From Actinopolymorpha rutila (GTDB lineage: Bacteria; Actinomycetota; Actinomycetes; Propionibacteriales; Actinopolymorphaceae), in assembly GCF_013407855.1 (NCBI RefSeq), contig NZ_JACBZH010000001.1:4216001-4280000 (forward strand): 64,000 bases of DNA, in the 5' to 3' direction. This document shows positions 1-64,000 of the stretch, piece by piece; positions within the stretch are counted from its first letter, which is position 1, and the number at the start of each line of letters is the position of its first letter. A program made the position numbers and the translations under genes. Under the pieces are notes generated by a model. It was not told the origin of the DNA and did no database searches. It saw only the letters and a list, made by a program, of their open reading frames with translations.

Positions 1-20
1 AGCCGGCCGGCGGGGTCGCG

Positions 21-1424
21 GTGAAGGCGTTCCCGGTGGCGCGTTCCGAGGCGCGGCTGCTGGTCCCGGCCCTGATGTTCATCGCTCTGGTCGTGGCGGC
101 GGTCGCCAGCCTCGGGACGCCGCTCATCACCAGCGTGGCGACCTCGTTCCACGTCTCGCTCGGCAGCGCGCAGTGGACGCTGACCGTCGCGCTGCTCAGC
201 GGCGCCGTTGCCACGCCGGTCCTGGGCCGGCTCGGAGCCGGCCCGCACCGGCGGGCCACGATCCTCGCCACGCTGGCGGTCGTCGTCGCCGGCAGCGCGC
301 TCACCGTGCTGCCGCTGCCGTTCGCGTGGCTGCTGGCCGGCAGGGCGGCCCAGGGCGTCGGGCTCGGGCTGACGGCGCTGATGATGGGCGTGGCCCGGGA
401 CCACCTCCCCGAAAAGCGCAGCGCGGCCGTGATCGCCCTGATCTCGGTGGTCTCGATCATCGGGGCCGGTGTCGGCTACCCGCTGGCCGCACTGCTCGCC
501 GAGCTCGGCGGGGTACGGGCCGCCTACGGCCTCGGCCTGATCGTCACCGCCGCCGCCCTCCTGACCGCGTGGCGCTCCATGCCCGAAGCCCCCGAAGGCC
601 GCTCCGCCCACGTGGACGTGGCAGGCGCGGTCGTCCTGGCCGCTGCGCTGTTCCTGGTGCTGTTCCTCGCCGGCGAACGGAATCTGTGGAGCCGGCACCT
701 CGCCGTGGCGGCGGGCCTCGCCGTCGTCGCGGTGGTGCTGCTCTGCGTCTGGGCCGTCATCGAGCTGCGCAGCACGACGCCCCTGGTCGACGTGCGGGCG
801 GTGCGGCGCCCGGCGGTTGCCGGGGCGAACCTCGCCATGTTCGTCGGCGGGATCGGGATGTACCTCCTGCTCACGCTCATCACCCGGTACGCGCAGACGC
901 CGCACGGCGCCGGCTACGGCTTCGGGCTGACGACCTTCGTCGCCGGGCTGGTCCTGATCCCGTTCTCGGTGCTGGGGTTCGTCGCCGGCAAGCTCACGCC
1001 GCGGGTCCGGACGCGGATCGCCGACCCCCTGCTCCTGGCCGGCAGCGCCGCCATCGTCGGCGGCGGGTTCGCCCTGTTCGCGGCGGCCCGGTCGGACCTG
1101 GCCGAACTGTTCGCGGCGATGGGCGTGCTCGGCTTCGGCGTCGGCGGCTTCTCAGCCGCGATGCCCGGCGTCATCCTGGCCGTCACCCCCAAGAGCGAGA
1201 CATCGAGCGCCATGAGCTTCAACTACGTCGTCCGCAGCGTCGGTTACTCCCTGGGCAGCGCCATCGGCGGCCTGATCCTCACCGCGGGCACCGGCCCCGG
1301 CCACCTCTTCCCCGACGACAGCGCCTACACCACCGCGGCGCTGGTCGGCATCGGCGCCATGGCGATCACGACGCTGACAAGCCTCGCTCTCGCCCGCCAA
1401 CGCTCGTCCGAGACCAACCCGTAA
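21..1424 (+). CDS. MFS transporter (drug/efflux type)
   Basis: A 467-residue polytopic membrane protein made almost entirely of hydrophobic helices, as expected for a major facilitator of 12-14 segments. The N-terminal half contains the loop GRLGAGPHRRAT (about residues 68-79), which fits the MFS motif A position between helices 2 and 3. Length and composition match proton-coupled drug exporters of the DHA group. The GTG start lies only 20 bases into the window, so the upstream context is unseen and a longer N-terminus cannot be excluded. A DUF1330 gene follows 34 bases downstream on the same strand and may be cotranscribed. The substrate cannot be read from the sequence. Confidence 0.85.
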   Translation: MKAFPVARSEARLLVPALMFIALVVAAVASLGTPLITSVATSFHVSLGSAQWTLTVALLSGAVATPVLGRLGAGPHRRATILATLAVVVAGSALTVLPLPFAWLLAGRAAQGVGLGLTALMMGVARDHLPEKRSAAVIALISVVSIIGAGVGYPLAALLAELGGVRAAYGLGLIVTAAALLTAWRSMPEAPEGRSAHVDVAGAVVLAAALFLVLFLAGERNLWSRHLAVAAGLAVVAVVLLCVWAVIELRSTTPLVDVRAVRRPAVAGANLAMFVGGIGMYLLLTLITRYAQTPHGAGYGFGLTTFVAGLVLIPFSVLGFVAGKLTPRVRTRIADPLLLAGSAAIVGGGFALFAAARSDLAELFAAMGVLGFGVGGFSAAMPGVILAVTPKSETSSAMSFNYVVRSVGYSLGSAIGGLILTAGTGPGHLFPDDSAYTTAALVGIGAMAITTLTSLALARQRSSETNP

Positions 1425-1458
1425 GTCAGAATGCACTCATCCCAACACTGGAGGTTCC

Positions 1459-1752
1459 ATGCCCAAGGGCTACTGGGTCAGCGTGTACCGCACCATTTCA
1501 GACCCCGAGAAGCTGGCTGCTTACAACAAGCTGGCCGGTCCGGCCGTCAAGGCCGGGGGCGGTCGGACCTTCGTCCGTGGCGGTCGGGTCGTGGCGCATG
1601 ACGCCGGCATCGCCGAGCGCACCGTCCTGATCGAGTTCGACAGCTTCGAGCAGGCCGTCGCGGCGCACGAGAGTGCGGCCTACCAGGAGGCGCTGGTCGC
1701 CCTCTCCGACGGCGTCGAGCGCGACTTCCGCATCGTCGAAGGCATCGACTGA
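1459..1752 (+). CDS. DUF1330 family protein
   Basis: A 97-residue protein that opens MPKGYWVSVYRTI and continues with a KLAAYNKLAGPAVKAGGGR segment and an ERTVLIEFDSFEQAVAAH segment. This is the usual DUF1330 pattern, a dimeric alpha/beta ferredoxin-like (ABM-like) fold of about 95 residues. The ATG is preceded by GGAGG about six bases upstream, which supports the start. It sits just behind the MFS gene in the same direction. No catalytic function is established for the family. Confidence 0.85.
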   Translation: MPKGYWVSVYRTISDPEKLAAYNKLAGPAVKAGGGRTFVRGGRVVAHDAGIAERTVLIEFDSFEQAVAAHESAAYQEALVALSDGVERDFRIVEGID

Positions 1753-1759
1753 CCGAGGT

Positions 1760-2088
1760 CCAGTCGGATCTTCACTGAAGCCGGAGAACGTACGGCGCCG
1801 ATCGGCCTGCGCTCCGTACGCTCCGACGGATCGAACGAACCCCACTGCATAGCCATCGAACCCGGATACATGGACATCACCCGGATGCCGTGTGGTGCGC
1901 TGCCCTCGGCGGCCAGCGCCTGGGTGAGGGCGGTCAACCCGAACTTCGTTGCGCAGTAGGCGTTCGGCCAACCCCGTCGCCCGGCGACCGAGGCCACGTT
2001 GACGATCGTGCCGCCGCCGGCCTGCCGCATGTACGGGAAGGCAAGCTTGGCGAGCAGGAACGGCGCGGTCAGGTTGACACGGACAACT
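1760..2088 (-). pseudogene. SDR oxidoreductase remnant
   Basis: Reading the minus strand gives an SDR middle section without its ends: VRVNLTAPFLLAKLAF, then GGGTIVNVASVAGRRG, then the YCATK catalytic Tyr-x3-Lys signature and the HGIRVMSMYPG segment. There is no Rossmann glycine motif. The N-terminus is replaced by an IS256 transposase scrap at about 2089, and the C-terminus runs out into unrelated codons near the DUF1330 gene. It is a truncated, non-functional relic of a short-chain dehydrogenase. Confidence 0.75.
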
Positions 2089-2248
2089 CGCGGCCTCCAG
2101 GACCCGGCCGGTGAGCTGGTTCAACAACCCGCCCGGACTGACTGACCAGCTCGATCCCCTGCTCCTTCGCCTGCGCCAACAGGTGGCGGGCGAGCTCTTG
2201 CTGATCAACAGCGCCGTTGTCCTCCACGGCGCCAATCGTCTCGGTCAT
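2089..2248 (-). pseudogene. IS256-family transposase N-terminal fragment
   Basis: The minus strand encodes MTETIGAVEDNGAVDQQELA and RHLLAQAKEQGIELV, and after a frameshift at about 2150, PGGLLNQLTGRVLEAA. Both segments match the N-terminus of actinobacterial IS256 (mutator-type) transposases. Homology then stops abruptly and SDR sequence begins, so this is a short relic fused to another gene by a rearrangement. The rest of the transposase and any terminal repeats are absent. Confidence 0.65.
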
Positions 2249-2430
2249 GTCTGCCCTCCCTCGCCAAGCCACAGGCTCGGCGTGTCCGGCCAGACCCGAT
2301 CCACCGTGAATCAGACAGCCCCCGCGCTGCGGAACCAGGAGCGAGGACCTGGCGCGCGACTAGGCTGGAATCTCGCTGAAGCCGTGATCGTGGGTGTGTC
2401 ATGTGATGGTTACGGCCGGTCTAGGGGTGA

Positions 2431-3765
2431 TTGGCGGTGTCTCGTCGCGTAGGTGGGTCCGACGACAACGGCTGCCAGGCGTCACACGAGCGGAGACGAC
2501 GCTGGCTTGCCGGCGCGCACGAACTGGCGCAGATCCTGCTTGACGAAGTCGGCCTACATCAGGCCATGGGCCTGGTCAGCGAGCGTCTGGCGGCGATCTC
2601 CGGTGCAGAAGCGGCGATCGTCGCCCTGGTCGACCACGGCGACACGAAGACCCTTGTCTGCGAGGCAGTCGGCGGGATCGACATGGCTCACTGGGTGGGT
2701 GTACGCAGTCCCCGGCGCGGACTCCTGGCCGTGGCTATCGACACACAGACGCCGCTCGTCGTGGCAGACCTACCCGCAGACGAACGCTACGACCCGCCGC
2801 CCGAGTGGCGCAAGGCCATGGCTGACATCGGTATGGGAATGGCCATCCCCCTGGTCGCGTCGGGCGAGTCCCTCGGTGCGTTGGCGGTGGTTTGGCGCCG
2901 CGGATCCGACGCGGAGCGAGCGGCGAGGAGCGAGTTCGACTACGTGCAGATGTTCGCCACCCACGCAGCTGCAGTCCTCCAGCGCGTACGCGTCCAGCAG
3001 CAACACGCACGAAGCGACCTCTGGCTCGAAGCCGCAGGACAGTTGGCGCAACTACTGCTCACTGACGTGGACCGCGACCACGCGATGCACACGGTGGGTA
3101 AGAGACTGCAGCAAACCTCCGGCGCGGACATCGTCGGCGTGATCATCGCAGACGCCCACGACACCACTGATGTTGCTTCCGTGATCTTCGAGGGTCTGGA
3201 AACGCCCGCGCCGCCAGACATGCGACTGCCCCGGCAGGGGCTGGTAGCAGCCGTCCTTGACTCGGGCGAACCCATTGTGAGCAAGGACTACACCCGTCAG
3301 CAGGGGTACGATCCTCCCGCCCAGTGGTCGTCGGAGTTCGCAACTGTTGGACTTGGCATGTTGATGCCGATGGCTGTCGACGGAGAGGTTCTCGGCGTCC
3401 TGTTCGCCGGATGGCGAAGGAACTCACCACACGAGAAGGACGCCTTCACCGAGGCCGAGCAGGTCCAAACGTTCGCCGACCTGGCAGCACTGGCGCTGTA
3501 CCGCATCCGCAGCCAGGACTACCACGACCAGTTGATCGCCCTACAGGAACGTGACCGCCTCGCCAGAGAGCTCGGCGACACCGTGCTCCAGAGACTGTAC
3601 GCCGCCGGCCTCCAACTGATGACCAGTCACGACCTCGCAGCCGAACCCCAACTGAAACGCCGCCTCATGACGACCGTTCACACGCTGGACCAGACCACCG
3701 AGGAGATTCGTAAGGCCTTCTTCCGCGGGGAGCCGACGGAACCCGGCAACGAGCCAGAATCTTGA
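2431..3765 (+). CDS. Tandem-GAF sensor protein, degenerate DevS-like kinase
   Basis: A 444-residue soluble protein with two GAF domains (about residues 45-190 and 205-360), each with the LPRxGL and YDPPxxW segments seen in DevS/DosT-type sensors. The tail (about 373-435) matches the HisKA_3 dimerisation helix, with ERDRLAREL, GDTVLQRLYAAGLQL. The residue that should be the phosphoacceptor histidine is Gly382 (codon GGC). No HATPase domain follows, because the protein stops about 60 residues later. It is therefore likely a ligand- or redox-sensing protein without kinase activity. TTG at 2431 and GTG at 2437 are both possible starts. No partner response regulator is adjacent. Confidence 0.8.
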   Translation: MAVSRRVGGSDDNGCQASHERRRRWLAGAHELAQILLDEVGLHQAMGLVSERLAAISGAEAAIVALVDHGDTKTLVCEAVGGIDMAHWVGVRSPRRGLLAVAIDTQTPLVVADLPADERYDPPPEWRKAMADIGMGMAIPLVASGESLGALAVVWRRGSDAERAARSEFDYVQMFATHAAAVLQRVRVQQQHARSDLWLEAAGQLAQLLLTDVDRDHAMHTVGKRLQQTSGADIVGVIIADAHDTTDVASVIFEGLETPAPPDMRLPRQGLVAAVLDSGEPIVSKDYTRQQGYDPPAQWSSEFATVGLGMLMPMAVDGEVLGVLFAGWRRNSPHEKDAFTEAEQVQTFADLAALALYRIRSQDYHDQLIALQERDRLARELGDTVLQRLYAAGLQLMTSHDLAAEPQLKRRLMTTVHTLDQTTEEIRKAFFRGEPTEPGNEPES

Positions 3766-3998
3766 CGGCACCGATCCCAGCCGCGTGTGCTACTTGATTC
3801 CTATGCTCGCCACGCCAAGCAACACGAAGCGCTCCCCTGACATGTGCCCGCTCCCTCTGGGTGCCGGCCATGCGGCGTCTGACTCTTCTCGGACTGCTCG
3901 TCGAACCCGCGTTCTACCCGATCGGCTTCGGCAGTTGGGGCGCGGCCGCCGAGCCATCTGGTGTCGTCGTCGAGGAAGTCAACGATTGTGGTCCACGT

Positions 3999-5060
3999 TC
4001 ACGCACCGTTCGGCGGTTTGGAGTCCGTCGTTCTGACTGTCGTTGACCGCGCCGAACCGTCATCGGCCTTGGCGTGGGTCCTCCCGGCTCGCCACGTGGC
4101 CGGCTCTGTGCGGGGCCGCAGCCTTCGGTCGATCGTTTTCACGGCCTCGTAGAGTTCTCCGGCGGCGTACCGGATCTGTTCGTGCGCAGCGTCGCGTTGC
4201 ATAGTGGTCGCGGCGAGGATGAAAGCGGTCAGCGCCGTAGTCCCGATGAGGGTCTCGACGGTTACCACGTTTGCGGCCAGGGGCTCGTGCGCGAACGGGC
4301 CAAGTCTTCGCAGCGCGGCGTAAATCGTCATGGCTGAGACGACCATGACGGACAGGGCCGCGCCCGCCACTCGGAAGCGCACCGCGGCCCAGACAACGCA
4401 GGGGATGGCGAGGAATAACAAGTCTGTCGAGCTGTGGGTCACCACGAGCATGACCACAATAATGACGACCGTGAGGGCGGCGCCCTCAACTATTCGGCGT
4501 CGGTCAACGCTGCGTGGCCGCCGGGCCCGAACAATGACGAGCAAGGACGGGGTGACGACGAGCACGCCCATCATGTAACTCAACCACCACAGGAACCACG
4601 TCGTACCGAAGTTGTGCGCCGTCTCCAGACCGGACAAGACGAAGGCGGCAACGCTCGTGGAGGCAGTGATCGTGGCGCCGACAAACGCCCCCAGAAACAC
4701 CAACGCCAGGACATCTCTCGGCTGGTCCATTTCCACCCGGAATCCGACCCTGCGGAGCAGCATGTAAGCACACAGCAGTCCGAGGGCTGTCGCAACCGCA
4801 AGAGTCACGGACGCGACTGGCGGACGCCCGAGGAACGTGTTGACGACGAAGGAGCCGATCACGATCCCAGGCCAGACCCGCGGACCCAAGGCAAGCAGAG
4901 CGGCCAGCCCCACACCGGTCGGAGCCCACAACATACTGACCCGCCAGCCACCCACCACCTGGGAAGGCACGGCGAGCGTGGCGCCAGAGTAGATTGCTGC
5001 GATTGCCAGGATCTGAAGTCCGACGACCACACGGTTTCTCGTTATTGAGCCGTGAAGCAC
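3999..5060 (-). CDS. MASE1-domain membrane protein
   Basis: A 353-residue membrane protein with eight or more hydrophobic segments up to about residue 295. Typical MASE1 features include MLWAPTGVGLAALLALGPRVWPGI and the FLWWLSYMMGVLVVTPSLLV region. MASE1 is usually the sensory membrane part of histidine kinases, GGDEF proteins or phosphatases. Here it is followed only by a short polar tail of about 55 residues with no recognisable output domain. The GTG at 5060 is the longest start; a GTG ten codons later is also possible. The ligand and function are unknown. Confidence 0.75.
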   Translation of the reverse strand: MLHGSITRNRVVVGLQILAIAAIYSGATLAVPSQVVGGWRVSMLWAPTGVGLAALLALGPRVWPGIVIGSFVVNTFLGRPPVASVTLAVATALGLLCAYMLLRRVGFRVEMDQPRDVLALVFLGAFVGATITASTSVAAFVLSGLETAHNFGTTWFLWWLSYMMGVLVVTPSLLVIVRARRPRSVDRRRIVEGAALTVVIIVVMLVVTHSSTDLLFLAIPCVVWAAVRFRVAGAALSVMVVSAMTIYAALRRLGPFAHEPLAANVVTVETLIGTTALTAFILAATTMQRDAAHEQIRYAAGELYEAVKTIDRRLRPRTEPATWRAGRTHAKADDGSARSTTVRTTDSKPPNGA

Positions 5061-5455
5061 GCTTCCAAAGCATACTCATCACGCGAGTCGACCCCACCCC
5101 GAGATCCAAGGTCATCCAGGTCAGCCCAGAAGACGCATTGGCGGAGGATTTACCTGCCGCATTACTAGGCATTATCGCATTATCCCCTTTTGGGGGCGGG
5201 TGGCGCCCAATCAGGTTTGTAGTCAGGGCAGAGCCTCCACCAGACCCGGATCCTCGGGTCCATCGCCCAGGTGGTCGTGGACGACAGCGGCGCCTGCGGT
5301 TTCCAGTGCGAGTTCGGAGCGGCTCGGGCGAGTCACCCCATGTCATGCATGGGCCGGGCACCTCGCCAGGTGCAATCTCCACCTCCTGCAGCAAGGCGGC
5401 CGCGTTGTAGCGTCACCTCTCGGGCCCTGAGGTGTGCGTTACAGAAGGAGCAATT
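5061..5455. other. Intergenic region between MASE1 gene and glsB-like gene
   Basis: This 395-base stretch separates two divergent genes. It contains a short CCCC-TTTT-GGGG hairpin near 5182-5195 and no believable protein on either strand. It presumably holds the two divergent promoters, but no convincing -35/-10 pair was identified. Confidence 0.5.
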
Positions 5456-5716
5456 GTGGTCGTTACTGGAATCCTCACTGCGGTTGTCATTGGCGCGATC
5501 ATCGGCGGCTTGGGACGTCTGGTGGTGCCCGGGAAACAGAAGGTCGGCTGTCTGCTCACGGTTGGCATCGGTGTGCTGGCGGCACTCCTCGGCACCCTGG
5601 TCGCTGGGGCCCTCGGTGTCGCGCACACCCCTGGCATCGATTGGATTCAGCTCGCGATCCAGGTAGGGTTCGCCGCCGTCGGGGTGGCCGTGGTCGCAGG
5701 GAAAACCCGCGGCTGA
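5456..5716 (+). CDS. GlsB/YeaQ/YmgE-type stress membrane protein
   Basis: An 86-residue protein with three hydrophobic helices and the glycine-rich sequence AIIGGLGRLVVPGKQKVG, typical of the transglycosylase-associated (GlsB/YeaQ) family. GTG 5456 is chosen because AAGGAG lies five bases upstream; an in-frame GTG 24 bases earlier lacks such a site. The family is linked to general stress responses and the molecular role is unproven. It sits alone between the MASE1 gene and tatA. Confidence 0.8.
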   Translation: MVVTGILTAVVIGAIIGGLGRLVVPGKQKVGCLLTVGIGVLAALLGTLVAGALGVAHTPGIDWIQLAIQVGFAAVGVAVVAGKTRG

Positions 5717-5923
5717 CGCAGGGTCGCAGACTGGGGAGCCCGAGGAGACACAACCCACGAGTGTCTGGTCGCAGTGTTCGCCGGTCGTCGGCACCGTCGT
5801 CTCGTGACCGCGACCGGAACACTGACTGCGCTTTGAGGTTGAGGAGGTACAGTGCCGGTCCCGGCGCCGCCTCAGGGCACTCTCTGAGGTGCCGCCAACT
5901 TGTGTTCGAGAAGGTGGGTATCC

Positions 5924-6208
5924 ATGTTGGGAAGCCTTGGGGCCCCCGAGCTGTTGATCATCGGGATCGTCCTGGTCGTCTTGTTCGGCGCGTCCCGTCT
6001 GCCCCAGACGGCCAAGGGACTGGCCCAGTCCCTGCGGGTGTTTCGCACCGAGCTTCGAGACGAACCCACGGCTCCTCCGGCAGCGGTGGCGCCCGAGCAA
6101 CCCGCGCAGCGTCCAGCTCTCCCAGAGCCGAACCACGCCGGCGGTACGGCCGTGGCCGAGCGTCACGATGCCAACCAGGTCTCCGAAGAGAGCCGCGTTC
6201 AGGGCTGA
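5924..6208 (+). CDS. tatA: Twin-arginine translocase subunit TatA/E
   Basis: A 94-residue protein starting MLGSLGAPELLIIGIVLVV, a single N-terminal membrane helix. It is followed by the hinge FGASRLPQTAKGLAQSLRVF, the amphipathic helix that defines TatA, and then an acidic/proline-rich tail. TatA forms the pore component of the Tat export system for folded proteins. ATG 5924 has AAGGTGG six bases upstream. A second tatA (6955-7248) lies on the opposite strand facing it, with a decayed tatC between them. Confidence 0.9.
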   Translation: MLGSLGAPELLIIGIVLVVLFGASRLPQTAKGLAQSLRVFRTELRDEPTAPPAAVAPEQPAQRPALPEPNHAGGTAVAERHDANQVSEESRVQG

Positions 6209-6257
6209 ACCTCCACAGCTGTCATGTAGTGGCCTCCTGCCCACAGGCAGGGGCAAC

Positions 6258-6284
6258 GTGCCCTCCCGACTTCGGGATGGGCAC
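6258..6284. terminator. Putative bidirectional terminator hairpin
   Basis: GTGCCC-TCCCG, a four-base loop ACTT, then CGGGA-T-GGGCAC forms an 11-bp stem with one bulged base. It lies 50 bases after the tatA stop and upstream of the convergent tatC relic. The following CTTGTCGTTT is only moderately T-rich. Confidence 0.5.
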
Positions 6285-6484
6285 CTTGTCGTTTAGGGGT
6301 CTGTGGCCCCGGGTGAGCGCGAGTCTGGTGACGTGCGGCCGGTTCCGATATGCGCGGGGGTACCGCGAGGGCGGCGCCGCTCAAGGGTCTGGATCCGGTA
6401 GGCCGCTCGCTCACCCCCTGGGGGATGTCAAGGCGAAGCCATCTGATCTGAGTCACCGCCGGGGATCGCTGCCGTGAGCCGCGG

Positions 6485-6870
6485 TCAGGTGGTGTTGGTG
6501 TGAGCAGATTCGGTGTCTGTGTCGATGTCGTCGAGGAGGAGACCTTGGTCGGCGAGTCGGGCTCTGCGGCGACGTTCTATCGTGCGGGCGACGATTTCGG
6601 CGGCGAGGCAGAGCACGGTCATCGGGCCCGCCAGTAGCAGCATCGTGACTGGGTCGGTGGAGGGTGTACGCCGACCAGGTTGAGCAGCACCACGAAGACC
6701 GGGACCTCGAAGGCGACGCCGAACGCGAGTAGGAGGCGAAGTGTGACGAGAGGTGGGTGTCCAGCTGCAGGAAGTTGGCTACCCCGTCTGGTGTGAAGCC
6801 CAGGAGGGTGACGGATAGCTGTCAGGAATGCGGGAACGCCGACTGGAGTGTTCCGCCGTGCCCATTGGCA
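6485..6870 (-). pseudogene. tatC: Decayed tatC (Tat translocase subunit)
   Basis: The minus strand retains recognisable TatC pieces in different frames. One is LLLAFGVAFEVPVFVVLLNLVG (about 6665-6735), a hallmark of TatC transmembrane segment 4. Another is TPSTDPVTMLLLAGPM followed by the last helix and an acidic tail ending at the TGA at 6485. Between them a stretch of roughly 25 residues is deleted and the frame changes, and the N-terminal half is missing or unreadable. It lies directly behind the minus-strand tatA, the normal tatA-tatC arrangement. A working tatC must be elsewhere if the Tat pathway operates. Confidence 0.75.
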
Positions 6871-6954
6871 TGCACAGATTGACAAGGTGTTCGTGGTACA
6901 GGTCTGGCCCGCGACCACCGGATCGGGCTGCATCGCAGTAGCGGTTGTCATGGG

Positions 6955-7248
6955 TCATGGAGTGTGAGGCACGTGACCTTCCGGCTGGACGTCCGATCTT
7001 TCGTCGGCAGCCGCTCGGGCAGACGTCGTGGCGGCCGGCGGCGCAGCTGACGGTGCCGGAGTCGGTTCTGCGTGCTCGGGGGCAGCGGTGTCAGCGTTAC
7101 TGGTTGATCTGATCTCGGACTTGAAGATACGCAACGACTGAGCGATGCCCTTCGCGGCACCCGGAAGGCGTTTGGGTCCGAACAACGCGATAAAGGCCAC
7201 GAGCACGATCAGTAGGTGCCAAGGCTCCAACCCGTTCCGCAACAGCAT
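6955..7248 (-). CDS. tatA: Twin-arginine translocase subunit TatA/E (second copy)
   Basis: A 97-residue protein starting MLLRNGLEPWHLLIVLVAFI, continuing with the hinge and amphipathic helix FGPKRLPGAAKGIAQSLRIF and a proline/alanine-rich tail. These are the TatA hallmarks. ATG 7248 is preceded by AGGTGG at a six-base distance, so the upstream in-frame codons are probably not translated. It is followed on the same strand by the tatC relic. It resembles the 5924-6208 copy in the amphipathic helix but has a different tail, so the two are diverged paralogues. Confidence 0.88.
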   Translation of the reverse strand: MLLRNGLEPWHLLIVLVAFIALFGPKRLPGAAKGIAQSLRIFKSEIRSTSNADTAAPEHAEPTPAPSAAPPAATTSARAAADERSDVQPEGHVPHTP

Positions 7249-7658
7249 GGTTACCACCTGTTTCTCTCGACAGGCGTCACCAAGGCTGTCGAGGTCTCGG
7301 GAGCTTTCACTCACGCCCAGTATGAGCGCCCTACCTCACAAGCCCGGCCCGGCCGATGATGCGGCCGGTGCCGGACGCCGGAATTTTGAGGTGGGAGGCA
7401 GGAATTTGGATCCTCCTGGAGGACGACTTTACTGCTCCATCACCGAATCCTTACTGAGCTTCGTCGCTGGTTCGAGGCGTTGATGGTTGGAGTGCTACCC
7501 GGCGGCACGCCACTTGGTGGCCGCTCACTCTTGGGACAGGGCCGCGCCTACCAACGAAAAGTGTGAGTGTGATTGAACGATGATGAAAAGGTTGTACACT
7601 TTCCGCCCTTCCGTGAAAGGAGCCTCATGCGAAGTCCGGGGCGGCGTTGGACTGCCGA
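7249..7658. promoter_or_regulatory. Divergent intergenic region with LCP-gene promoter
   Basis: A 410-base gap between divergent tatA and the LCP gene. A candidate plus-strand promoter is TTGAAC at 7573-7578 and TACACT at 7595-7600 with 16-base spacing, about 58 bases before the LCP start. Nothing else recognisable was seen in the gap. Confidence 0.4.
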
Positions 7659-9176
7659 ATGACTCGGACGGAGAGTCGGCGTCAGCGAGAGGATCTGGGT
7701 GTGGCCGAGCGCGGTGTGCGGGTGGGCACTTCGACCCATGCTCGCAGGATGCGCCCGATACGTCTGATTGCGTTGCTCTTGGTAGTAGTGGTCACAATCT
7801 CAGCGGTCGTGGCCGGTGTGGCGATGGTGCGGTTGGACCGAAACGTCTCGACCTTCGATGGGCGCGGGATCCAGACGTACCGCCCGCCACGCGCCAAGGC
7901 GAACGCAGCCGGCGAGACTCCTGTGAATGTGTTGGTGATCGGTTCGGACACCCGGGCCAACGGGAACAGCGGGCTCGGTGGAGCGGGCGGCGCGGTCGGC
8001 CGCTCGGACACGGCGATCGTGGTGCACGTGTATGCCGACCACCGTGACGCCGTAGCGGTGTCGATCCCGCGAGACACCCTCGTCGACATCCCACAGTGCA
8101 GGCTGCCCGACGGCAGCTGGTCGCAGCCGCGCCGGCAGACGATGTTCAACGCAGCGTTCACCGAGGGGCTCAGCGTCGCCGGCAATCCGGCGTGCACCCA
8201 GAACACGGTGGAGAAACTGACCGGACTACGAATCGACCACACGATCGTGGTGGACTTCAAAGGCTTCGCCTCGATGACCAAGGCGGTCGGCGGAGTTCGG
8301 GTGTGTGTGCCCAACAACGTGTATGCGGGCGACCTGAACCCCAACCTGGGCCACCGCGGCAAGCTGGTCTTGGCCAAGGGTCTGCAGACGGTGTCCGGTC
8401 GCAGTGCACTGGACTATGTACGTGTTCGACACGGCATCGGCGATGGCTCTGACATCGGCCGAATCCAACGTCAACAAGCCTTCCTGGCCAGCCTGACGGC
8501 GAAGATCCATGCATCCGGCATGAATCCAGCCACTCTGGCGCCACTCGCCGATGCCGCTACCAAGGCCCTGACGGTTGACCCCGCGTTGGGGTCGGCCCCC
8601 AAACTGGTGGTCTTCGCGATGTCCCTGCGCCACCTCAACCTGCACAACATCCAGTTTGTGACCGTGCCGTGGCGCTACGCCGGCGATCGCGTTGCGCTGG
8701 TCCAGCCTGATGCTGACCGGTTGTGGTCCGCGTTGAAGGACGACCATCCGCTGGCAGGCCATGTCAACGACAACCATCGCGCAGCCTCCACAGCCGCGGT
8801 ATCCGGGCACGGCATCGACATCGGCGTCTACAACGGCACCCGGACGCCAGGCCTCGCGGCAGCCGCCACCAGACAGCTTCGCAACATGGGCTTCACCATC
8901 GACCACACCGGGAACGCCAGGTCACACCAACACGCCACAACGGTGATCGAGTACGGCGCCAGCCACCAAGTGGCCGCCCACAAGCTCGCGACACTCATTC
9001 CCCACGCCCAACTCCAGCCCATCACCGGCGCAGGCATCGACCTCGTACTCGGTGACGACTACCGGCCCATCGACACCAACACAAGGAACCCGGCGGCAGC
9101 CCCGAAGCCAAGCCCAACAGCCAGGCCACGCACCGCGGCCGACAACCCCTGCACCGACCTGTCCATGAAACGGTGA
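7659..9176 (+). CDS. LytR-CpsA-Psr (LCP) family wall-polymer ligase
   Basis: A 505-residue membrane-anchored protein. A short cytoplasmic N-terminus is followed by one transmembrane helix (about residues 34-55). The LCP domain (about 90-260) contains VNVLVIGSDTR, RSDTAIVVHV, VSIPRDTLVDIP, ALDYVRVRHG and the arginine-rich DIGRIQRQQ. A LytR_C-like domain (about 380-470) includes the VYNGTRTPGLAAAATRQL motif. LCP enzymes transfer teichoic acids or other glycopolymers onto peptidoglycan outside the membrane. ATG 7659 is preferred over the TTG four codons earlier. The C-terminal proline/threonine tail is low complexity. Confidence 0.9.
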   Translation: MTRTESRRQREDLGVAERGVRVGTSTHARRMRPIRLIALLLVVVVTISAVVAGVAMVRLDRNVSTFDGRGIQTYRPPRAKANAAGETPVNVLVIGSDTRANGNSGLGGAGGAVGRSDTAIVVHVYADHRDAVAVSIPRDTLVDIPQCRLPDGSWSQPRRQTMFNAAFTEGLSVAGNPACTQNTVEKLTGLRIDHTIVVDFKGFASMTKAVGGVRVCVPNNVYAGDLNPNLGHRGKLVLAKGLQTVSGRSALDYVRVRHGIGDGSDIGRIQRQQAFLASLTAKIHASGMNPATLAPLADAATKALTVDPALGSAPKLVVFAMSLRHLNLHNIQFVTVPWRYAGDRVALVQPDADRLWSALKDDHPLAGHVNDNHRAASTAAVSGHGIDIGVYNGTRTPGLAAAATRQLRNMGFTIDHTGNARSHQHATTVIEYGASHQVAAHKLATLIPHAQLQPITGAGIDLVLGDDYRPIDTNTRNPAAAPKPSPTARPRTAADNPCTDLSMKR

Positions 9177-9216
9177 CATCACCGCACCGACCATGTGTCC
9201 AGCCTTGGTTCGGCAC

Positions 9217-9357
9217 ATGTCGGATCGACGCCGCCCAGTCTCCGCTCGCGGATACGACCTCCTCGGCGACGCCATCGACTTCGGTCGGTACGTCATTCCA
9301 ATCGTCTGCGAGGAGGTCGCCAAGCGCGACGCCGAGTCAGGACGTGCCGCGAAGTAG
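9217..9357 (+). pseudogene. Possible C-terminal enzyme remnant, 46 codons
   Basis: The frame from ATG 9217 encodes MSDRRRPVSARGYDLLGDA and ends IVCEEVAKRDAESGRAAK before TAG. The pattern GYDLLxDAIDFGRYVIPIVxEEVAKR looks like a protein C-terminal helix region, reminiscent of flavin-dependent monooxygenases of the luciferase-like class. No start-proximal domain is present, so it is probably a leftover from a deleted gene. The assignment is tentative. Confidence 0.3.
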
Positions 9358-9505
9358 GGCGCCGACCCGCGGGTCACCGGGTGATCCCCGGGTACCGCTG
9401 CTCCCGCGCACTTCGTCCCCCTTCACCCGTCTTGTTCAGGTCAAGCGTGGGCGGCCGAGGAGAGACCATTCCGGGTTTTGGGTCCGAGCATCCGACTGTC
9501 ACAGT

Positions 9506-9528
9506 TTCCCTATCGTCATGGTAGGGAA
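9506..9528. promoter_or_regulatory. Inverted repeat TTCCCTA-N9-TAGGGAA upstream of CDO gene
   Basis: A perfect 7-bp-arm palindrome located 47 bases before the cysteine dioxygenase start. Its core CCTATCG-N5-GTAGG is shared exactly with the site in front of the sulfate transporter operon (11745-11761). It is probably the operator of a common sulfur regulator. Confidence 0.6.
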
Positions 9529-9575
9529 TTCCGACCGCTGAGGTCGTCAGACAGCACAGTCCACAAGCACCCGCA

Positions 9576-10106
9576 ATGGAACCGATGATGATCACCAAGA
9601 CGTCGACCGGAATGATCTCCGGCACCGCACAGCAGGACCTGTCCATGCTCGCGAAGCTCGTACAGGAGGTTGCCGACGACACAGCCCGGTGGCGGCCGCT
9701 CGTCCGCTTCCGGCCCGGGAAGCGCTGGTGGGCCCGCCTGTTCGCGAACGACCATGTCGACGTGTGGCTGCTCACCTGGCTGAGCACGCAGGCAACCGAA
9801 CTGCATGACCACGGGGACTCCGCGGGGGCTTTCACGGTGGTCGCTGGTGCCCTCGACGAAATCCGACCCGACGAGCGCGGAGCGCTCACGTCCCAAGTCC
9901 TCACGGTGGGGAAGACCGGCCGGGTCGCTGTCGGCAACGTGCACGACGTTCGCAACAACCACGCTGCACCCGCCATCAGCATCCACGCCTACTCGCCACG
10001 CATCACCCGCATGACCTACTACCGACACGGCCCGAACGGACTGAGCGTCGCACGGACCGACGTGACCGACGAGCCCGAACAGGATCCGCTCCCAGAACGT
10101 CCATGA
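9576..10106 (+). CDS. Cysteine dioxygenase family protein
   Basis: A 176-residue cupin of the type I cysteine dioxygenase family, which oxidises L-cysteine to cysteine sulfinate using Fe(II) and O2. The metal-ligand region TELHDHGDSAGAFTVVAG (about residues 72-89) carries the HxH motif typical of the family. VGNVHDVRN supplies the later conserved histidine region, and SIHAYSPRITRMTYY matches the conserved C-terminal strand. A palindromic element lies just upstream. Its neighbours are an FAD/NAD(P) oxidoreductase and a sulfate importer, which fits a role in cysteine/sulfur homeostasis. Confidence 0.85.
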   Translation: MEPMMITKTSTGMISGTAQQDLSMLAKLVQEVADDTARWRPLVRFRPGKRWWARLFANDHVDVWLLTWLSTQATELHDHGDSAGAFTVVAGALDEIRPDERGALTSQVLTVGKTGRVAVGNVHDVRNNHAAPAISIHAYSPRITRMTYYRHGPNGLSVARTDVTDEPEQDPLPERP

Positions 10107-10161
10107 CCGTACGGGCGGCCAGCTGGCGGTCAAGCCTGAACAGATGACAGTCCTTGGTTGT

Positions 10162-11532
10162 CTACCGCGGGACAAGGTCAGGAATGCGCCCTCGTTCGGA
10201 CGGTCCGCAGGCCAGCGCAGTCACGAGATCACGGGCCTGCGCGCGGATCTCGGGGACCGCCGTGGTCTCCCAGAACCGGCCGCGCCGCAGTGGACCTACC
10301 AACCACAACCGCGGGATCGGTTGGCCGTCGCGCCTGACGACGTTGCCGTCCGGACTCACATCGAGGCCGAGCCCGTGCGGGCCCAGCCGCGCCCGGCCCT
10401 CGTCGAGCAGCGTGCGCACCAGCCCGTCCGCGGCGGCAGGAAGGCGACCCGGACCCGTGCAGCTGACGGTGGCACCGAAGCCGTCCCCCCATGACACCGT
10501 CGCTGCCTGCCCCGAGCATTGCCCCAAGCGCGGATCGCGACCGTCTGGGCCCACCGCACGTACCCGCAGCGCGCCGGAAGCCTGGAGCTCGGCAAGCTCC
10601 TCGGCCACCGCCGGCGCCATCCGGTGACGATGGATCTCCCAGTGACGACCCAGATGGCGAAGGAAGCGCTCCTGGTCCGCGACGGACAGGCTGGCCCACA
10701 CCTCATTCAGCCGCGGGCGGAGGACGTTCATGACCGCCCGCCAGTCCCCGCAGTGGTCCGCAGCCCGGCGCACCACACGGACCAGGGCGGGCAGCGAAGA
10801 GGGCAGCCGGGGTGGAAGGAGAACAGGCGGAGCCGCCGTCTCGCCTTTGGGATGCGTCCGCGGCAGAAGCCCATGCCGCGACACCGCGGTCACCTGGGCG
10901 CTCTGTCCCGTCCTGAACAAGGTCAACGCCACGTCGACCGCCGTGAGCCCGGTTCCCATCAGCAGGACCGGTCGGGTCCGAGGCACAGCCGCCAGCGCCT
11001 GCGGCGACCACGGGTCCCCCACGTGAACAACCCCGCCCGGCGCCTTCGACCAAACATCGGCGCGTGGACACAACGTCCGGGGACTGCCAAGAGCGAGGAC
11101 AATGTGATCAGCACGAACGGCAGGTCCGCGATCAAGCTCCACGAGCTGCCCCGACGCACACGACCGTGTCGCGGTGGCCCGCGCTGAGCGCACCGTCAGC
11201 CGTCCAGGCGCGGCCGCAGACGCCGCCTCGAGCACGGACACCAGGTAGTCCCCATACACCAAGCGAGGCAGGAAGTCGCCCGGCTGGACCGGCATCCCCC
11301 GCGACCGGCACCACATGAGGAACCCGTCCATGTCGTCCGGGTCGGCACTCATCGACCCAGCCGGCGCGTTCAGTAGGTGCCATGGTGACGCAGCCTCGTA
11401 CGCGAGACCCCGCGCCAGCCGGGGAGTCGGTTCGACCACGACCACACGATCGTCCGTACGGCGCAGCGCCTCCACGGCGACCAGGACACCGCTGCACCCG
11501 CCTCCCACCACTACGACAACTCGCGACCTCAC
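10162..11532 (-). CDS. FAD/NAD(P)-binding oxidoreductase
   Basis: A 456-residue protein. Its N-terminus RVVVVVGGGCSGVLVAVEAL is a dinucleotide-binding Rossmann motif (GxGxxG type), followed by VVVVEPTPRLARGLAY and HLLNAPAGSM. This is the pattern of the FAD-NAD(P)-binding (NAD_binding_9) family. A second nucleotide-binding stretch, VLLMGTGLTAVDVALTL, lies near residue 195. The substrate is unknown. It is divergent from the sulfate transport operon and convergent with the cysteine dioxygenase gene. Family members often neighbour cysteine dioxygenase-type genes, so a link to sulfur metabolism is plausible but inferred. Confidence 0.8.
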   Translation of the reverse strand: MRSRVVVVVGGGCSGVLVAVEALRRTDDRVVVVEPTPRLARGLAYEAASPWHLLNAPAGSMSADPDDMDGFLMWCRSRGMPVQPGDFLPRLVYGDYLVSVLEAASAAAPGRLTVRSARATATRSCASGQLVELDRGPAVRADHIVLALGSPRTLCPRADVWSKAPGGVVHVGDPWSPQALAAVPRTRPVLLMGTGLTAVDVALTLFRTGQSAQVTAVSRHGLLPRTHPKGETAAPPVLLPPRLPSSLPALVRVVRRAADHCGDWRAVMNVLRPRLNEVWASLSVADQERFLRHLGRHWEIHRHRMAPAVAEELAELQASGALRVRAVGPDGRDPRLGQCSGQAATVSWGDGFGATVSCTGPGRLPAAADGLVRTLLDEGRARLGPHGLGLDVSPDGNVVRRDGQPIPRLWLVGPLRRGRFWETTAVPEIRAQARDLVTALACGPSERGRIPDLVPR

Positions 11533-11567
11533 CCCTCCACCCCCGTGTCCATATAGCTCCGCGTAAT

Positions 11568-11584
11568 CCTACTAACTCACTAGG
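11568..11584. promoter_or_regulatory. CCTA-N9-TAGG inverted repeat near oxidoreductase start
   Basis: CCTACTAAC-TCACTAGG lies 36 bases upstream of the minus-strand oxidoreductase start. It shares the 4-bp arms and 9-base spacing with the sites at 9506-9528 and 11745-11761. A second inverted repeat, TAGAT-GGGTT-ATCTA, follows at 11586-11600. It is the weakest of the three sites. Confidence 0.4.
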
Positions 11585-11744
11585 TTAGATGGGTTATCTA
11601 CGAACAACGGCGGGATCCCACATAACTCAGGGGTGACCGTCGACGGCCTGGGTCGGTTCTACGCATCGACTGGTCGCGGGCAGTGACGAACCTGTCCATT
11701 GGACGTTTCTTCGTTGAGCGACGGCTGCGTCTGAGCTAACTTTT

Positions 11745-11761
11745 CCTATCGGCGAAGTAGG
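11745..11761. promoter_or_regulatory. CCTATCG-N5-GTAGG operator upstream of cysP
   Basis: An inverted repeat 17 bases before the sulfate-binding protein start. It shares CCTATCG and GTAGG at the same spacing with the cysteine dioxygenase site. The position overlaps where a promoter or ribosome-access region would lie, consistent with repression. Confidence 0.5.
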
Positions 11762-11777
11762 TTACGTAGGGGCGAAC

Positions 11778-12812
11778 ATGTCACGATCGAAATCCGGAAC
11801 TCAGGTGGCCGCAGCTGCGGTGGCTGCCGTCGTCGCCTTGGTGATGACAGCCTGCGGTGGCGGCAACGCCTCCTCGGCAAGCGGTGACTCAGGAAGCAAG
11901 AAGGTGTCGCTGTCCCTGGTCGCGTACTCCACTCCGCAGGCTGCCTACGAGAAGATCATCAAGGCCTTCCAGGCCACGCCCGAGGGTAAGAACGTCACGT
12001 TCACCCAGTCCTACGGGGCATCCGGCGACCAGAGCCGCGCAGTGGCGGCGGGCCTGAACGCCGACGTCGTGGCCTTCTCGTTGGAGCCGGACATGACGCG
12101 ACTCGTCGACGCCGGCCTGGTCGCGAAGGACTGGAACACCGATGCGAACAAGGGCATGGTGACCGACTCCGTGGTCGTGATCGCCACCCGGAAGGGCAAC
12201 CCCAAGCACCTGCGGACCTGGGGGGATCTCACCAGGCGCGGCGTCGAGGTGATCACGCCCAACCCGTTCACCTCTGGCGGTGCCCGGTGGAACGTGATGG
12301 CAGGGTACGGCGCCGTCTCGGACAAGGGCGCGAACAAGGCGGCCGGGATCACCTATCTCAACGGGTTGTTCAAGAACGTGCCGGTCCAGGACGACTCCGC
12401 CAGGAAGGCTTTGCAGACGTTCACCTCCGGCAAAGGTGACGCCATGCTGGCCTACGAGAACGAGGCGATCTTCGCCCAGCAGAACGGCCAGGCCATCGAC
12501 TACACCCTGCCCGACTCGACGATCCTCATCGAGAACCCGGTCGCCGTGACGAGCAAGAGCAAGCACCCGAAGGAAGCCAAGGCGTTCGTCGCCTTCCTTC
12601 ACTCCAAGCAGGCCCAGCAGATCTTCGTCGAGAACGGTTACCGGCCGGTCGAGCACGGCGTCCCCGGTGCCGACAAGTTCCCAACGCCGTCGGGCCTCTT
12701 CACGATCAAGGATCTGGGTGGCTGGCCAACGGTGATGAAGGAGTTCTTCGACACCCAGAACGGCGCGGTCGCGGCTATCGAACGCGACAAGGGCGTGTCG
12801 GTGAAGAAGTAG
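11778..12812 (+). CDS. cysP: Sulfate ABC transporter substrate-binding lipoprotein
   Basis: A 344-residue periplasmic-type binding protein anchored as a lipoprotein, with a hydrophobic signal ending in VMTAC and Cys26 as the acylation site. The mature part follows the sulfate/thiosulfate-binding family, with LSLVAYSTPQAAYEKIIKAF near the N-terminus, YGASGDQSRAV (the oxyanion-binding SGDQ region) and NPFTSGGARWNVMAGYG. It is the first gene of a four-gene operon; cysT begins four bases after its stop. It delivers sulfate to CysT/CysW. Confidence 0.93.
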   Translation: MSRSKSGTQVAAAAVAAVVALVMTACGGGNASSASGDSGSKKVSLSLVAYSTPQAAYEKIIKAFQATPEGKNVTFTQSYGASGDQSRAVAAGLNADVVAFSLEPDMTRLVDAGLVAKDWNTDANKGMVTDSVVVIATRKGNPKHLRTWGDLTRRGVEVITPNPFTSGGARWNVMAGYGAVSDKGANKAAGITYLNGLFKNVPVQDDSARKALQTFTSGKGDAMLAYENEAIFAQQNGQAIDYTLPDSTILIENPVAVTSKSKHPKEAKAFVAFLHSKQAQQIFVENGYRPVEHGVPGADKFPTPSGLFTIKDLGGWPTVMKEFFDTQNGAVAAIERDKGVSVKK

Positions 12813-12816
12813 AACC

Positions 12817-13710
12817 GTGCCGGAGTCGATCCAGGAACTCACGAAGAAGCCCCGAGACCCGACCTCGGGTGAGCCGGTGCCGTCGTCCCAGGCCGATGGC
12901 ACCGGCCGGAACATCGCGCTCGCGTTTCGCGGCCGGGCTGGTACCGCGCTCGGCCTGGGCACGGCACTGACCTATCTCAGCCTGATCGTTCTCATTCCGC
13001 TCGCTGCTGTCGTGTGGCGTTCGGCCGGGCACGGACCCGACTACTTCTGGCGGTCGGTCACCACTCCTGACTCCTGGGCCGCGCTACAACTGACGGTCGG
13101 CGCCTCGGTGATCGTCGCTGTGGTGAACCTGGTGATGGGGACCGTCATCGCCTGGGTACTCGTTCGCGACCAGTTTGCGGGCAAGAGCGTCGTCGACACG
13201 TTGATCGATTTGCCGTTCGCGCTGCCCACGATCGTGGCCGGGCTGGTGCTGCTGGCGCTCTACGGCCCGAAAAGCCCCTTGGGCGTCAACCTCGCCTACA
13301 AGCGAGCCGGCGTTGTGGCCGCCCTGCTGTTCGTGACGCTGCCGTTCGTCGTACGCACCGTGCAGCCGGTCCTGCTCGAACTCGACCAGGAGATGGAACA
13401 GGCCGCGGCGTCGTTGGGCGCCGGACGCTGGCTGACCTTCCGTCGGATCATCCTGCCCAACCTGCTACCGGCGATGACTGCAGGTACGGCGCTCGCGTTC
13501 ACGCGTTCGATGGCGGAGTTCGGCTCGACGGTGCTCATCTCGGGCAACCTGCCGTTCAAGACCCAGGTCGCGGCAGTGAACATCTTCGGCAAGATCGAGA
13601 GTGACGATCCCATCGGCGCCGCGGCCGTGTCGACCGTACTGCTGGTCGTCGCCCTGCTCGTACTATTCCTCCTCGACCTCGTTCAACGCTGGCGAGCTCG
13701 CCGTGGCTAG
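12817..13710 (+). CDS. cysT: Sulfate ABC transporter permease CysT
   Basis: A 297-residue inner-membrane permease with about six helices after a polar N-terminus of about 40 residues. The EAA loop that docks on the ATPase is visible as EQAAASLGAGRWLTFRRIIL (about residues 193-212). DLPFALPTIVAGLVLLALYG is characteristic of CysT/CysU. The start is GTG four bases after cysP. Its end overlaps the proposed cysW start by eight bases, which suggests translational coupling. Confidence 0.92.
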   Translation: MPESIQELTKKPRDPTSGEPVPSSQADGTGRNIALAFRGRAGTALGLGTALTYLSLIVLIPLAAVVWRSAGHGPDYFWRSVTTPDSWAALQLTVGASVIVAVVNLVMGTVIAWVLVRDQFAGKSVVDTLIDLPFALPTIVAGLVLLALYGPKSPLGVNLAYKRAGVVAALLFVTLPFVVRTVQPVLLELDQEMEQAAASLGAGRWLTFRRIILPNLLPAMTAGTALAFTRSMAEFGSTVLISGNLPFKTQVAAVNIFGKIESDDPIGAAAVSTVLLVVALLVLFLLDLVQRWRARRG

Positions 13711-14539
13711 CGGTGGAGTGACGGGAGTCGGCACATCCGAGCCGACCGCCGCGAAGTACTGGCTGCGGACGCTCGCGTTGGTCTACCTGCTCTTCCTCCT
13801 GGTCTTGCCGGTCGGCCTGATCGCCTGGCGTACCTTCGGTGGTGGGATCGGCCCGTTCGTCACAGCCCTGACCTCCCCTGAGGCCGTGCACGCATCTCGG
13901 GTGACCGTCGTCGTCGCAGCCTGGGCGGTCGGGGCCAACACCGTCTTCGGGGTCGGGGCCTCGCTCCTACTCGTACGTCACCAGTTCCCCGGCAAGAGAC
14001 TGCTCGCAGCCCTCATCGACCTGCCAATGGCCGTGTCACCCGTGGTGGTCGGCCTCGCCCTCACCCTGGTGTACGGCAGATTCACACCGATAGGTGGCTG
14101 GCTGGAGTCCCGCGGCATCCAGGTGATCTTCTCGACCCCCGGCATGGTGCTCGCGACCGTGTTCGTCTCCCTGCCTCTCGTGGTGAGCGCGGTCGTCCCC
14201 GTGCTCGAGGAGCTCGGGGACGAGCAGGAGCAGGCCGCACGGACCCTCGGCGCCGGCCCCTGGCAGACCTTCGGCCGCATCACGCTACCCGGCATCAGAT
14301 GGGCGCTCGCCTACGGTGTCGTACTCTGCCTCGCCCGGGCCCTGGGTGAGTACGGCGCGGTCGCGGTCGTGTCGGGCCGCCTCGTCGGTCAGACCCAGAC
14401 GCTCACGCTCTTCGTCGAGGAGCGGTTCCAGAACTTCGACCAGCCGGCCGCGTTCGCTGCGGCCACTGCACTCGCGCTGCTCGCGATCGTGACCCTCCTG
14501 GTGACCAAACTGCTCAGGCCGAAGGGCGGCAGCCGATGA
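13703..14539 (+). CDS. cysW: Sulfate ABC transporter permease CysW
   Basis: A 278-residue permease partner of CysT. It has the EAA loop [20 protein letters not shown] (about residues 176-195), [20 protein letters not shown] and the [16 protein letters not shown] segment typical of CysW. GTG 13703 is taken as the start because it overlaps the cysT stop; GTG 13718, preceded by GGTGGA, is an equal alternative. The longer upstream reading frame is only the shadow of cysT. The stop codon overlaps the cysA start as ATGA. Confidence 0.9.
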
Positions 14540-15519
14540 CCATCGAAGTCCGCAACATCAACAAGTCCTTCGGTGACACGCCGGTTCTGCGCGATGTCTC
14601 CACCACGGTGGAATCCGGTTCACTCACCGCGCTCCTCGGACCCAGCGGCGGCGGGAAGTCGACCCTGCTCCGCGTGATCGCCGGGCTGGAGCAGCCTGAT
14701 TCGGGCACAGTGCGGATCTCCGGCGTGGACGCGACCCGCATGGCGCCGCAGCGGCGCAACGTGGGGTTCGTATTCCAGCACTACGCCGCGTTCAAGCACA
14801 TGACGGTCTTCAACAATGTCGCCTTCGGCCTGCAGGTACGCAAGCGCGGCAAGCAGGAGGTCCGCCGGCGCGTCACCGAACTCCTCGAACTCGTCCACCT
14901 CGAGCAGATGGCCAACCGATACCCCGCGCAGCTGTCCGGAGGGCAGCGGCAGCGGATGGCGCTCGCCCGGGCACTCGCAGTCGAGCCCGAGGTGCTGCTT
15001 CTCGACGAACCCTTCGGCGCGCTGGATGCCCAGGTACGCAAGGAACTCCGAGCGTGGCTCCGACGGCTGCACGACGAGGTGCACGTGACGACAGTGTTCG
15101 TCACCCACGACCAGGAGGAAGCGATCGAGATCGCCGACTCCATCGTCGTACTCGCCAACGGAGTGGTCGAACAGGCCGGAAGCCCGCACGACATCTACGA
15201 CAACCCGGCAAACCCTTTCGTGATGCGGTTCCTCGGCCCCGTCACAGAGATCGGCGGGCACCTGTACCGACCACACGACATCGACCTGTCGATTGAGCCA
15301 CGGGCCGGCTCCACTGTGGCGAGGGTCACCCGCGTGGTGAGGTTGGGCTTCGAGGTCCGGGTGGAGATGCAGATCGGCGAGCAGGAGGCGTGGGCGCAGG
15401 TGACCCGCGGCCTTGCCGGACGGCTCGGCCTCAAACCAGGCAGCACGATCCACATCATGCCAAGCCCAGACTCCCGGCTCCGGGTGGAGCCCGAGACGTC
15501 GCCGTCCGCGACCGCCTGA
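14536..15519 (+). CDS. cysA: Sulfate/thiosulfate ABC transporter ATPase CysA
   Basis: A 327-residue ATPase with Walker [10 protein letters not shown] (about residues 36-44), the ABC signature [14 protein letters not shown] (about 133-146), Walker [13 protein letters not shown] (about 154-165) and the switch histidine in FVTHDQEEA. The C-terminal 90 residues form a regulatory TOBE-like extension, as in CysA. It powers the CysT/CysW importer with the CysP lipoprotein. It is the last gene of the operon; about 130 bases of non-coding sequence follow. Confidence 0.93.
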
Positions 15520-15650
15520 CCGTCCGCCCGGCTCGACCCCTCAAACACAGCCCGGCAGGAAGATGGCCGCGGCCGACAGCCAGCGAAGCCTGGTGTAGGT
15601 CAACGTTCTGACGAACATGACGCACCGCCGACCACACAGTGAGCGTTCGT

Positions 15651-16532
15651 CTATCCCTCGTAGGTGTCTGGGTTGGGTCCGACTCGGCCGGTGGGGCCGC
15701 GGTTGAGCGCGTCGATCGAGGCCATCTGGTCTGGAGTGAGTTCGAAGTCGAAGACGGCGATGTTCTCGTGCATGCGCTGGGGGCGGGTCGATTTGGGGAT
15801 GGCGATGTGGCCGTGCTGCATGTGCCAGCGCAGGATGACCTGTGCTGTGGACTTGCCGTGGGCCGCGGCGACCTGGCCGATGGTGTCGTCGGTCAGAGGT
15901 GCACGGTTGTGACCGAGCGGGCTGTGCGCCTCGACGGCGATCCCATGCCGGCGAGACGCCTCGCAGGCTTCGTCGTTAGCGAAGTAGGGGTGCAGCTCGA
16001 ACTGGTTCACCACCGGCGTGATGCCGGTCTCGGCGACGATCCGGTCCAGGTGCGCGGGCTGGAAGTTGGAGACGCCTGCGCTCCGGAGCCGGCCCTCTGC
16101 GACGAGTTCGGTCAACGTCGCCCAGGTCGAGGCATAGTCGCCACCGTAGAGTGTGGGAAGCGGCCAGTGGATCAAGAACAGGTCGAGCTGATCCAGGCCG
16201 AGGTTGTTCAACGTCTGGTTCACCGAGCGCCGCACATCGTCGGGGGCATGGTTGTCATTGGCGAGCTTGCTGGTGATGAACAGCTCGTCGCGGGCGATCC
16301 CCGACGCGGCGATCGCCCGGCCAACGCCGCGCTCGGTCCCGTAGGACTGGGCGGTGTCGATGTGGCGGTATCCGGCTTCCAGCGCCTGGGAGACGATGTT
16401 GGCAGTCGTCTCGGCGTTGGCGTCGCTGGACTTCCGGTCCGGCTGCACGGCAAGCGTGCCGAACCCGATCTGCGGGATCGTGCTGCCGTCGCTGAGGGTG
16501 ATCCGGGGTACAAAGTCGCGGTCGATCTCCAT
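15651..16532 (-). CDS. Aldo/keto reductase
   Basis: A 293-residue NADPH-dependent aldo/keto reductase of the 2,5-diketo-D-gluconate reductase type. The catalytic tetrad is complete: Asp59 and Tyr64 in YRHIDTAQSYG, Lys89 in FITSKL and His122 in LFLIHWP. The C-terminal IPKSTRPQRMHENIAVFDF segment is the cofactor-binding motif. The start at 16532 (MEIDRDF) is chosen because conserved sequence begins there. The divergent XRE regulator starts 201 bases away and is the likely controller. Confidence 0.9.
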   Translation of the reverse strand: MEIDRDFVPRITLSDGSTIPQIGFGTLAVQPDRKSSDANAETTANIVSQALEAGYRHIDTAQSYGTERGVGRAIAASGIARDELFITSKLANDNHAPDDVRRSVNQTLNNLGLDQLDLFLIHWPLPTLYGGDYASTWATLTELVAEGRLRSAGVSNFQPAHLDRIVAETGITPVVNQFELHPYFANDEACEASRRHGIAVEAHSPLGHNRAPLTDDTIGQVAAAHGKSTAQVILRWHMQHGHIAIPKSTRPQRMHENIAVFDFELTPDQMASIDALNRGPTGRVGPNPDTYEG

Positions 16533-16733
16533 GAGTCCTTCTGTCTTGTGAACTGCTACCCGAACGTGGACGGTGCCCAGCGGGACGAGCAGGGGGCCGC
16601 CACCGGGTTCGAGGCTACGGAGAGGCGCGCGGGTAAGACAGGACCTGGCAGACCCCCTCACCGCAGACCCCCCCAGATCTGTTACCCAGCGTCACAGGCG
16701 GCGTCAGGCTCGGTGCCGCGTAGGGTTCAGGGC

Positions 16734-17606
16734 ATGGTCGATGCGTCTGAGGTGCGAGAGTTCTTGACGTCACGTCGGGCCAAGATCACCCCCGAGATGG
16801 CGGGGCTGGTCTCCTACGACGGCAGCCGTCGCCGCGTCCCCGGGCTCCGACGGGAGGAGGCGGCCACCCTCGCCGGGGTGAGCGCCGATTACTACAAGCG
16901 TCTTGAACGCGGCAACCTCGCCGGGGTCTCCGACAGCGTGCTCGAAGCGATCGCCCGGGCGTTGCAGCTCGACGACGCCGAACGAGACCACCTCTACAAC
17001 CTCGCCCGAGCGGCGAACCCGACGCCGAGGAACCGCACGGCGCCTGCGCCGGAGCGGGTTCGCAGCAGCGTTCGGTACATGCTCGACGCGATCACCGAGG
17101 CGCCCGCGTTCGTGCGGAACGAGCGCCGCGACATTCTCGCGGCGAACCTCCTGGGTCGTGCCCTGTACGCGCCTTTGTATGACGACCCGATCCAGCCGCC
17201 GAACACCGCACGGTTCATCTTCCTCGACGCGCGGGCTCGCGACTTCTACCACGACTGGGACCAAGCCGCGAACAATGTGGTTGCCGTCCTGCGCACTGCC
17301 TCGGGCAAGCACTCACACGACCGCCGACTGGCCGAACTCATCAACCACCTGGACGAGCACAGCGATGAGTTCCGCGCTCGTTGGGCCGCCCACGATGTGC
17401 GTCACCACTACTCCGGCCGTAAGCACTACCACCATCCCCTGATCGGTGAGGTCGAGCTGATGTTCGAGGCCATGCCGCTCGGCCACGACCAAGGGCTCAC
17501 CCTGGCCGTCTACCCAGCTCGCCCCGGATCAGCTGCAGCAAACGCACTCCGGCTCCTCGCCAGCTGGACCCTGCCAAGCCAGGACCACACGACCCCCAAG
17601 GGGTAG
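16734..17606 (+). CDS. XRE-family transcriptional regulator with MmyB-like ligand domain
   Basis: A 290-residue regulator. An N-terminal helix-turn-helix (about residues 36-60) with PGLRREEAATLAGVSADYYK is followed by the RLERG signature. A MmyB-like, PAS-related C-terminal domain spans about residues 95-280. This architecture is very common in actinobacteria, where such regulators usually control a divergent oxidoreductase gene; here that is the aldo/keto reductase. ATG 16734 is the first start where homology begins, although the frame stays open far upstream. Confidence 0.88.
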   Translation: MVDASEVREFLTSRRAKITPEMAGLVSYDGSRRRVPGLRREEAATLAGVSADYYKRLERGNLAGVSDSVLEAIARALQLDDAERDHLYNLARAANPTPRNRTAPAPERVRSSVRYMLDAITEAPAFVRNERRDILAANLLGRALYAPLYDDPIQPPNTARFIFLDARARDFYHDWDQAANNVVAVLRTASGKHSHDRRLAELINHLDEHSDEFRARWAAHDVRHHYSGRKHYHHPLIGEVELMFEAMPLGHDQGLTLAVYPARPGSAAANALRLLASWTLPSQDHTTPKG

Positions 17607-17770
17607 CCAATCGCTTTCGCCGGCGCTGACGCACTCACCAGCTCCACAAGCTGTGGCTGGTGCCGCCAACACACTGAGCTCGACTGCGACGACCACCACA
17701 TGATTGCGATCGCTGCGCCAGCCGTAGGCAGGGGTGTCGGTCTCGGCTCCGTTCCGGCAAGGTGTTCCAG

Positions 17771-18409
17771 ATGACCACCCGGACTCATTGGCAAGAGTGG
17801 CATGAGCCCTACGCCGATGAGAACTCCCCGCTCTCGCGTCGGCTACGGCTGGTGCAGCAGCACATTGCCTCGTGGCTTGACCAGCGTTCCGACGAGCGGC
17901 TGACTGTGGTGAGCGCGTGCGCGGGGCAGGCCCATGACCTCATAGGTGTTCTCGCCGCAAGAGCTGACGCTCATCGCGTACAGGCAACCCTGCTTGAGTA
18001 CGACACGGGCAACGTGGCCGCGGCCAAGGTCGCCGCCGATCGGGCCGGTCTCTCAGATCTCGTGATCAGGCAGGCCGATGCGGGTCAGCTCTCTTCGTAC
18101 GCCGGGACGCACCCGGCCGATCTGGTGCTCATGGTCGGGGTCTTCGGCAACATCACCGACGCCGATGTGAAGCGAACGATTGCCGCCCTGCCGCAGCTGT
18201 GCGCCGAGGGCGCCACCGTGATCTGGACCAGGACACGACGAGCACCGGACCTGACGCCAGCGGTACGGGAATGGCTCCGCGATGCGGGCTTCGTGGAGGA
18301 GGCATTCCACGCGCCGGACGGTGTGCGATTCTCTGTCGGCGTTCACCGGTTCGAAGGCACCCCGCGCCCCCTGGACGTCACTGGAGCGATCTTCACCTTC
18401 GTCAACTGA
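17771..18409 (+). CDS. Class I SAM-dependent methyltransferase-like protein
   Basis: A 212-residue protein with a Rossmann-type methyltransferase core. VVSACAGQAHDLIGVLAARA stands for motif I, VQATLLEYDTGNVAAAK for the acidic strand-2 end that binds the SAM ribose, and DLVLMVGVFGNITDADVKR for motif IV. The C-terminus carries the VGVHRFEGTPRPL strand. ATG 17771 is preferred to the GTG three codons earlier. The substrate is unknown; no operon partner is close. Confidence 0.75.
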   Translation: MTTRTHWQEWHEPYADENSPLSRRLRLVQQHIASWLDQRSDERLTVVSACAGQAHDLIGVLAARADAHRVQATLLEYDTGNVAAAKVAADRAGLSDLVIRQADAGQLSSYAGTHPADLVLMVGVFGNITDADVKRTIAALPQLCAEGATVIWTRTRRAPDLTPAVREWLRDAGFVEEAFHAPDGVRFSVGVHRFEGTPRPLDVTGAIFTFVN

Positions 18410-18618
18410 CGGGATGGTTCACGGGGCGTTGCGGTCTCCGATGCGTTCACCGGGGCGACCAGAGCCGTCGCGGGCGGTGCAGCGTGCGTTTCGGCGGTTG
18501 ATCGCCGACGCCGTCTCGATCAGCCTGGGAACTCCCACCAAGCAGGCCGTCGGAACGCAGCGGATTCGTTCACAAGGGGTAGCGCGGCCTTCATGGATGC
18601 ACCCTGAGGGGCTACCAC

Positions 18619-19863
18619 TCAGTGCAGCGAGTCGGCATAGGAGTGCGGCGGCAGCAGGTCGAGGCCGTCGGGGTTGTTCAGGTGACCGGGGCCGCTTCCG
18701 GGCGCTCCATTGTGTCCGTACTGCCAGACGATCCGGTTCTTCTTCGGGTCGACGACGATGACACGGTCGTTCGCGTCGTCGTTGAGGATGATGTCGCCGT
18801 TCGGCAGTGGGAGCGCGAGGGACGGCTTGGACAGCCCGCGTGCACCTGCATGGCGGAAGCGCCAGAGCACCTTGCCCGACTTGTCGAACAGCAGCACCTG
18901 GCCCGGGTCGGAGTAGTCGACAGTGAGGTAGGCGTTCGGCCCGTAGCGGTTGGTGTCGGAAGGGTAGGTCACGCCGCGTGGGTGGGTCGACCAGAAGACG
19001 TGCCCGTGCTGGTCGACCTCGTCCACCCAGTCACCGTTGATCTCGGTGACGAGGAAGTGGCCGTTACCCAGCGGGAACATCCCGTTCGGACTGCCGTACT
19101 GCCGGGGCGGGTTGTGCACACAACTCCCCGGCAGGCCTGCATGCCAGAGCACTCCGCTGCTGCGCGGGGGCATCTCGAGGATCCGGCAGTTCATGATGTC
19201 GGCCACGACGACGTTCCCCGAGCGCAGCATCATCGCGTCGTCGGGGTGGTGCAGGCGTGACGTTCCGCCGCCGGGTGTGTTCAGCCTGCCGTGGCGCCAC
19301 ACGATCCTGTGCCGCGCCACGTCGACGACGGTGACCACCTCGGAGTCCTCCTCGGTGGCGATGATCTGACGGCCGTCCGGAGTGAAGAAGGCGTCGTCGG
19401 GCACCGGGAACTTCTGGCCGGGTGCGAGGTCGCCTTTCCGCGGGAACTGCCAGCGCACTCTGCCCTGCGGGTCGACCACGAGGAGGCGGTTGTTGTCCCG
19501 GTCCGCGATCAGCACCGGCCCGGGAAGCACGCTCGGGTCCGACCCGTGCGCGAGGTGGCCGGCACCGGCGCGCGACACACGAAGCAGCGGGAGGGCCGTG
19601 GTGGGCGAGGCCTTCGCCCGTGTTGGCGAGGGTGAGGGCGTTGCCCGCGCTCCCCGGGCTGCCCGCGCTGCCTCGCCGACGTTCCTGGACGGGGTGGCCC
19701 GTCGCCCTGGCGGTGAGTGCGTGGTGGCGGACTCGGCGGCCGAACAGGCTCCCAGTGCCGCAAGGAGAGCGACCGTACATCCGAGTGCCGCCACACGGCG
19801 TGGGACCGCGCCCCCAGCCGCCGCACCACGGCGCAATGACCCCATCATGGCCACATCGTTCAC
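18619..19863 (-). CDS. Lipoprotein with PQQ/arylsulfotransferase-like beta-propeller
   Basis: A 414-residue exported lipoprotein. A hydrophobic signal ends in LLAALGAC with Cys40 as the acylation site, followed by a Pro/Ser/Arg-rich linker to about residue 100. The rest repeats the blade pattern VLIADRDNNRLLVVDPQGRV RWQF and IVWQYGHNG, as in PQQ-like and arylsulfotransferase-type propellers. GTG 19863 is supported by AGGA with a six-base gap. No catalytic histidine could be assigned, so an extracellular binding or scaffold role is possible. It is divergent from a Kelch lipoprotein gene. Confidence 0.7.
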   Translation of the reverse strand: MNDVAMMGSLRRGAAAGGAVPRRVAALGCTVALLAALGACSAAESATTHSPPGRRATPSRNVGEAARAARGARATPSPSPTRAKASPTTALPLLRVSRAGAGHLAHGSDPSVLPGPVLIADRDNNRLLVVDPQGRVRWQFPRKGDLAPGQKFPVPDDAFFTPDGRQIIATEEDSEVVTVVDVARHRIVWRHGRLNTPGGGTSRLHHPDDAMMLRSGNVVVADIMNCRILEMPPRSSGVLWHAGLPGSCVHNPPRQYGSPNGMFPLGNGHFLVTEINGDWVDEVDQHGHVFWSTHPRGVTYPSDTNRYGPNAYLTVDYSDPGQVLLFDKSGKVLWRFRHAGARGLSKPSLALPLPNGDIILNDDANDRVIVVDPKKNRIVWQYGHNGAPGSGPGHLNNPDGLDLLPPHSYADSLH

Positions 19864-20033
19864 CTGTTTCCTGGGTGGCTTCGCGTGGGGTCGTCGTCAC
19901 CTCTGCCGAGGACCCCCGACGCTTCGATCGTCCGGGTTGGCGACGACACGTGTGAGATGTCGGATTCCGTGGTGGGTGGTCCCCGCGCCGCCCCGCCCGG
20001 GGGTCGCGGGGCTTATGGCCATACCGTTGGCGC

Positions 20034-21086
20034 GTGCGTAAGGCGACGAGCCTGGTGCTGACCGCGGCAGTTCTGGTGGCCGGCGCTGGGTGCGCTTCAT
20101 CGACGAGGGCGGCCAACGTCCCCTCGCCGACGTCAGCATCGCCGTCGTCAATCAGGGCGACGTCGACCCGATCGCCGAGCAACGTCCCGCACCCGCCGGC
20201 GCCGTCCTCGCCCGCGCGGCTGGTTGCCCGCAGGGTTGGCTGGCGGTTGCCGCATGCCGTTTCCCGCCCGGTGGCGGTGGCCCTGGGAAACCGCTGCCTG
20301 CTGTTGGGTGGGCTGGCCCCAGGTGATGTCTCCACCGCGGCCGTGACCTCCCTCGACCCGCCCACCAGGGCCATCCGGCCGGCGGGACAGCTGGCGGCGG
20401 CGGTGCACGACGCGGCGGGTGCCGTGATCCACGGGAAGGGGTTCGTGTTCGGCGGAGGCGCCGGCTCCAGCGTGTCGACCGTCCAGGTCTGGAGCGGCGG
20501 CTCGACCCACATAGCCGGACACCTGCCCAGCCCCCGCTCGGATGCGGCCGCGGCGACGTCCGGCGGTACGGCGTACGTGCTCGGCGGTTATGACGGCCGG
20601 CAGCTGACAGCGAGCGTGCTGGCCACCGCAGACGGCGCCAGGTTCGGCACCGCGGGTCGGCTCGCCCAGCCCGTCCGCTACCCCGCGGTCACCGCCCTGC
20701 GGGGGCAGCTGTGGGTGGCGGGAGGACTGCTCGGCGCCACCGAGAGCAACGCCGGGGCGCAGACCAGCGACGTGCAACGCTTCGACCCGGCCACCGGACA
20801 CTCCAGCGTGGTGGCTCACCTTCCGGTCCGCTTGGCGCACGCCGCCGCGTTTGTCGAAGGTGGGCAGCTCTACGTGGCCGGCGGCAAGGTGAACGGGACT
20901 CCGCAGACGTCGATCTACCGGATCGACCCGAGCAACGGCAAGGTCACCGTGGCCGGGAAGCTGCCCGGACCGCGCGCCGACGCCGGGGTGTGCACTGCCA
21001 ATGGCACCACGTGGCTGCTCGGTGGAGAACTGGGCGGTGCAAGCGCCTTGCTTGACACCGTGGTGAAAGTGTCAATCCGGCGTTGA
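20034..21086 (+). CDS. Kelch-repeat lipoprotein
   Basis: A 350-residue lipoprotein with signal MRKATSLVLTAAVLVAGAGC and Cys20 as the lipid site. A Ser/Pro/Thr-rich linker runs to about residue 65. It is followed by Kelch-type blades with the double-glycine hallmark, for example AYVLGGYDGRQLTASV, LWVAGGLLGATE and LYVAGGKVNGTPQTSIYRID. Kelch propellers mediate binding; no enzyme motif is visible. It is divergent from the other propeller lipoprotein (18619-19863), and both may act at the cell surface. Confidence 0.78.
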   Translation: MRKATSLVLTAAVLVAGAGCASSTRAANVPSPTSASPSSIRATSTRSPSNVPHPPAPSSPARLVARRVGWRLPHAVSRPVAVALGNRCLLLGGLAPGDVSTAAVTSLDPPTRAIRPAGQLAAAVHDAAGAVIHGKGFVFGGGAGSSVSTVQVWSGGSTHIAGHLPSPRSDAAAATSGGTAYVLGGYDGRQLTASVLATADGARFGTAGRLAQPVRYPAVTALRGQLWVAGGLLGATESNAGAQTSDVQRFDPATGHSSVVAHLPVRLAHAAAFVEGGQLYVAGGKVNGTPQTSIYRIDPSNGKVTVAGKLPGPRADAGVCTANGTTWLLGGELGGASALLDTVVKVSIRR

Positions 21087-21283
21087 TAGCCGAACCGGAC
21101 CTCGGGAACGGCTTCCGAGTCCCAACCCGCTCCACCCCGCCGGACTGGTCCCCGGACTGGAATGCCGCCGTACGGCCGTAGCTGAGGTGCATCGACGGGC
21201 ACGTGCTGTTGGCCCCTCCGAGACGCTTGGTGTGGTCGACGACTGGCCGGGAGGTGGCGAGCACGTCCTGGTGCCCTGAGCCA

Positions 21284-22027
21284 TCAAAGCGGGGGCCGCA
21301 GGACGTAGCCGACACCGCGGACGGTGTGGATCAGCGGCTCAGCACCGCCATCGATCTTGCGGCGGAGGTAGGAGATGTAGAGCTCGACGACGTTGGCCGT
21401 GCCGCCGAAGTCGTAGTTCCAGACGCGGTCCAGGATCTGCGCTTTGGACAGCACCGTGCGCGCGTTGAGCATCAGGAACCGCAGCAGCTCGAACTCCGTC
21501 GGGGTCAGCTCGATCAGCCGGTCACCGCGGCGGACCTCGCGGGAGTCCTCCTCGAGCATCAGGTCGGCGACCCGCAGGCAGGCGCCGCGCGGGACTGTGA
21601 TGGCCGCGCGGCGCATCACCGCACGCAGCCGGGCAATCAGTTCCTCCAGGCTGAACGGCTTGGTGACGTAGTCGTCACCACCGATGGTGAGCCCGCGAAT
21701 GCGATCTTCGGTAGCGTCGCGTGCAGTGAGGAAGACGACCGGCGCGTCCACCCCTTTGGCGCGAAGTGCCGCGAACAACGCGAAACCGTCGGTGCCGGGC
21801 AGCATCACGTCCAGCACGATCGCGGACGGCTCGAAGTCGAGCGCCTTGGCCACCGCATCCTCGGCGGAGCAGGCAACCACGGCGTGCCATCCCTCAAGGC
21901 GCAGCGCGGAGGCAATCATCTCCGCGAGGTAGCGCTCGTCGTCGACGATCAACACCCGGACCGGCAGCTCCGCCACGACTCGTCCATCTTTGCCGCCGCG
22001 TTCGCACAATGGACGCGTAGTCGTCAT
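21284..22027 (-). CDS. OmpR/PhoB-family response regulator
   Basis: A 247-residue response regulator. The receiver has the acidic pair in VLIVDDE (Asp29-Asp30), phosphoacceptor Asp73 in IVLDVMLPG, and the conserved Lys in DDYVTKPF. The winged-helix DNA-binding domain ends with YISYLRRKID and the HTVRGVGYVLR signature. Its own start is placed at ATG 22027, which lies three bases after a 40-bp operator-like element, implying a leaderless transcript. It follows the histidine kinase gene on the same strand, so it may be driven both by readthrough and by its own promoter. It probably regulates itself and the 26444-27310 gene, which carries the same element. Confidence 0.88.
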   Translation of the reverse strand: MTTTRPLCERGGKDGRVVAELPVRVLIVDDERYLAEMIASALRLEGWHAVVACSAEDAVAKALDFEPSAIVLDVMLPGTDGFALFAALRAKGVDAPVVFLTARDATEDRIRGLTIGGDDYVTKPFSLEELIARLRAVMRRAAITVPRGACLRVADLMLEEDSREVRRGDRLIELTPTEFELLRFLMLNARTVLSKAQILDRVWNYDFGGTANVVELYISYLRRKIDGGAEPLIHTVRGVGYVLRPPL

Positions 22028-22030
22028 CCA

Positions 22031-22070
22031 GCCAGCCTGTAGGAAGAAACCTGCACACAACCTGACAGGT
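22031..22070 (-). promoter_or_regulatory. Direct-repeat operator/promoter of response regulator gene (copy 1)
   Basis: On the minus strand it reads TGTCAGGTTGTGTGCAGG and onward: CAGGTT-N5-CAGGTT, an 11-bp period typical of OmpR-family binding. A -10-like TACAGG follows about nine bases before the ATG at 22027. It is 38/40 identical to 27315-27354. It begins exactly at the histidine kinase stop codon. Confidence 0.65.
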
Positions 22071-23392
22071 CACGTCCCCGGCAGGTCGATCACGAAGCGG
22101 CCGTTGCCGCACGGTTCCGCGCGGACCACTCCGCCGACGGAATGGGCCAGCCGGCGAGCCAGGGCCAGCCCGAGGCCGGCGCCTTCCCCGGCCGAGGTGT
22201 ACCCAGGAGAGAAGACGAGTTCGGCGTCCTCGGCTCGTACGCCGTCACCATCATCTTCGACGACGAGGTGCACCCGCGGATGCACAGTACGGGCCTCGAC
22301 CGTTACGGCAGTGCGCGCGTGGCGAACGGCATTGTCGACGAGGGGTGCCAGGGCCGCCACGACGACAGCCTGCGGCGCGGCGAGAGGCACCGGCGAGGTG
22401 CCCGGCACCATGGTGATCGTGACACCCTCCCTTCCTGTTACGCGGTGGCGCACCTCGTCCAGGACGGCCGCGGCGGTGGTGGAGGTCCGGTCCTCCGCGT
22501 GTGCCGATCTCGCGACGGTCAGGATCGTCGAGATCGACTGGTTCATCTGCTCGGTGGCCCTCACCACGGCGAGCAGGGCTGCTCGTGTCGGGTCGGGAAC
22601 GTTTGGGTCGAGCAGGGCGAGTTCGGCTTCGGAACGGATCGCGGTGAGCGGGGTGCGCAACTCGTGGGCCACCTCATCGGTCAGCCGGCGTTCGGTGACG
22701 ATCGCCCGGGAGATCCGGTCCAGCATCCGGTCGAGCGTCTGGGCGAGCTCTGTCAGCTCCTCCCGGGGTGGCCCAAGCGCGAAGCGGCCGGACAGGTCGT
22801 GTTCACGCCAGTCGTCGGCTCGTCGCGCCATCTGGCGTACCTGGCGAAGGGAGTACCGCGCCGCCGCCCAGGACGCGGTACCGGCCGCCACGACGATGAG
22901 CCCGCCCAAGGTGAGCGACAACCACAGGCCGCGCCGCTCTGACGACTCGTAGGGAGCGAGGTCGACGCCGGCGACCACCACGGCCGCGACGGGACCGCGG
23001 CCCCGGCTGCGCGCGGGAAGCGCCAGCAGGCGGTACCGGCCGGAGACAACCTGGGAGGCTTCGCGGGAGGTCCGGCTCAGCGATGCCACTGCACGCGCGA
23101 GACCAGGAGAAGGTGCATGGCCGTCTATCCGGTTGCCACGCAGGTCGTAGATCCAGAGGTTCTGATCAAGGGAGTCGGCCGGAACGTCGAGCACCCGTGG
23201 GTGCTCGGGCGTGCCGCGCACCGTTGTCACTGCTGCGTCCGCCCGGTCGCGCAGGGCGTTGATCGACTCGGTACGTGTGACGTGAGCGAGCAGGACCTGG
23301 ACACCGACCACAAGCACGCCCACCACGACCAAGGCGGCGACCGTGGTCGTAGCGACCAGGCGCGCCCTGAGTGTGAGATGACCTATCGCCAC
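22070..23392 (-). CDS. Sensor histidine kinase
   Basis: A 440-residue membrane kinase with an N-terminal helix (about residues 10-32), an extracytoplasmic sensor of about 120 residues, a second helix (about 152-175) and a HAMP-like linker. The HisKA domain has phosphoacceptor His243 in DEVAHELRTPLTAIRSEAEL. The HATPase domain has LVDNAVRHA (N box), EDDGDGV (G1) and GAGLGLALARRLA (G2). The GTG start overlaps the stop of the upstream response regulator by ten bases, so those two genes form a coupled pair. The downstream regulator at 21284-22027 may be a second target. Confidence 0.9.
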   Translation of the reverse strand: MAIGHLTLRARLVATTTVAALVVVGVLVVGVQVLLAHVTRTESINALRDRADAAVTTVRGTPEHPRVLDVPADSLDQNLWIYDLRGNRIDGHAPSPGLARAVASLSRTSREASQVVSGRYRLLALPARSRGRGPVAAVVVAGVDLAPYESSERRGLWLSLTLGGLIVVAAGTASWAAARYSLRQVRQMARRADDWREHDLSGRFALGPPREELTELAQTLDRMLDRISRAIVTERRLTDEVAHELRTPLTAIRSEAELALLDPNVPDPTRAALLAVVRATEQMNQSISTILTVARSAHAEDRTSTTAAAVLDEVRHRVTGREGVTITMVPGTSPVPLAAPQAVVVAALAPLVDNAVRHARTAVTVEARTVHPRVHLVVEDDGDGVRAEDAELVFSPGYTSAGEGAGLGLALARRLAHSVGGVVRAEPCGNGRFVIDLPGT

Positions 23393-24120
23393 GTGTAGCC
23401 GACACCCCGCCGTGTCTCCAGCGAATGCGGGGCGCCGAGTTCCTCGACCTTGCGCCGAAGCCGGCGGATGTAGGAGTCCAGGGTGTTGTCGTTGACGACA
23501 GCGCCCATCGGCCAGCCCGCCGCGACCAGGGCGTGACGCCGGACGACCTGACCGGCACTGCCGACGAGTTTGGCGAGGATGCGAAACTCCGTCGGCGTGA
23601 GTGGAAGGGTCCGGTCGCCGAACGTCACAGCGTGCCGCGAGGAGTCCAGCCGAAGCACCTGCTGAGGCTCCATGGTCTGGACGTGCCTGCGGCCGAGTGC
23701 CGAGATCCGCGCCAGCAACTCGGGAAGCTCGAACGGTTTCGTCAGATAGTCATCGGCGCCCGCCTCGAAGCCGGCGACCTTGTCATGGATGGCGTCCAGA
23801 GCGGTCAGCATCAACGCCGGCGCGGACACGCCGTTGGCCCGCAACGCCAGGCACACGTCGCGGCCGTCGGAGTCCGGAAGCCCGATGTCGATGATCATCA
23901 CATCCGGCGACGCGCCGGGAAACACCCGCAAAGCCTCGCCTCCGTCGTGGGCGATCACGACGTTATGCCCGGCAGACCGGATCGCGCGAGCCAGCACGGA
24001 GCGTAACGCGGCGTCGTCCTCACAGACCGCTACTGTCGACACGGCGGTCACCATAGCCGTGCTTCCTACGTCGGGTGCCTCGCACCGGCCGCCCCGGGTT
24101 CCCCTGCCAGGCGTGGTCAT
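23383..24120 (-). CDS. OmpR/PhoB-family response regulator (kinase partner)
   Basis: A 245-residue regulator with the acidic pair in VAVCEDDAAL, phosphoacceptor Asp in MIIDIGLPD and Lys in DDYLTKPFELPEL. Its winged-helix output domain ends SYIRRLRRKVEELG and RRGVGYTWR. The N-terminus is uncertain: ATG 24120 is used, but ATG 24054 lies closer to the start of the receiver fold. The last codons overlap the histidine kinase start. A TACTAC-N7-GTAGTA palindrome lies 39 bases upstream, suggesting a BlaI/MecI-type repressor controls the pair. Confidence 0.85.
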   Translation of the reverse strand: MTTPGRGTRGGRCEAPDVGSTAMVTAVSTVAVCEDDAALRSVLARAIRSAGHNVVIAHDGGEALRVFPGASPDVMIIDIGLPDSDGRDVCLALRANGVSAPALMLTALDAIHDKVAGFEAGADDYLTKPFELPELLARISALGRRHVQTMEPQQVLRLDSSRHAVTFGDRTLPLTPTEFRILAKLVGSAGQVVRRHALVAAGWPMGAVVNDNTLDSYIRRLRRKVEELGAPHSLETRRGVGYTWR

Positions 24121-24158
24121 GTCGTCACCCACACCAGACTTAGGGGCGCCCAAACATC

Positions 24159-24177
24159 TACTACCATCATCGTAGTA
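24159..24177. promoter_or_regulatory. BlaI-type operator TACTAC-N7-GTAGTA (copy 1)
   Basis: A perfect 6-bp-arm palindrome in front of the response regulator/kinase pair. It has the same arms and spacer length as 27649-27667. It resembles the TACTAC/GTAGTA operators known for BlaI/MecI repressors. No blaI gene is present in the window. Confidence 0.6.
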
Positions 24178-24327
24178 TTAGACAGCCGGAGGCATGCCGC
24201 CACATACGCGCTTGGTCGACGAGAGGTCGCCGACCGGGATGAGGTGCGCGGCCGCCTCAGAAGCGAGGTGGGATGAACCTCCTGGATCCGCACAGCCTGT
24301 TGGCGACCCTGGGCGCCCTGACGCGTG

Positions 24328-26370
24328 TCAACGTGAGGTTGGCGGGGACCACCGCGCGACGCGCCGGACCGCCTTCTTCACCAGTTCCGCCTGCTCCTCC
24401 GGCAGTTTTCCCAGCAGCCAGTAGGCGCGGCGGCGCAGCCGCCGGCCTTCGGTGAGCCGTACGAGTAGCCGGCGCGGGAGGGCGCGGTAGCCGATGCCGT
24501 GTACGGCCACGATCCGCCCCTCGCGAACGACCGCCACGCCGATCTGGGCGGCAGGCCGCCGGCCGGAGGAGTCGGTGCGCAGGGCGAGCGGGTGCCGGCC
24601 CGTTGGCAGCTCGGGTACGTCATCCAGCGCCAGCACCGCCGACTGCGCCGGCACGATCCGGCCCGGCAGTGTGTGCGCGGAGCCGGCGCGCCCGACGACC
24701 ACCTCGACGTCGTGCTGCCCTGCTCCCGGGCCGGTGCGTACCGGCAGTGACAGTTTCAGGTGGGACCCGCTGACGTGCAGTGGGCCGACCCCCAGCGAGG
24801 CGACCGCGCCGGCGAGTGCCTGGTCCCGGTCGTCCACCCGGAGGGTCAGCTGCCCGACCGGAAGTGTGCGCTGGGGGACGACGATCCGGGCTGGGTTACC
24901 GACAAGGGCGGGGACCACGGACTCGTCCCGCCGCTGGCGGCCGTCCAGTGTGATCCGCAGCGGACGGCCGAGGCCGAGGATCTGCGCTGACACCCACAGC
25001 TCGTAACGGCCGCCGGCCAACGGCGCGCCACCGGCCAGCCGGTCCGGATCGAGGGTGAACTCTCCCGTGCCGACCACCTGGTAGCGCGGCTGCGGGCCGT
25101 CGTGGGAGAGAGGCTCCAGCGAGCCCCGCAGGGGCTCGCTGGCGTACCACCAGGTGTCGGTCTCGCGATGGTGGGCACGTACCTCACCGGTCACGTGCTC
25201 GCACGGGTCGCCGACGTCCCACCCGTCAGGGAGGGTGGGCAGACCGGCGGTGAGCTCGTCGTCGAGGTGATACCTTCCGGCGCGTTCGGTTACCACGACC
25301 GGGCGCCCGTCGGTGTGCACCAGACCGACACGCAGGCCAACTCGGAACGCACCATCGTGCCAGCCCGCCGACTCCACCGACACCTCGGCGCGCACGTTCT
25401 CACACCGCTGGGCGAGCTCCCTCAGACCGTCGAGCCGGTCCCGCTGGAGCAACGTGACCCGCAACCGCATGATCGGCGCCAAACCGTCGACCACGCCACC
25501 GGGGCCGGACCCGAAGCGTTCCAGGGCGAGCTTGCGTACCTCCTTGTAGCCCGCGTTGCGGTAGGCCTCGGAGTAGCGGTTGAGCCTCGGCTCCCGCAGC
25601 CGGCCCATCATCTCCACCCGCAAGAAACGCCGGAGCAACCGGTCGCGCACCTCGCCGGGCTCGGTGCCCTCCACGACGGCGTCCATCACCTCGCGCAGGT
25701 TGCCGTAGTAGGCCCGCAGGTTGAGGGCGTTGCCGCTGTTGTTGCCGCCGTCGTCACGCCGGATCCAGAGGTAGCAGACGTAGTCGCCGACGATGGAGAC
25801 CGACTTCGCGCGGGTGTACCCGCGGGCCATGAACAGCTGGTCCTCCAGGCGGACCCTGCCCTCTGGAAACCGGATGTCGTTGCCCAGCAGGAACGAGCGC
25901 CGGAACATCTTGTGCGGAGTGAGGCTCTCGATCAGCGGCGCGTCCGCGACGGTGCACGACGCAATCGTGTGCGCGAAAACGTTGCTGGGACCGGTCATCG
26001 TCCCGCCGACCTTGCCGAGCACGATGTCGGCGCTGTTGCGGGAGCCCAGTGTGTACATGCGTTCCAGGGCTTCCGGCGCGAGTTCGTCGTCCTGGTCCAC
26101 GAACTGCACGTACTCACCACGCGCGAGCTCGACCCCGACGTTGCGCGGCTTGCCGGGCCAGCCGGAGTTCTCCTGGTGGTGCACCCGTACCCGCGGGTGG
26201 GCGGCGGCGAGCGCGTCCAGCCACGCGGGAGAGTCGTCGGTGGAACCGTCGTCCACAAAGACGATCTCGTACTCGTCGGGAGGAAGGCTTTGACCCAGCA
26301 ACGACTCCGCGCACTGCTGGAGGTACGGACCGGGGTTGTAGACGGGTACGACGACACTGGCCTTGATCAT
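24328..26370 (-). CDS. GT2 glycosyltransferase with C-terminal beta-rich domains
   Basis: A 680-residue protein with a GT-A catalytic domain at residues 1 to about 250: SVVVPVYNPGPYLQQCAESLL, the UDP-binding VDDGS (39-43), NSGWPGKPRNVG and the metal-binding VDQDDEL (91-97). A helical region to about 380 is followed by roughly 300 residues rich in beta-strand patterns, resembling the accessory domains of teichoic-acid or capsule polymerase-type GT2 enzymes. ATG 26370 has GGGGGA five bases upstream; the reading frame above it lacks homology. It probably builds a cell-wall or surface glycopolymer in the cytoplasm. A membrane protein gene lies upstream on the same strand. Confidence 0.82.
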   Translation of the reverse strand: MIKASVVVPVYNPGPYLQQCAESLLGQSLPPDEYEIVFVDDGSTDDSPAWLDALAAAHPRVRVHHQENSGWPGKPRNVGVELARGEYVQFVDQDDELAPEALERMYTLGSRNSADIVLGKVGGTMTGPSNVFAHTIASCTVADAPLIESLTPHKMFRRSFLLGNDIRFPEGRVRLEDQLFMARGYTRAKSVSIVGDYVCYLWIRRDDGGNNSGNALNLRAYYGNLREVMDAVVEGTEPGEVRDRLLRRFLRVEMMGRLREPRLNRYSEAYRNAGYKEVRKLALERFGSGPGGVVDGLAPIMRLRVTLLQRDRLDGLRELAQRCENVRAEVSVESAGWHDGAFRVGLRVGLVHTDGRPVVVTERAGRYHLDDELTAGLPTLPDGWDVGDPCEHVTGEVRAHHRETDTWWYASEPLRGSLEPLSHDGPQPRYQVVGTGEFTLDPDRLAGGAPLAGGRYELWVSAQILGLGRPLRITLDGRQRRDESVVPALVGNPARIVVPQRTLPVGQLTLRVDDRDQALAGAVASLGVGPLHVSGSHLKLSLPVRTGPGAGQHDVEVVVGRAGSAHTLPGRIVPAQSAVLALDDVPELPTGRHPLALRTDSSGRRPAAQIGVAVVREGRIVAVHGIGYRALPRRLLVRLTEGRRLRRRAYWLLGKLPEEQAELVKKAVRRVARWSPPTSR

Positions 26371-26443
26371 TGAATCCCCCAGGCTGGTCAGCTCCTCGTG
26401 CCGCCGTGGTGCACACGCGTCGATGAGGTTCCCCGGCTTCTCA

Positions 26444-27310
26444 TCAGGACAAACCGTCTGACTCGGCGAGGTGGCGCCCGTAGCGCTGATCTGACTCATC
26501 GCCCGAGCCGGGATCGGGTGCGTGGTTCTCGGTGCGGTCCACTTTTGTGAGGGACAAGAAGACGACGAGGGCGAGGATGACGGCGAGGAAGATGAAGCTG
26601 GTGCCGGTCGTGCCCAGGCCGAAGCCACCGTTCTTGGCCGGCTGGGACATGCCGTCACCGATCGAGGCGCCGAGTGGGCGGGTGAGGATGTAGGCGGCCC
26701 AGAACGCCAGTACCGCGTTCAGCCGAAGTCCCAGGTGTGCCACCGCGATCAGGGCGATCAGTGCCGCCACGATGCCCACCGTCGGCCAGTACCCCACGCC
26801 GAGCTTCTCGTCGAACAGGTCACCGGCGGAGGTGCCCAGGGCGAAGGTGAACAGGATCGCCAGCCAGTAGAAGGTCTCCCGCCGGCGGGTCACGATCGAG
26901 TGGATGGAGAGTGTGCGCTCGCTGGCGTACCAGACGGCGAACGTGATCGCGAGCAGCACCGCGAACAGGATGGTCGTGACGACGAGGGGTACTCCCAGGT
27001 CGTCGGCCAGTTTGTCGCTGATGAGGGTGCCGACGACGCTGATCAGGACCACCGAGAGCCAGTAGATCCCGGGGACGTAGCGGCGGGCGCGGAACTGGAA
27101 GACCAGGGCGATGATCAGGGCCGCGCTCATGACGTAGGAGGTCTTGTCCAGGCCGAAGCCCAGCGTGTCGTTCATGTAGTCCGCGGCGGTCTCACCGACC
27201 GTCGTACACAGAATCTTGATGATCCAGAAGTACAGCGTCACCTCGGGGACCTTGTTCAACATGGTCCGCAATGGGCTTTCGGTTGGTTCCAGGCGCACCG
27301 CACTCGTCAT
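26444..27310 (-). CDS. COG4705-like four-repeat integral membrane protein
   Basis: A 288-residue membrane protein with about eight to ten helices and a polar C-terminal tail. A short motif recurs four times between helices: GETAADYMNDTLGFG, GTLISDKLADDLGVP, GTSAGDLFDEKLGVG and GASIGDGMSQPAKNGG. Each has a conserved Gly and an Asp, suggesting an internal fourfold duplication. Proteins of this type are annotated as conserved membrane proteins of unknown function; a cation transport role is possible but unproven. ATG 27310 lies four bases after the same 40-bp element found before the response regulator gene, so it is a likely direct target of that regulator. Confidence 0.75.
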   Translation of the reverse strand: MTSAVRLEPTESPLRTMLNKVPEVTLYFWIIKILCTTVGETAADYMNDTLGFGLDKTSYVMSAALIIALVFQFRARRYVPGIYWLSVVLISVVGTLISDKLADDLGVPLVVTTILFAVLLAITFAVWYASERTLSIHSIVTRRRETFYWLAILFTFALGTSAGDLFDEKLGVGYWPTVGIVAALIALIAVAHLGLRLNAVLAFWAAYILTRPLGASIGDGMSQPAKNGGFGLGTTGTSFIFLAVILALVVFLSLTKVDRTENHAPDPGSGDESDQRYGRHLAESDGLS

Positions 27311-27314
27311 ACCG

Positions 27315-27354
27315 GCCAGCCTGTAAGAAGAAGCCTGCACACAACCTGACAGGT
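27315..27354 (-). promoter_or_regulatory. Direct-repeat operator/promoter (copy 2)
   Basis: This 40-bp element matches 22031-22070 at 38 positions. It has the CAGGTT-N5-CAGG direct repeat and a TACAGG -10-like box followed within nine bases by the ATG at 27310. The spacing to the start codon differs by one base from copy 1, supporting a shared, leaderless promoter design. Confidence 0.65.
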
Positions 27355-27394
27355 CGGGGCACGCGTGGGATGTTCGGCGCAGTGAGCGGCGAGC

Positions 27395-27640
27395 TCACGG
27401 GCGGTCGGTCCCGCGCGCGGCCGATTCCCACCGATCCTGTACGGCGTACAGCAGCCCTGCGTGTGGAACGCCCGACGCTGGGAACGTCCGAGCGTAGGCA
27501 GCTTCGGCGATCTCAACCTGGTGCTCGGTGTCTCGTGCGGTTTCCGCGGATGCGGCAAGAGCAACGACCGTGACGGCGGTGACGGCGAGCGCCAGTCCTC
27601 GACGGCGTCGTGGTGGCTCGTCTTCCGAGCAACTTACCCA
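27395..27640 (-). pseudogene. Possible M56/BlaR1-type peptidase C-terminal remnant
   Basis: The minus strand carries SCSEDEPPRRRRGLALAVTA, a hydrophobic helix, and then SAETARDTEHQVEIAEAAYA before a TGA at 27395. The charged-helix-charged pattern with a DTEH...EAAYA tail resembles the C-terminus of M56 peptidases that pair with BlaI repressors. No start codon, zinc-binding HExxH or upstream domain is present. The adjacent BlaI-type operator supports a broken blaI-M56 context. It could alternatively be a small single-helix protein with an unrecognised start. Confidence 0.35.
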
Positions 27641-27648
27641 GGTCGTGC

Positions 27649-27667
27649 TACTACTTTTTTTGTAGTA
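27649..27667. promoter_or_regulatory. BlaI-type operator TACTAC-N7-GTAGTA (copy 2)
   Basis: The arms are identical to those at 24159-24177, with a seven-T spacer. It lies 130 bases upstream of the GT28-like gene on the plus strand and directly before the M56-like remnant on the minus strand. Either gene could be the regulated one. Confidence 0.6.
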
Positions 27668-27797
27668 CCATCCTCGCGGCCAGAGGTCTGCTGCCCGAGA
27701 CGTGTTCGCCGCACCAGGCAGATATCCGAACCGACTCACCTCAGGTGAGTCCGGACGAGGAGGCCTGCTTGTTGCGAGCGAAGGAGGCTGTGCTTCG

Positions 27798-29699
27798 GTG
27801 AATCCCCACGTCCGCATTGGCGAGGCGGCGGGACACGTCGAACATCTGGGCAAGGCGCGCCGGACGAGCCGTGACCGTGTGCTCATAATCTCCGGGTCCG
27901 TTGGTGCGGGTCACGACGGTGCGGCCGAGGAGCTTCGCCGACGGCTGATGCAACTGGGCCTGGACGTGGAGTGCCGGGACTTCCTCGACGCCCTTCCACG
28001 CTGGATGCGCTTCGTGTTGCGGTCGGGCTACGCGGCGAGCGTGACGCACGCGCCCCGCTTCTACGACTGGCTGTTCACCAGCATCGAACGTACCGGCCCG
28101 GTGCGGTGGCTCTGCCTGCTGCTGCCCAGGCTCGCCACCCGCACTGTCGCCCGGTGGTGTACAGATGCCGCCTCGGTGGTCTCCACCTACCCCCTGGCAA
28201 GTCAGTGCGTGGGACTGCTGGTCAAGCGCGGGGCGCTCGATGTGCCAACGGTCACCTACCTCACCGACCCCGCCGTGCACCGGCTGTGGGTCTGCGAGTA
28301 CATCGACCGGCACCTCACGGTGCTTCCGGCCACCGCCGAACAGGGAGAGCTCGCCTACGGAATCCCGATGACAGCCGCCGGACCGCTCGTGCCCGATCGC
28401 TTCGGCACACCACTGCCCGAACACCGCCGCGCCGAACTGCGAGCGGAGCTCGGAATCGATCCGGAACGTCCCCTGGCGATCGTGGTCGCCGGCTCCCTCG
28501 GCATGGGCCGGGTGCCTGAGACCGTAGACGCCCTCGTTGCGACGGGCCGAGTGGTTCCGCTGGTGCTGTGCGGGCGTAACCACCACCTCCGACGAACGCT
28601 CCAGCGACGCCCGGGCGTCCTCGCCCTTGGCTGGCGCGACGACGTCCACGAACTGATGGGCCTGGGCAACGTCCTGGTTCACAACGCCGGCGGGTTGTCG
28701 TTCACCGAGTCACTCGTAGCCGGGCTGCCCGCGGTGACCTTCGCGTGCATCACCGGACATGGGCAGGCCAACGGCGACGTGCTGGCGCGGTACGGCATCG
28801 CGCCCCGTGCAGAGACGTTCGAGGACCTGTGCGCGGCTCTGGACCGTCAGCTGAGCCCAGGCGCATCCACTCGACTGCGGGAAAGCCTGGCTGACTCAGG
28901 CGATGATGCGGCGTCGGTGGTCGTCACCGACCTACATGAGGGACGACTGCGAGCCGGCCGCATGCCCGCTACCGAGCCCTCGGCGGCGAGCGCCACACGC
29001 CGCCCCAAGGTGCCCCGGCGCTCGCGCCGATGGCGGGTAGCGGCCGTCGCACTCATGACCACCGCCATGGTCACCCTGGGAACGACCAGGGGTGTGGATG
29101 CGGCCACCCGCCACGGTTTCGCCGTGGCCACGCTGGCCCCGGGCAGCGTCGCGATAGCGGTGGAGGGTGTGGCGCCGCACAGGCTCACCTCCTTCACCTC
29201 CGCCCTGCGCAACGCTGCGGCAGCCGTCGTCGTCCCGACCAAAGGGTGGACACCGGCTGACGTCCGGGCGGCACGTGAGCTCACTGCCGCAGGCGTGACC
29301 CTGGTGACCGAGCCCTGCGACGAGGTCGCAATGCTCAGCCAACCCAGCAGCTGTGACGCCGGGCGCATCCGCCGCGAACTGTCGCACCGACACATCGCAG
29401 TGGCGCCACTGATGCTCTCGGTCGGCAGCATCGACCCGGACGACCTGGTGCTGGCCGCGGTGAACGCCACAAAACTGCTCCGCGTCACCCGCGTCGTACC
29501 TCTTCGCGCCGCCGCCGCAACGCCTACCAGCCCGGTTGGTTCGGCACACTCGGCCGCCGGGCCGGGGAGCGTCGTACTCATCGACGACCGCGCCGCTCCT
29601 CCGCACGCACTCCCGGCCGAGTTGGCCACGCTGCGTCGTGCCTGTACCGCTCGCGGACTACGTGTCGTGTCTGTCGCGACCGCTCGAGCCGAGCGGTGA
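27798..29699 (+). CDS. GT28/MGDG-synthase-like glycosyltransferase fused to an extracytoplasmic domain
   Basis: A 633-residue protein. Residues 1 to about 385 are a GT-B transferase like MGDG synthase/MurG. The N-terminal domain has VLIISGSVGAGHDGAAEELRR, a DFLDALPRWMRFVLRSGY helix and VTYLTDP. The C-terminal half has LVHNAGGLSFTESLVAGLPA with the donor-binding Gly-rich motif. A basic stretch and transmembrane helix follow (about 405-432), then about 200 residues outside the membrane. That last part ends GSVVLIDDRAAPPHALPAEL and shows the strand order of polysaccharide-deacetylase folds without clear metal ligands. GTG 27798 follows AAGGAGG by ten bases. It likely glycosylates a membrane lipid. 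Confidence 0.75.
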   Translation: MNPHVRIGEAAGHVEHLGKARRTSRDRVLIISGSVGAGHDGAAEELRRRLMQLGLDVECRDFLDALPRWMRFVLRSGYAASVTHAPRFYDWLFTSIERTGPVRWLCLLLPRLATRTVARWCTDAASVVSTYPLASQCVGLLVKRGALDVPTVTYLTDPAVHRLWVCEYIDRHLTVLPATAEQGELAYGIPMTAAGPLVPDRFGTPLPEHRRAELRAELGIDPERPLAIVVAGSLGMGRVPETVDALVATGRVVPLVLCGRNHHLRRTLQRRPGVLALGWRDDVHELMGLGNVLVHNAGGLSFTESLVAGLPAVTFACITGHGQANGDVLARYGIAPRAETFEDLCAALDRQLSPGASTRLRESLADSGDDAASVVVTDLHEGRLRAGRMPATEPSAASATRRPKVPRRSRRWRVAAVALMTTAMVTLGTTRGVDAATRHGFAVATLAPGSVAIAVEGVAPHRLTSFTSALRNAAAAVVVPTKGWTPADVRAARELTAAGVTLVTEPCDEVAMLSQPSSCDAGRIRRELSHRHIAVAPLMLSVGSIDPDDLVLAAVNATKLLRVTRVVPLRAAAATPTSPVGSAHSAAGPGSVVLIDDRAAPPHALPAELATLRRACTARGLRVVSVATARAER

Positions 29700-29745
29700 C
29701 CTTGCGCTCATCCGCTCTGCACCCGATGCCGCCAGGTAGGCGGCC

Positions 29746-30606
29746 GTGACTGGCCTGGCGATCGCCCTGGCCCTGGGCGCGTCGATACTGTTCGGCGTCG
29801 GGACCGCGCTCCAGTCCAGCGTCGCCAAAGCCGGCGGGAGCACGCTGCAGTGGGGACTGGTCCGGCGCCTCGCCACGAATCGCCGATGGCTGACCGGAAC
29901 GGTCTGCGTCGACGTCGGCGTGTTCGCCCACATCGCCGCCCTGCGCTTCGGGCCTCTGGCCCTGGTTCAGCCACTCGCGTTGGCAGGGCTTCTTTTCGCC
30001 CTCCCACTTGAGGCGCTGATGGGTGAGCGCCGGCTTTCAGCGGCACAGCTGGTCGCAGCCGCCGAGGTGGTCGCCGGACTCGCCGTCATCGTCGTCGCCG
30101 ACCATGCCTCGAGGTCACGTCCAGAAGCCCCGCCGTGGCTGACCATGGTGGTCGTCGCTCCAATAGTCACTGCCTGCGCCTGCGTGGGGATCTATCTCCG
30201 CGACGGTGGTGTCCATGACCCGCGCTGGCGCGCGCTCACACTGGGCATCACCGCCGGAACGTGTCTGGGTGTCAGTTCTGTCTTCGTCCGTCAGACTCTG
30301 CTCGAGGTCGATGCGACAGGTGCCACCGCCCTGTGGTCACCCAGCGCCGCCACCTTCGCCATCACTGGCCTGATGGGGGTCCTGCTGTCGCAGGCGGCAC
30401 TGGCCAGCGGCCGACTTTCCTGGTCCCTCCCAGCCCAGGACCTGACCGCCCTGCTGTCCAGCATCACCCTCGGCGCCGTACTCCTCGGCGAGATGCCACA
30501 TTTCGGTGCGGGGGTCGCTGCCGTTGACGCCCTGGCGCTGATCGCGCTTGGCCACGGTTTGGGCACCCTCGCCCAGCGGGCCGTGGATCCCGATTCGCAC
30601 ACCTGA
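29746..30606 (+). CDS. DMT-superfamily membrane transporter
   Basis: A 286-residue protein with nine to ten hydrophobic helices in two halves, starting LAIALALGASILFGVGTALQ and containing LRFGPLALVQPLALAGLLFA and AVLLGEMPHFGAGVAAVDAL. The PLALVQPL and GE motifs are typical of EamA/NIPA-like drug-metabolite transporters. The gene starts 46 bases after the glycosyltransferase stop and is probably cotranscribed. It could move a lipid-linked or small polar product of the same pathway; the substrate is unknown. Confidence 0.75.
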   Translation: MTGLAIALALGASILFGVGTALQSSVAKAGGSTLQWGLVRRLATNRRWLTGTVCVDVGVFAHIAALRFGPLALVQPLALAGLLFALPLEALMGERRLSAAQLVAAAEVVAGLAVIVVADHASRSRPEAPPWLTMVVVAPIVTACACVGIYLRDGGVHDPRWRALTLGITAGTCLGVSSVFVRQTLLEVDATGATALWSPSAATFAITGLMGVLLSQAALASGRLSWSLPAQDLTALLSSITLGAVLLGEMPHFGAGVAAVDALALIALGHGLGTLAQRAVDPDSHT

Positions 30607-30731
30607 CAACGCCTCCACGGGCCCTGGGCAGAAGCTCCCCTCACCCAGCCGTGCGGGACCCGCGTCGCTCGGCTACGTGCGCGCCAGGTGGAAGGGCGCA
30701 CGCAGGGACCTGGCGTTCCGGGCACACTCCC

Positions 30732-33224
30732 TCATCCGTCGCCGGGTTCGCCCAGCAGCGGCAGGCCCGCCGCGTACCGGCGGAAGAAGCCCGCGGTCGG
30801 GGTGTCGGCGCCGGCGACCTCCTCCGGTGTGCCCGCCGCGACCACTGCCCCGCCGTCCGGGCCCGCGCCCGGCCCCAGGTCGATCACCCAGTCCGCGGAG
30901 GCGGCGACGGGGATGTTGTGCTCGGCAACGACCACGGTGTTACCTGAGTCCAGCAGCAGGTCGAAGGCGTCCACCATCCGCTGGATGTCAGAGGGGTGCA
31001 GGCCGGAGACAGGCTCGTCGAGAACGACCAGTCCGGCCTTTCGGCCAGCCGCACCACGCTGGATAGCCGAGGCCAGCTTCAGCCGCTGCGCTTCGCCGCC
31101 GGACAGTTCAGTGGCGTTCTGGCCGAGTTGCAGATAGCCGAGGCCGACCCGGTCCAGGGCCTCCAGCGCTCCCGCCAACTGTCCTTGTTCCGTGAGACGT
31201 TCCACGGCTTCGGCGACCGTCAGTTCCAACACCCCGTCGATGGTCATCCCTTCGTAGGTGATCTCCAGGGCCTCCTCCATGTAGCGACGGCCCTCACAGG
31301 CGTCACAGACCACCCACACATCCGGCAGGAAGTGCATGTTCACCAGCTTGCGGCCGTAGCCGGTGCAGGGCTCGCAGCGTCCGCCGTTCGCCGTGTTGAA
31401 GGAGAACCAGGAGGCGTTGATGCCACGTTTGCGTGCCTCGTCGGTCTCCGCGAACAGCTTGCGTACGACGTCGAACGCCTTGCTGTACGTGGCAGGGGTG
31501 GACCGGGGGGTCCGGCCGATCGGCTCCTGATCGACCACTGCGACCCAGCTGAAGCCCTCGCCTCCGGTGACCCGGCGGACGGTGTCGGCCGTCGTTCCGT
31601 GCAAGGACGCCTCCATCCCGGCACCGATCGCGCCGAGCAGGCTGCTCTTGCCGCTGCCGCTGATCCCGGTCAGGCAGGTCAGCCGACCGATGGGGAAGCG
31701 GACCAGGCCCGCACTCACGTTGTGCGCGGACAACCCGTACAGCTCCACCCATTCGGTGCGGTCCCCGACCTGTCGGCGGGCACGGCGTAGTCGCGGCCCC
31801 TTCCCCGCCAGGAAGTGTCCGGTCAGCGACCGCGGATGCGCGGCGACGTCGGAAGGTCTGCCGGAGACGAGCACTTCGCCGCCGAGCCGCCCGGCATCCG
31901 GTCCCATGTCGATCACCCAGTCGGCGCGGCCGATCAGTTCCGGGTCATGCTCGACCAGTAGCACAGTGTTTCCGGCTGCCCGTAGTTCCAGCGCAATGTC
32001 GAGCAGGTGCGCCTTGTCCGCCGGATGCAGGCCGGTGCCCGGCTCGTCCAGGACGAAGGTGATGTCGCTGAGCTCGGTGCTGAGCTGGGCCGCGAGCCGG
32101 GTTCGCTGGAGTTCACCTCCGGACAGGGTGGCCGCGCTGCGGGACAACTGGACGTGGTTCAGGCCCAACCGGTCGAGCACTCTCAGCCTGCGTACCAGGT
32201 CCTGGAGCAGTGGCTCGCCCACTGCGCGCTGTCCGGTGCCAAGGTCGGCGGTGACCCGGTTCCCCCAGCCGCGAACCTCGCGGACATCGACTTCCAGCAG
32301 TTCGGGGTAAGTGAGCCCGCCGAGCCGCACCGACCGGGCCACGTCGTCGTAGCCGCTGCCGCCGCAGGTGGCGCAGGGCATCTTGCGCATGTACGGCAGA
32401 TAGCGCTGCTTGGCGCTGGGCGTCGCAGCGTTTGCGAAGACCCTTTCCACCTCAGCGAGCGCTCCGCGCAACGGGTGGCTGGAGGTGTACGTCCAGCTCG
32501 ACGCCTCGTTCTTGTTCGGCATGTCGACGGTGGCCTCGAGCTTCTCCTCCCCCGTGCCGTAGAGCACGTTGTGCCGGAATGCCTCGGGTAGCGACTGCCA
32601 GGGCCGCGCGAGGTCCACGCCGCGCTTGTCGGCCAGAGCGGGAATGAAGGCGTGTTCCCCGGAACGCCACTTCGCGTACCAAGGGGAGGCTCCCTCGAAG
32701 AGGGGCAGCTCCGGATGGGTGATGATCAGCTCTTCCCGTGCCCGCCACCGACCACCGACGCCGTGGCAGACACAGCAGCCCCCCTCCGGAGTGTGCCGGT
32801 CGAAGTGGGCCGTGGTGAGGTGGCCGTCGCCTGGCACCGCGTCCGGGCCTGTGCCTGGCAGCCGGGAGTAGAGCAGTCCGAGGTGGCCGTCGATGCCCGT
32901 GATGGTGGCAACGGTGGACCGGGGGTTGCGGTTGAGCCGGCGCTGATCGACGGCGAGGGTCGCGCCGAGGCCGACGACGCGGTCCACCTTCGGGCGGTTC
33001 TGCTGAGCGATGTACTGCCGGACGAACGGCGAGAGGCCTTCCAGGTAACGGAGTTGCGCCTCGCTGTGAATGGTGTCGATCGCCAACGAGGTCTTGCCGC
33101 TGCCGCTGACCCCGGTAAAAGCGACCACCTGCCTCTTGGGGATACTTACGGTCACATCGCGGAGGTTGTTGGTACGCGCCCCCACCACCTCGATGGTCTC
33201 GATGTCGTGCGCGAACGCTCTCAT
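30732..33224 (-). CDS. UvrA-like ABC ATPase (DrrC/class II UvrA type)
   Basis: An 830-residue UvrA-like protein with two ABC modules: Walker A motifs GVSGSGKTSLAID (near residue 38) and GISGSGKSSLLGA (near 525), signatures TLSGGELQRTRLAAQL and ELSGGEAQRLKLASAI, and Walker B FVLDEPGTGLHP and VVLDEPVSGLHP. Zinc-finger pairs are visible (CATCGGSGY; CEPC and CDAC). It is shorter than the housekeeping UvrA of about 950 residues, as in UvrA-like self-resistance proteins. ATG 33224 is chosen because GGGAGAGGA precedes it and homology begins there. It probably dislodges or tolerates DNA-binding drugs. A TetR gene lies upstream on the same strand. Confidence 0.87.
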   Translation of the reverse strand: MRAFAHDIETIEVVGARTNNLRDVTVSIPKRQVVAFTGVSGSGKTSLAIDTIHSEAQLRYLEGLSPFVRQYIAQQNRPKVDRVVGLGATLAVDQRRLNRNPRSTVATITGIDGHLGLLYSRLPGTGPDAVPGDGHLTTAHFDRHTPEGGCCVCHGVGGRWRAREELIITHPELPLFEGASPWYAKWRSGEHAFIPALADKRGVDLARPWQSLPEAFRHNVLYGTGEEKLEATVDMPNKNEASSWTYTSSHPLRGALAEVERVFANAATPSAKQRYLPYMRKMPCATCGGSGYDDVARSVRLGGLTYPELLEVDVREVRGWGNRVTADLGTGQRAVGEPLLQDLVRRLRVLDRLGLNHVQLSRSAATLSGGELQRTRLAAQLSTELSDITFVLDEPGTGLHPADKAHLLDIALELRAAGNTVLLVEHDPELIGRADWVIDMGPDAGRLGGEVLVSGRPSDVAAHPRSLTGHFLAGKGPRLRRARRQVGDRTEWVELYGLSAHNVSAGLVRFPIGRLTCLTGISGSGKSSLLGAIGAGMEASLHGTTADTVRRVTGGEGFSWVAVVDQEPIGRTPRSTPATYSKAFDVVRKLFAETDEARKRGINASWFSFNTANGGRCEPCTGYGRKLVNMHFLPDVWVVCDACEGRRYMEEALEITYEGMTIDGVLELTVAEAVERLTEQGQLAGALEALDRVGLGYLQLGQNATELSGGEAQRLKLASAIQRGAAGRKAGLVVLDEPVSGLHPSDIQRMVDAFDLLLDSGNTVVVAEHNIPVAASADWVIDLGPGAGPDGGAVVAAGTPEEVAGADTPTAGFFRRYAAGLPLLGEPGDG

Positions 33225-33311
33225 TCGTTCGGTCCTCTCCCGACGACGGCAGGAAGGAACTCCGCAGTTCGTCGTGCAGCAGTCCCCATCTATGTCGCTT
33301 CTGGTCATCGG

Positions 33312-33893
33312 TCAGACGCGGTAAGGCTGTAGGAGTTGGGCGAATCTCGCTCTCAACGAGGTGACCAGTCGGCCGTCGCGGTGAATGGCCCAGCTGATCA
33401 TCGCCCCGTGATAGGTGATCTCGACCAACTCGGCCAAGGCATCGATGTCGGTCCCGGGCCGAAGTTCCTTGTTCGTTGTGGCCTCACGCAACCGTTCGAC
33501 GATCTTGGCGCGCAGTCGGACAGCCCCGTCCCTGGTGGATGCATGGAACTCGCTGTCGGCAAGAGCGATCTGGAGCAGGGAAACCGAGTTGGCCATCTCC
33601 TCTGCCCTCGTCTCCGGCTCCACCGTATGCACCAGGCCGGCGATCAGCCGGTCGAGCGCCGGTCCGCCGGACGGAACTTCGTCCATGCCGCCCACCCAGC
33701 GCTCGAGCGCCCATCGGTCGGCGGCCAGCAAGAGTGCCCGCTTGGATCCGAATCGCTGTACCAGAGTCGAGGCCGACAACCCGACCTCGGCCCCTGCCGC
33801 GGCGAGGGTGAAACCTTCCGGGCCAATGCGCTGCACCAACCGGAGGACCCCGGCCAACACGGCCTCATCGCTCAGGTTCTTGACCCGAGGCAT
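33312..33893 (-). CDS. TetR-family regulator
   Basis: A 193-residue regulator. The N-terminal helix-turn-helix has the TetR pattern FTLAAAGAEVGLSASTLVQR followed by FGSKRALLLAADRWA, and a helical ligand domain follows. Its ATG overlaps the stop of the upstream SDR gene by one base (TGATG), so the two are translationally coupled. The UvrA-like gene begins 87 bases downstream and may belong to the same regulatory unit. Confidence 0.87.
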   Translation of the reverse strand: MPRVKNLSDEAVLAGVLRLVQRIGPEGFTLAAAGAEVGLSASTLVQRFGSKRALLLAADRWALERWVGGMDEVPSGGPALDRLIAGLVHTVEPETRAEEMANSVSLLQIALADSEFHASTRDGAVRLRAKIVERLREATTNKELRPGTDIDALAELVEITYHGAMISWAIHRDGRLVTSLRARFAQLLQPYRV

Positions 33894-34807
33894 CAGGCAC
33901 CCACGTCCGGGAAGCCGTCGTCGACGATCGACCGGCGGGCCTCGGCGTCGACGCTTCCCCAGTCCGGTGATCTCCCGTCGAGGTCCACCACCCCGTACTC
34001 GCGCATCAGGTCCCAGGAGCCGAGGCTGTCGCCCGCGAATCGGGAACGACCCGGATCCGCGGCCAGTGCCGCCAGTCCCCGCCCCAGCAGGTGCGGCGTC
34101 TCCGAATGCACAAAGAACCCGCCGCCGAAGTCCGCGGCGTCGTGCCAGTTCTGTTCCGTGACCCCGATGCGTTCGAGCATCGCCTCGGACCTGAGGAACC
34201 CCGGTGTCACGCTGAGCGCCATCGCGCCGCTGGGCGACAACTCGGCGTTGAGGGACCCGGCCAGCCTCACGACGGTGGACTTCACGATGTCGTAGGCGAT
34301 GTTGCCGCGGTAGGGCACCTCACCCTTTCCGTCACCGACCTCGACAACCAGACCCCCATCGCTCTTCAACACCAGCGGGAGCAGGTGGTGGGAGGTGATG
34401 ACATGGGTTTCCACCCCATTGCGGATCACGGCGAGGGTGTCATCGAGAGGATGCTCCCAGAGCTTCTTCTCCCAGTCGACCAGATGGTCCCCTCCCCAGA
34501 CGTCGTTGACCAGAATGTCGACCCGGCCGTACTCGGCGCCAATCCGATCCGCAAGGGCGGCGACCTCTCCCGGCATACTGTGATCGCAGCGGACCGCTAT
34601 GCCGGTCCCGCCGGCCGCGGTGACCCTCTCGGCGGTGCCCTCGATCGTCTCCGGCCGGTCCATGACGGATCGGCCTTCTCTCGTGCTCCGACCCGTGCCA
34701 TACACCGTTGCACCCAGCGCGCCAAGCTCGATGGCGATCGCGCGCCCGGCCCCTCTTGTCGCCCCAGCCACCACAGCGATGCGATCGGACAAGTCATGTG
34801 TGATCAT
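33893..34807 (-). CDS. SDR-family oxidoreductase
   Basis: A 304-residue short-chain dehydrogenase. The N-terminal cofactor motif is VVAGATRGAGRAIAIELGAL, with YGTGRSTREGRS favouring NADP. DILVNDVWGG follows, and the catalytic YDIVK Tyr-x3-Lys pair lies near residue 185; the usual serine position reads VEVGDG. The C-terminus is longer than in minimal SDRs. ATG 34807 is chosen because a good promoter places the transcript start on this codon. It is coupled to the TetR gene downstream. Confidence 0.85.
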   Translation of the reverse strand: MITHDLSDRIAVVAGATRGAGRAIAIELGALGATVYGTGRSTREGRSVMDRPETIEGTAERVTAAGGTGIAVRCDHSMPGEVAALADRIGAEYGRVDILVNDVWGGDHLVDWEKKLWEHPLDDTLAVIRNGVETHVITSHHLLPLVLKSDGGLVVEVGDGKGEVPYRGNIAYDIVKSTVVRLAGSLNAELSPSGAMALSVTPGFLRSEAMLERIGVTEQNWHDAADFGGGFFVHSETPHLLGRGLAALAADPGRSRFAGDSLGSWDLMREYGVVDLDGRSPDWGSVDAEARRSIVDDGFPDVGA

Positions 34808-34813
34808 AACGGG

Positions 34814-34842
34814 ATAATAAACGAACATCCATTTATATTCAA
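34814..34842 (-). promoter_or_regulatory. Sigma-70-type promoter giving a leaderless SDR transcript
   Basis: On the minus strand, TTGAAT (34842-34837), a 17-base spacer and TATTAT (34819-34814) are followed seven bases later by the A of ATG 34807. This locally AT-rich segment stands out in a GC-rich window. No Shine-Dalgarno sequence is present, in line with leaderless translation. Confidence 0.6.
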
Positions 34843-34899
34843 CTCGACGGCCTGCCGACCAGGCCGATGCGATCGGGCCGCATGACCTGTGTTCGGCAG

Positions 34900-35508
34900 T
34901 CAGTTGTCGGGGAGCAGGCCGATCTGACGGTATAGCTGCCGGAGGTAGCGTCGCATCTCCGCACGATCGGGTGGGTCCGGCTGGAGTACCCGGTAGATGA
35001 CGGCGCCGGCCATCATGTCGATCAGCACGTCCAGGTCGGTATCCGGTGGCAGCCTGCCCGCCTGTCTCGCCTGGTCGAGCATCGCGGTCGCGGCTTCCCG
35101 ACGGGGCAGGATGTAGTGCTTCCAGTACGTCGCCATCAGCGCGGGGTGGCTCACACTCGATCCGAGGATGCGCGCGACCAAGGCACGGAACTCATGGCTC
35201 GCGGCAAGTTCGGCCGACTCGTCCAGCGTGTTCTCCAGGAGATGCTCGGGCTCCGACCGTTCCACTTCGGCGTTTGAGGGCCAGTCGCGACGGCTTTCGA
35301 CCATCCACTCGATGGCGTGGGCGGCGAGCTCCTCCTTCGACGCCCACCGCCGGTACACGGTCACCTTGCCGACCCCGGCTAGCTTGGCGACCTGTTCGAT
35401 GCTCATCCCCTCCATACCTCGTTCGATGAACAACTCCAACGCGGCCTGCAGGATCGCGCGGTCGACCTCCGGATCGCGTGGGCGGCCGCGACCACGCTGC
35501 TGCGTCAC
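34900..35508 (-). CDS. TetR-family regulator
   Basis: A 202-residue TetR/AcrR regulator starting with an arginine-rich arm (RGRGRPRDPEVDRAILQAAL) and the helix-turn-helix MSIEQVAKLAGVGKVTVYRRW followed by ASKEELAAHA. The C-terminal domain matches the TetR_C_33-like type. GTG 35508 overlaps the stop of the interrupted flavin monooxygenase gene (GTGA), so the two were cotranscribed. It may control that gene in response to an aromatic compound. Confidence 0.87.
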   Translation of the reverse strand: MTQQRGRGRPRDPEVDRAILQAALELFIERGMEGMSIEQVAKLAGVGKVTVYRRWASKEELAAHAIEWMVESRRDWPSNAEVERSEPEHLLENTLDESAELAASHEFRALVARILGSSVSHPALMATYWKHYILPRREAATAMLDQARQAGRLPPDTDLDVLIDMMAGAVIYRVLQPDPPDRAEMRRYLRQLYRQIGLLPDN

Positions 35509-37010
35509 CGGGAGACCTGCCCGCGCTCCAGCGCGCCGTCCAGCCACCGCTCCAGTCCGGCGGTATCACTGCCGCGCCAGGCCAGGTGGGCATCCGGGCG
35601 TACGAGCATCGTCTGCTCGTCCTGGTGTCGAAGTATCCCGAGACGGTCGCCGAGTCGTTGTCGGGCGACGGTTTCGAGTTCGTTCGCACCGGCATGCGGT
35701 GCCAGAAGTGCCCAGTGCCCGCCGAGCTCGGCATGCAGACGTGTGGTGCCGCCGTCGGCACGTACGACCGTGCGGTCGGACAGGCGATCGCCCGGGCGGG
35801 GCTTGGCGCCGCGGCCACCCAGCGGTCCCTTGCGGTAGCTCACCCACAGCTGCGAGGTGGTGTAGGTCGTCCAGCGTTGAATACCCGCCAGGTTGAAGAG
35901 CCGCACGAGCACGCGGTCGCGTATGAACCGCCCGATCGGACTGCTGGCGATGTTGACCTTCGTGACGTTCGCGGTGCCGCGCAGCACCTCGGTCGCGAGT
36001 GGGCGGCGTTCGGCCTCGTAGGTGTCGAGCAGGGCCTCATTCGCCTTGCCCTGAACGACGAGCGCGAGCTTCCAGCCAAGGTTCTCCGCGTCGCCGACGC
36101 CGGTGAGCATACCCTGGCCACCGAACGGTGCGTGGGCATGCGCAGCGTCGCCGGCGAGGACGATGCGGCCGTTTCGGTAGCGGTCGGCCAGCCGACGATG
36201 GATGGTGAACTGCGAGACCCATTCGGCTTCGCCGATGCGTACCTGCCTACCGCTGCGCTCCGGCAGGATCTGCCGGAGCCGGTCCAGGATCTCCTGCTCT
36301 CCGGGTTTGTCGTCGCTGTGCCCCGGGTCGTACGCGATCAGCCGCCACAAGTTGTCGCCACCGCTCACGGGGTCGGGCATCGGCATCGCACCGAGCATGC
36401 CGGTCGGGTGAATCCAGCCGCTGGTTCCGCTGCGATCGAGGTCCCAGTCCAGGCGCAGGTCGGCCAACAGGAAACGCTCGCTGAGCTTGACGCCCGGGAA
36501 GCCGACTCCGGCCAGTTTGCGGGTCGTGCTTCCGGTGCCGTCACAGCCGATCACCCAGCCGGCGCGCATCACCTGTCCGTCGCCCAACGAGACGGTAACG
36601 CCGCCGGCGTCCTAGTTAATGTCGACGAGCGCGGTGTTCCACTCAGGTGCGCCACCGAGCTCGGCCAGACGGTCCCGCAGGGCGGCTTCGACCTTCGCCT
36701 GGGACACCACCATCGGCGGTGCTGCCGTCTTGCCACCAGGGTCACCGAACCTCAGCCTCATCACCGGACGATCACCCAGATATGTGGTGATCCGCATTGC
36801 CCGCAAGGACTCCTCGGGCAAGGTGCCAAGTGCGCCCAACCGGTGCAGTACCTCCGAGCCGCGAGCATGCAGGAAGTTCGCCCGGGAGGTGGTGGCGGGT
36901 CCGGGTGCCCGGTCGACAACGCGGACAGCGACTCCGTGCAGCCGTAGCCCGCATGCCAGCGTCAGTCCGGTCGGCCCAGCACCAACTACCAGAACCTCGG
37001 TGGTGTCCAT
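35505..37010 (-). pseudogene. FAD-dependent aromatic monooxygenase with single amber codon
   Basis: The complete frame spans 501 codons in one register and has every mark of an intact flavoprotein hydroxylase: N-terminal EVLVVGAGPTGLTLACGLRL, the second motif GWVIGCDGTGSTTRKLAG and the third FAD motif RIVLAGDAAHAHAPFGGQGM. The only lesion is a TAG at 36614-36612 between WNTALVDIN and DAGGVTVSLGDG, most simply a CAG (Gln) to TAG change. It yields a 132-residue N-terminal fragment and a possible restart at a downstream GTG/ATG. It is either a very recent pseudogene, a sequencing error, or a suppressed amber. The substrate class is aromatic polyketide- or phenol-like compounds. Confidence 0.8.
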
Positions 37011-37297
37011 CGCTGCTCATTTCATTTACGAAACCGTATCGATATTTAAAGATACTTCCTCAGTTTGGTTGTCATCCAGCGGGCGCCACCGCGGTGAGAG
37101 ATGCACAACGTCAAGCCGGTCAAGCCGGTCAGGCGGCGACGGTCGCCCCAGTCCCCGCGCTGAGACACCCCGCCCCGAGCTGCTTCTGAATGGGCCGAGC
37201 ACACCACCCTCGTCCGAGATGCTATGAGCTCTTCCACACATGCGGACCAACACGCAGGGCCTTGCTCTCCGCGCAGAGGGGTCAGCTATCCGAAGAA

Positions 37298-39127
37298 CTA
37301 TCTGAGGGCGCGGTCGAGGTTGTACGCGGCGCTGATCAGCGCAAGGTGGGTGAAGGCTTGTGGGAAGTTGCCGAGCTGTTCGCCGGTGGCGCCGATCTGT
37401 TCGGAATACAGCCCGAGATGGTTGGCGTAGGTGAGCATCTTGTCGAACGCCAGGCGGGCGTCTTCGACTCTCCCGGCTCGGGCGAGCGCCTCGACGTACC
37501 AGAAGCTACACAGCGACATGGTTCCTTCACAGCCGCGCAGACCATCCGGGCTGGCGCCGGGATCGTAGCGGTACACGAGCGAGTCCGAGACCAGATCGCT
37601 GGAGATGGCATCCAGCGTGGCCAGCCAGCGAGAGTCTGTGGGGGCGACGAACTTGACCAGCGGCATGATGAGCAGCGACGCGTCGAGCACATCGTCCTCG
37701 TAGTGTTGAACGAATGCCCGCCGTCGCGTTGACCAACCATTGGACAGAACCTGCCGGTAGATCGCGTCGCGCTGCCTCGCCCACTTGACCTCGTTGGCCG
37801 GAAGGCCGCGCTGCCGGGCGATTCTGATCGCGCGTTCGATCGCCACCCATGACAGCACGCGGGTGTACGTAAAATGCTTGGGTCCACCGCGGGTCTCCCA
37901 GATCCCTTCGTCGGCTTGGTCCCAGTGCTCGCACAGCCAGTCGACGGTTCTGGTGAGATCGTCCCAGAGGTCGATCCCGATGGGCTCACCGTACTTGTTA
38001 TAAAGGTAGACCGAATCGATGAGTTCACCGTAGATGTCAAGCTGTCGCTGTGCGGCGGCACCGTTCCCGATGCGGACCGGTGCTGACCCGCGGTAACCCT
38101 CCAAATGAGTTAGTTCTGACTCCGGTAGATCTGCGCGCCCGTCGATGCCGTACATGATCTGCAGCGGCTCGGCCCCCGGACCACGCTGGTCTCGGAGCCG
38201 GTCGCCAAGCCAGCCCATAAATGCCTGTGCTTCCTGGGTGAACCCGAGGCGGAGCAATGCGTAGACCGAGAAGGCGGCGTCTCTGAGCCAGGTATGGCGG
38301 TAGTCCCAGTTGCGTTCGCCTCCGAGCCTTTCCGGAAGACTCGTCGTCGCCGCCGCGACGATAGCTCCCGAGGGGGCGTAGGTCAGCAGTTTCAGTACCA
38401 GCGCGGAGCGGTGTACGACCTCCCGCCAGCGCCCGGTGTAGCGTGATTGGGCGAGCCAACTCCGCCAGAACTGCACGGTCTGACGAAACAGCGTCTCGGC
38501 CTCCCGCGTGGGGCAGACGCGCGGCACGATGCTGCTGGTCAGCCTGTCAAGGACGAATGCTGCGGTCTCGCCCTCGCCCAACACGAATCGTCCAGTGACA
38601 TCCTGATCGGATTGGTCCAGCTGGACCGTGGCCGACAGCGCCAGAGCCAGCGACGCCCCCTCGAAGATGGCGTGCCCGCCTTCGAAACGAAGCTTGTGCT
38701 GCTCGCGCCCGTAGTCGAAGCGGGGCGCAACCTCGATCGCGAAGGGCACGCTCCCCCGTGTGCACACGACACGACGGACCAGCCGGTGTCGCTCCACCTC
38801 CCTGACATCCCCCATGATGGGCATGAAATCCTGAATCTCGGCCACACCACCCGCCGTGAAGAAGCGCGTGATCAGAATATTGGTGTCCGGAAAATACAGC
38901 TGCTTGGACGTGATCGGCTCTTCTGGGCGCAACGCGAACCTTCCGCCGCGACGCGCATCGAGAATCGCGGCGAATACACTGGGAGCATCAAAGCGGGGAC
39001 AGCAATACCAGTCGATCGTCCCGTCCGTGCCAACCAGTGCACACGTGCGTAGATCGCCGATCACGCCGTGGTCGGCAATCGGAAGATAGTCGTCGGTGAC
39101 ACGGGAATTACTACTGAAGGTTGCCAT
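37298..39127 (-). CDS. Glycoside hydrolase family 15 (trehalase/glucoamylase-like)
   Basis: A 609-residue GH15 protein. An N-terminal beta-sandwich (about residues 1-240) starts YLPIADHGVIGDLRTCALVG and continues DGTIDWYCCPRFDAPSVFAA. The (alpha/alpha)6 barrel has GGERNWDYRHTWLRDAAFSV, which carries the sugar-binding Trp-Arg-Asp motif, and DEGIWETRGGPKHFTYTRVL, which carries the catalytic Glu. This is the layout of actinobacterial trehalases and glucodextranase-like enzymes. ATG 39127 is preceded by AAAGGA at eight bases. No signal peptide is seen, so it acts in the cytoplasm, probably on trehalose or short alpha-glucans. Confidence 0.88.
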   Translation of the reverse strand: MATFSSNSRVTDDYLPIADHGVIGDLRTCALVGTDGTIDWYCCPRFDAPSVFAAILDARRGGRFALRPEEPITSKQLYFPDTNILITRFFTAGGVAEIQDFMPIMGDVREVERHRLVRRVVCTRGSVPFAIEVAPRFDYGREQHKLRFEGGHAIFEGASLALALSATVQLDQSDQDVTGRFVLGEGETAAFVLDRLTSSIVPRVCPTREAETLFRQTVQFWRSWLAQSRYTGRWREVVHRSALVLKLLTYAPSGAIVAAATTSLPERLGGERNWDYRHTWLRDAAFSVYALLRLGFTQEAQAFMGWLGDRLRDQRGPGAEPLQIMYGIDGRADLPESELTHLEGYRGSAPVRIGNGAAAQRQLDIYGELIDSVYLYNKYGEPIGIDLWDDLTRTVDWLCEHWDQADEGIWETRGGPKHFTYTRVLSWVAIERAIRIARQRGLPANEVKWARQRDAIYRQVLSNGWSTRRRAFVQHYEDDVLDASLLIMPLVKFVAPTDSRWLATLDAISSDLVSDSLVYRYDPGASPDGLRGCEGTMSLCSFWYVEALARAGRVEDARLAFDKMLTYANHLGLYSEQIGATGEQLGNFPQAFTHLALISAAYNLDRALR

Positions 39128-39599
39128 CGCTCTCGTCCTTTTTGGAAACTCCGACTGTCGCGGCAGGCAGCGATCAGGTTGGCCGTCGCCCCTCCCGTCC
39201 TGCAAGCCGCAGGCGACGCTGAGCACCTCTATCCCTAAGGCTGTCGGGCGCGCAAGGCCAGCTTCGCGCGAGCTCCCCTCAGTCGACGCTAGCGCGAAAG
39301 CCATGAAGCCATGGGCTGCCGGGTTTACCCGCATTAATGCCTACCCCTGCCAGCAGGTCCAGACCCGGTTCCAGCCTTGCCCGAGGCGGACAGCCACAGC
39401 TGTTAATAGATGACATGTCGTGCCACGACCGACAGCCCAAGCGAACCTGGTGCCAGCAGCAACACCGGGCCGGACGGCTTGCAGCGACGCGGATACATCG
39501 ACCCCGGTGACCTGCCGCCGATCGTGTCGGCGGACAGTAAGCGTCGAACGTCGGTTCACAACGCCATCAGCCGGGACTGTCCGAGTCCCTTGGCGTTCC
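39128..39599. other. Intergenic region, no gene seen
   Basis: About 470 bases between the GH15 gene and a minus-strand VOC gene. No recognisable protein, RNA or repeat was found in it. The GH15 promoter should lie at its left edge. Confidence 0.5.
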
Positions 39600-39986
39600 T
39601 CAGGTCGGCCAACCGCCGTAGGGAACCGTGAGGATCTCCAGGCCGTGCCCATCCGGGTCATCCCAGTACAGTCCGCGACCACCGTCGTTGGTGTTGGTCT
39701 CCCCCTCGACCTGGTGTGCAGGGTCGGCCCACCAGGTGAGACCGCGCTCCCGGATTCGGGCATGGATGGCGTCGAAGTCCTGCTCGGAGACCAGGAAGGC
39801 GTAGTGCTGCGGATGAGGCTCTCCGTGGTCGTCGGCGAAGTCGAGCGACACATCGTTGTCGACCTGCACGACGACGAACGGCCCAAAGACCGTTGGCTTC
39901 GGGAGACCGAGGATGTCGACGTAGAAGCCGGCAGAGGTGTGCTTGTCAGAACAGCGGACGATCGTGTGGTTGAGCTGGACGGTCAT
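39600..39986 (-). CDS. VOC (glyoxalase/bleomycin-resistance) family protein
   Basis: A 128-residue protein of two beta-alpha-beta-beta-beta units: LNHTIVRCSDKHTSAGFYVD in the first, with metal-site His7, and HYAFLVSEQDFDAIHARIRE in the second. It ends GLYWDDPDGHGLEILTVPYG with the conserved Asp-Pro-Asp-Gly-His turn and C-terminal Glu. Candidate ligands of the VOC metal site are therefore present. Function may be lyase, dioxygenase or binding protein; it is not assignable here. Confidence 0.85.
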   Translation of the reverse strand: MTVQLNHTIVRCSDKHTSAGFYVDILGLPKPTVFGPFVVVQVDNDVSLDFADDHGEPHPQHYAFLVSEQDFDAIHARIRERGLTWWADPAHQVEGETNTNDGGRGLYWDDPDGHGLEILTVPYGGWPT

Positions 39987-40427
39987 AACGGACTCCCTTC
40001 TCGCCTACAGTGTCCCGCTCCATTCGGGCGTCACGCCAGCGAAAGGAAGTCGCCCACCTCGACAGCGCTCCGAGGCCACGGACAAGGCCAACGAGGGCCC
40101 GAGCGGCAGGGCTCCCTCTCCGCTGTGACGAGACTGGAAAGGGGCACGACGCATGAGACGGTGTAGCTGGACATGCCACGGACGTCCAGGTGCGTGCACC
40201 TCATACCCACCGTGTCCTCCGCTTGGAAGCAGGACCGGCACTTCATGGTGTTGAACGCCCTGGGTGGACAGGGAGACTGGGGGTTAAGTTCAGCTCGTCA
40301 CGGTATGGATCCCGTGCGGCCAAGTTTCTGGTGTCGCGCCGGATCCGTGGAGTCGTCGCCACGCCAACCCCGATCTAGCTTGGAACAGAGGTCCTTTACC
40401 GGCACCGGTTCCAACGAGAGGTCGATG
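39987..40427. other. Intergenic region, no confident gene
   Basis: About 440 bases between the divergent VOC and FMN reductase genes. A minus-strand frame near 40130-40246 begins MKCRSCFQAEDTVGMRC, with three cysteines reminiscent of a small zinc ribbon. It soon turns into low-quality sequence and is not called as a gene. Confidence 0.4.
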
Positions 40428-41126
40428 ATGAGAGATACCGAGCGTGCAGGCCCGGTGGGGTCTCTGCGGTTCCTGGTGTTCTCGGCCTCACTGCGATCAG
40501 GCTCGCTCAACACCACCCTGGCGAACCTGGCCGCCGAGATCATCAAGTCACAAGGCGGCGACGTCGATCTGGGCTCGATGTCAGACTTCGACACACCGTC
40601 CTACAACGCAGACGTGGAGCAGGCCGACGGCTTCCCTCCCGGCGCGGAGGAATTGCGCCAGCGGCTGGAGTTGTGCGACGCGTTCGTCATCGCATCACCG
40701 GAGCACAACGGCTCTGTACCCGGACTCCTCAAGAACCTGATCGACTGGGTGTCGCGCTACCGACCCCAGCCGTTCAACGAGCGCCACTGCCTGCTGCTCT
40801 CGGCTTCCCCGTCGATGGTCGGCGGCAACCGCGGGCTGTGGGCACTGCGGGTCCCCCTCGAGCACCTCGGCGCCCGGGTCTACCCGGACATGTTCTCCCT
40901 CGCCCAGGCGCACAACGCCTTCGACGACCACGGACACCTCACCAATGAGCAACTGCACGTCAGGTTCGAGTCCACAATCGTCAACTTCATGGACCTCGTC
41001 GAGGCGTCAACCCACTATCCGTGCATCAAGCGAGCCTGGGTGGAGTTCCTCGGCGAGCACCCCGACCCTGCAATCGACCGGGTGGACGACCATGACCCCC
41101 GCCAGTTGCGGGTGCCACACGGCTGA
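40428..41126 (+). CDS. NADPH-dependent FMN reductase family protein
   Basis: A 232-residue flavodoxin-like reductase. The N-terminal phosphate-binding loop is VFSASLRSGSLNTTLANLAA. SPEHNGSVPGLLKNLIDWVS forms the isoalloxazine-contacting segment, as in ArsH/SsuE/YieF-type reductases. Two adjacent ATG codons (40425 and 40428) are possible; 40428 has AGAGG six bases upstream. It reduces flavins, quinones or chromate-like acceptors in the cytoplasm. A quinone reductase relic lies just downstream. Confidence 0.85.
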   Translation: MRDTERAGPVGSLRFLVFSASLRSGSLNTTLANLAAEIIKSQGGDVDLGSMSDFDTPSYNADVEQADGFPPGAEELRQRLELCDAFVIASPEHNGSVPGLLKNLIDWVSRYRPQPFNERHCLLLSASPSMVGGNRGLWALRVPLEHLGARVYPDMFSLAQAHNAFDDHGHLTNEQLHVRFESTIVNFMDLVEASTHYPCIKRAWVEFLGEHPDPAIDRVDDHDPRQLRVPHG

Positions 41127-41321
41127 CCCGGGACACGATGCTGATCAGACCCCGCACAGTTCCTGTCGCCGCATCTCCCCAGCGCAGGACGCGTTACCGC
41201 CTGGCGAAGAGAACGCACAACACCATCTACGCCGAACAAGCGCGGCGCCTCCCAGGCTTTGAGGCCTTGCCGAGTACGCACGCCAAACTGCTGAAGTTCG
41301 CACCATGGTCGGGGAGAGATC

Positions 41322-41755
41322 ATGCCAAAGGCAGTCAGGTACGACGAGTTCGGCGGGATCGACGTGTTGCAGCTCGAAGAGGTAGAACGCCCGGTGCCGG
41401 GGACGGGCAGGTCCTCGTACGGGTGAAGGCGGCCGGCACCAACCCCAGCGAGGCGGTCATACGCACAGGGGCGGTGGCAGACCCGTTCCCGTCGACGTCC
41501 CGTCCGGGCAGGACAGCGACCTCGCCGGGGTCATCGAAGAGGTCGGCGCCGGGGTCGGCGGATTCTCTCCCGGCGACGAGGTGATCGGGTTCTCGAACAG
41601 GCGGGCCTCCCAGGCCGAGCTGGTCCTGGTCGAGGCCAGCGACCCCACGCGCAAGCCGAAGGAGGTCTCATGGGAAGCAGCCGGCGGCCTGTACGTCGCC
41701 GGCGCGACCGCGTGGGCAGCGGTCCACGCCGTCCAGCTCAACGCAACCCTTGAAG
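41322..41755 (+). pseudogene. Quinone reductase/zinc-type alcohol dehydrogenase remnant
   Basis: After GGGGAGAG and ATG 41322 the sequence reads MPKAVRYDEFGGIDVLQLEE. It then changes frame for GQVLVRVKAAGTNPSEAVIR and again for SGQDSDLAGVIEEVGAGVGG. The last part is FSPGDEVIGFSNRRASQAEL and GGLYVAGATAWAAVHAVQLN. This is the N-terminal half of a medium-chain NADPH:quinone reductase broken by at least two frameshifts. The nucleotide-binding half is lost, and a sulfatase fragment follows from about 41770. Confidence 0.75.
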
Positions 41756-41769
41756 GCGACCCCAGCGGA

Positions 41770-42042
41770 GGATCAATGGGACGCGCAGGCCCCGTCGTAC
41801 ATCCAGCCCTTCCCCTCGGCCAGCGGAGCGTTGCACGCGGGCGAGCCCGCACAACTGGACAGTCCGCCGTTGTCGGACGTGAAGATCACAAGTTTGTTGT
41901 CGGTTTTGCCCGGCGCGGTCGAGGGCGGTGTCCAGGAGGGGTCCGATGTTGCAGTCGAGGTTCTCGAACATCGCCGTAGGCGGGGTCGGACTGTACGACT
42001 TGCCGCTGGACATACTTGGTGGCGCTGATGCCACGGCAGCAT
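41770..42042 (-). pseudogene. Sulfatase internal fragment, partial copy of the 60364-61788 gene
   Basis: The minus strand retains LVIFTSDNGGLSSCAGSPAC and NAPLAEGKGWMYDG. The DNA is closely similar to about 60835-61096, inside the intact sulfatase gene. The fragment has frameshifts, lacks the CxPxR active site, and is inserted where the quinone reductase gene breaks off. It is a duplicated scrap of either this gene or a close paralogue. Confidence 0.75.
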
Positions 42043-42082
42043 CGACTCACGATCGACCGCCGCGGTGGCCGATCGTTAGGTT

Positions 42083-43396
42083 GTGATCATGACGCCCCTG
42101 ACCTCGCAACGCTGGCAGGAGACGCTCGATAGGCTGTGCCGCGTCCACTCGGTGCCCGGCGCGTCGCTGGCGGTGCTTGCCGACGGCGAGGTGCACACGG
42201 TCGCGGCGGGGGTCGTCAACACCGGCACGGGCGTGGAAACCACCGCCGACGCGGTGTTCCAGCTCGGCTCGCTCAGCAAGCTCTACACGACGACGCTCGT
42301 CGCCGGACTGGTCCAGGATGGCCGGCTGACAGCCCACACCCGGATCCGCGACATCCTGCCGGAGTTCCGCCTCGCGACCCAAGGAGCCGCCGACGCGATC
42401 ACCGTACGGCAGATCCTCTCCCACACCAGCGGCCTCGACGGCGACTTCTACCGCGACACCGGTCGCGGCGACGACTGCCTGGCGCGGTACGTCGAGGAAT
42501 GCGCGGAGCTGGACCTGGTACACCCTCCCGGTACGGCGATGTCGTACAGCAACGCCGGCTACAGCCTCCTCGGCCGAGTCGCCGAACGTGTCACCGGTCT
42601 CACCTGGGACACCGCCCTCAGTCGACGGGTGCTCGACCCTCTGCGCGTCACGCACACCGGCACTCTGCCCGAAGGCATGCTGCGCCACCGCGCAGCAGTC
42701 GGCCACGAGGACTCACCTCGAACACCCGTCGATCGACTGGTCCTGCCGCGTTCCACCGGCCCGGCCGGCGGGGTGTGGGCCAGCGCGGCCGACATGCTGG
42801 GACTCGTCCGGCTGCACCTGCGTGACCCGTCTCTCGCCTGGCTGCGTGAGCCGCACGCCGAGGTGCCCGACGAAGGCCGACCCATCCGAAGGGCCCTCGG
42901 GTGGATTCAGTACGACTGGGACGGCCGCGAGGTGTTCGGCCACGACGGCGAGGCGATCGGCCAGTACGCCTTCCTGCGGGTCGTGCCGGACCGGCAGGTA
43001 GCTGTGGCGCTGCTGACCAATGCCTACTCCGTTCCCCTGTACCTGGAGCTCTTCACCACCCTCCTCGCCGAACTCGCCGACCTGGCCGTGCCGCGGTTCA
43101 CCGTCCCGGTCCCATCCCCAGAGATCGACATCACGCCCTGGGTCGGCACGTACCGCAACCTCACCCGCGAAGCCACCATCGAATCCCGCGGCGGTCAGCC
43201 CTGGGTCACGATGCGGTTCGCCAACGAATTGGTCACTGCCGGTTTCACCCAGCAGATCCGGCTGACACCAGTCAGCAAAACGCTGTTCGCGGACCGAACA
43301 GACGGGTATCCGCGCTCGTGGACCTTCCGGCACCTCCCCGACGGCAGGCCATACCTGCACCTCGGCGGACGCCTACTCCCCCGCGTCAGCGATTGA
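42083..43396 (+). CDS. Serine hydrolase, class C beta-lactamase fold
   Basis: A 437-residue protein with the three motifs of the beta-lactamase/D-Ala-D-Ala peptidase fold: FQLGSLSKLYTTTLVAGL with the Ser-x2-Lys nucleophile, the Tyr-x-Asn motif in MSYSNAGYSLLGRV, and VFGHDGEAIGQYAF with His-x-Gly. A C-terminal domain of about 100 residues follows, as in esterase EstB and related enzymes. There is no signal peptide, so an intracellular esterase or amidase is more likely than a secreted beta-lactamase. The start may be GTG 42083 or ATG 42089. Confidence 0.85.
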   Translation: MIMTPLTSQRWQETLDRLCRVHSVPGASLAVLADGEVHTVAAGVVNTGTGVETTADAVFQLGSLSKLYTTTLVAGLVQDGRLTAHTRIRDILPEFRLATQGAADAITVRQILSHTSGLDGDFYRDTGRGDDCLARYVEECAELDLVHPPGTAMSYSNAGYSLLGRVAERVTGLTWDTALSRRVLDPLRVTHTGTLPEGMLRHRAAVGHEDSPRTPVDRLVLPRSTGPAGGVWASAADMLGLVRLHLRDPSLAWLREPHAEVPDEGRPIRRALGWIQYDWDGREVFGHDGEAIGQYAFLRVVPDRQVAVALLTNAYSVPLYLELFTTLLAELADLAVPRFTVPVPSPEIDITPWVGTYRNLTREATIESRGGQPWVTMRFANELVTAGFTQQIRLTPVSKTLFADRTDGYPRSWTFRHLPDGRPYLHLGGRLLPRVSD

Positions 43397-43420
43397 CCCA
43401 AGCCCAAACCACGACGCATA

Positions 43421-44320
43421 GGCTGGAGTTGCCCCGCTTTGACGGACAGGGTTGATGGCTTGGTCAGGCTATCTGCGTGGTGACCTGCTCGGCGTTGGCG
43501 TGTTCGTACTCGGTGGGTGTCAGGTAGCCGAGCGCGGAGTGAAGCCGGGTGCCGTTGTACCAGGCGATGTAGTCGACGATTGCGTGGCGGGCGTGGGCTC
43601 GGGTGGGCCAGGGCTGGGTGTCGAGGCATTCGCCTTTGAGTGAGGCGAAGAACGATTCGGCCAGGGCGTTGTCCCAGCACTGCCGGTCCGGCCGACCGAC
43701 AGCCTGACGTCGTAGTCGATGGCGAGGTCTGCGAAGGCGGCCGAGGTGTATTGACAGCCTCTGTCGGAGTGAAAGATCACCCCGGCGTGCGGGTCGCGGG
43801 CCGCGACGGCGTTGGTCAGGGCGTCGGCGACCAGGTTGGTGCGCAGGTGGTCGGCCATCGCGTGGCCGACGACCTTGCGGGAGGAGATGTCGATGACCGT
43901 GGCCAGGTACAGCCAGCCCTGCCACGTCGGCACGTAGGTGATGTCACCACACCAGCGGGCGTTGATCCTGGCGGCGTCGACGGTGAAGTCGCGGCGGATC
44001 AGGTCCGCCCGGGCCGCCGCATCCGGGTCAGGGATCGTGGTCTTCGTCCACCGCTTCGGCGTCCGCCCGGCCAGGTCAGCCTCGCGCATCAGCCGGGCCA
44101 CCCGCTTCCTGCCGTGCCGCCTGCCGCACCGGGCCAGTTCGGCGTGGATCCGCGGGGCGCCGTATCGGCCCTTGGAGGTGGCGTGCAGCTGGCTGATCTG
44201 CTCGGTCAGTGCGACGTCTTCACGCGCTCGAGCGGAGGGCCGGCCGGTGCGGTGGGTGTAGTAGGCGGCACGGGAGACCTCCAGCAACTCACACGCCCGT
44301 TTGACGTTGTGGTCGCCGAC
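43421..44320 (-). mobile_element. IS3-family insertion sequence, truncated
   Basis: A partial IS3-like element containing only orfB. Its outer end is probably near 43421-43445, where GGAGTTGCCCCGC and TTTGACGGACAG resemble an IS3 terminal repeat. The other end is cut at about 44320, where AAA-ATPase sequence begins. orfA and the second terminal repeat are missing and no target duplication was found, so it is immobile on its own. Confidence 0.7.
43464..44316 (-). pseudogene. IS3-family transposase OrfB, frameshifted
   Basis: The minus strand encodes the OrfB core: KRACELLEVSRAAYY, the HTH_21 region SKGRYGAPRIHAELARCGRR, and an rve integrase core with Asp in RWCGDITYVPT and Asp in GVIFHSDRGCQYTS. 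One base is missing near 43680, so the third part, CWDNALAESFFASLKGECLD with the catalytic Glu, continues in another frame to TGA at 43464. OrfA is absent. Active transposase cannot be made from this copy. Confidence 0.85.
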
Positions 44321-44331
44321 TCCTGGCCGGG

Positions 44332-45219
44332 GTGGAGGAGCTGATGCGGGAACGCAACGTGTTCCGCGGCAAGGTGGTCTCGATCAGCCCGAACAGATCA
44401 TTCGAGGAAGGGGCCGGCCCGATCTCGTTCCACCGACGGCCGAGTATGGGCCGGGACGCGATCGTGTTGCCGGACGGGCTGTTGGAACGTGTCGAGCGTC
44501 AGGTCCTCGGGGTGGCTCGGCACGGGGATCGGCTGCGTGCCGCCGGCCAGCAACTGCGGCGGGGCGTTCTGCTCTACGGCCCGCCCGGCACCGGCAAGAC
44601 CCACACGCTCAGGTACCTGCTGTCCCGGCTGCCCGACTTCACGGTGGTGCTGCTCACCGGCACCAGTCTGGGGTTCATCGGCCCGGCGTGTGCCCTGGCC
44701 CGGATGTTGCAACCCGCGCTGGTGGTCCTGGAGGACTGCGATCTGGTCGCCGAGGCCCGGGACTTCGCCCCCGGGATGGAGAATCCGCTGCTCTTTGAGA
44801 TGTTGAACGAGATGGACGGCATCGAGGACGACGTGGACGTGGCGTTCCTGCTCACCACCAACCGGGCCGACCTGCTCGAACCCGCACTCGCGCAACGCCC
44901 CGGCCGGGTCGACCTCGCGGTCGAGATCCCGCTACCCGACGCCGCCGGGCGGGCCCGGCTGCTCCAGCTGTACGGCCCCGATCTCAAGCTGCCGCCCGAG
45001 GTACTGGCCGAACTCGTGGCACGCACCGACGGGACCACCGCCTCCTTCGCGAAGGAACTCGTTCGCCGGGCGATCCTGCTGTCCGCCGAACGCGGCGCCG
45101 ACGAGGCCGCAGCGGAGGACCTGCGTGCCGCCGCGGACGAACTACTGTCAGACCGCGACGCCCTCACCCGCCGGCTCCTGGGCGCCGCGGACGCCCCCGA
45201 TCCGGAGCCCACCTACTGA
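44332..45219 (+). CDS. AAA+ ATPase, 5'-truncated
   Basis: The 295 residues cover a full AAA module: Walker A LLYGPPGTGKTHTLRYLL, Walker B LVVLEDCDL, sensor 1 FLLTTNRADLLEPAL and the arginine-finger region QRPGRVDLAVEIPLP, followed by the helical lid. Related actinobacterial proteins carry an extra N-terminal region of more than 100 residues. Here the gene begins exactly at the broken end of the IS3 element, so the N-terminus was lost. GTG 44332 or ATG 44344 could serve as an accidental start. Function is doubtful. Confidence 0.7.
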   Translation: MEELMRERNVFRGKVVSISPNRSFEEGAGPISFHRRPSMGRDAIVLPDGLLERVERQVLGVARHGDRLRAAGQQLRRGVLLYGPPGTGKTHTLRYLLSRLPDFTVVLLTGTSLGFIGPACALARMLQPALVVLEDCDLVAEARDFAPGMENPLLFEMLNEMDGIEDDVDVAFLLTTNRADLLEPALAQRPGRVDLAVEIPLPDAAGRARLLQLYGPDLKLPPEVLAELVARTDGTTASFAKELVRRAILLSAERGADEAAAEDLRAAADELLSDRDALTRRLLGAADAPDPEPTY

Positions 45220-45279
45220 CCGTCTCGACCGGCCTCCGCCACCTGGAACCTGACCAAAGAACCGCCGTGACACCGCCCA

Positions 45280-45408
45280 CCGATGGGCGGAGGGCTCAAG
45301 GAGATTCCGGCCGTCGAAGATCAGGGGGTTGCGCATCGTGTTCCGTACCGTTGCCCAGTCGACGTCCTTCAGCTGCGGCCACTCGGTGATCACCATCGCC
45401 GCGCCGGC
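45280..45408 (-). pseudogene. UDP-glucose 6-dehydrogenase C-terminal fragment
   Basis: The minus strand reads MVITEWPQLKDVDWATVRNT and MRNPLIFDGRNLLEP. This is the conserved C-terminal NAD-binding end of UDP-glucose/GDP-mannose dehydrogenases. Nothing of the remaining 400 residues is present. It is a relic embedded in a scrap zone. Confidence 0.6.
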
Positions 45409-45439
45409 TTACCGCACGCTGCTGACCGCGTTCGGCGCC

Positions 45440-45900
45440 GACCGTGCATTCCACCGGGCGTGCCATCCTGGCCCCGGGCACCGTACCGCGCTACGTCGGC
45501 TGGCGCGGGCTGATCCCGGAGAACGATCTGCCACCGCAACTGTGGTCGGTGTTCGACGACACCATCAGCTACTGCGTGATGCGCTCGAGGCGCTGCCACA
45601 TCGTCATCTACCCGGTGCCCGGCGCCGACGGTGAGGCGCGCCGGGCACCCGGCGGATCAACTTCGTCTGGTACTGGAACGTGCCCGAGGGTCCCGAGCTG
45701 GTCGACCTGTTCACCGACTCCGACGGGATGTACGGCCAGGCACGGCACCGGCCGGGCACGTCGCGCAGCGCCACATCAACCGGATGCGGGCCGACGCACA
45801 GTCGCTGATGGCGCCGCAGGTCGCGGACCTGGTCTGCGCGGCCCGACGACGACCTGCGCGGCATCTATGATCTTGACCACGATCGCGTCAATGAAGATGG
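45440..45900 (+). pseudogene. FAD-dependent monooxygenase fragments
   Basis: Pieces of a 2,6-dihydroxypyridine-hydroxylase-like flavoprotein occur in three frames: VPRYVGWRGLIPENDLPPQL with WSVFDDTISYCVM and HIVIYPVPGADGE, then RINFVWYWNVPEGPELVDLF, then INRMRADAQSLMAPQVADLV and DDLRGIYDLD. The FAD-binding N-terminus and the C-terminal GD motif are gone. It is a multiply frameshifted remnant. Confidence 0.65.
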
Positions 45901-46032
45901 GCGTCTGGGCCGGCACCCTGCATCCCTGCTCTCGTTGGCAGGCGATGGCGGGGGAAGGCCCCGTTGTTGGACCCTCCCCCACCCAGGTGCCATCAGGTCA
46001 CCTCGTGCCTGCGTGCACCTGGCCGAGCTTGG

Positions 46033-46863
46033 TTACCACTTGCACTGTCCTTTAAGCTTCGCGGCGGTGTTGGGTGTGCCGACGAAGGGACTCTGGTTGC
46101 CGAAGCAGGACAGTTTCCCGCCGGCAACGTTGTTCTGCACGGTCTTGGAGCCTTTACCGGCGTTGTCGATGATCTGAATGTTCCCGCCGACAAGGTTGTT
46201 GAGGACGTTGAACAGGTCCCTCTTTTTGGTGTGGTTGTCGGTCGCCGTGAGGTTCCCCCCGACGACGTTCCCCCCACACTCGAGACCGGGGTCTCCGACC
46301 GCGATGAAGCCGGTGTTGCGCTGCAACGAGGTGCTGCCTCCGATTCGGTTGTTACACAGGAGGTCCTCGACAAAAGCGTCTGGTGCGGGGCGGCCTTTCT
46401 GCATCAGCACACTGCCCCCGATCTGGTTGTCCTCGGCTTGCAGCACGGCGTGGGCGTAACCGACCAGGTTCCCCCCGATCCTGCTGTTGCTGGCACCCAG
46501 AATCGCGTCCTTCTTGACGGTGACGTTTCCGGCCACTGCCGAGTTGACCAGGATGCAGATCTTGCCTCGCGGCACCGTGACGCTCTGAACGTCCACACCG
46601 TCCAACACCTGGTTCTTGCACTTCACATGGCCGTAGTTGCCCGAGCCGTTCAGCTGCAATCGCAACTCCTGCCCGTGGGTTCGTTGCTGGATCATCGTCC
46701 GCAGCTGGCCGAGCTGTCCGTCCACGCTGTGCGAGTGGTCGCGAGCCTGGTCGGTGCTGTCTCCGGCGTAGCCCGGCGACACCGGCAGCGCGACTGCGAT
46801 CAGAGAGCTCGCGGCCAGCGCGAGCGCCCTGGTCGTGCGCGTTCTGCGTTTGGTTTTCCGCAT
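46033..46863 (-). CDS. Secreted repeat protein of unknown function
   Basis: A 276-residue exported protein. A basic N-terminus (MRKTKRRTRTTRALALAASS) and hydrophobic core end in PVSPGYAGDS, a likely signal-peptidase site near residue 33. The mature part contains recurring Asn/Gly turns, for example NSRIGGNLVGYA, DNQIGGSVLM, NNRIGGSTSLQ, GNVVGGNLTATDN and NNLVGGNIQIIDN. They recur every 20-30 residues, which suggests a right-handed beta-helix or solenoid. Six cysteines in the mature part may form disulfides. No enzyme motif was recognised. It is flanked by scrap DNA but itself looks intact. Confidence 0.7.
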   Translation of the reverse strand: MRKTKRRTRTTRALALAASSLIAVALPVSPGYAGDSTDQARDHSHSVDGQLGQLRTMIQQRTHGQELRLQLNGSGNYGHVKCKNQVLDGVDVQSVTVPRGKICILVNSAVAGNVTVKKDAILGASNSRIGGNLVGYAHAVLQAEDNQIGGSVLMQKGRPAPDAFVEDLLCNNRIGGSTSLQRNTGFIAVGDPGLECGGNVVGGNLTATDNHTKKRDLFNVLNNLVGGNIQIIDNAGKGSKTVQNNVAGGKLSCFGNQSPFVGTPNTAAKLKGQCKW

Positions 46864-47130
46864 GAGTGTTGCCCCCTCTCAACACCAGCGGGCCCCAATG
46901 AGGAATCCTGCCCGCCGTGTGGAGCGCATTGCCCCCATGAGCATCCCGCCCAGCGACACCCACGGAACACGGTTGACCGAAACGCCGACATCACGGCGGA
47001 CCGAGTACCACCTACTGACACACCACCGTCAAGCGCCTACCTGGGCAGCGCACAAATCGCGGAAGTCATCGACGACGTGCAGGAAGTTTGTACAGCAGAA
47101 CGACATGCTGGTACCAACCGTCCAGGTGCG

Positions 47131-47520
47131 TCAGAGGTCGTACGCCGTCGGATGGCTCGGTTGGTAAACCATGATGTCGTCGGCCCCAGGCACCTGCATC
47201 ATCGTGGCGAGGCCGAAGCCGCGGTCCTCGATGCCGCCGCTGAACCTCGCCCCCTTCGACTCCAGCTCCGCCCTCGTGCGCTCCACGTCGTCGCAGACGA
47301 GCGAGACCAAGTGGTGACGTGGGGAGGACCAGGACTCTCCGTCCGACCGCTTGCCGGCGGTGGGATGTACTCCCAGTTCGCTCGGACCGGTCTTGAAGAT
47401 CAGCCACTCCCGTCCGGACTCTTCGTGCACGACGCTCGACCAGCCAAGCACGTCACGAAAGAACGACCGAGTGGCCGAAGCGTCGTCGGAGTAGATGAGC
47501 GCGTGAACACCAGTGATCAT
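47131..47520 (-). CDS. VOC family protein
   Basis: A 129-residue glyoxalase-fold protein: N-terminal VHALIYSDDASATRSFFRDV followed by LGWSSV, a central HHLVSLVCDDVERTRAELES unit and a C-terminus with FGLATMMQVPGADDIMVYQP. The first metal-ligand position is a histidine, while the last strand ends VYQP without the usual Glu. It may be a binding protein rather than an enzyme. It is followed downstream by scrap DNA. Confidence 0.82.
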   Translation of the reverse strand: MITGVHALIYSDDASATRSFFRDVLGWSSVVHEESGREWLIFKTGPSELGVHPTAGKRSDGESWSSPRHHLVSLVCDDVERTRAELESKGARFSGGIEDRGFGLATMMQVPGADDIMVYQPSHPTAYDL

Positions 47521-47683
47521 GCCGCCAGCGTATGCATCTCGTTGTCAGAGTGAATGGCGGAAAGAGACCCTATCGCGAATCTGACCCAAGGTCGCACATC
47601 AGCTCGCTGCGTGTGATTCTTCCAATGCGTCGAGGACGGCATGGCTTTCCACCGCGCGGCCGCTACCAGCGCCGGCCATCATC

Positions 47684-47819
47684 CAGCGGCCATCGCCAGA
47701 CGCAGGCCAAGCCCGACGAACGACACAGCGAACCCCGGCGAACCGACACGGTGAACACCACGCCGGTGCCCGGAGTCAGGATGACCATGAGCGCAGTCAG
47801 GCAGAATTCGATGCTCATA
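47684..47819 (-). pseudogene. LysE-family exporter with internal deletion
   Basis: The minus strand begins MSIEFCLTALMVILTPGTGV, the start of LysE-type amino-acid exporters. About eight residues later it shifts to GFAVSFVGLGLRLAMAAG, which matches the last helix of the same family, and stops. Everything between (about 150 residues) is deleted. It lies divergent to a mocR-like fragment, the usual gene partner. Confidence 0.65.
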
Positions 47820-47846
47820 CCTCGACGGTGATGCCAGGATGGTCCC

Positions 47847-48085
47847 GTGCCGAGGGCCAAAACGCGCACGATGATTCGCGCCATCGTCGAGCGGTTACCC
47901 GGTGCGACCGTGCACGGCACTACCGCCGGCCTGCACGTGACCATGACTTTCGCCAACCTGAGTGTGTCGGACGTCGAGATCGCGAGGGCCTGCCTCGCCG
48001 CGCGCGGCCGGGGATCGCCGCGATCGCCGCAGTCGTCCACAGGTACACGACCAAGCCGGTACGTCGACGACAGGACACGACCTGA
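47847..48085 (+). pseudogene. MocR/GntR-aminotransferase regulator, C-terminal fragment
   Basis: After GTG 47847 the frame reads MIRAIVERLPGATVHGTTAG, then LHVTMTFANLSVSDVEIARA and a frameshift. It matches the end of the aminotransferase-like domain of MocR regulators; the DNA-binding and PLP-binding parts are absent. It is divergent to the lysE remnant, so the pair looks like a decayed exporter/regulator unit. Confidence 0.5.
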
Positions 48086-48086
48086 C

Positions 48087-49850
48087 TCACCAACCAGAGT
48101 GGTGTCTGCCCCCGACACCAGCTGGACCGGTCCCCCCGCCGGCCCGTTCCTGCGGCGGCGACAGCCCTCGGGCCACTGTGAGTCCCAGGAGTTCGGCGAA
48201 CAGCGGCGACGTTGCGGCGACCTGCTCGTGGTCGCCGACAGTTGCGGTCACACCGTCCAGCACGAGCAGTCGCCGGGCGCGCAGGGCCGAACTGATCCGG
48301 TGGGCGATCACGATCAGGGTGCCACCGCGGCGGGCGAACGCCACCTCGGCGCGACGCTCGGCGACCGGATCGAGGTGACAGGTCGCCTCGTCCAGTACGA
48401 CGATGGGCGCGGGTGAGAGATAGGCCCGCACGAGTGCGATGAGCTGCCGTTCACCGGCGGACAGGTCTACGGCCACCAAGGTTGCCGCGTAGCCACCCAA
48501 CCTCGCGATGAGGGCATCCGCGCCCACCGCACGAGCAGCAAAGTCCAACTCTTCGGTCGTGGCCGAAGGCCTCAGGTAGTCAAGGTTCGCCCGCACTGTC
48601 CCGCTGAAGACGTACGCCTCCTGGGGAATGAGCACACGACAGGCGGGGAGCAGGTCGGGCACGATGTCGCCCACTGGCGCGCCACCGACCAGGATGTCAC
48701 CGGACGAAGGCCGATGCAGGCCGGACAGCAGGTTCGCCAACGTGGACTTGCCGATACCGCTCGGCCCGATGATCGCCAGGTGATCGCCTTCCGGAATGAC
48801 GAGTGAAAGGTCACGAAGCACCGGTTCCGAATGTGGACCGTACGCGAACGTGACGTTCTGCAGGCAGAGGTCGTACCCCCTGGGAGGCACGTCGGCGTGC
48901 GGAAGCGGCCTCGGTGGCATCGACACGTCGAGGATGCGGGCGAGTGTGACGACGAACCGCAGTCCGCTGTCGCCGAGACCGGCCATCGCCGTGCGCAGCG
49001 CCGTCTGCAAACCGAAAAGGACGTACGTCAGGCCACCGATGATCTCGCCTACGGTGAGGCCTCGATCGGCGAGCCTCGGCGCCGCGACCAGCACTACAAC
49101 GAGTGGAAGCCAACCGCCGACGGCAAAGCAGAGGGTCCGCAGCGCGGAGACCCAGGCGAGTGCCTGTTCGGCCGCCGCTTGTTCGGCGATCGGCCGCGCG
49201 GCCGTCGAAGCCGCATGGTCTTCGGCACCGCATGCGACGAGGTCGCGGACTCCCGCGAGCACCGCTCCGGCAGCGGCCGCGACTCGCTCGTCGGCAAGGA
49301 TGGCCTGGCGGTGGCGGCTCGCCGACAGCCCGAGCGTGGCCAAGAACAAGGCGAATCCGAGCAGGAACGGCGGGACGACGAGGAGGGTGATGATCGGCGC
49401 CAGGGTCTGCAATCCGGCAACGACACCGAGTGCTGTGAAGACGAAGCCACGTAGCACCATGATCAGACCCGCGTAGGCGTCTCGGACGATCTCGACCTGG
49501 CGGGACAGCCGTGCGACCGCTCCGTCATCGGTTGCTCCTGCCACGCCGCGCCGAAGCGCATCGTCGACGACCCTTCGCACGAGCCGGTCGCGGAACGGCT
49601 CCACCAGCGCGCCGAGGTGGTGGAAGACCTGACGCGAGCCGATCGCACCGACGACCGACGCGGCCATGAACCCAGCCAGCCACGCCACTCCCACCAGCGG
49701 ATTCCCGGCCCGGAAGCCGGTGTCGACAGATCTTGCAATCGCAAGGCCGGACACGGCCGTCGGCAGGGCCTCGGGAAGTGACCAGGCGGCCAGAGCGAGC
49801 ATTGGACCACGCGGCAGCCCTTTCAGGGCGAAGCTCAGCTCGCGTTTCAT
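48087..49850 (-). CDS. Lanthipeptide ABC exporter, second half-transporter (RamB-like)
   Basis: A 587-residue half-transporter: six-helix membrane domain (about 1-320) plus ATPase with Walker A IIGPSGIGKSTLANLL, signature DLSAGERQLIALVRAYL, Walker B IVVLDEATCHLD and the switch His in IVIAHRIS. The catalytic Glu is present. No C39 peptidase domain is attached. ATG 49850 overlaps the stop of the partner gene as ATGA, so the longer frame above it is not used. It is the last gene of the lanthipeptide operon and exports the modified peptide as a heterodimer with the 49847-51502 product. Confidence 0.87.
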   Translation of the reverse strand: MKRELSFALKGLPRGPMLALAAWSLPEALPTAVSGLAIARSVDTGFRAGNPLVGVAWLAGFMAASVVGAIGSRQVFHHLGALVEPFRDRLVRRVVDDALRRGVAGATDDGAVARLSRQVEIVRDAYAGLIMVLRGFVFTALGVVAGLQTLAPIITLLVVPPFLLGFALFLATLGLSASRHRQAILADERVAAAAGAVLAGVRDLVACGAEDHAASTAARPIAEQAAAEQALAWVSALRTLCFAVGGWLPLVVVLVAAPRLADRGLTVGEIIGGLTYVLFGLQTALRTAMAGLGDSGLRFVVTLARILDVSMPPRPLPHADVPPRGYDLCLQNVTFAYGPHSEPVLRDLSLVIPEGDHLAIIGPSGIGKSTLANLLSGLHRPSSGDILVGGAPVGDIVPDLLPACRVLIPQEAYVFSGTVRANLDYLRPSATTEELDFAARAVGADALIARLGGYAATLVAVDLSAGERQLIALVRAYLSPAPIVVLDEATCHLDPVAERRAEVAFARRGGTLIVIAHRISSALRARRLLVLDGVTATVGDHEQVAATSPLFAELLGLTVARGLSPPQERAGGGTGPAGVGGRHHSGW

Positions 49851-51502
49851 GCGAAGACCTCCCGGTAGGCCGGCTGTTCCCACAGCCTGCGGTGCGGTCC
49901 GAAGCCCCGTATCCGACCGTCCTCCAACCAGAGCACGAGATCCGAGCGTGCCGCTGTGTCCACCCGGTGTGTGACGATCAGTCGTGTCGGACGGTTCGCC
50001 GTCGATGCGGTAAGCGTCTGGGTGATCTGCAGCTCCGTCACCACGTCGAGGCTGGAGGTGGCGTCGTCCAGCACGAGCAGGCGTTTTGCGTGCCACGCTC
50101 GGGCGAGGCCGATCCGCTGCCGCTCACCACCCGACATCGGCGCGTCGACCAGCGCGGTGTCGTACCCCTCCGGGAGTCTGCTCACGAACGTGTGCGCGTT
50201 CGTGGCCCGAGCGGCGGCGATCGTCTGCTCGCGCGGACGTCCGAGCCCGATCGCGTCGCCGACGGTTTCGCCCACCAGGACGGGCCGTTCGAACGCACAG
50301 GCCACTGCTGTACGCAGGACGTCACGGCGGATGTCCGACAGACGTACGCCGTCGAGCCGAACCTCGCCCTCTGTCGGATCGGTCAACCGGGCGGCGACTG
50401 CCGCCAGTATGGACTTACCAGATCCAGAGCGACCAACGACCGCAGTCGTCACACCGCCGGGAAGTACCACGTCGATGCCGTCCAGCAGGACGCGATCCCG
50501 GCTGCGTACGCCGACCTGCCGGAACTCCAGTTGTCCTAGTCCGTCGGGCAGCCTCCGGTTTCCGTAGCGCACGGCGTCGACCGTGAGGACCTCGGCGAGC
50601 CGCCGTATGCCCGCACGTGCCCGAGCGAGTTCGCCGAACACCGAGGTCAGGCTGCCGAGCCCGGCGCCGATCATTGCGTACTGGCTCGCGGCGAAGTAGG
50701 CGCCCGGCGTGATCCGGTGGGCAGCGAGTGCCAGTCCACCGGCCACGAGCACCGCGACGAGGGCGAGAGGCCCGACGACCGCGGCCTGCGCGGCCGAACG
50801 CGCCAGGACCCGCCAGGTGTTGATGCCGTGTGCGTTCAGTTCGGGCAGTGGTTCGAGCACCCGCTGTCTCTCGCGCGCGAGCGTCCCCGCGGCCGCGATC
50901 GTCCTTGCCCCGGCGAGCGACTCTGTGAGCCGAGCCGCGATCTGGCCCTGTGTCTGCTGATAGGAGGTGAAGACCACGGCCGTCCCACGAGTGAACGCCC
51001 GCAACACCAACACGACCAAGCAGATCCCACCGACAAACGCCGCGGCGACCCACACGTCGATCAGAGCCAGAAGGACAAGGCTGCCCAGCGGAGGCACGAC
51101 GGCCGCACCGATCGTGATGGCGCTCGGTCCGGCGTGCGCCGCATCCACGGCGTTGCTGGATACCCGGCTGACCAGATCGCCGACGTCGAAGTGGCGGTCC
51201 TTCGTGGCGGAGGGGCCGATACCAAGTAGGTGGCGGATCAGACGCTCCCGTAGCCACGCCGTCGTGCTCGCGACGCAGGCCTTGCCGGCGAACGCATCGA
51301 TCAGGTCGCAGATCACGCCGAACGCAACCAGACCGCCGGCGAGGAGAAGCCAGCGGTTAGTTGCTGAGTCGGCGACAACACCGTCGACTGCCCGGCCGAG
51401 CACGGTAGGGAGCGCGAGAGTCGCCAGCGCCCCGACCAGCGAGGAGATGCCGATCAGCGGGAGCCATCCGCCGCCGCGGCGAGCGATAGAACCGAACGTC
51501 AT
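49847..51502 (-). CDS. Lanthipeptide ABC exporter, first half-transporter (RamA-like)
   Basis: A 551-residue half-transporter with six helices and an ATPase domain: Walker A VVGRSGSGKSILAAVAARL, signature PMSGGERQRIGLARAWHAK, and Walker B LLVLDDATSSLD, in which the usual catalytic Glu is Asp. The H-loop His is kept in LIVTHRVDTA. The partner at 48087-49850 has a normal Glu, so the pair is asymmetric, as in known heterodimeric exporters. ATG 51502 has GGAGGGAG about eight bases upstream and is preferred to the in-frame start 33 bases earlier. No leader-peptidase domain is present. Confidence 0.87.
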   Translation of the reverse strand: MTFGSIARRGGGWLPLIGISSLVGALATLALPTVLGRAVDGVVADSATNRWLLLAGGLVAFGVICDLIDAFAGKACVASTTAWLRERLIRHLLGIGPSATKDRHFDVGDLVSRVSSNAVDAAHAGPSAITIGAAVVPPLGSLVLLALIDVWVAAAFVGGICLVVLVLRAFTRGTAVVFTSYQQTQGQIAARLTESLAGARTIAAAGTLARERQRVLEPLPELNAHGINTWRVLARSAAQAAVVGPLALVAVLVAGGLALAAHRITPGAYFAASQYAMIGAGLGSLTSVFGELARARAGIRRLAEVLTVDAVRYGNRRLPDGLGQLEFRQVGVRSRDRVLLDGIDVVLPGGVTTAVVGRSGSGKSILAAVAARLTDPTEGEVRLDGVRLSDIRRDVLRTAVACAFERPVLVGETVGDAIGLGRPREQTIAAARATNAHTFVSRLPEGYDTALVDAPMSGGERQRIGLARAWHAKRLLVLDDATSSLDVVTELQITQTLTASTANRPTRLIVTHRVDTAARSDLVLWLEDGRIRGFGPHRRLWEQPAYREVFA

Positions 51503-51602
51503 CGTGACTGCTCCCTCCAGGCCTGCCAGTCGCACTTGAGTGGTGTGGCTACGTCACCGGTTTCAGCGAGCGCTGCTGTAGCGAGCGACGCGCAGACGCA
51601 TG

Positions 51603-51644
51603 GGCAGCGGCCCCGAGCAAGGTGCGATGCCCGGGACCGCTGCC
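51603..51644 (-). terminator. Intercistronic hairpin between precursor and exporter genes
   Basis: GGCAGCGGCCCCG pairs with CGGGACCGCTGCC (13 bp, one mismatch or G-U) around a loop of about 16 bases. It starts 18 bases after the precursor stop. There is no T-run, so it is more likely an attenuator or RNA-stability element than a full terminator. It could raise precursor mRNA over exporter mRNA. Confidence 0.6.
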
Positions 51645-51662
51645 TCAGTTCTCAGGTGACCG

Positions 51663-51815
51663 TCACTTGTGGCAGATCAGCACGCTGAGGCCGCTGGTAC
51701 CACCGCAGAGGGTGACGCTCAGGTTGCTTGGGCAGCTGTGGCCGGAGTAGCTGCTGCCGCCGAAGTTCATTTCCGGGGCGGGAGACGTCATGCCCTGGAG
51801 GTCGAGAAGTGCCAT
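51663..51815 (-). CDS. lanA: Class III lanthipeptide precursor with three Ser-x2-Ser-x3-Cys units
   Basis: A 50-residue peptide. The leader begins MALLDLQGM, where LLDLQ (residues 3-7) is the class III leader motif recognised by LanKC enzymes. The region TSPAPEMN (10-17) holds Pro12 and Pro14. The core carries three exact labionin-type patterns: Ser21/Ser24/Cys28, Ser30/Ser33/Cys37 and Ser41/Ser44/Cys48. The units are separated by one residue (Pro29) and by Gly38-Gly39-Thr40, and the peptide ends His-Lys. AAGGAG lies four bases before ATG. It sits between the synthetase and the exporter genes, the same place as ramS. SapB-type precursors have two such units; this one has three. Whether labionin or lanthionine forms cannot be read from the sequence. 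Confidence 0.9.
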   Translation of the reverse strand: MALLDLQGMTSPAPEMNFGGSSYSGHSCPSNLSVTLCGGTSGLSVLICHK

Positions 51816-51839
51816 GGGACTCCTTTGGGTTGAGGTTTT

Positions 51840-54446
51840 CTACAACCCCGCACCGGCTGGTGCGGGAACTCGTGGGGTGGTGGCCGGTCGAGCGGCGGTC
51901 GTGATGAGCGGCAACGTCACCGGTCGATCGTGGAGAGCGGCGCCGAGCGCAAGCAGAACGCCGGCCGTACCGGTCGCGAGATCCATCGAGAGGCGAAGCA
52001 ACGCCGTGCCGGGAAAGGCGATGCCGCCGCCATACGGGACGGCCGGGAGCGCAAGACCACTGACCTGCTTGGACACCAACGGATCCGCGGCAGGTGACGG
52101 CGACTGGCTGGCGAGGTAGAGCAAGATGCCTGCTCGTCCGGAGAAGAGACCTGGGAGGACGTAAAACTCGGCCTGTGCCGCCCGGGATATCCGGCTGCTG
52201 GCTTCGGCGAACTGGCTGTCGTGTCGGCGGGCGAGATACTCGTCGAGGACCAGCCCGATGCCGACGCTTCCGGAGTCGAGGTAGGGCATCGTTCGCCAGC
52301 CCTCGTTGACTTCCAGCACTCCGTTGTCTCGTACGACGCACCGCAGCAGATCCTGGCGCAACGCCACCGCAGCCTGGTCGAGGTAGCCGATGTCGCCAGT
52401 CTCGTCGTACACGCGGATGAGGAGCAACGCCGATCCTGCCTTGCCGCGCAGCAGCCCCGCAGGGGGGTTCCCTCCCCCACTGATCGGCGGTTCGTCACCT
52501 GGCGCCGGCTCGCCGACATCCGACCCGATCCGGTCGACCGTCAACTCGGCGGCGCGCAGCGCTGCCGTTCGAAGCGTCGGATCCCCTGTCCGCGCGGCGA
52601 AATGCATCAGGTTGAGGCCGACGCCGGCCAAGCCACTCGCGAGGTCTGGGCCGAGCGACTCCCAGTCGCCGGTGAGACAGCGGTCGACGGCATCGAGTGC
52701 CTCTTGCTCGTACCCGAGATGGTCGAGCACGAACGCGGCGCCGTGCAGGCCGTCGTAAAGTCCGGGCAGGGTGCTGCTCGGCACGTTCCGGACCTGGCGA
52801 ACGAACCAGTCCTCGTACTGCGGGAACCGGCCCGCGCCGGACGCCGAGAGGGCATACAGCACGCCGGCCGCACCATAGGCGAGGCCCAACCCTCCGAGCA
52901 CGAACTGCTCGATGTCGCCAGGGAACAACCGATCGTCGCGTCCTGGTGTCGCACTGGCGAGGATGGCGCGCACCAGAGCATTCCGAAGTTCGGGCCAGTG
53001 GCGCTCGTCCGGCTCGATGGCCAGGAGCGGTGCCGGCTCAGGTGCGATCAGTTGGAGAGCCTTCTGTACATAGGCCTCAGGTACGGGGAAGTGCGTGCGG
53101 ATGGCCTCCGCGAAGTGCTGAGCCTTGCCTCGGTGCAACCAGATCAGGCTGGTCATCGGGATGAAGAGCGCCAGCCGCAGACACGACAGGGCGTAACGGT
53201 CGACGTCGAACCCCGTGGTTCCTGGTGGAGCTGTGAAGCCCTGGTTGCCCAGGCCGGGCGGTGTCGGGTCGTCCACCGAGGCGGAGACCTCGTAGTCCAG
53301 CAATGCGATTGTCTGGTCGTCTCGCACCATGATGTTGAACAGGTGCAGGTCCCCGTAGACCACGCCGCGCTCGTGCACCGCGTCGATGGTGGTCTCGATC
53401 TGGTGGTAGATGTCGAGCGCCCAGTCGGTGTAGTCCTTGTACTCCCGGGGACCGGCTGCCGGGTCGATCAACGGGTACTGCTGGACGATCGCCTTGTTCA
53501 GCGGGACCGCGTCGACGTACTCCATTGCCAGGAAGCGATGTTCCCCCAACCAGAACAGGTCGCGCACCTTGGGAATCCCGGGTATCCCGGCGAGCCTTCG
53601 GAGCATGTCGTACTCGTGCTCGATCCGCGTTGTCGCATCGTGCCCGCGGCCGTCGAGGCCCGAGTGCGGACGGCCTTCCTTCAGGACGACCTGCTCGCCA
53701 GTGCGAGTGCACCTGCCGACATAGATTCCGCCACCGTTGGAGAAGTGCACGACGCGTTCGATCGTGTACGGGACGTCGGCCAGTGTGACCGCGTTGCGCG
53801 CTGCCAGGTGCGGCGCCAGGAACTCGGGCAGCCTTACCCAGTGCGGTACACGGAAGATGGGGTCACGGCTGTCGGGCACCAGCGCGCCGGTGTCGTCCTC
53901 GATTGCCGAGACCAGTTGGCCGTCGGCGGAGAAGTAACGCCGGTTGGCGAACGCGCCGTACCGAACGTAGAGCGGACCCCTGCCCCAGCGCAGATCGGTC
54001 AGGATGTAGGGGCTGGGCTCACCCTCGAGTAACTCGCCAAGCTCGACGAGGATCTTCTCACAGGCGGCGTCGTCGACGGGATAGATGGTGACGAGTTTCC
54101 CGCTGAAGCCGCGGGGGGCGTATTTCGACACCCTGGCCACGAGGGCGGCAGGCGAGCGTAGAAACTTGAACCGGATTCCACGGGGTACGCAGTAGTCCCA
54201 AACTGCATCGAGGATGCGCGGCGCGTTGTCCACGCATGCTGAGGCGTGGATCTTCCACCCCTGTGGCGGCAGAGCCGGGGCACCGTGCGAGCTGAACGTG
54301 AACCAGTCGTCCTGCTCATGACGCTGCCATTCCGCTGGGAGCTCCCGGTCAGCAGTCGAGAAGGACTCCCCCGCTGTCTCGCTGGAATGCATTGCGTCGT
54401 AGAACAAGGGGTCGGCGAAGCAGAACGTCTCGTACCCTTGATCCAT
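51840..54446 (-). CDS. lanKC: Class III lanthipeptide synthetase LanKC
   Basis: An 868-residue trifunctional enzyme. The N-terminus MDQGYETFCFADPLFYD is the typical LanKC start, followed by the phospho-Ser/Thr lyase region (to about 200). The kinase domain (about 230-480) has the glycine loop SNGGGIYVGR, Lys in VVLKEGRP (near 255), the catalytic loop VYGDLHLFNIM (near 365) and the metal-binding LLDYE (near 381). The C-terminal cyclase-like domain (about 520-868) has the GxxG turns of LanC but lacks the Cys-Cys-His zinc ligands, which marks class III rather than class IV. It phosphorylates, eliminates and cyclises the precursor encoded 24 bases downstream. ATG 54446 has GGAGG five bases upstream; a frame start 45 bases earlier is not used. 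Confidence 0.92.
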   Translation of the reverse strand: MDQGYETFCFADPLFYDAMHSSETAGESFSTADRELPAEWQRHEQDDWFTFSSHGAPALPPQGWKIHASACVDNAPRILDAVWDYCVPRGIRFKFLRSPAALVARVSKYAPRGFSGKLVTIYPVDDAACEKILVELGELLEGEPSPYILTDLRWGRGPLYVRYGAFANRRYFSADGQLVSAIEDDTGALVPDSRDPIFRVPHWVRLPEFLAPHLAARNAVTLADVPYTIERVVHFSNGGGIYVGRCTRTGEQVVLKEGRPHSGLDGRGHDATTRIEHEYDMLRRLAGIPGIPKVRDLFWLGEHRFLAMEYVDAVPLNKAIVQQYPLIDPAAGPREYKDYTDWALDIYHQIETTIDAVHERGVVYGDLHLFNIMVRDDQTIALLDYEVSASVDDPTPPGLGNQGFTAPPGTTGFDVDRYALSCLRLALFIPMTSLIWLHRGKAQHFAEAIRTHFPVPEAYVQKALQLIAPEPAPLLAIEPDERHWPELRNALVRAILASATPGRDDRLFPGDIEQFVLGGLGLAYGAAGVLYALSASGAGRFPQYEDWFVRQVRNVPSSTLPGLYDGLHGAAFVLDHLGYEQEALDAVDRCLTGDWESLGPDLASGLAGVGLNLMHFAARTGDPTLRTAALRAAELTVDRIGSDVGEPAPGDEPPISGGGNPPAGLLRGKAGSALLLIRVYDETGDIGYLDQAAVALRQDLLRCVVRDNGVLEVNEGWRTMPYLDSGSVGIGLVLDEYLARRHDSQFAEASSRISRAAQAEFYVLPGLFSGRAGILLYLASQSPSPAADPLVSKQVSGLALPAVPYGGGIAFPGTALLRLSMDLATGTAGVLLALGAALHDRPVTLPLITTAARPATTPRVPAPAGAGL

Positions 54447-55133
54447 GAAGTCCTCCGACGTGTCGCACTCAGAACCTTCGACTTCACACACATAGTGCGG
54501 ATCGGTACGCGGCGCTTCCAGTGATCAATGTCATCCGACGAGGTGAGGAATCCACTGCGGATCATGAATTTCTCACTCACCTGCCGATGGGCCCCGACGG
54601 CTGCGCCTTCCACAGGGCGAGATGAAGCTCACTGGGCCATCAGCGAGCTCCTGGAGTACAGACCCATCTCGCGATGGATCTGACTCATCTTGCGCGAGCC
54701 TGAGAGCGGGATCTTGACGGCAGCGTGTGCTGCCTGTAGTTCTCATGGCAGTTCCGCAATCTGCGGCGAGTCAGGACCAGATTAGCCATTGCTCCAGGTG
54801 CTGCGGCTCAAGAAGCTGTTGTCGGTGGCTGGGGTGTGAGGGATTGTCTTCCACGCCGGCGTCCCGTCGACTCCTGTCGGCCGGCTGCGCCTCATTACCC
54901 GCTGTCAGTCCCGCCCGATCGCCCACGTGGCCGCGAGACCGGGGTGTCAGGCCACTGCCGGTCGAAGTAGGGAATCTGGCCAGAGTGGACCGTAACCGAT
55001 TCCGAGGCGGATCGTTACTGGTCCAGGTCATACGAACGCAGAGGGTTGGATCAGGGGTGGGGCCCAGCGATCGCTGGGCGATGTGTGCGCTTGGGCATGC
55101 TGGTGATTCTGGACGTGCGTGGGGGGCGGCACA
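54447..55133. promoter_or_regulatory. Divergent control region of the lanthipeptide locus
   Basis: About 690 bases between lanKC and the RamR-like gene with no credible protein. It must hold the promoters of both units. The only clear element is the promoter/palindrome at 54714-54742 on the plus strand; no strong lanKC promoter could be fixed. Confidence 0.5.
54714..54742 (+). promoter_or_regulatory. Candidate promoter with palindrome in the spacer
   Basis: TTGACG (54714-54719), a 17-base spacer and TAGTTC (54737-54742). The spacer contains the perfect inverted repeat GGCAGC-GTGT-GCTGCC (54719-54734), placed where a repressor would block polymerase. The transcript would reach the RamR-like gene with a leader of about 390 bases. 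Confidence 0.4.
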
Positions 55134-55742
55134 GTGATTCGTGTGCTAATTGTTGGAGGCATCACGCTGGTAAGGGGCGCACTCGTCGCGCTTCTGGCTC
55201 ACGAGGGGGACATCGAGGTCGTCGCGGAGTTGCCGCGAGGTGAAGACGTTTTACCGACGGCGCGAAGGGTCAAGCCCGACGTTGCGGTGATCGACATCGA
55301 TCCGCCGAATATGGACGGCCTCGCCGCCGCGCGCAAACTGCGTGAGTTCCTGCCGACGTGCGAGACGTTGATCCTCACCGGCATAGGCACGCCACGCGCA
55401 CTTCGGCAGGCGCTGGATGCCAAGGCTCGTGGCTTCGTGGTGATGGATGAAACGCTGGCAGAACATTTCGCGGACTGCATCCGGCAGGTGTCCAGCGGCG
55501 AGTTCGTCGTCGACACCAAGCTCGCGGTCAACGCCCTGTACACCGCAGGCGACCTGCTCACGTCTCGTGAACATGACGTCCTGAACCTGGCCGCGGAAGG
55601 CTCCTCCGTCTGCGAGATCGCCCGCCGGCTCCACCTCGCTCCCGGCACAGTGCGCAACTACCTTTCCGTGATCATAAACAAGCTCCACGCCCGCAACCGC
55701 CTCGACGCCGTCCGCATCGCCCGAGGAAAGGGCTGGATCTGA
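55134..55742 (+). CDS. ramR: RamR-like LuxR-family response regulator
   Basis: A 202-residue regulator with a receiver domain (1 to about 118) and a LuxR/NarL helix-turn-helix (about 140-198: LTSREHDVLNLAAEGSSVCE, IARRLHLAPGTVRNYLSVII). The phosphoacceptor Asp54 is kept in VIDIDPP. However, the acidic pair is replaced by Gly8-Gly9 (VLIVGGITLV) and the conserved Lys by Met104, so normal phosphorylation is unlikely. Codon 40 (55251-55253) is TTA, a rare codon in such genomes. GTG 55134 is chosen over the GTG 15 bases earlier. Position and type match RamR/AmfR, activators of SapB-like operons. It probably activates the divergent lanKC operon. Confidence 0.82.
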   Translation: MIRVLIVGGITLVRGALVALLAHEGDIEVVAELPRGEDVLPTARRVKPDVAVIDIDPPNMDGLAAARKLREFLPTCETLILTGIGTPRALRQALDAKARGFVVMDETLAEHFADCIRQVSSGEFVVDTKLAVNALYTAGDLLTSREHDVLNLAAEGSSVCEIARRLHLAPGTVRNYLSVIINKLHARNRLDAVRIARGKGWI

Positions 55743-55764
55743 GAAGGGCTTGGTCTGATCTGCC

Positions 55765-57654
55765 ATGACTGATCCTCAAACCCACCGACGGCTTGGACGT
55801 ACGGACGGACCCGGCCTCCCGGTTCCCCTCATCCCGCGTGCTGTCCTCTATGGAAGCCCCTACCGCAGCACGCCGGAGCTTTCCCCGGACGGAACCAGAA
55901 TCGGCTACCTGGCACCGGTCGAAGGCGTCCTCAATGTCTGGATCGGACCGCTCGACGAGTCGAGCCCGGCCCGGCCGGTCACGACCGACCGCGGCAAGGG
56001 CATTCAGATGTTCGGCTTCTGCCACGATGACAGGACACTCATCTATCTGCAGGATCACGACGGCGACGAGAACTGGCGGCTGTACGCCCTCGACCTCGAA
56101 ACCGGTGAGACGCGCTGTGTCACGCCTGCCGCCACGCAGGCCAGGCTGCTTGCCCACACACATCGGCATCCGACGACGCTGCTGATCGCACTCAACAAGG
56201 ACAACCCCAAACTGCACGATGTGTGGGGGTACGACCTGCGGACCGGACAGCTGTCGCTCGTCGAACACAACCCGGGCTTCGCGTCGTGGCTCGTCGACTC
56301 CGACCTCAGCGTGCGCGGCGGGACCACAATGAGCGAGGACGGCGGCATAGTCATCCACCTCCGCACGGACGGCACCGGTGGGTTCCGACCGTGGCGTGAG
56401 CTTCCCACCGCGGAGGGTGCGGCCGGTGGTGACGTCCTCGGCTTCACCAGGGACGGGCGGTTGCTACTACTCACGTCGTACGACTCGAATGCCGCCAAGC
56501 TGATCTCCGTCGACACCGACACCGGCGCGGAGCAGGTGCTCGCGGCGGACGCCGAGGTCGACATCACCCGGGTCGTGCTGCATCCGGAGACGCTTGAGCC
56601 GCAGGCGGTGGTGGTCACCAGGGATCGTGAGGAGTGGACGTTCCTGGACCCGGATTTCGAGGCTGCGTTCGCACGGATGCGTGCGACGATCGACGTCGAC
56701 GGAGAGTTGGGCATCGGCCGGTCGGTAGGTGACGACGGCACCTGGCTCGTGTCGGTGACACCTTCGGACGGACCGCTGCGCTACTACGTCCACGATCGCA
56801 CGACCGCCCGCACGAGATTGCTCTTTACCGTCCAACCCGACTTGGAGCACTTCCGGTTGGCACGGGTCGAGCCGTACGACATCGTCAGCCGGGACGGCCT
56901 TCGGGTGCACGGGTACGTAACCTTCCCGCCAGGAGTGCCCCGACATGATCAGCCCGCGGTTCTCTACGTGCACGGTGGACCGTGGTCGCGGGACTTCTGG
57001 ACGTACAACCCGGACGTGCAGTGGCTTGCCAACCGCGGCTATGTCTGCGTACAGGTCAACTTCCGGGGCTCGAAGGGCTACGGAAAGGCATTCTGCAGTG
57101 CCGGCGACAAGGAATGGGCCGGCCGGATGCACGACGACCTGGTCGACGCGCTGGACTACTGCGTTTCCGAGGGCTGGGTCGATCCGGAGCGGGTCGCCAT
57201 CATGGGCAGTTCCTACGGTGGCTATGCCGCGCTGGTGGGCGCCGCGTTCACACCTGACCTGTTCTGCTGTGCGATCGACCTCTGCGGTCCCTCGAACCTG
57301 CTGACCTTGGTGGAGTCGATACCGCCGTACTGGAGACCCATGGTCGCGTTCATGCACGCCAAGATCGGTGACCCGGTGGTGGAGCGCGACCTACTCTGGT
57401 CGCGGTCGCCGCTCTGCCGGATCAACGCGATCCGCATCCCGGTGCTCATCGGGCACGGCGCCAACGACCCCAGAGTGAAGCAGCGCGAGGCGGAACAGAT
57501 CGTCGAGGCGTTGCGGGCGAGGGGTGTGCCGCATGAGTACCTTCTCTTTCCTGATGAGGGACACGGCCTGGTCGACCCGATGAACCGCGAACGGTTCTAC
57601 GCCGCTGCCGAACGCTTCCTCGCCGAACACCTCGGCGGCCGCGCCGAAGGCTGA
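55765..57654 (+). CDS. S9-family prolyl-oligopeptidase-type serine peptidase
   Basis: A 629-residue protein with an N-terminal beta-propeller (about 20-370, with repeated blades such as ELSPDGTRIGYLAPVEGVLN) and a C-terminal alpha/beta-hydrolase domain. The catalytic triad is complete: Ser483 in MGSSYGGYAALVG, Asp568 in GANDPRVKQ and His600 in FPDEGHGL. There is no signal peptide, so it acts in the cytoplasm. It follows the RamR-like gene by 22 bases and is probably cotranscribed. Some class III lanthipeptide clusters use a prolyl oligopeptidase to remove the leader (FlaP in flavipeptin), and this precursor has Pro12/Pro14 before the core, so that role is inferred. A general housekeeping peptidase is the alternative. 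Confidence 0.85.
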   Translation: MTDPQTHRRLGRTDGPGLPVPLIPRAVLYGSPYRSTPELSPDGTRIGYLAPVEGVLNVWIGPLDESSPARPVTTDRGKGIQMFGFCHDDRTLIYLQDHDGDENWRLYALDLETGETRCVTPAATQARLLAHTHRHPTTLLIALNKDNPKLHDVWGYDLRTGQLSLVEHNPGFASWLVDSDLSVRGGTTMSEDGGIVIHLRTDGTGGFRPWRELPTAEGAAGGDVLGFTRDGRLLLLTSYDSNAAKLISVDTDTGAEQVLAADAEVDITRVVLHPETLEPQAVVVTRDREEWTFLDPDFEAAFARMRATIDVDGELGIGRSVGDDGTWLVSVTPSDGPLRYYVHDRTTARTRLLFTVQPDLEHFRLARVEPYDIVSRDGLRVHGYVTFPPGVPRHDQPAVLYVHGGPWSRDFWTYNPDVQWLANRGYVCVQVNFRGSKGYGKAFCSAGDKEWAGRMHDDLVDALDYCVSEGWVDPERVAIMGSSYGGYAALVGAAFTPDLFCCAIDLCGPSNLLTLVESIPPYWRPMVAFMHAKIGDPVVERDLLWSRSPLCRINAIRIPVLIGHGANDPRVKQREAEQIVEALRARGVPHEYLLFPDEGHGLVDPMNRERFYAAAERFLAEHLGGRAEG

Positions 57655-57831
57655 GTGGAAGCGCGAAGGTGCCGGTGCTCAGCCCCCGCGCCGCACCGTC
57701 GTCACAGCCTGTCAGGCTCACCGTGTGCTGCACGGCCAAAGGCGGGCTGGGGACCGTGGCCGACGATGCAGTAGCGGTCGGCGATTACCCGAGGCTAGTG
57801 TCGTGCGGGCGAGATTCCGGAGGTGCGTGCC

Positions 57832-58060
57832 ATGAGCACTCGCGATCGCATCGCTCCGGGCCTGACTGCGGCGGGAAGGTCGAGTTGAGAGTCCTCGGAG
57901 CCGCCGAGCACAACCTGCGCAACGTCGACGTGACCTTCGGGCCCGGGTTGACTGCCGTCGTCGGCGTGTCGGGGAAGTCTTCGCTGGCGTTCGATGTCGT
58001 CTACAAGGAGGCGCGGCGGCGGTTCGTCCAGACCCTCGCGTTCGGGCGGGGGCCGCTACT
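57832..58060 (+). pseudogene. UvrA-like fragment with damaged Walker A
   Basis: After ATG 57832 and a frame change, the sequence reads RVLGAAEHNLRNVDVTFGPG and LTAVVGVSGKSSLAFD, then EARRRFVQTLA. This is the N-terminal ATP-binding region of a UvrA-like protein. Walker A lacks two residues (GVSG-KSS instead of GVSGSGKSS), and the rest of the gene is missing. It is not a copy of the UvrA-like gene at 30732-33224. Confidence 0.65.
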
Positions 58061-58089
58061 AGCCGCGCGGCGGCCAAGGAAGACAGACC

Positions 58090-60111
58090 CTAGAGGTCGA
58101 GGTCGAAGCGCGGCTTGCTCTTCTGGGTAGCGGCTGTCACGCCACATGCAGGGTCGATGCGAATCCGGGCCAGGTTGCGGCCCTGGGCTCCCCAGGCGAA
58201 CCAGCCGGTCTCCGGCGCCAGGTGCGGATCGGTCAGCCACTGGTTGCCGAGCCCGGTGGCCACCTGCTTCGGCTGGGCGAGGCCAGGCCCCAGATTGAAG
58301 ACGTTGCCGGTGAAGACGCTGGTGAGGACCTGGCCCTGGTGCAACAGCGTTTCGCCGTAGCTGCCGACATTGCCCTGCTGGACGACCCTGCGGGTAGTGA
58401 GCTTCATCCGGAACCACACCCCCGGGTCCCGCTTGTCCACTGCGTACGCGTCGCCGTTCGCGATGGTCAGGTCCTGGATGGTGCGCTGACCCGCCATCGG
58501 CCGGGCCTGCCACAGTACCCGGCGGGTCGTGAGGTCGAAGGCGAGGACGGAGGCGCTGTACCACACCGGCGTCACACCCCCGCCGCCGAGCACGTCGCCG
58601 CCGAGATAGGCGATTCCGTTCTCCGCGTCGACGGACACAACCGACTCGCCGTTCATGATGCCCCGATAGACGTCGAGCTTGCCGCTTGTCGGACTGTAGA
58701 GCGCGAGGGCGCCGTTGAGGTAACCGGTTCCCGGCGCAGTCACCACCGCGATGAGCCCGGTCTGTGGGTCGTAGTCCATGTCCCACGGGCGTTGCTGGCC
58801 GGACTCGATCGTGCCGAGCGTGCGCACAGACTTGGTGGCCGGGTCGAAGACGATCAACTGCGTACCTGGATACAACGCGGCATAGACCAGATGGTTGAGA
58901 ACCAACATTGCCTTGACCTCGCCGGGCACGCGCACACGGGTTCGCGCCCCGGTTGCCGGGTTGTACGTCTCGATCGCCCAGTGGCCGCCGACGAACACCT
59001 GCCGACCTTGGTCGTAGGCGATCGACTGCGGCCGGTCGGGCCCGGGTGTCAGGCCGGCACTGATCAGATCGATGAACGCGAACTTGCGCGTCGACGGCGT
59101 GACCCACCAGACACCGCCGCTGCCCGCCGCGCCGAACAGTCGACCGTCGGACAGTACGGACAGCCCGCGGGTTTCGTCGTTGGGAGAGGGCGTGGCGACG
59201 ACGGTGAGTCCGGCCTCGCCGGTGCGGTAGCGGTACACCGATCCGGAGCGGCGTGCCGTTGCGTAGATGGTTCGGTCCGCGGACACGGCTATCGCATCGA
59301 TGAGCGCCTCGTTTGGCGGCAGCGCGACCGTCCGGAAGTTCGAGCCAGTCTTGCTCATGGTGACCAGTTGCCGATCGAACGTCGTGACCAGGCGGTCACG
59401 GTCGACGACGACTGGTCCGAAGGTCTGGTCGGCGAACGGGCTGAGGTTGCGGACGGCGCCGGTGGTTCGGTTCACGGAGACGAGTCGGCCCGGGCTGTAC
59501 ACCGAGGCGTACACGTTGGTGGCATCGGCTGCGATGTAACGCGCGTACTGTGCCCCAGAAACCGGACGCGCTATACGCCGGACTGTGCCGGACGAGGGCT
59601 TGATCTCCCAGATTCCGCCGTCCGGATACGTTGCTGCGTAGACGGTGCCGTCGGGTGCGGTGGTCAGCGCCCAGATGTATCCACTGGCGCCACCCAGCCG
59701 GCCGATCCTGGTCACGCTGCCGGTGCTGGGGTCGTACCTGTAGAGATCCGGTACGGGATACATGCCGATATACACGCGACCGCCCGAGACCGTCGTCGCC
59801 CATCCGCCTTCGCCAGTCGGCAGTGTGGCCGTGTTGGTGACCTTGCGGCTGGACATGTTGATCTTGGCAACCCGAGCAGGCACCACACCGCGGGTGACGA
59901 CGTACGCGTTGCCGCCAAGGACAGTCGCACCTACGATCGCGGCCGACGTCGACGCAGGGCCGAATGTCTGCACGGCCGGGCCCGTACAGTCGCCATCTCG
60001 AGTTGGAAGCGTTGTCGCCTGAGCGTCCCCCGGCAGTACAAATGTGACCGACACAATTGCGACCAGAGAACATGCCAGCCGGCGTACCTGAAACCGGATC
60101 TGCCCCCGCAC
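58090..60111 (-). CDS. Secreted beta-propeller protein
   Basis: A 673-residue exported protein. A positively charged start and hydrophobic core end in LPGDAQA, a likely signal-peptidase cleavage near residue 32. The rest is a series of strand-turn repeats typical of WD40/NHL/PQQ-like propellers, for example GGRVYIGMYPVPDLYRYDPS, APDGTVYAATYPDGGIWEIK, DGRLFGAAGSGGVWWVTPST and PQTGLIAVVTAPGTGYLNGA. Two propellers of about seven blades would fit the length. No catalytic motif was found. It lies next to, but with its own promoter region from, the sulfatase operon and may bind a polysaccharide. Confidence 0.72.
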   Translation of the reverse strand: MRGQIRFQVRRLACSLVAIVSVTFVLPGDAQATTLPTRDGDCTGPAVQTFGPASTSAAIVGATVLGGNAYVVTRGVVPARVAKINMSSRKVTNTATLPTGEGGWATTVSGGRVYIGMYPVPDLYRYDPSTGSVTRIGRLGGASGYIWALTTAPDGTVYAATYPDGGIWEIKPSSGTVRRIARPVSGAQYARYIAADATNVYASVYSPGRLVSVNRTTGAVRNLSPFADQTFGPVVVDRDRLVTTFDRQLVTMSKTGSNFRTVALPPNEALIDAIAVSADRTIYATARRSGSVYRYRTGEAGLTVVATPSPNDETRGLSVLSDGRLFGAAGSGGVWWVTPSTRKFAFIDLISAGLTPGPDRPQSIAYDQGRQVFVGGHWAIETYNPATGARTRVRVPGEVKAMLVLNHLVYAALYPGTQLIVFDPATKSVRTLGTIESGQQRPWDMDYDPQTGLIAVVTAPGTGYLNGALALYSPTSGKLDVYRGIMNGESVVSVDAENGIAYLGGDVLGGGGVTPVWYSASVLAFDLTTRRVLWQARPMAGQRTIQDLTIANGDAYAVDKRDPGVWFRMKLTTRRVVQQGNVGSYGETLLHQGQVLTSVFTGNVFNLGPGLAQPKQVATGLGNQWLTDPHLAPETGWFAWGAQGRNLARIRIDPACGVTAATQKSKPRFDLDL

Positions 60112-60156
60112 GATGCCGCCCTCCCCGCCGCGTCGACAACGCCAGTCCCCTCGAAA

Positions 60157-60180
60157 CCGTCGATTCCGTCGATTCCGTCG
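60157..60180. repeat. Short tandem repeat upstream of propeller gene
   Basis: The 9-base unit CCGTCGATT occurs twice followed by a partial CCGTCG. It lies 46 bases upstream of the secreted propeller gene start, in the 250-base intergenic gap. Its function is unknown. Confidence 0.6.
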
Positions 60181-60363
60181 GTCAAGCTAGACCCCGACGG
60201 CGTGCGTTCTGTTCGAAAACCATGGATTTCCCGGCAGGAAGGAAAACTGCCGACGGTATGGTGAAGGCGAGCGGATGCGTCCAGCGTTGTCGCCGGCGGT
60301 GAGGACGCTGTGGAGACCCCGCTCCCAACGTGAGGCCGGCTGCGGGTGTGACCTCCCCGGACG

Positions 60364-61788
60364 TCAGCCGGGGAGGTCGTCGTAGGCGCTGACGGGATTT
60401 GGTGCGGGGATCCTCGCCTCGACCTCTCGGAGCCAGTGCTCGAGCGTGGCATCCAGTCTTGCTGCCGTGGCGGGGTTGGTGCCTGCCAGGTCGCGGGTCT
60501 CGGAGATGTCCTCGGCGAGGTTGTAGAGCTCGACGTGGTTGTCCTCGAAGAACCTGACCAGCTTCCAGTCACCCTCGCGAACCGCGGCGCCGGGGGTGCC
60601 TCCCTGGTTGCCGTAGTGCGGGTAGTGCCAGAAGATCGGCCTGCTCTGGGACTGACCGGACATCAGTAATGGCAGGAAGGTGTGGCCGTCCGCTTCCCCG
60701 GCCCGCGAGTACGGAGCCTGCGGGATCGGGAGTACGGCGGCCGCCTCCAGCAGGGTCGGGTAGAAGTCCGGACTCGTGACCACGTCGGGCAGGGTCGTGT
60801 TCGGATCGACCACGCCGGGCCAACGGATGAGCAACGGGACCCGCAGGCCGCCGTCGTACATCCAGCCCTTCCCTTCGGCCAGCGGAGCGTTGCAGGTGGG
60901 CGAGCCCGCACAACTGGACAGTCCGCCGTTGTCGGACGTGAAGATCACAATGGTGTTGTCGGCTTTGCCGGTACGGTCGAGGGCGTCCAGCAGCCGTCCG
61001 ATGTTGGTGTCCAGATTCTCGATCATCGCGGCGTAGCCGGGGTCGGACTGCACCACTCGCCGCTGGACGTACTCGTGGCGCTGGTGCCAGGTAGGCATCG
61101 GCTCGCCGGTCTTGATGGCATCTACCTGGTCGAGTCCGAGTGCCCTCGCCTTCTCCTCGTACTTCCTCACCAACTGCTCGGGAGCCTGGATGGGAGTGTG
61201 GACGGCGTAGTGCCACAGGTTGAGGAAGAACGGCTGGTCGCCTGCGTTCTCGACGAGCGCGACCGCCTCGTCGGTGAGCCGGTCGGTGAGGTACTCACCG
61301 GGCGGTCCGTCCTCGATGGCCGGTATGCCGTACGGGCTCATGTAGCTCGGTGGGTGTCCGAGTTGGCAACCTGCCACGTTGACATCGAATCCGTGCCGGT
61401 CGGGCCAGGTGCGTCGCTCACCGAGATGCCACTTGCCCACATGCCAGGTCTGGTAGCTGCCACCATCGCGGAGCGCTCGGGCGAGTGAGTACTCGTCGAG
61501 GGGTAGCTCGTGGAAGTACGGGACGTCGCGCAGACGCCCGACGGCGTGCCCGCCGATCCACTGGGTCACACCCACCCGGGCGGGATACTTGCCGGTCATG
61601 ATGCTGGCACGGGTTGGTGAGCACACCGGTGCCGCGGCGTAGGCGTTGGTGAACCGCGCACCGGCCGCCGCCAGGCGGTCCAGGTGGGGTGTCTCGTAGA
61701 ACGTCGACCCGTAGCAGCCGAGGTCTGCCCAGCCAAGGTCGTCGATCAGGACGAACACGATGTTCGGCCGCGGGCACGCTTCGGTCAT
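60364..61788 (-). CDS. Sulfatase (formylglycine-dependent)
   Basis: A 474-residue type I sulfatase. The N-terminal RPNIVFVLIDDLGWADLGCY gives the metal-binding Asp16-Asp17. The active-site signature PVCSPTRASIMTGKYPARVG has Cys56, which is converted to formylglycine. IVIFTSDNGGLSSC supplies the later metal-binding Asp-Asn. No signal peptide is evident, so a cytoplasmic enzyme acting on imported sulfated sugars is likely. ATG 61788 is four bases from the upstream permease stop, with AAGGAG seven bases before it. It is the last gene of a sugar-importer operon. A partial copy lies at 41770-42042. Confidence 0.92.
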   Translation of the reverse strand: MTEACPRPNIVFVLIDDLGWADLGCYGSTFYETPHLDRLAAAGARFTNAYAAAPVCSPTRASIMTGKYPARVGVTQWIGGHAVGRLRDVPYFHELPLDEYSLARALRDGGSYQTWHVGKWHLGERRTWPDRHGFDVNVAGCQLGHPPSYMSPYGIPAIEDGPPGEYLTDRLTDEAVALVENAGDQPFFLNLWHYAVHTPIQAPEQLVRKYEEKARALGLDQVDAIKTGEPMPTWHQRHEYVQRRVVQSDPGYAAMIENLDTNIGRLLDALDRTGKADNTIVIFTSDNGGLSSCAGSPTCNAPLAEGKGWMYDGGLRVPLLIRWPGVVDPNTTLPDVVTSPDFYPTLLEAAAVLPIPQAPYSRAGEADGHTFLPLLMSGQSQSRPIFWHYPHYGNQGGTPGAAVREGDWKLVRFFEDNHVELYNLAEDISETRDLAGTNPATAARLDATLEHWLREVEARIPAPNPVSAYDDLPG

Positions 61789-61792
61789 CTCG

Positions 61793-62659
61793 TCACTCCT
61801 TCACCGCGCCCGTGGCGACGCCCTCTTGGAAGGTGCGTTGCCCGAGCAGGAACATGACCACAACAGGGACGCTGATCAGGATCACCGCCGCCATGAGGAG
61901 CGACCACTGGGTCGTGTTCTCCTGGAAGAACACCGTCAGTCCCAGCTGGACGGTCTGCACGTCGGGACTCTTGGTCATCACCAGGGGCCACAGGAAGTCG
62001 TTCCAGGCGCCCTGGAAGGCGAAGATGGCGACGGTCACGACCGCCGGCCACGCAAGTGGGGTGAAGATTCGCCACAACACCGTCCACTCGGTGGCCCCGT
62101 CGATACGTGCGGCGTCGGCGAGTTCCTCCGGCATCCCGATGTAGAACTGTCGCATCAAAAAGATCGACAGCGCGCTGACCAGGTGCGGGAACATCAGGCC
62201 CGGCAGGGTGTTCAGCAGCCCGATCCCACCCTGGCCCAGGATGTCGTTGCCTCCCTCGAGGGGGAGGTGTTTGACGAGGACGAACAACGGCACGAGCGTC
62301 ACTTCGGGCGGGATGACCAGGACAGCGATGAGCAGCAGGAAGAACCCCTCCCGGCCGCGAAAGGCGATACGCGCAAGTGCGTATCCGGCCATGCAGGCGA
62401 GCACCACCTGGACTGCTGTCGAGCCGAGCGTCACGATGGCGCTGTTGACGAACATCGTGCCGAAGGCTGCACTGTGCAAGGCGTCGCTGAAGTTGGCCGG
62501 TTTGAAGCCGCTCGGGGTGATGGTGCCCAGCGCCTGGCCGGACGGCGCCAGAGCCGTGGTGACCACGAACAGCAACGGCAGCACGTACGCGGCCGCGACG
62601 CAGAGCGCGGCTGCCTGGAGGAGCGACTGCCGCACTCGTCCGGGGACGGGCCTGCTCAT
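61793..62659 (-). CDS. Carbohydrate ABC transporter permease (MalG type)
   Basis: A 288-residue permease with six helices. The EAA loop is visible as ELADAARIDGATEWTVLWRIFTPLAWP, with the conserved Gly of the sugar-importer family (CUT1). ATG 62659 overlaps the stop of the partner permease as ATGA; GGGGAG lies seven bases upstream. It works with the 62656-63579 permease and the binding protein upstream. The ATPase is not in the operon; a shared MsiK-type ATPase elsewhere is likely, as is common in actinobacteria. Confidence 0.9.
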   Translation of the reverse strand: MSRPVPGRVRQSLLQAAALCVAAAYVLPLLFVVTTALAPSGQALGTITPSGFKPANFSDALHSAAFGTMFVNSAIVTLGSTAVQVVLACMAGYALARIAFRGREGFFLLLIAVLVIPPEVTLVPLFVLVKHLPLEGGNDILGQGGIGLLNTLPGLMFPHLVSALSIFLMRQFYIGMPEELADAARIDGATEWTVLWRIFTPLAWPAVVTVAIFAFQGAWNDFLWPLVMTKSPDVQTVQLGLTVFFQENTTQWSLLMAAVILISVPVVVMFLLGQRTFQEGVATGAVKE

Positions 62660-63579
62660 GTCCGTGCTCCCCACCGGCGCCCGAGCAACCGTGTGGCGAG
62701 GGTGAGGACGGCCACGACCACGAACAGCATCACCGCGATCGCCGACGCGCGTCCCACCCGCAGGTACAGGAAGGCCTCCTGATAGATGCGGAAGACGACC
62801 GTGGTCGTCGCCTCGACAGGGCCACCGCCGGTCATGACGTACGCCTGGGTGAACATCTGGAGGGCGCCGAGAAACCAGGTGACGAGCACGAAGGACGTGA
62901 CGTTACGCAGCAGTGGGAGGGTGACGTGGCGGAAGGTCCGGACCGCGTTCGCCCCGTCGATCGCGGCCGCCTCACGAAGCTCCCGAGGGATGCCCTGGAG
63001 CGCCGCGAGGTAGATCACCATGAAGTAGCCGAGATTGCGCCAGATGCTCATGATCACCAGCGAGGGCATGGCGAGTTGCGCGTCGGTGAGCCAGTGGACG
63101 GTCGGCCAACCCACATCGCGGATCACCAGGTTGACGGGGCCGACCACCGGATCGTACAGGTAGCTCCATACCAGTGCCACAACGACATAGGAAGCCGCCT
63201 GGGGCAGGTAGATAATGGTGCGGTACACGTCCCGCCCGGCGATGCCCTGGTTCAACAGAACCGCCACCGCGAGTGCGACGACTGTGCCGAGCGGCACCTG
63301 CTCGAGGGCGAAGACGAGGGTGTGCCTGACCGCCGACCAGAAGGCCGGGTCGGTGAGGATGGCGGTGTAGTTGTGCAGGCCGACGAACCGCGGCGGTCTG
63401 AGCAGGTCGTAGTCGCACAGACTCAACCAGATAGCGATACCAAGTGGCACGACGGAGGTCAGGAGTACCGCGAGGGCGGCCGGCGACAGAAGGAGCTGAC
63501 CTGCAAGGGCTCGACGTTGCAGCGGAGTACGGCCCGGGTGCGCCACGCTTCGCCGCAGCGTGAAGGTTCCTTCAGCCAT
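62656..63579 (-). CDS. Carbohydrate ABC transporter permease (MalF type)
   Basis: A 307-residue permease with six helices. It has WLSLCDYDLLRPPRFVGLHN early on, the periplasmic loop and the EAA motif ELREAAAIDGANAVRTFRHV followed by TLPLLRN. These are typical of MalF-type CUT1 permeases. Its start overlaps the end of the binding-protein gene by eight bases, so the genes are tightly coupled. Confidence 0.9.
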   Translation of the reverse strand: MAEGTFTLRRSVAHPGRTPLQRRALAGQLLLSPAALAVLLTSVVPLGIAIWLSLCDYDLLRPPRFVGLHNYTAILTDPAFWSAVRHTLVFALEQVPLGTVVALAVAVLLNQGIAGRDVYRTIIYLPQAASYVVVALVWSYLYDPVVGPVNLVIRDVGWPTVHWLTDAQLAMPSLVIMSIWRNLGYFMVIYLAALQGIPRELREAAAIDGANAVRTFRHVTLPLLRNVTSFVLVTWFLGALQMFTQAYVMTGGGPVEATTTVVFRIYQEAFLYLRVGRASAIAVMLFVVVAVLTLATRLLGRRWGART

Positions 63580-64000
63580 TGGTCAGCCCGTCGATCTCCT
63601 TGTCCATCTGCTCCAGTACGGCCGCCGGCTTGGCCTGGAGCCGGATCGCCCGCTGTAGCTGGGTGTTGATCACCTGCGCGATCTGCAGCATGGCTGGATT
63701 ACCCGGCTGTGGTACGACATACCGCGAGGCGTCGACGAAGTTGCGCGGCACGTCCTGCAGGTAGGTGGCATTGGCCAGGTCCTTGCGGGGTGGGAGAAGA
63801 CCGTACTGCGTGTCCAGCTTCTCCAGATTTGGCTTGGTGCTGATGTAGGCGAGCCACTTCCATGCCGCGTCAGGATTCTTGCTGGTGGAGGAGATCGCGA
63901 ACTTGTTGATCCACGCCGACGTGATGGGCCTTCCCGACGTTGCCTCGGCGAGCGGTTTGCCGGCTCGAATGTGCGGCAGGACCTTCGCGTTGTTGGTGCG
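63572..64000 (-). CDS. Sugar-binding protein of ABC transporter, C-terminal part (cut by window end)
   Basis: The last 142 codons of an extracellular solute-binding protein are visible; the gene continues beyond 64000. Features are SGRPITSAWINKFAISSTSK, then WLAYISTKPNLEKLD, and a helical end LQRAIRLQAKPAAVLEQMDK before TGA at 63574-63572. This matches family 1 (MalE-like) binding proteins. As the upstream gene of the two permeases and the sulfatase, it should bind the imported, possibly sulfated, sugar. Confidence 0.8.
   Translation of the reverse strand, partial: RTNNAKVLPHIRAGKPLAEATSGRPITSAWINKFAISSTSKNPDAAWKWLAYISTKPNLEKLDTQYGLLPPRKDLANATYLQDVPRNFVDASRYVVPQPGNPAMLQIAQVINTQLQRAIRLQAKPAAVLEQMDKEIDGLTNG

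What the first reader, a model, noticed from the sequence alone, without database searches (positions are those of the whole stretch)
48087..57654. Complete class III lanthipeptide locus of SapB/Ram type with an added S9 peptidase
Seen: LanKC, a 50-residue precursor and two ABC half-exporters in ramC-ramS-ramA-ramB order, with a RamR-like regulator and S9 peptidase on the opposite strand. Known: ram/amf clusters make morphogenetic surfactant peptides and usually lack a dedicated peptidase; some other class III clusters encode prolyl oligopeptidases. Inference: this is a hybrid layout that makes a self-contained product, possibly a surface-active peptide.
Basis: partly seen in the sequence, partly recalled or inferred. 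Interest (0 to 1): 0.9.

Follow-up and report, generated by a model that had tools for sequence, protein, structure and literature searches.

The report
Class III lanthipeptide cluster, swapped peptidase
This is a genuine gene cluster for making a small ring-bearing (lanthionine/labionin) peptide, of the SapB/flavipeptin kind; its relatives all carry one type of leader-cutting peptidase, but here that gene is missing and a different peptidase, a diverged copy of a household gene, sits next to the regulator.

Summary
In detail: window 48087-57654 holds LanKC, a 50-residue SapB/AmfS-family precursor and two ABC half-exporters (minus strand), then a LuxR-type response regulator and an S9 peptidase (plus strand), in a 6.95-Mb Actinopolymorpha genome. 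The 'hybrid' interpretation is only partly right. Ram-type clusters with an S9 peptidase are the rule in this lineage: the window falls in a fully supported clade of 28 clusters, and the other 27 all carry the known flavipeptin peptidase FlaP (S9A prolyl oligopeptidase) between precursor and transporters. The window alone lacks it, and its genome holds no FlaP ortholog elsewhere. The S9 beside the regulator is not FlaP. It is an acylaminoacyl-peptidase-type (S9C-like) protein, a fast-evolving sister of a peptidase found in every sampled Actinopolymorphaceae genome. None of its 80 best homologues kept from 84,980 species shows a LanKC in the flank held. The precursor has three S-x2-S-x3-C motifs; the FlaP-type relatives have two. 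Best reading: a flavipeptin-lineage cluster that lost FlaP and probably recruited a duplicated S9C peptidase for maturation. The cluster is near certain; the peptidase's role is an inference (about 50%). New variant of a known kind; surface activity was not tested.

The parts
51840..54446 (-). LanKC, class III lanthionine synthetase (868 aa from ATG): RamC_N lyase domain, kinase, cyclase-like domain; one TTA codon (139)
   Evidence: NF038151 1056.5 bits (cut-off 575), RamC_N 257.8 bits; kinase motifs YGDLHLFN and LLDYE, no Cys-His pair in the cyclase part, 134 of 139 columns invariant in relatives kept; TTA
51663..51815 (-). RamS-like precursor MALLDLQGMTSPAPEMNFGGSSYSGHSCPSNLSVTLCGGTSGLSVLICHK: LLDLQ leader motif; core with three S-x2-S-x3-C motifs (SSYSGHSC, SNLSVTLC, SGLSVLIC)
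51603..51644 (-). 17-bp-arm stem-loop after the precursor gene, likely attenuator between precursor and exporter genes; a comparable stem-loop follows the precursor in all five relatives folded
   Evidence: (z -3.2)
49847..51502 (-). ABC half-exporter 1 (RamA-like)
   Evidence: 58-69% identical to ABC1 of FlaP-bearing clusters in the same clade
48087..49850 (-). ABC half-exporter 2 (RamB-like), 4-nt overlap with ABC1
55134..55742 (+). RamR-like NarL/LuxR-type regulator; receiver acidic pair ED replaced by GG and the KD motif by MD, so probably phosphorylation-independent; TTA codon 40
   Evidence: 60% identical to the regulator upstream of LanKC in same-family genome G007
55765..57654 (+). S9 peptidase of acylaminoacyl-peptidase (S9C-like) type, 629 aa; motifs GSSYGGY (481), GANDPRV (565), DEGHGL (597); diverged paralogue of the family-wide S9 gene
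54851..54966 (.). relic of an insertion-sequence transposase N-terminus (IS481-like by its look) in the LanKC-regulator gap
   Evidence: 82% identical to three other copies in the genome; the copy read encodes a 363-aa frame that looks like a DDE transposase; not searched against an IS library
57880..58051 (+). truncated UvrA-like gene remnant; right edge of the accessory stretch
   Evidence: 87% match to the start of a >1100-aa frame in G004

Best explanation
The locus is a class III lanthipeptide cluster of the flavipeptin lineage within the SapB/AmfS superfamily. LanKC binds the LLDLQ leader, phosphorylates and eliminates core Ser/Thr, and closes up to three lanthionine or labionin rings (S21/S24/C28, S30/S33/C37, S41/S44/C48); the two ABC half-transporters export the product; the RamR-like regulator drives expression. 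The ancestral FlaP (S9A) gene between precursor and exporters has been lost. A duplicated, fast-evolving S9C-like peptidase, placed right behind the regulator, has probably taken over leader removal or trimming. Shown: gene content, family membership, FlaP absence, the origin of the S9 copy, the third motif. Inferred: ring chemistry, co-transcription of regulator and S9, and the S9's substrate.
For: Family scores. Tree of LanKC+ABC1+ABC2: window in a 100/100 clade of 28 clusters, 27 with FlaP. The RamS-ABC1 gap is 160 nt, versus room for a ~660-aa FlaP gene in relatives. Only ~30%-identical household prolyl oligopeptidases in the own genome, shared by the genus. Window S9 is sister (SH-aLRT 92) to the Actinopolymorphaceae S9 clade with a 0.55 branch; the own genome keeps its normal copy. 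It departs at 15 columns invariant in the other 17 sequences (others 0-7) yet keeps the triad motifs. S9 starts 22 nt after the regulator on the same strand. At the flanking conserved sites in G004/G002, window 45409-57885 has no match, so cluster and S9 lie in one accessory stretch. Precedents: FlaP and NorP are S9 enzymes of class III clusters (PMC10885120, PMC10206099).
Against: No second cluster pairs this S9 subfamily with a LanKC, so no comparative support for a functional link. S9C-like enzymes usually act on short peptides (own knowledge). Many class III clusters rely on unlinked proteases (PMC8960859), and the genome has two M1-family genes. The S9 is on the other strand with its regulator, not in the biosynthetic operon. 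The long branch could also reflect relaxed constraint, and SH-aLRT 92 is below the tool's star level.
Confidence: 0.5

Rival explanations
1. The cluster is as described, but the leader is removed by an unlinked host protease (an M1 AplP-like enzyme or another), and the S9 is an unrelated neighbour.
For: Most characterised class III clusters lack a protease; AplP-like enzymes are often unclustered (PMC10885120, PMC8960859). The own genome has two M1 hits. No other S9C-LanKC pair found.
Against: The whole sister clade keeps a dedicated S9 enzyme. With about 12 S9-type matches in 6.95 Mb, one lying directly at the cluster edge has a chance of about 1% (my estimate). The copy is diverged but has its catalytic motifs.
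Confidence: 0.35
2. The S9 degrades or inactivates the peptide (self-protection or signal turnover) rather than maturing it, under the RamR-like regulator.
For: Fold and sequence neighbours include acylaminoacyl peptidases, puromycin hydrolases and S9 carboxypeptidases, enzymes that process small peptides or inactivate drugs; placed with the regulator, not the biosynthetic operon.
Against: No direct evidence; ring-bearing peptides resist exopeptidases in general (own knowledge).
Confidence: 0.1
3. Original reading: a SapB/Ram cluster with an added S9 peptidase, a hybrid of two cluster types.
For: Gene content and order.
Against: The lineage already had an S9 (FlaP) in 27 of 27 clade relatives; so this is loss plus replacement, not addition to a peptidase-free cluster.
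Confidence: 0.05

Closest known systems
Flavipeptin cluster (FlaA, FlaKC, FlaP; Kribbella flavida) and FlaP-bearing relatives in Jiangella and others
   Same: Same clade by LanKC+exporter tree; MALLDLQ leader; -PSNLS-xxx-C ring; two ABC half-exporters; RamR-like regulator
   Different: FlaP absent; third ring motif SGLSVLIC added; leader TSPAP in place of LETP; regulator upstream and divergent rather than convergent downstream
SapB (ramCSAB/ramR) and AmfS clusters of Streptomyces
   Same: Gene order LanKC-precursor-ABC-ABC plus RamR-like regulator; precursor scores in SapB/AmfS family models
   Different: Clusters with SapB-like precursors form a separate clade with two motifs and no S9 gene
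Stackepeptin (Stackebrandtia nassauensis)
   Same: Multiplied ring motifs in the core (from the title of Jungmann et al. 2016, cited in PMC10885120)
   Different: Sequence not compared here
Acylaminoacyl peptidase of S9C type (PDB 5l8s)
   Same: Best sequence and structure match of the S9 (profile E 4.7e-75; TM about 0.8)
   Different: About 22% identical; no known link to a lanthipeptide cluster

Membership tests
Class III lanthipeptide cluster | LanKC with lyase, kinase and cyclase domains, cyclase without zinc ligands | tested here: met
   NF038151 1056 bits against 364 for LanL; no Cys-His pair in the cyclase part
Class III lanthipeptide cluster | Precursor with LxLQ leader motif and S-x2-S-xn-C core | tested here: met
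   LLDLQ and three motifs
Class III lanthipeptide cluster | Lanthionine or labionin in the product | not testable with these tools
   Needs mass spectrometry
SapB/AmfS (ram) morphogen | Precursor in SapB/AmfS family models | tested here: met
   NF033212 48.2 bits, cut-off 25; Pfam RamS 50.1, cut-off 24.3
SapB/AmfS (ram) morphogen | Groups with Streptomyces ram/amf-type clusters | tested here: not met
   Window falls with FlaP-bearing clusters, apart from the f22 clusters whose precursors are SapB-like
SapB/AmfS (ram) morphogen | Surface activity or aerial-growth function | not testable with these tools
   Needs culture and peptide
Flavipeptin (FlaP) cluster | LanKC and exporters in the FlaP-bearing clade | tested here: met
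   100/100 support
Flavipeptin (FlaP) cluster | FlaP (S9A, PF02897 + PF00326) in the cluster | tested here: not met
   Window S9 lacks PF02897, 27% identical to a FlaP-like protein; no ortholog in the genome
S9C acylaminoacyl-peptidase type | Closest to S9C structures, catalytic Ser/Asp/His motifs present | tested here: met
Class III leader peptidase | Cuts the modified precursor | not testable with these tools
   Biochemistry needed

The most novel reading that the evidence does not exclude
A lanthipeptide leader peptidase of the S9C acylaminoacyl-peptidase type, recruited by duplication of a household gene to replace the lost S9A FlaP, together with a change from a two-ring to a three-ring core and a regulator that works without phosphorylation.
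Probability: 0.4. Interest if true: 0.55.

Novelty: new variant of a known kind. Interest (0 to 1): 0.4.

Why it matters
How class III lanthipeptides lose their leaders is still open for many clusters. Here a near-natural experiment (27 relatives with FlaP, one without but with a different S9 at its edge) makes one question testable with two purified proteins: can a household S9C peptidase be turned into a RiPP leader peptidase? The three-motif core is also a candidate for a larger flavipeptin-like product.

Tried and rejected
LanKC as a single query in genome contigs found nothing; the genome search was used instead. Tested whether the S9 is FlaP: rejected. Tested whether FlaP sits elsewhere in the genome: no. 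Tested whether other S9C genes sit near LanKC: none in the 80 best loci, several with short flanks. Rfam: no match in the window. Promoter/terminator consensus scan: nothing above chance. Pfam on the neighbours 45964-47553(+) and 46033-46863(-): no family. PADLOC: nothing on the S9.

Full report
Observation. The six genes are present as described. LanKC (51840-54446, minus) scores 1056 bits against the class III synthetase model (cut-off 575) and carries the RamC N-terminal, kinase and LanC-like domains. The true start is probably the ATG at 54446, giving MDQGYETFCFADPLFYD. The precursor (51663-51815, minus) is MALLDLQGMTSPAPEMNFGGSSYSGHSCPSNLSVTLCGGTSGLSVLICHK and scores above the curated cut-offs of both the Pfam RamS and NCBIfam SapB/AmfS models. 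Two ABC half-exporters follow, overlapping by 4 nt. On the plus strand lie a NarL/LuxR-type response regulator and, 22 nt after its stop, the S9 peptidase.

Organism. The window is bases 4216001-4280000 of a single 6.95-Mb contig. Family f23 contains Jiangella and Phytoactinopolyspora (same reasoning). Family f3, genus g5, is taken to be Kribbella from genome size and FlaA-like precursors; that name is my inference.

Relatives. LanKC relatives reach only about 53% identity. In every relative examined from g5 except the divergent clusters L081 and L082 (and the short match L058), in the three Jiangella genomes and in same-family G007, the order is LanKC, precursor, FlaP-like S9A, ABC1, ABC2, plus a regulator. 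The precursor in these clusters is of the type MALLDLQGLETPGYGHGGHHHGGSTLTVLGCGSQRPSNLSLLLCH. FlaP of flavipeptin is known to cut after a leader proline only once the rings are installed, and FlaP-like enzymes with FlaA homologues are reported from Kribbella, Streptomyces, Amycolatopsis and Jiangella (PMC10885120; PMC8960859). So a ram-type layout with an S9 peptidase is already known.

What is unusual. In a tree of LanKC+ABC1+ABC2 the window lies in a clade of 28 rows with 100/100 support; the other 27 rows all have FlaP and the window does not. Its place inside that clade is unresolved. The precursor-to-ABC1 gap is 160 nt and holds a stem-loop with 17-nt arms; comparable stem-loops follow the precursor in the five relatives folded. 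A search with G007's FlaP finds only prolyl oligopeptidases of about 30% full-length identity in the own genome, as in all genus members, whereas G007 has a second FlaP-like gene at 51%.

The S9 at 55765-57654. It lacks the S9A propeller domain that FlaP-like proteins have, and is 27% identical to one. Its best structural relative by sequence and by predicted fold is a cold-adapted acylaminoacyl peptidase, 5l8s (profile E 4.7e-75; AlphaFold model pLDDT 86, Foldseek rank 1). Every genus or family genome searched holds a homologue at 57-61%, including genomes without a ram-type LanKC, and so does the own genome at another place (2420019-2421905). These normal copies are 70-96% identical to one another. 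In the tree the window copy is their sister with SH-aLRT 92 and a branch of 0.55. It departs from 15 columns that are invariant in the other 17 sequences aligned, against 0 to 7 for each of those, some from other phyla, but the Ser, Asp and His motifs are present. This fits an old duplicate that changed its job; relaxed constraint is not excluded. Of the 526 relatives found in 84,980 species the best 80 were kept, and no LanKC was seen in the DNA held around them, so the pairing is so far unique. Some of those loci have short flanks.

Surroundings. Window DNA up to 45409 and from 57885 matches G004 or G002, while 45409 to 57885 does not. The cluster, regulator and S9 thus lie in one accessory stretch, bounded on the right by a truncated UvrA-like gene that is long in G004; to its left lies a tRNA-Gln at 43928-44018. 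The LanKC-regulator gap holds a relic of an insertion-sequence transposase present in three other copies. In G007 a regulator 60% identical to the window's lies upstream of LanKC on the same strand, so an inversion of the regulator-S9 block near this relic is possible (inference). The window regulator has lost the acidic pair and the lysine of the receiver, which G007's retains, and so may work without phosphorylation (inference). LanKC and the regulator each carry one TTA codon.

The core. Three S-x2-S-x3-C motifs are present. By eye, the first two line up with the two rings of the FlaA type and the third (SGLSVLIC) is extra. Two or three such motifs are described as common in known class III peptides (PMC8960859), so three rings are not new in kind.

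Mechanism and odds. That this is a class III lanthipeptide cluster is near certain (about 0.95). That the S9 takes part in maturation in place of FlaP is my preferred reading at about 0.5. The main rival is an unlinked protease such as an M1 enzyme; two M1-family genes are in the genome.

Noticed in passing
54851-54966: Relic of an insertion-sequence transposase N-terminus (IS481-like by look) between LanKC and the regulator; three other copies in the genome and several per related genome.
   Followed up: partly
57880-58051: Remnant of a UvrA-like gene whose counterpart in G004 is a frame of more than 1100 aa; marks a deletion or insertion junction about 230 bp after the S9 gene.
   Followed up: partly
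L071 (G003:C1:3518500-3537500), 7879-8159: Actinopolymorpha pittospori carries a labyrinthopeptin-like cluster with two precursors (SNWSLWECCSQGSLFNCC and SNGSVWECCSTGSWVPFTCGC cores).
   Followed up: no
43928-44018: tRNA-Gln (ttg) gene just left of a stretch that differs between same-genus genomes; possible integration hot spot.
   Followed up: no
41762-42048 and 60820-61104: Two direct repeats of about 290 bp, 86% identical, flanking the cluster at a distance.
   Followed up: no
L236 (G391:C2:80500-100400) and L234 (G370:C30:161500-181400): Class III clusters with two or three tandem precursor genes of near-identical cores.
   Followed up: no
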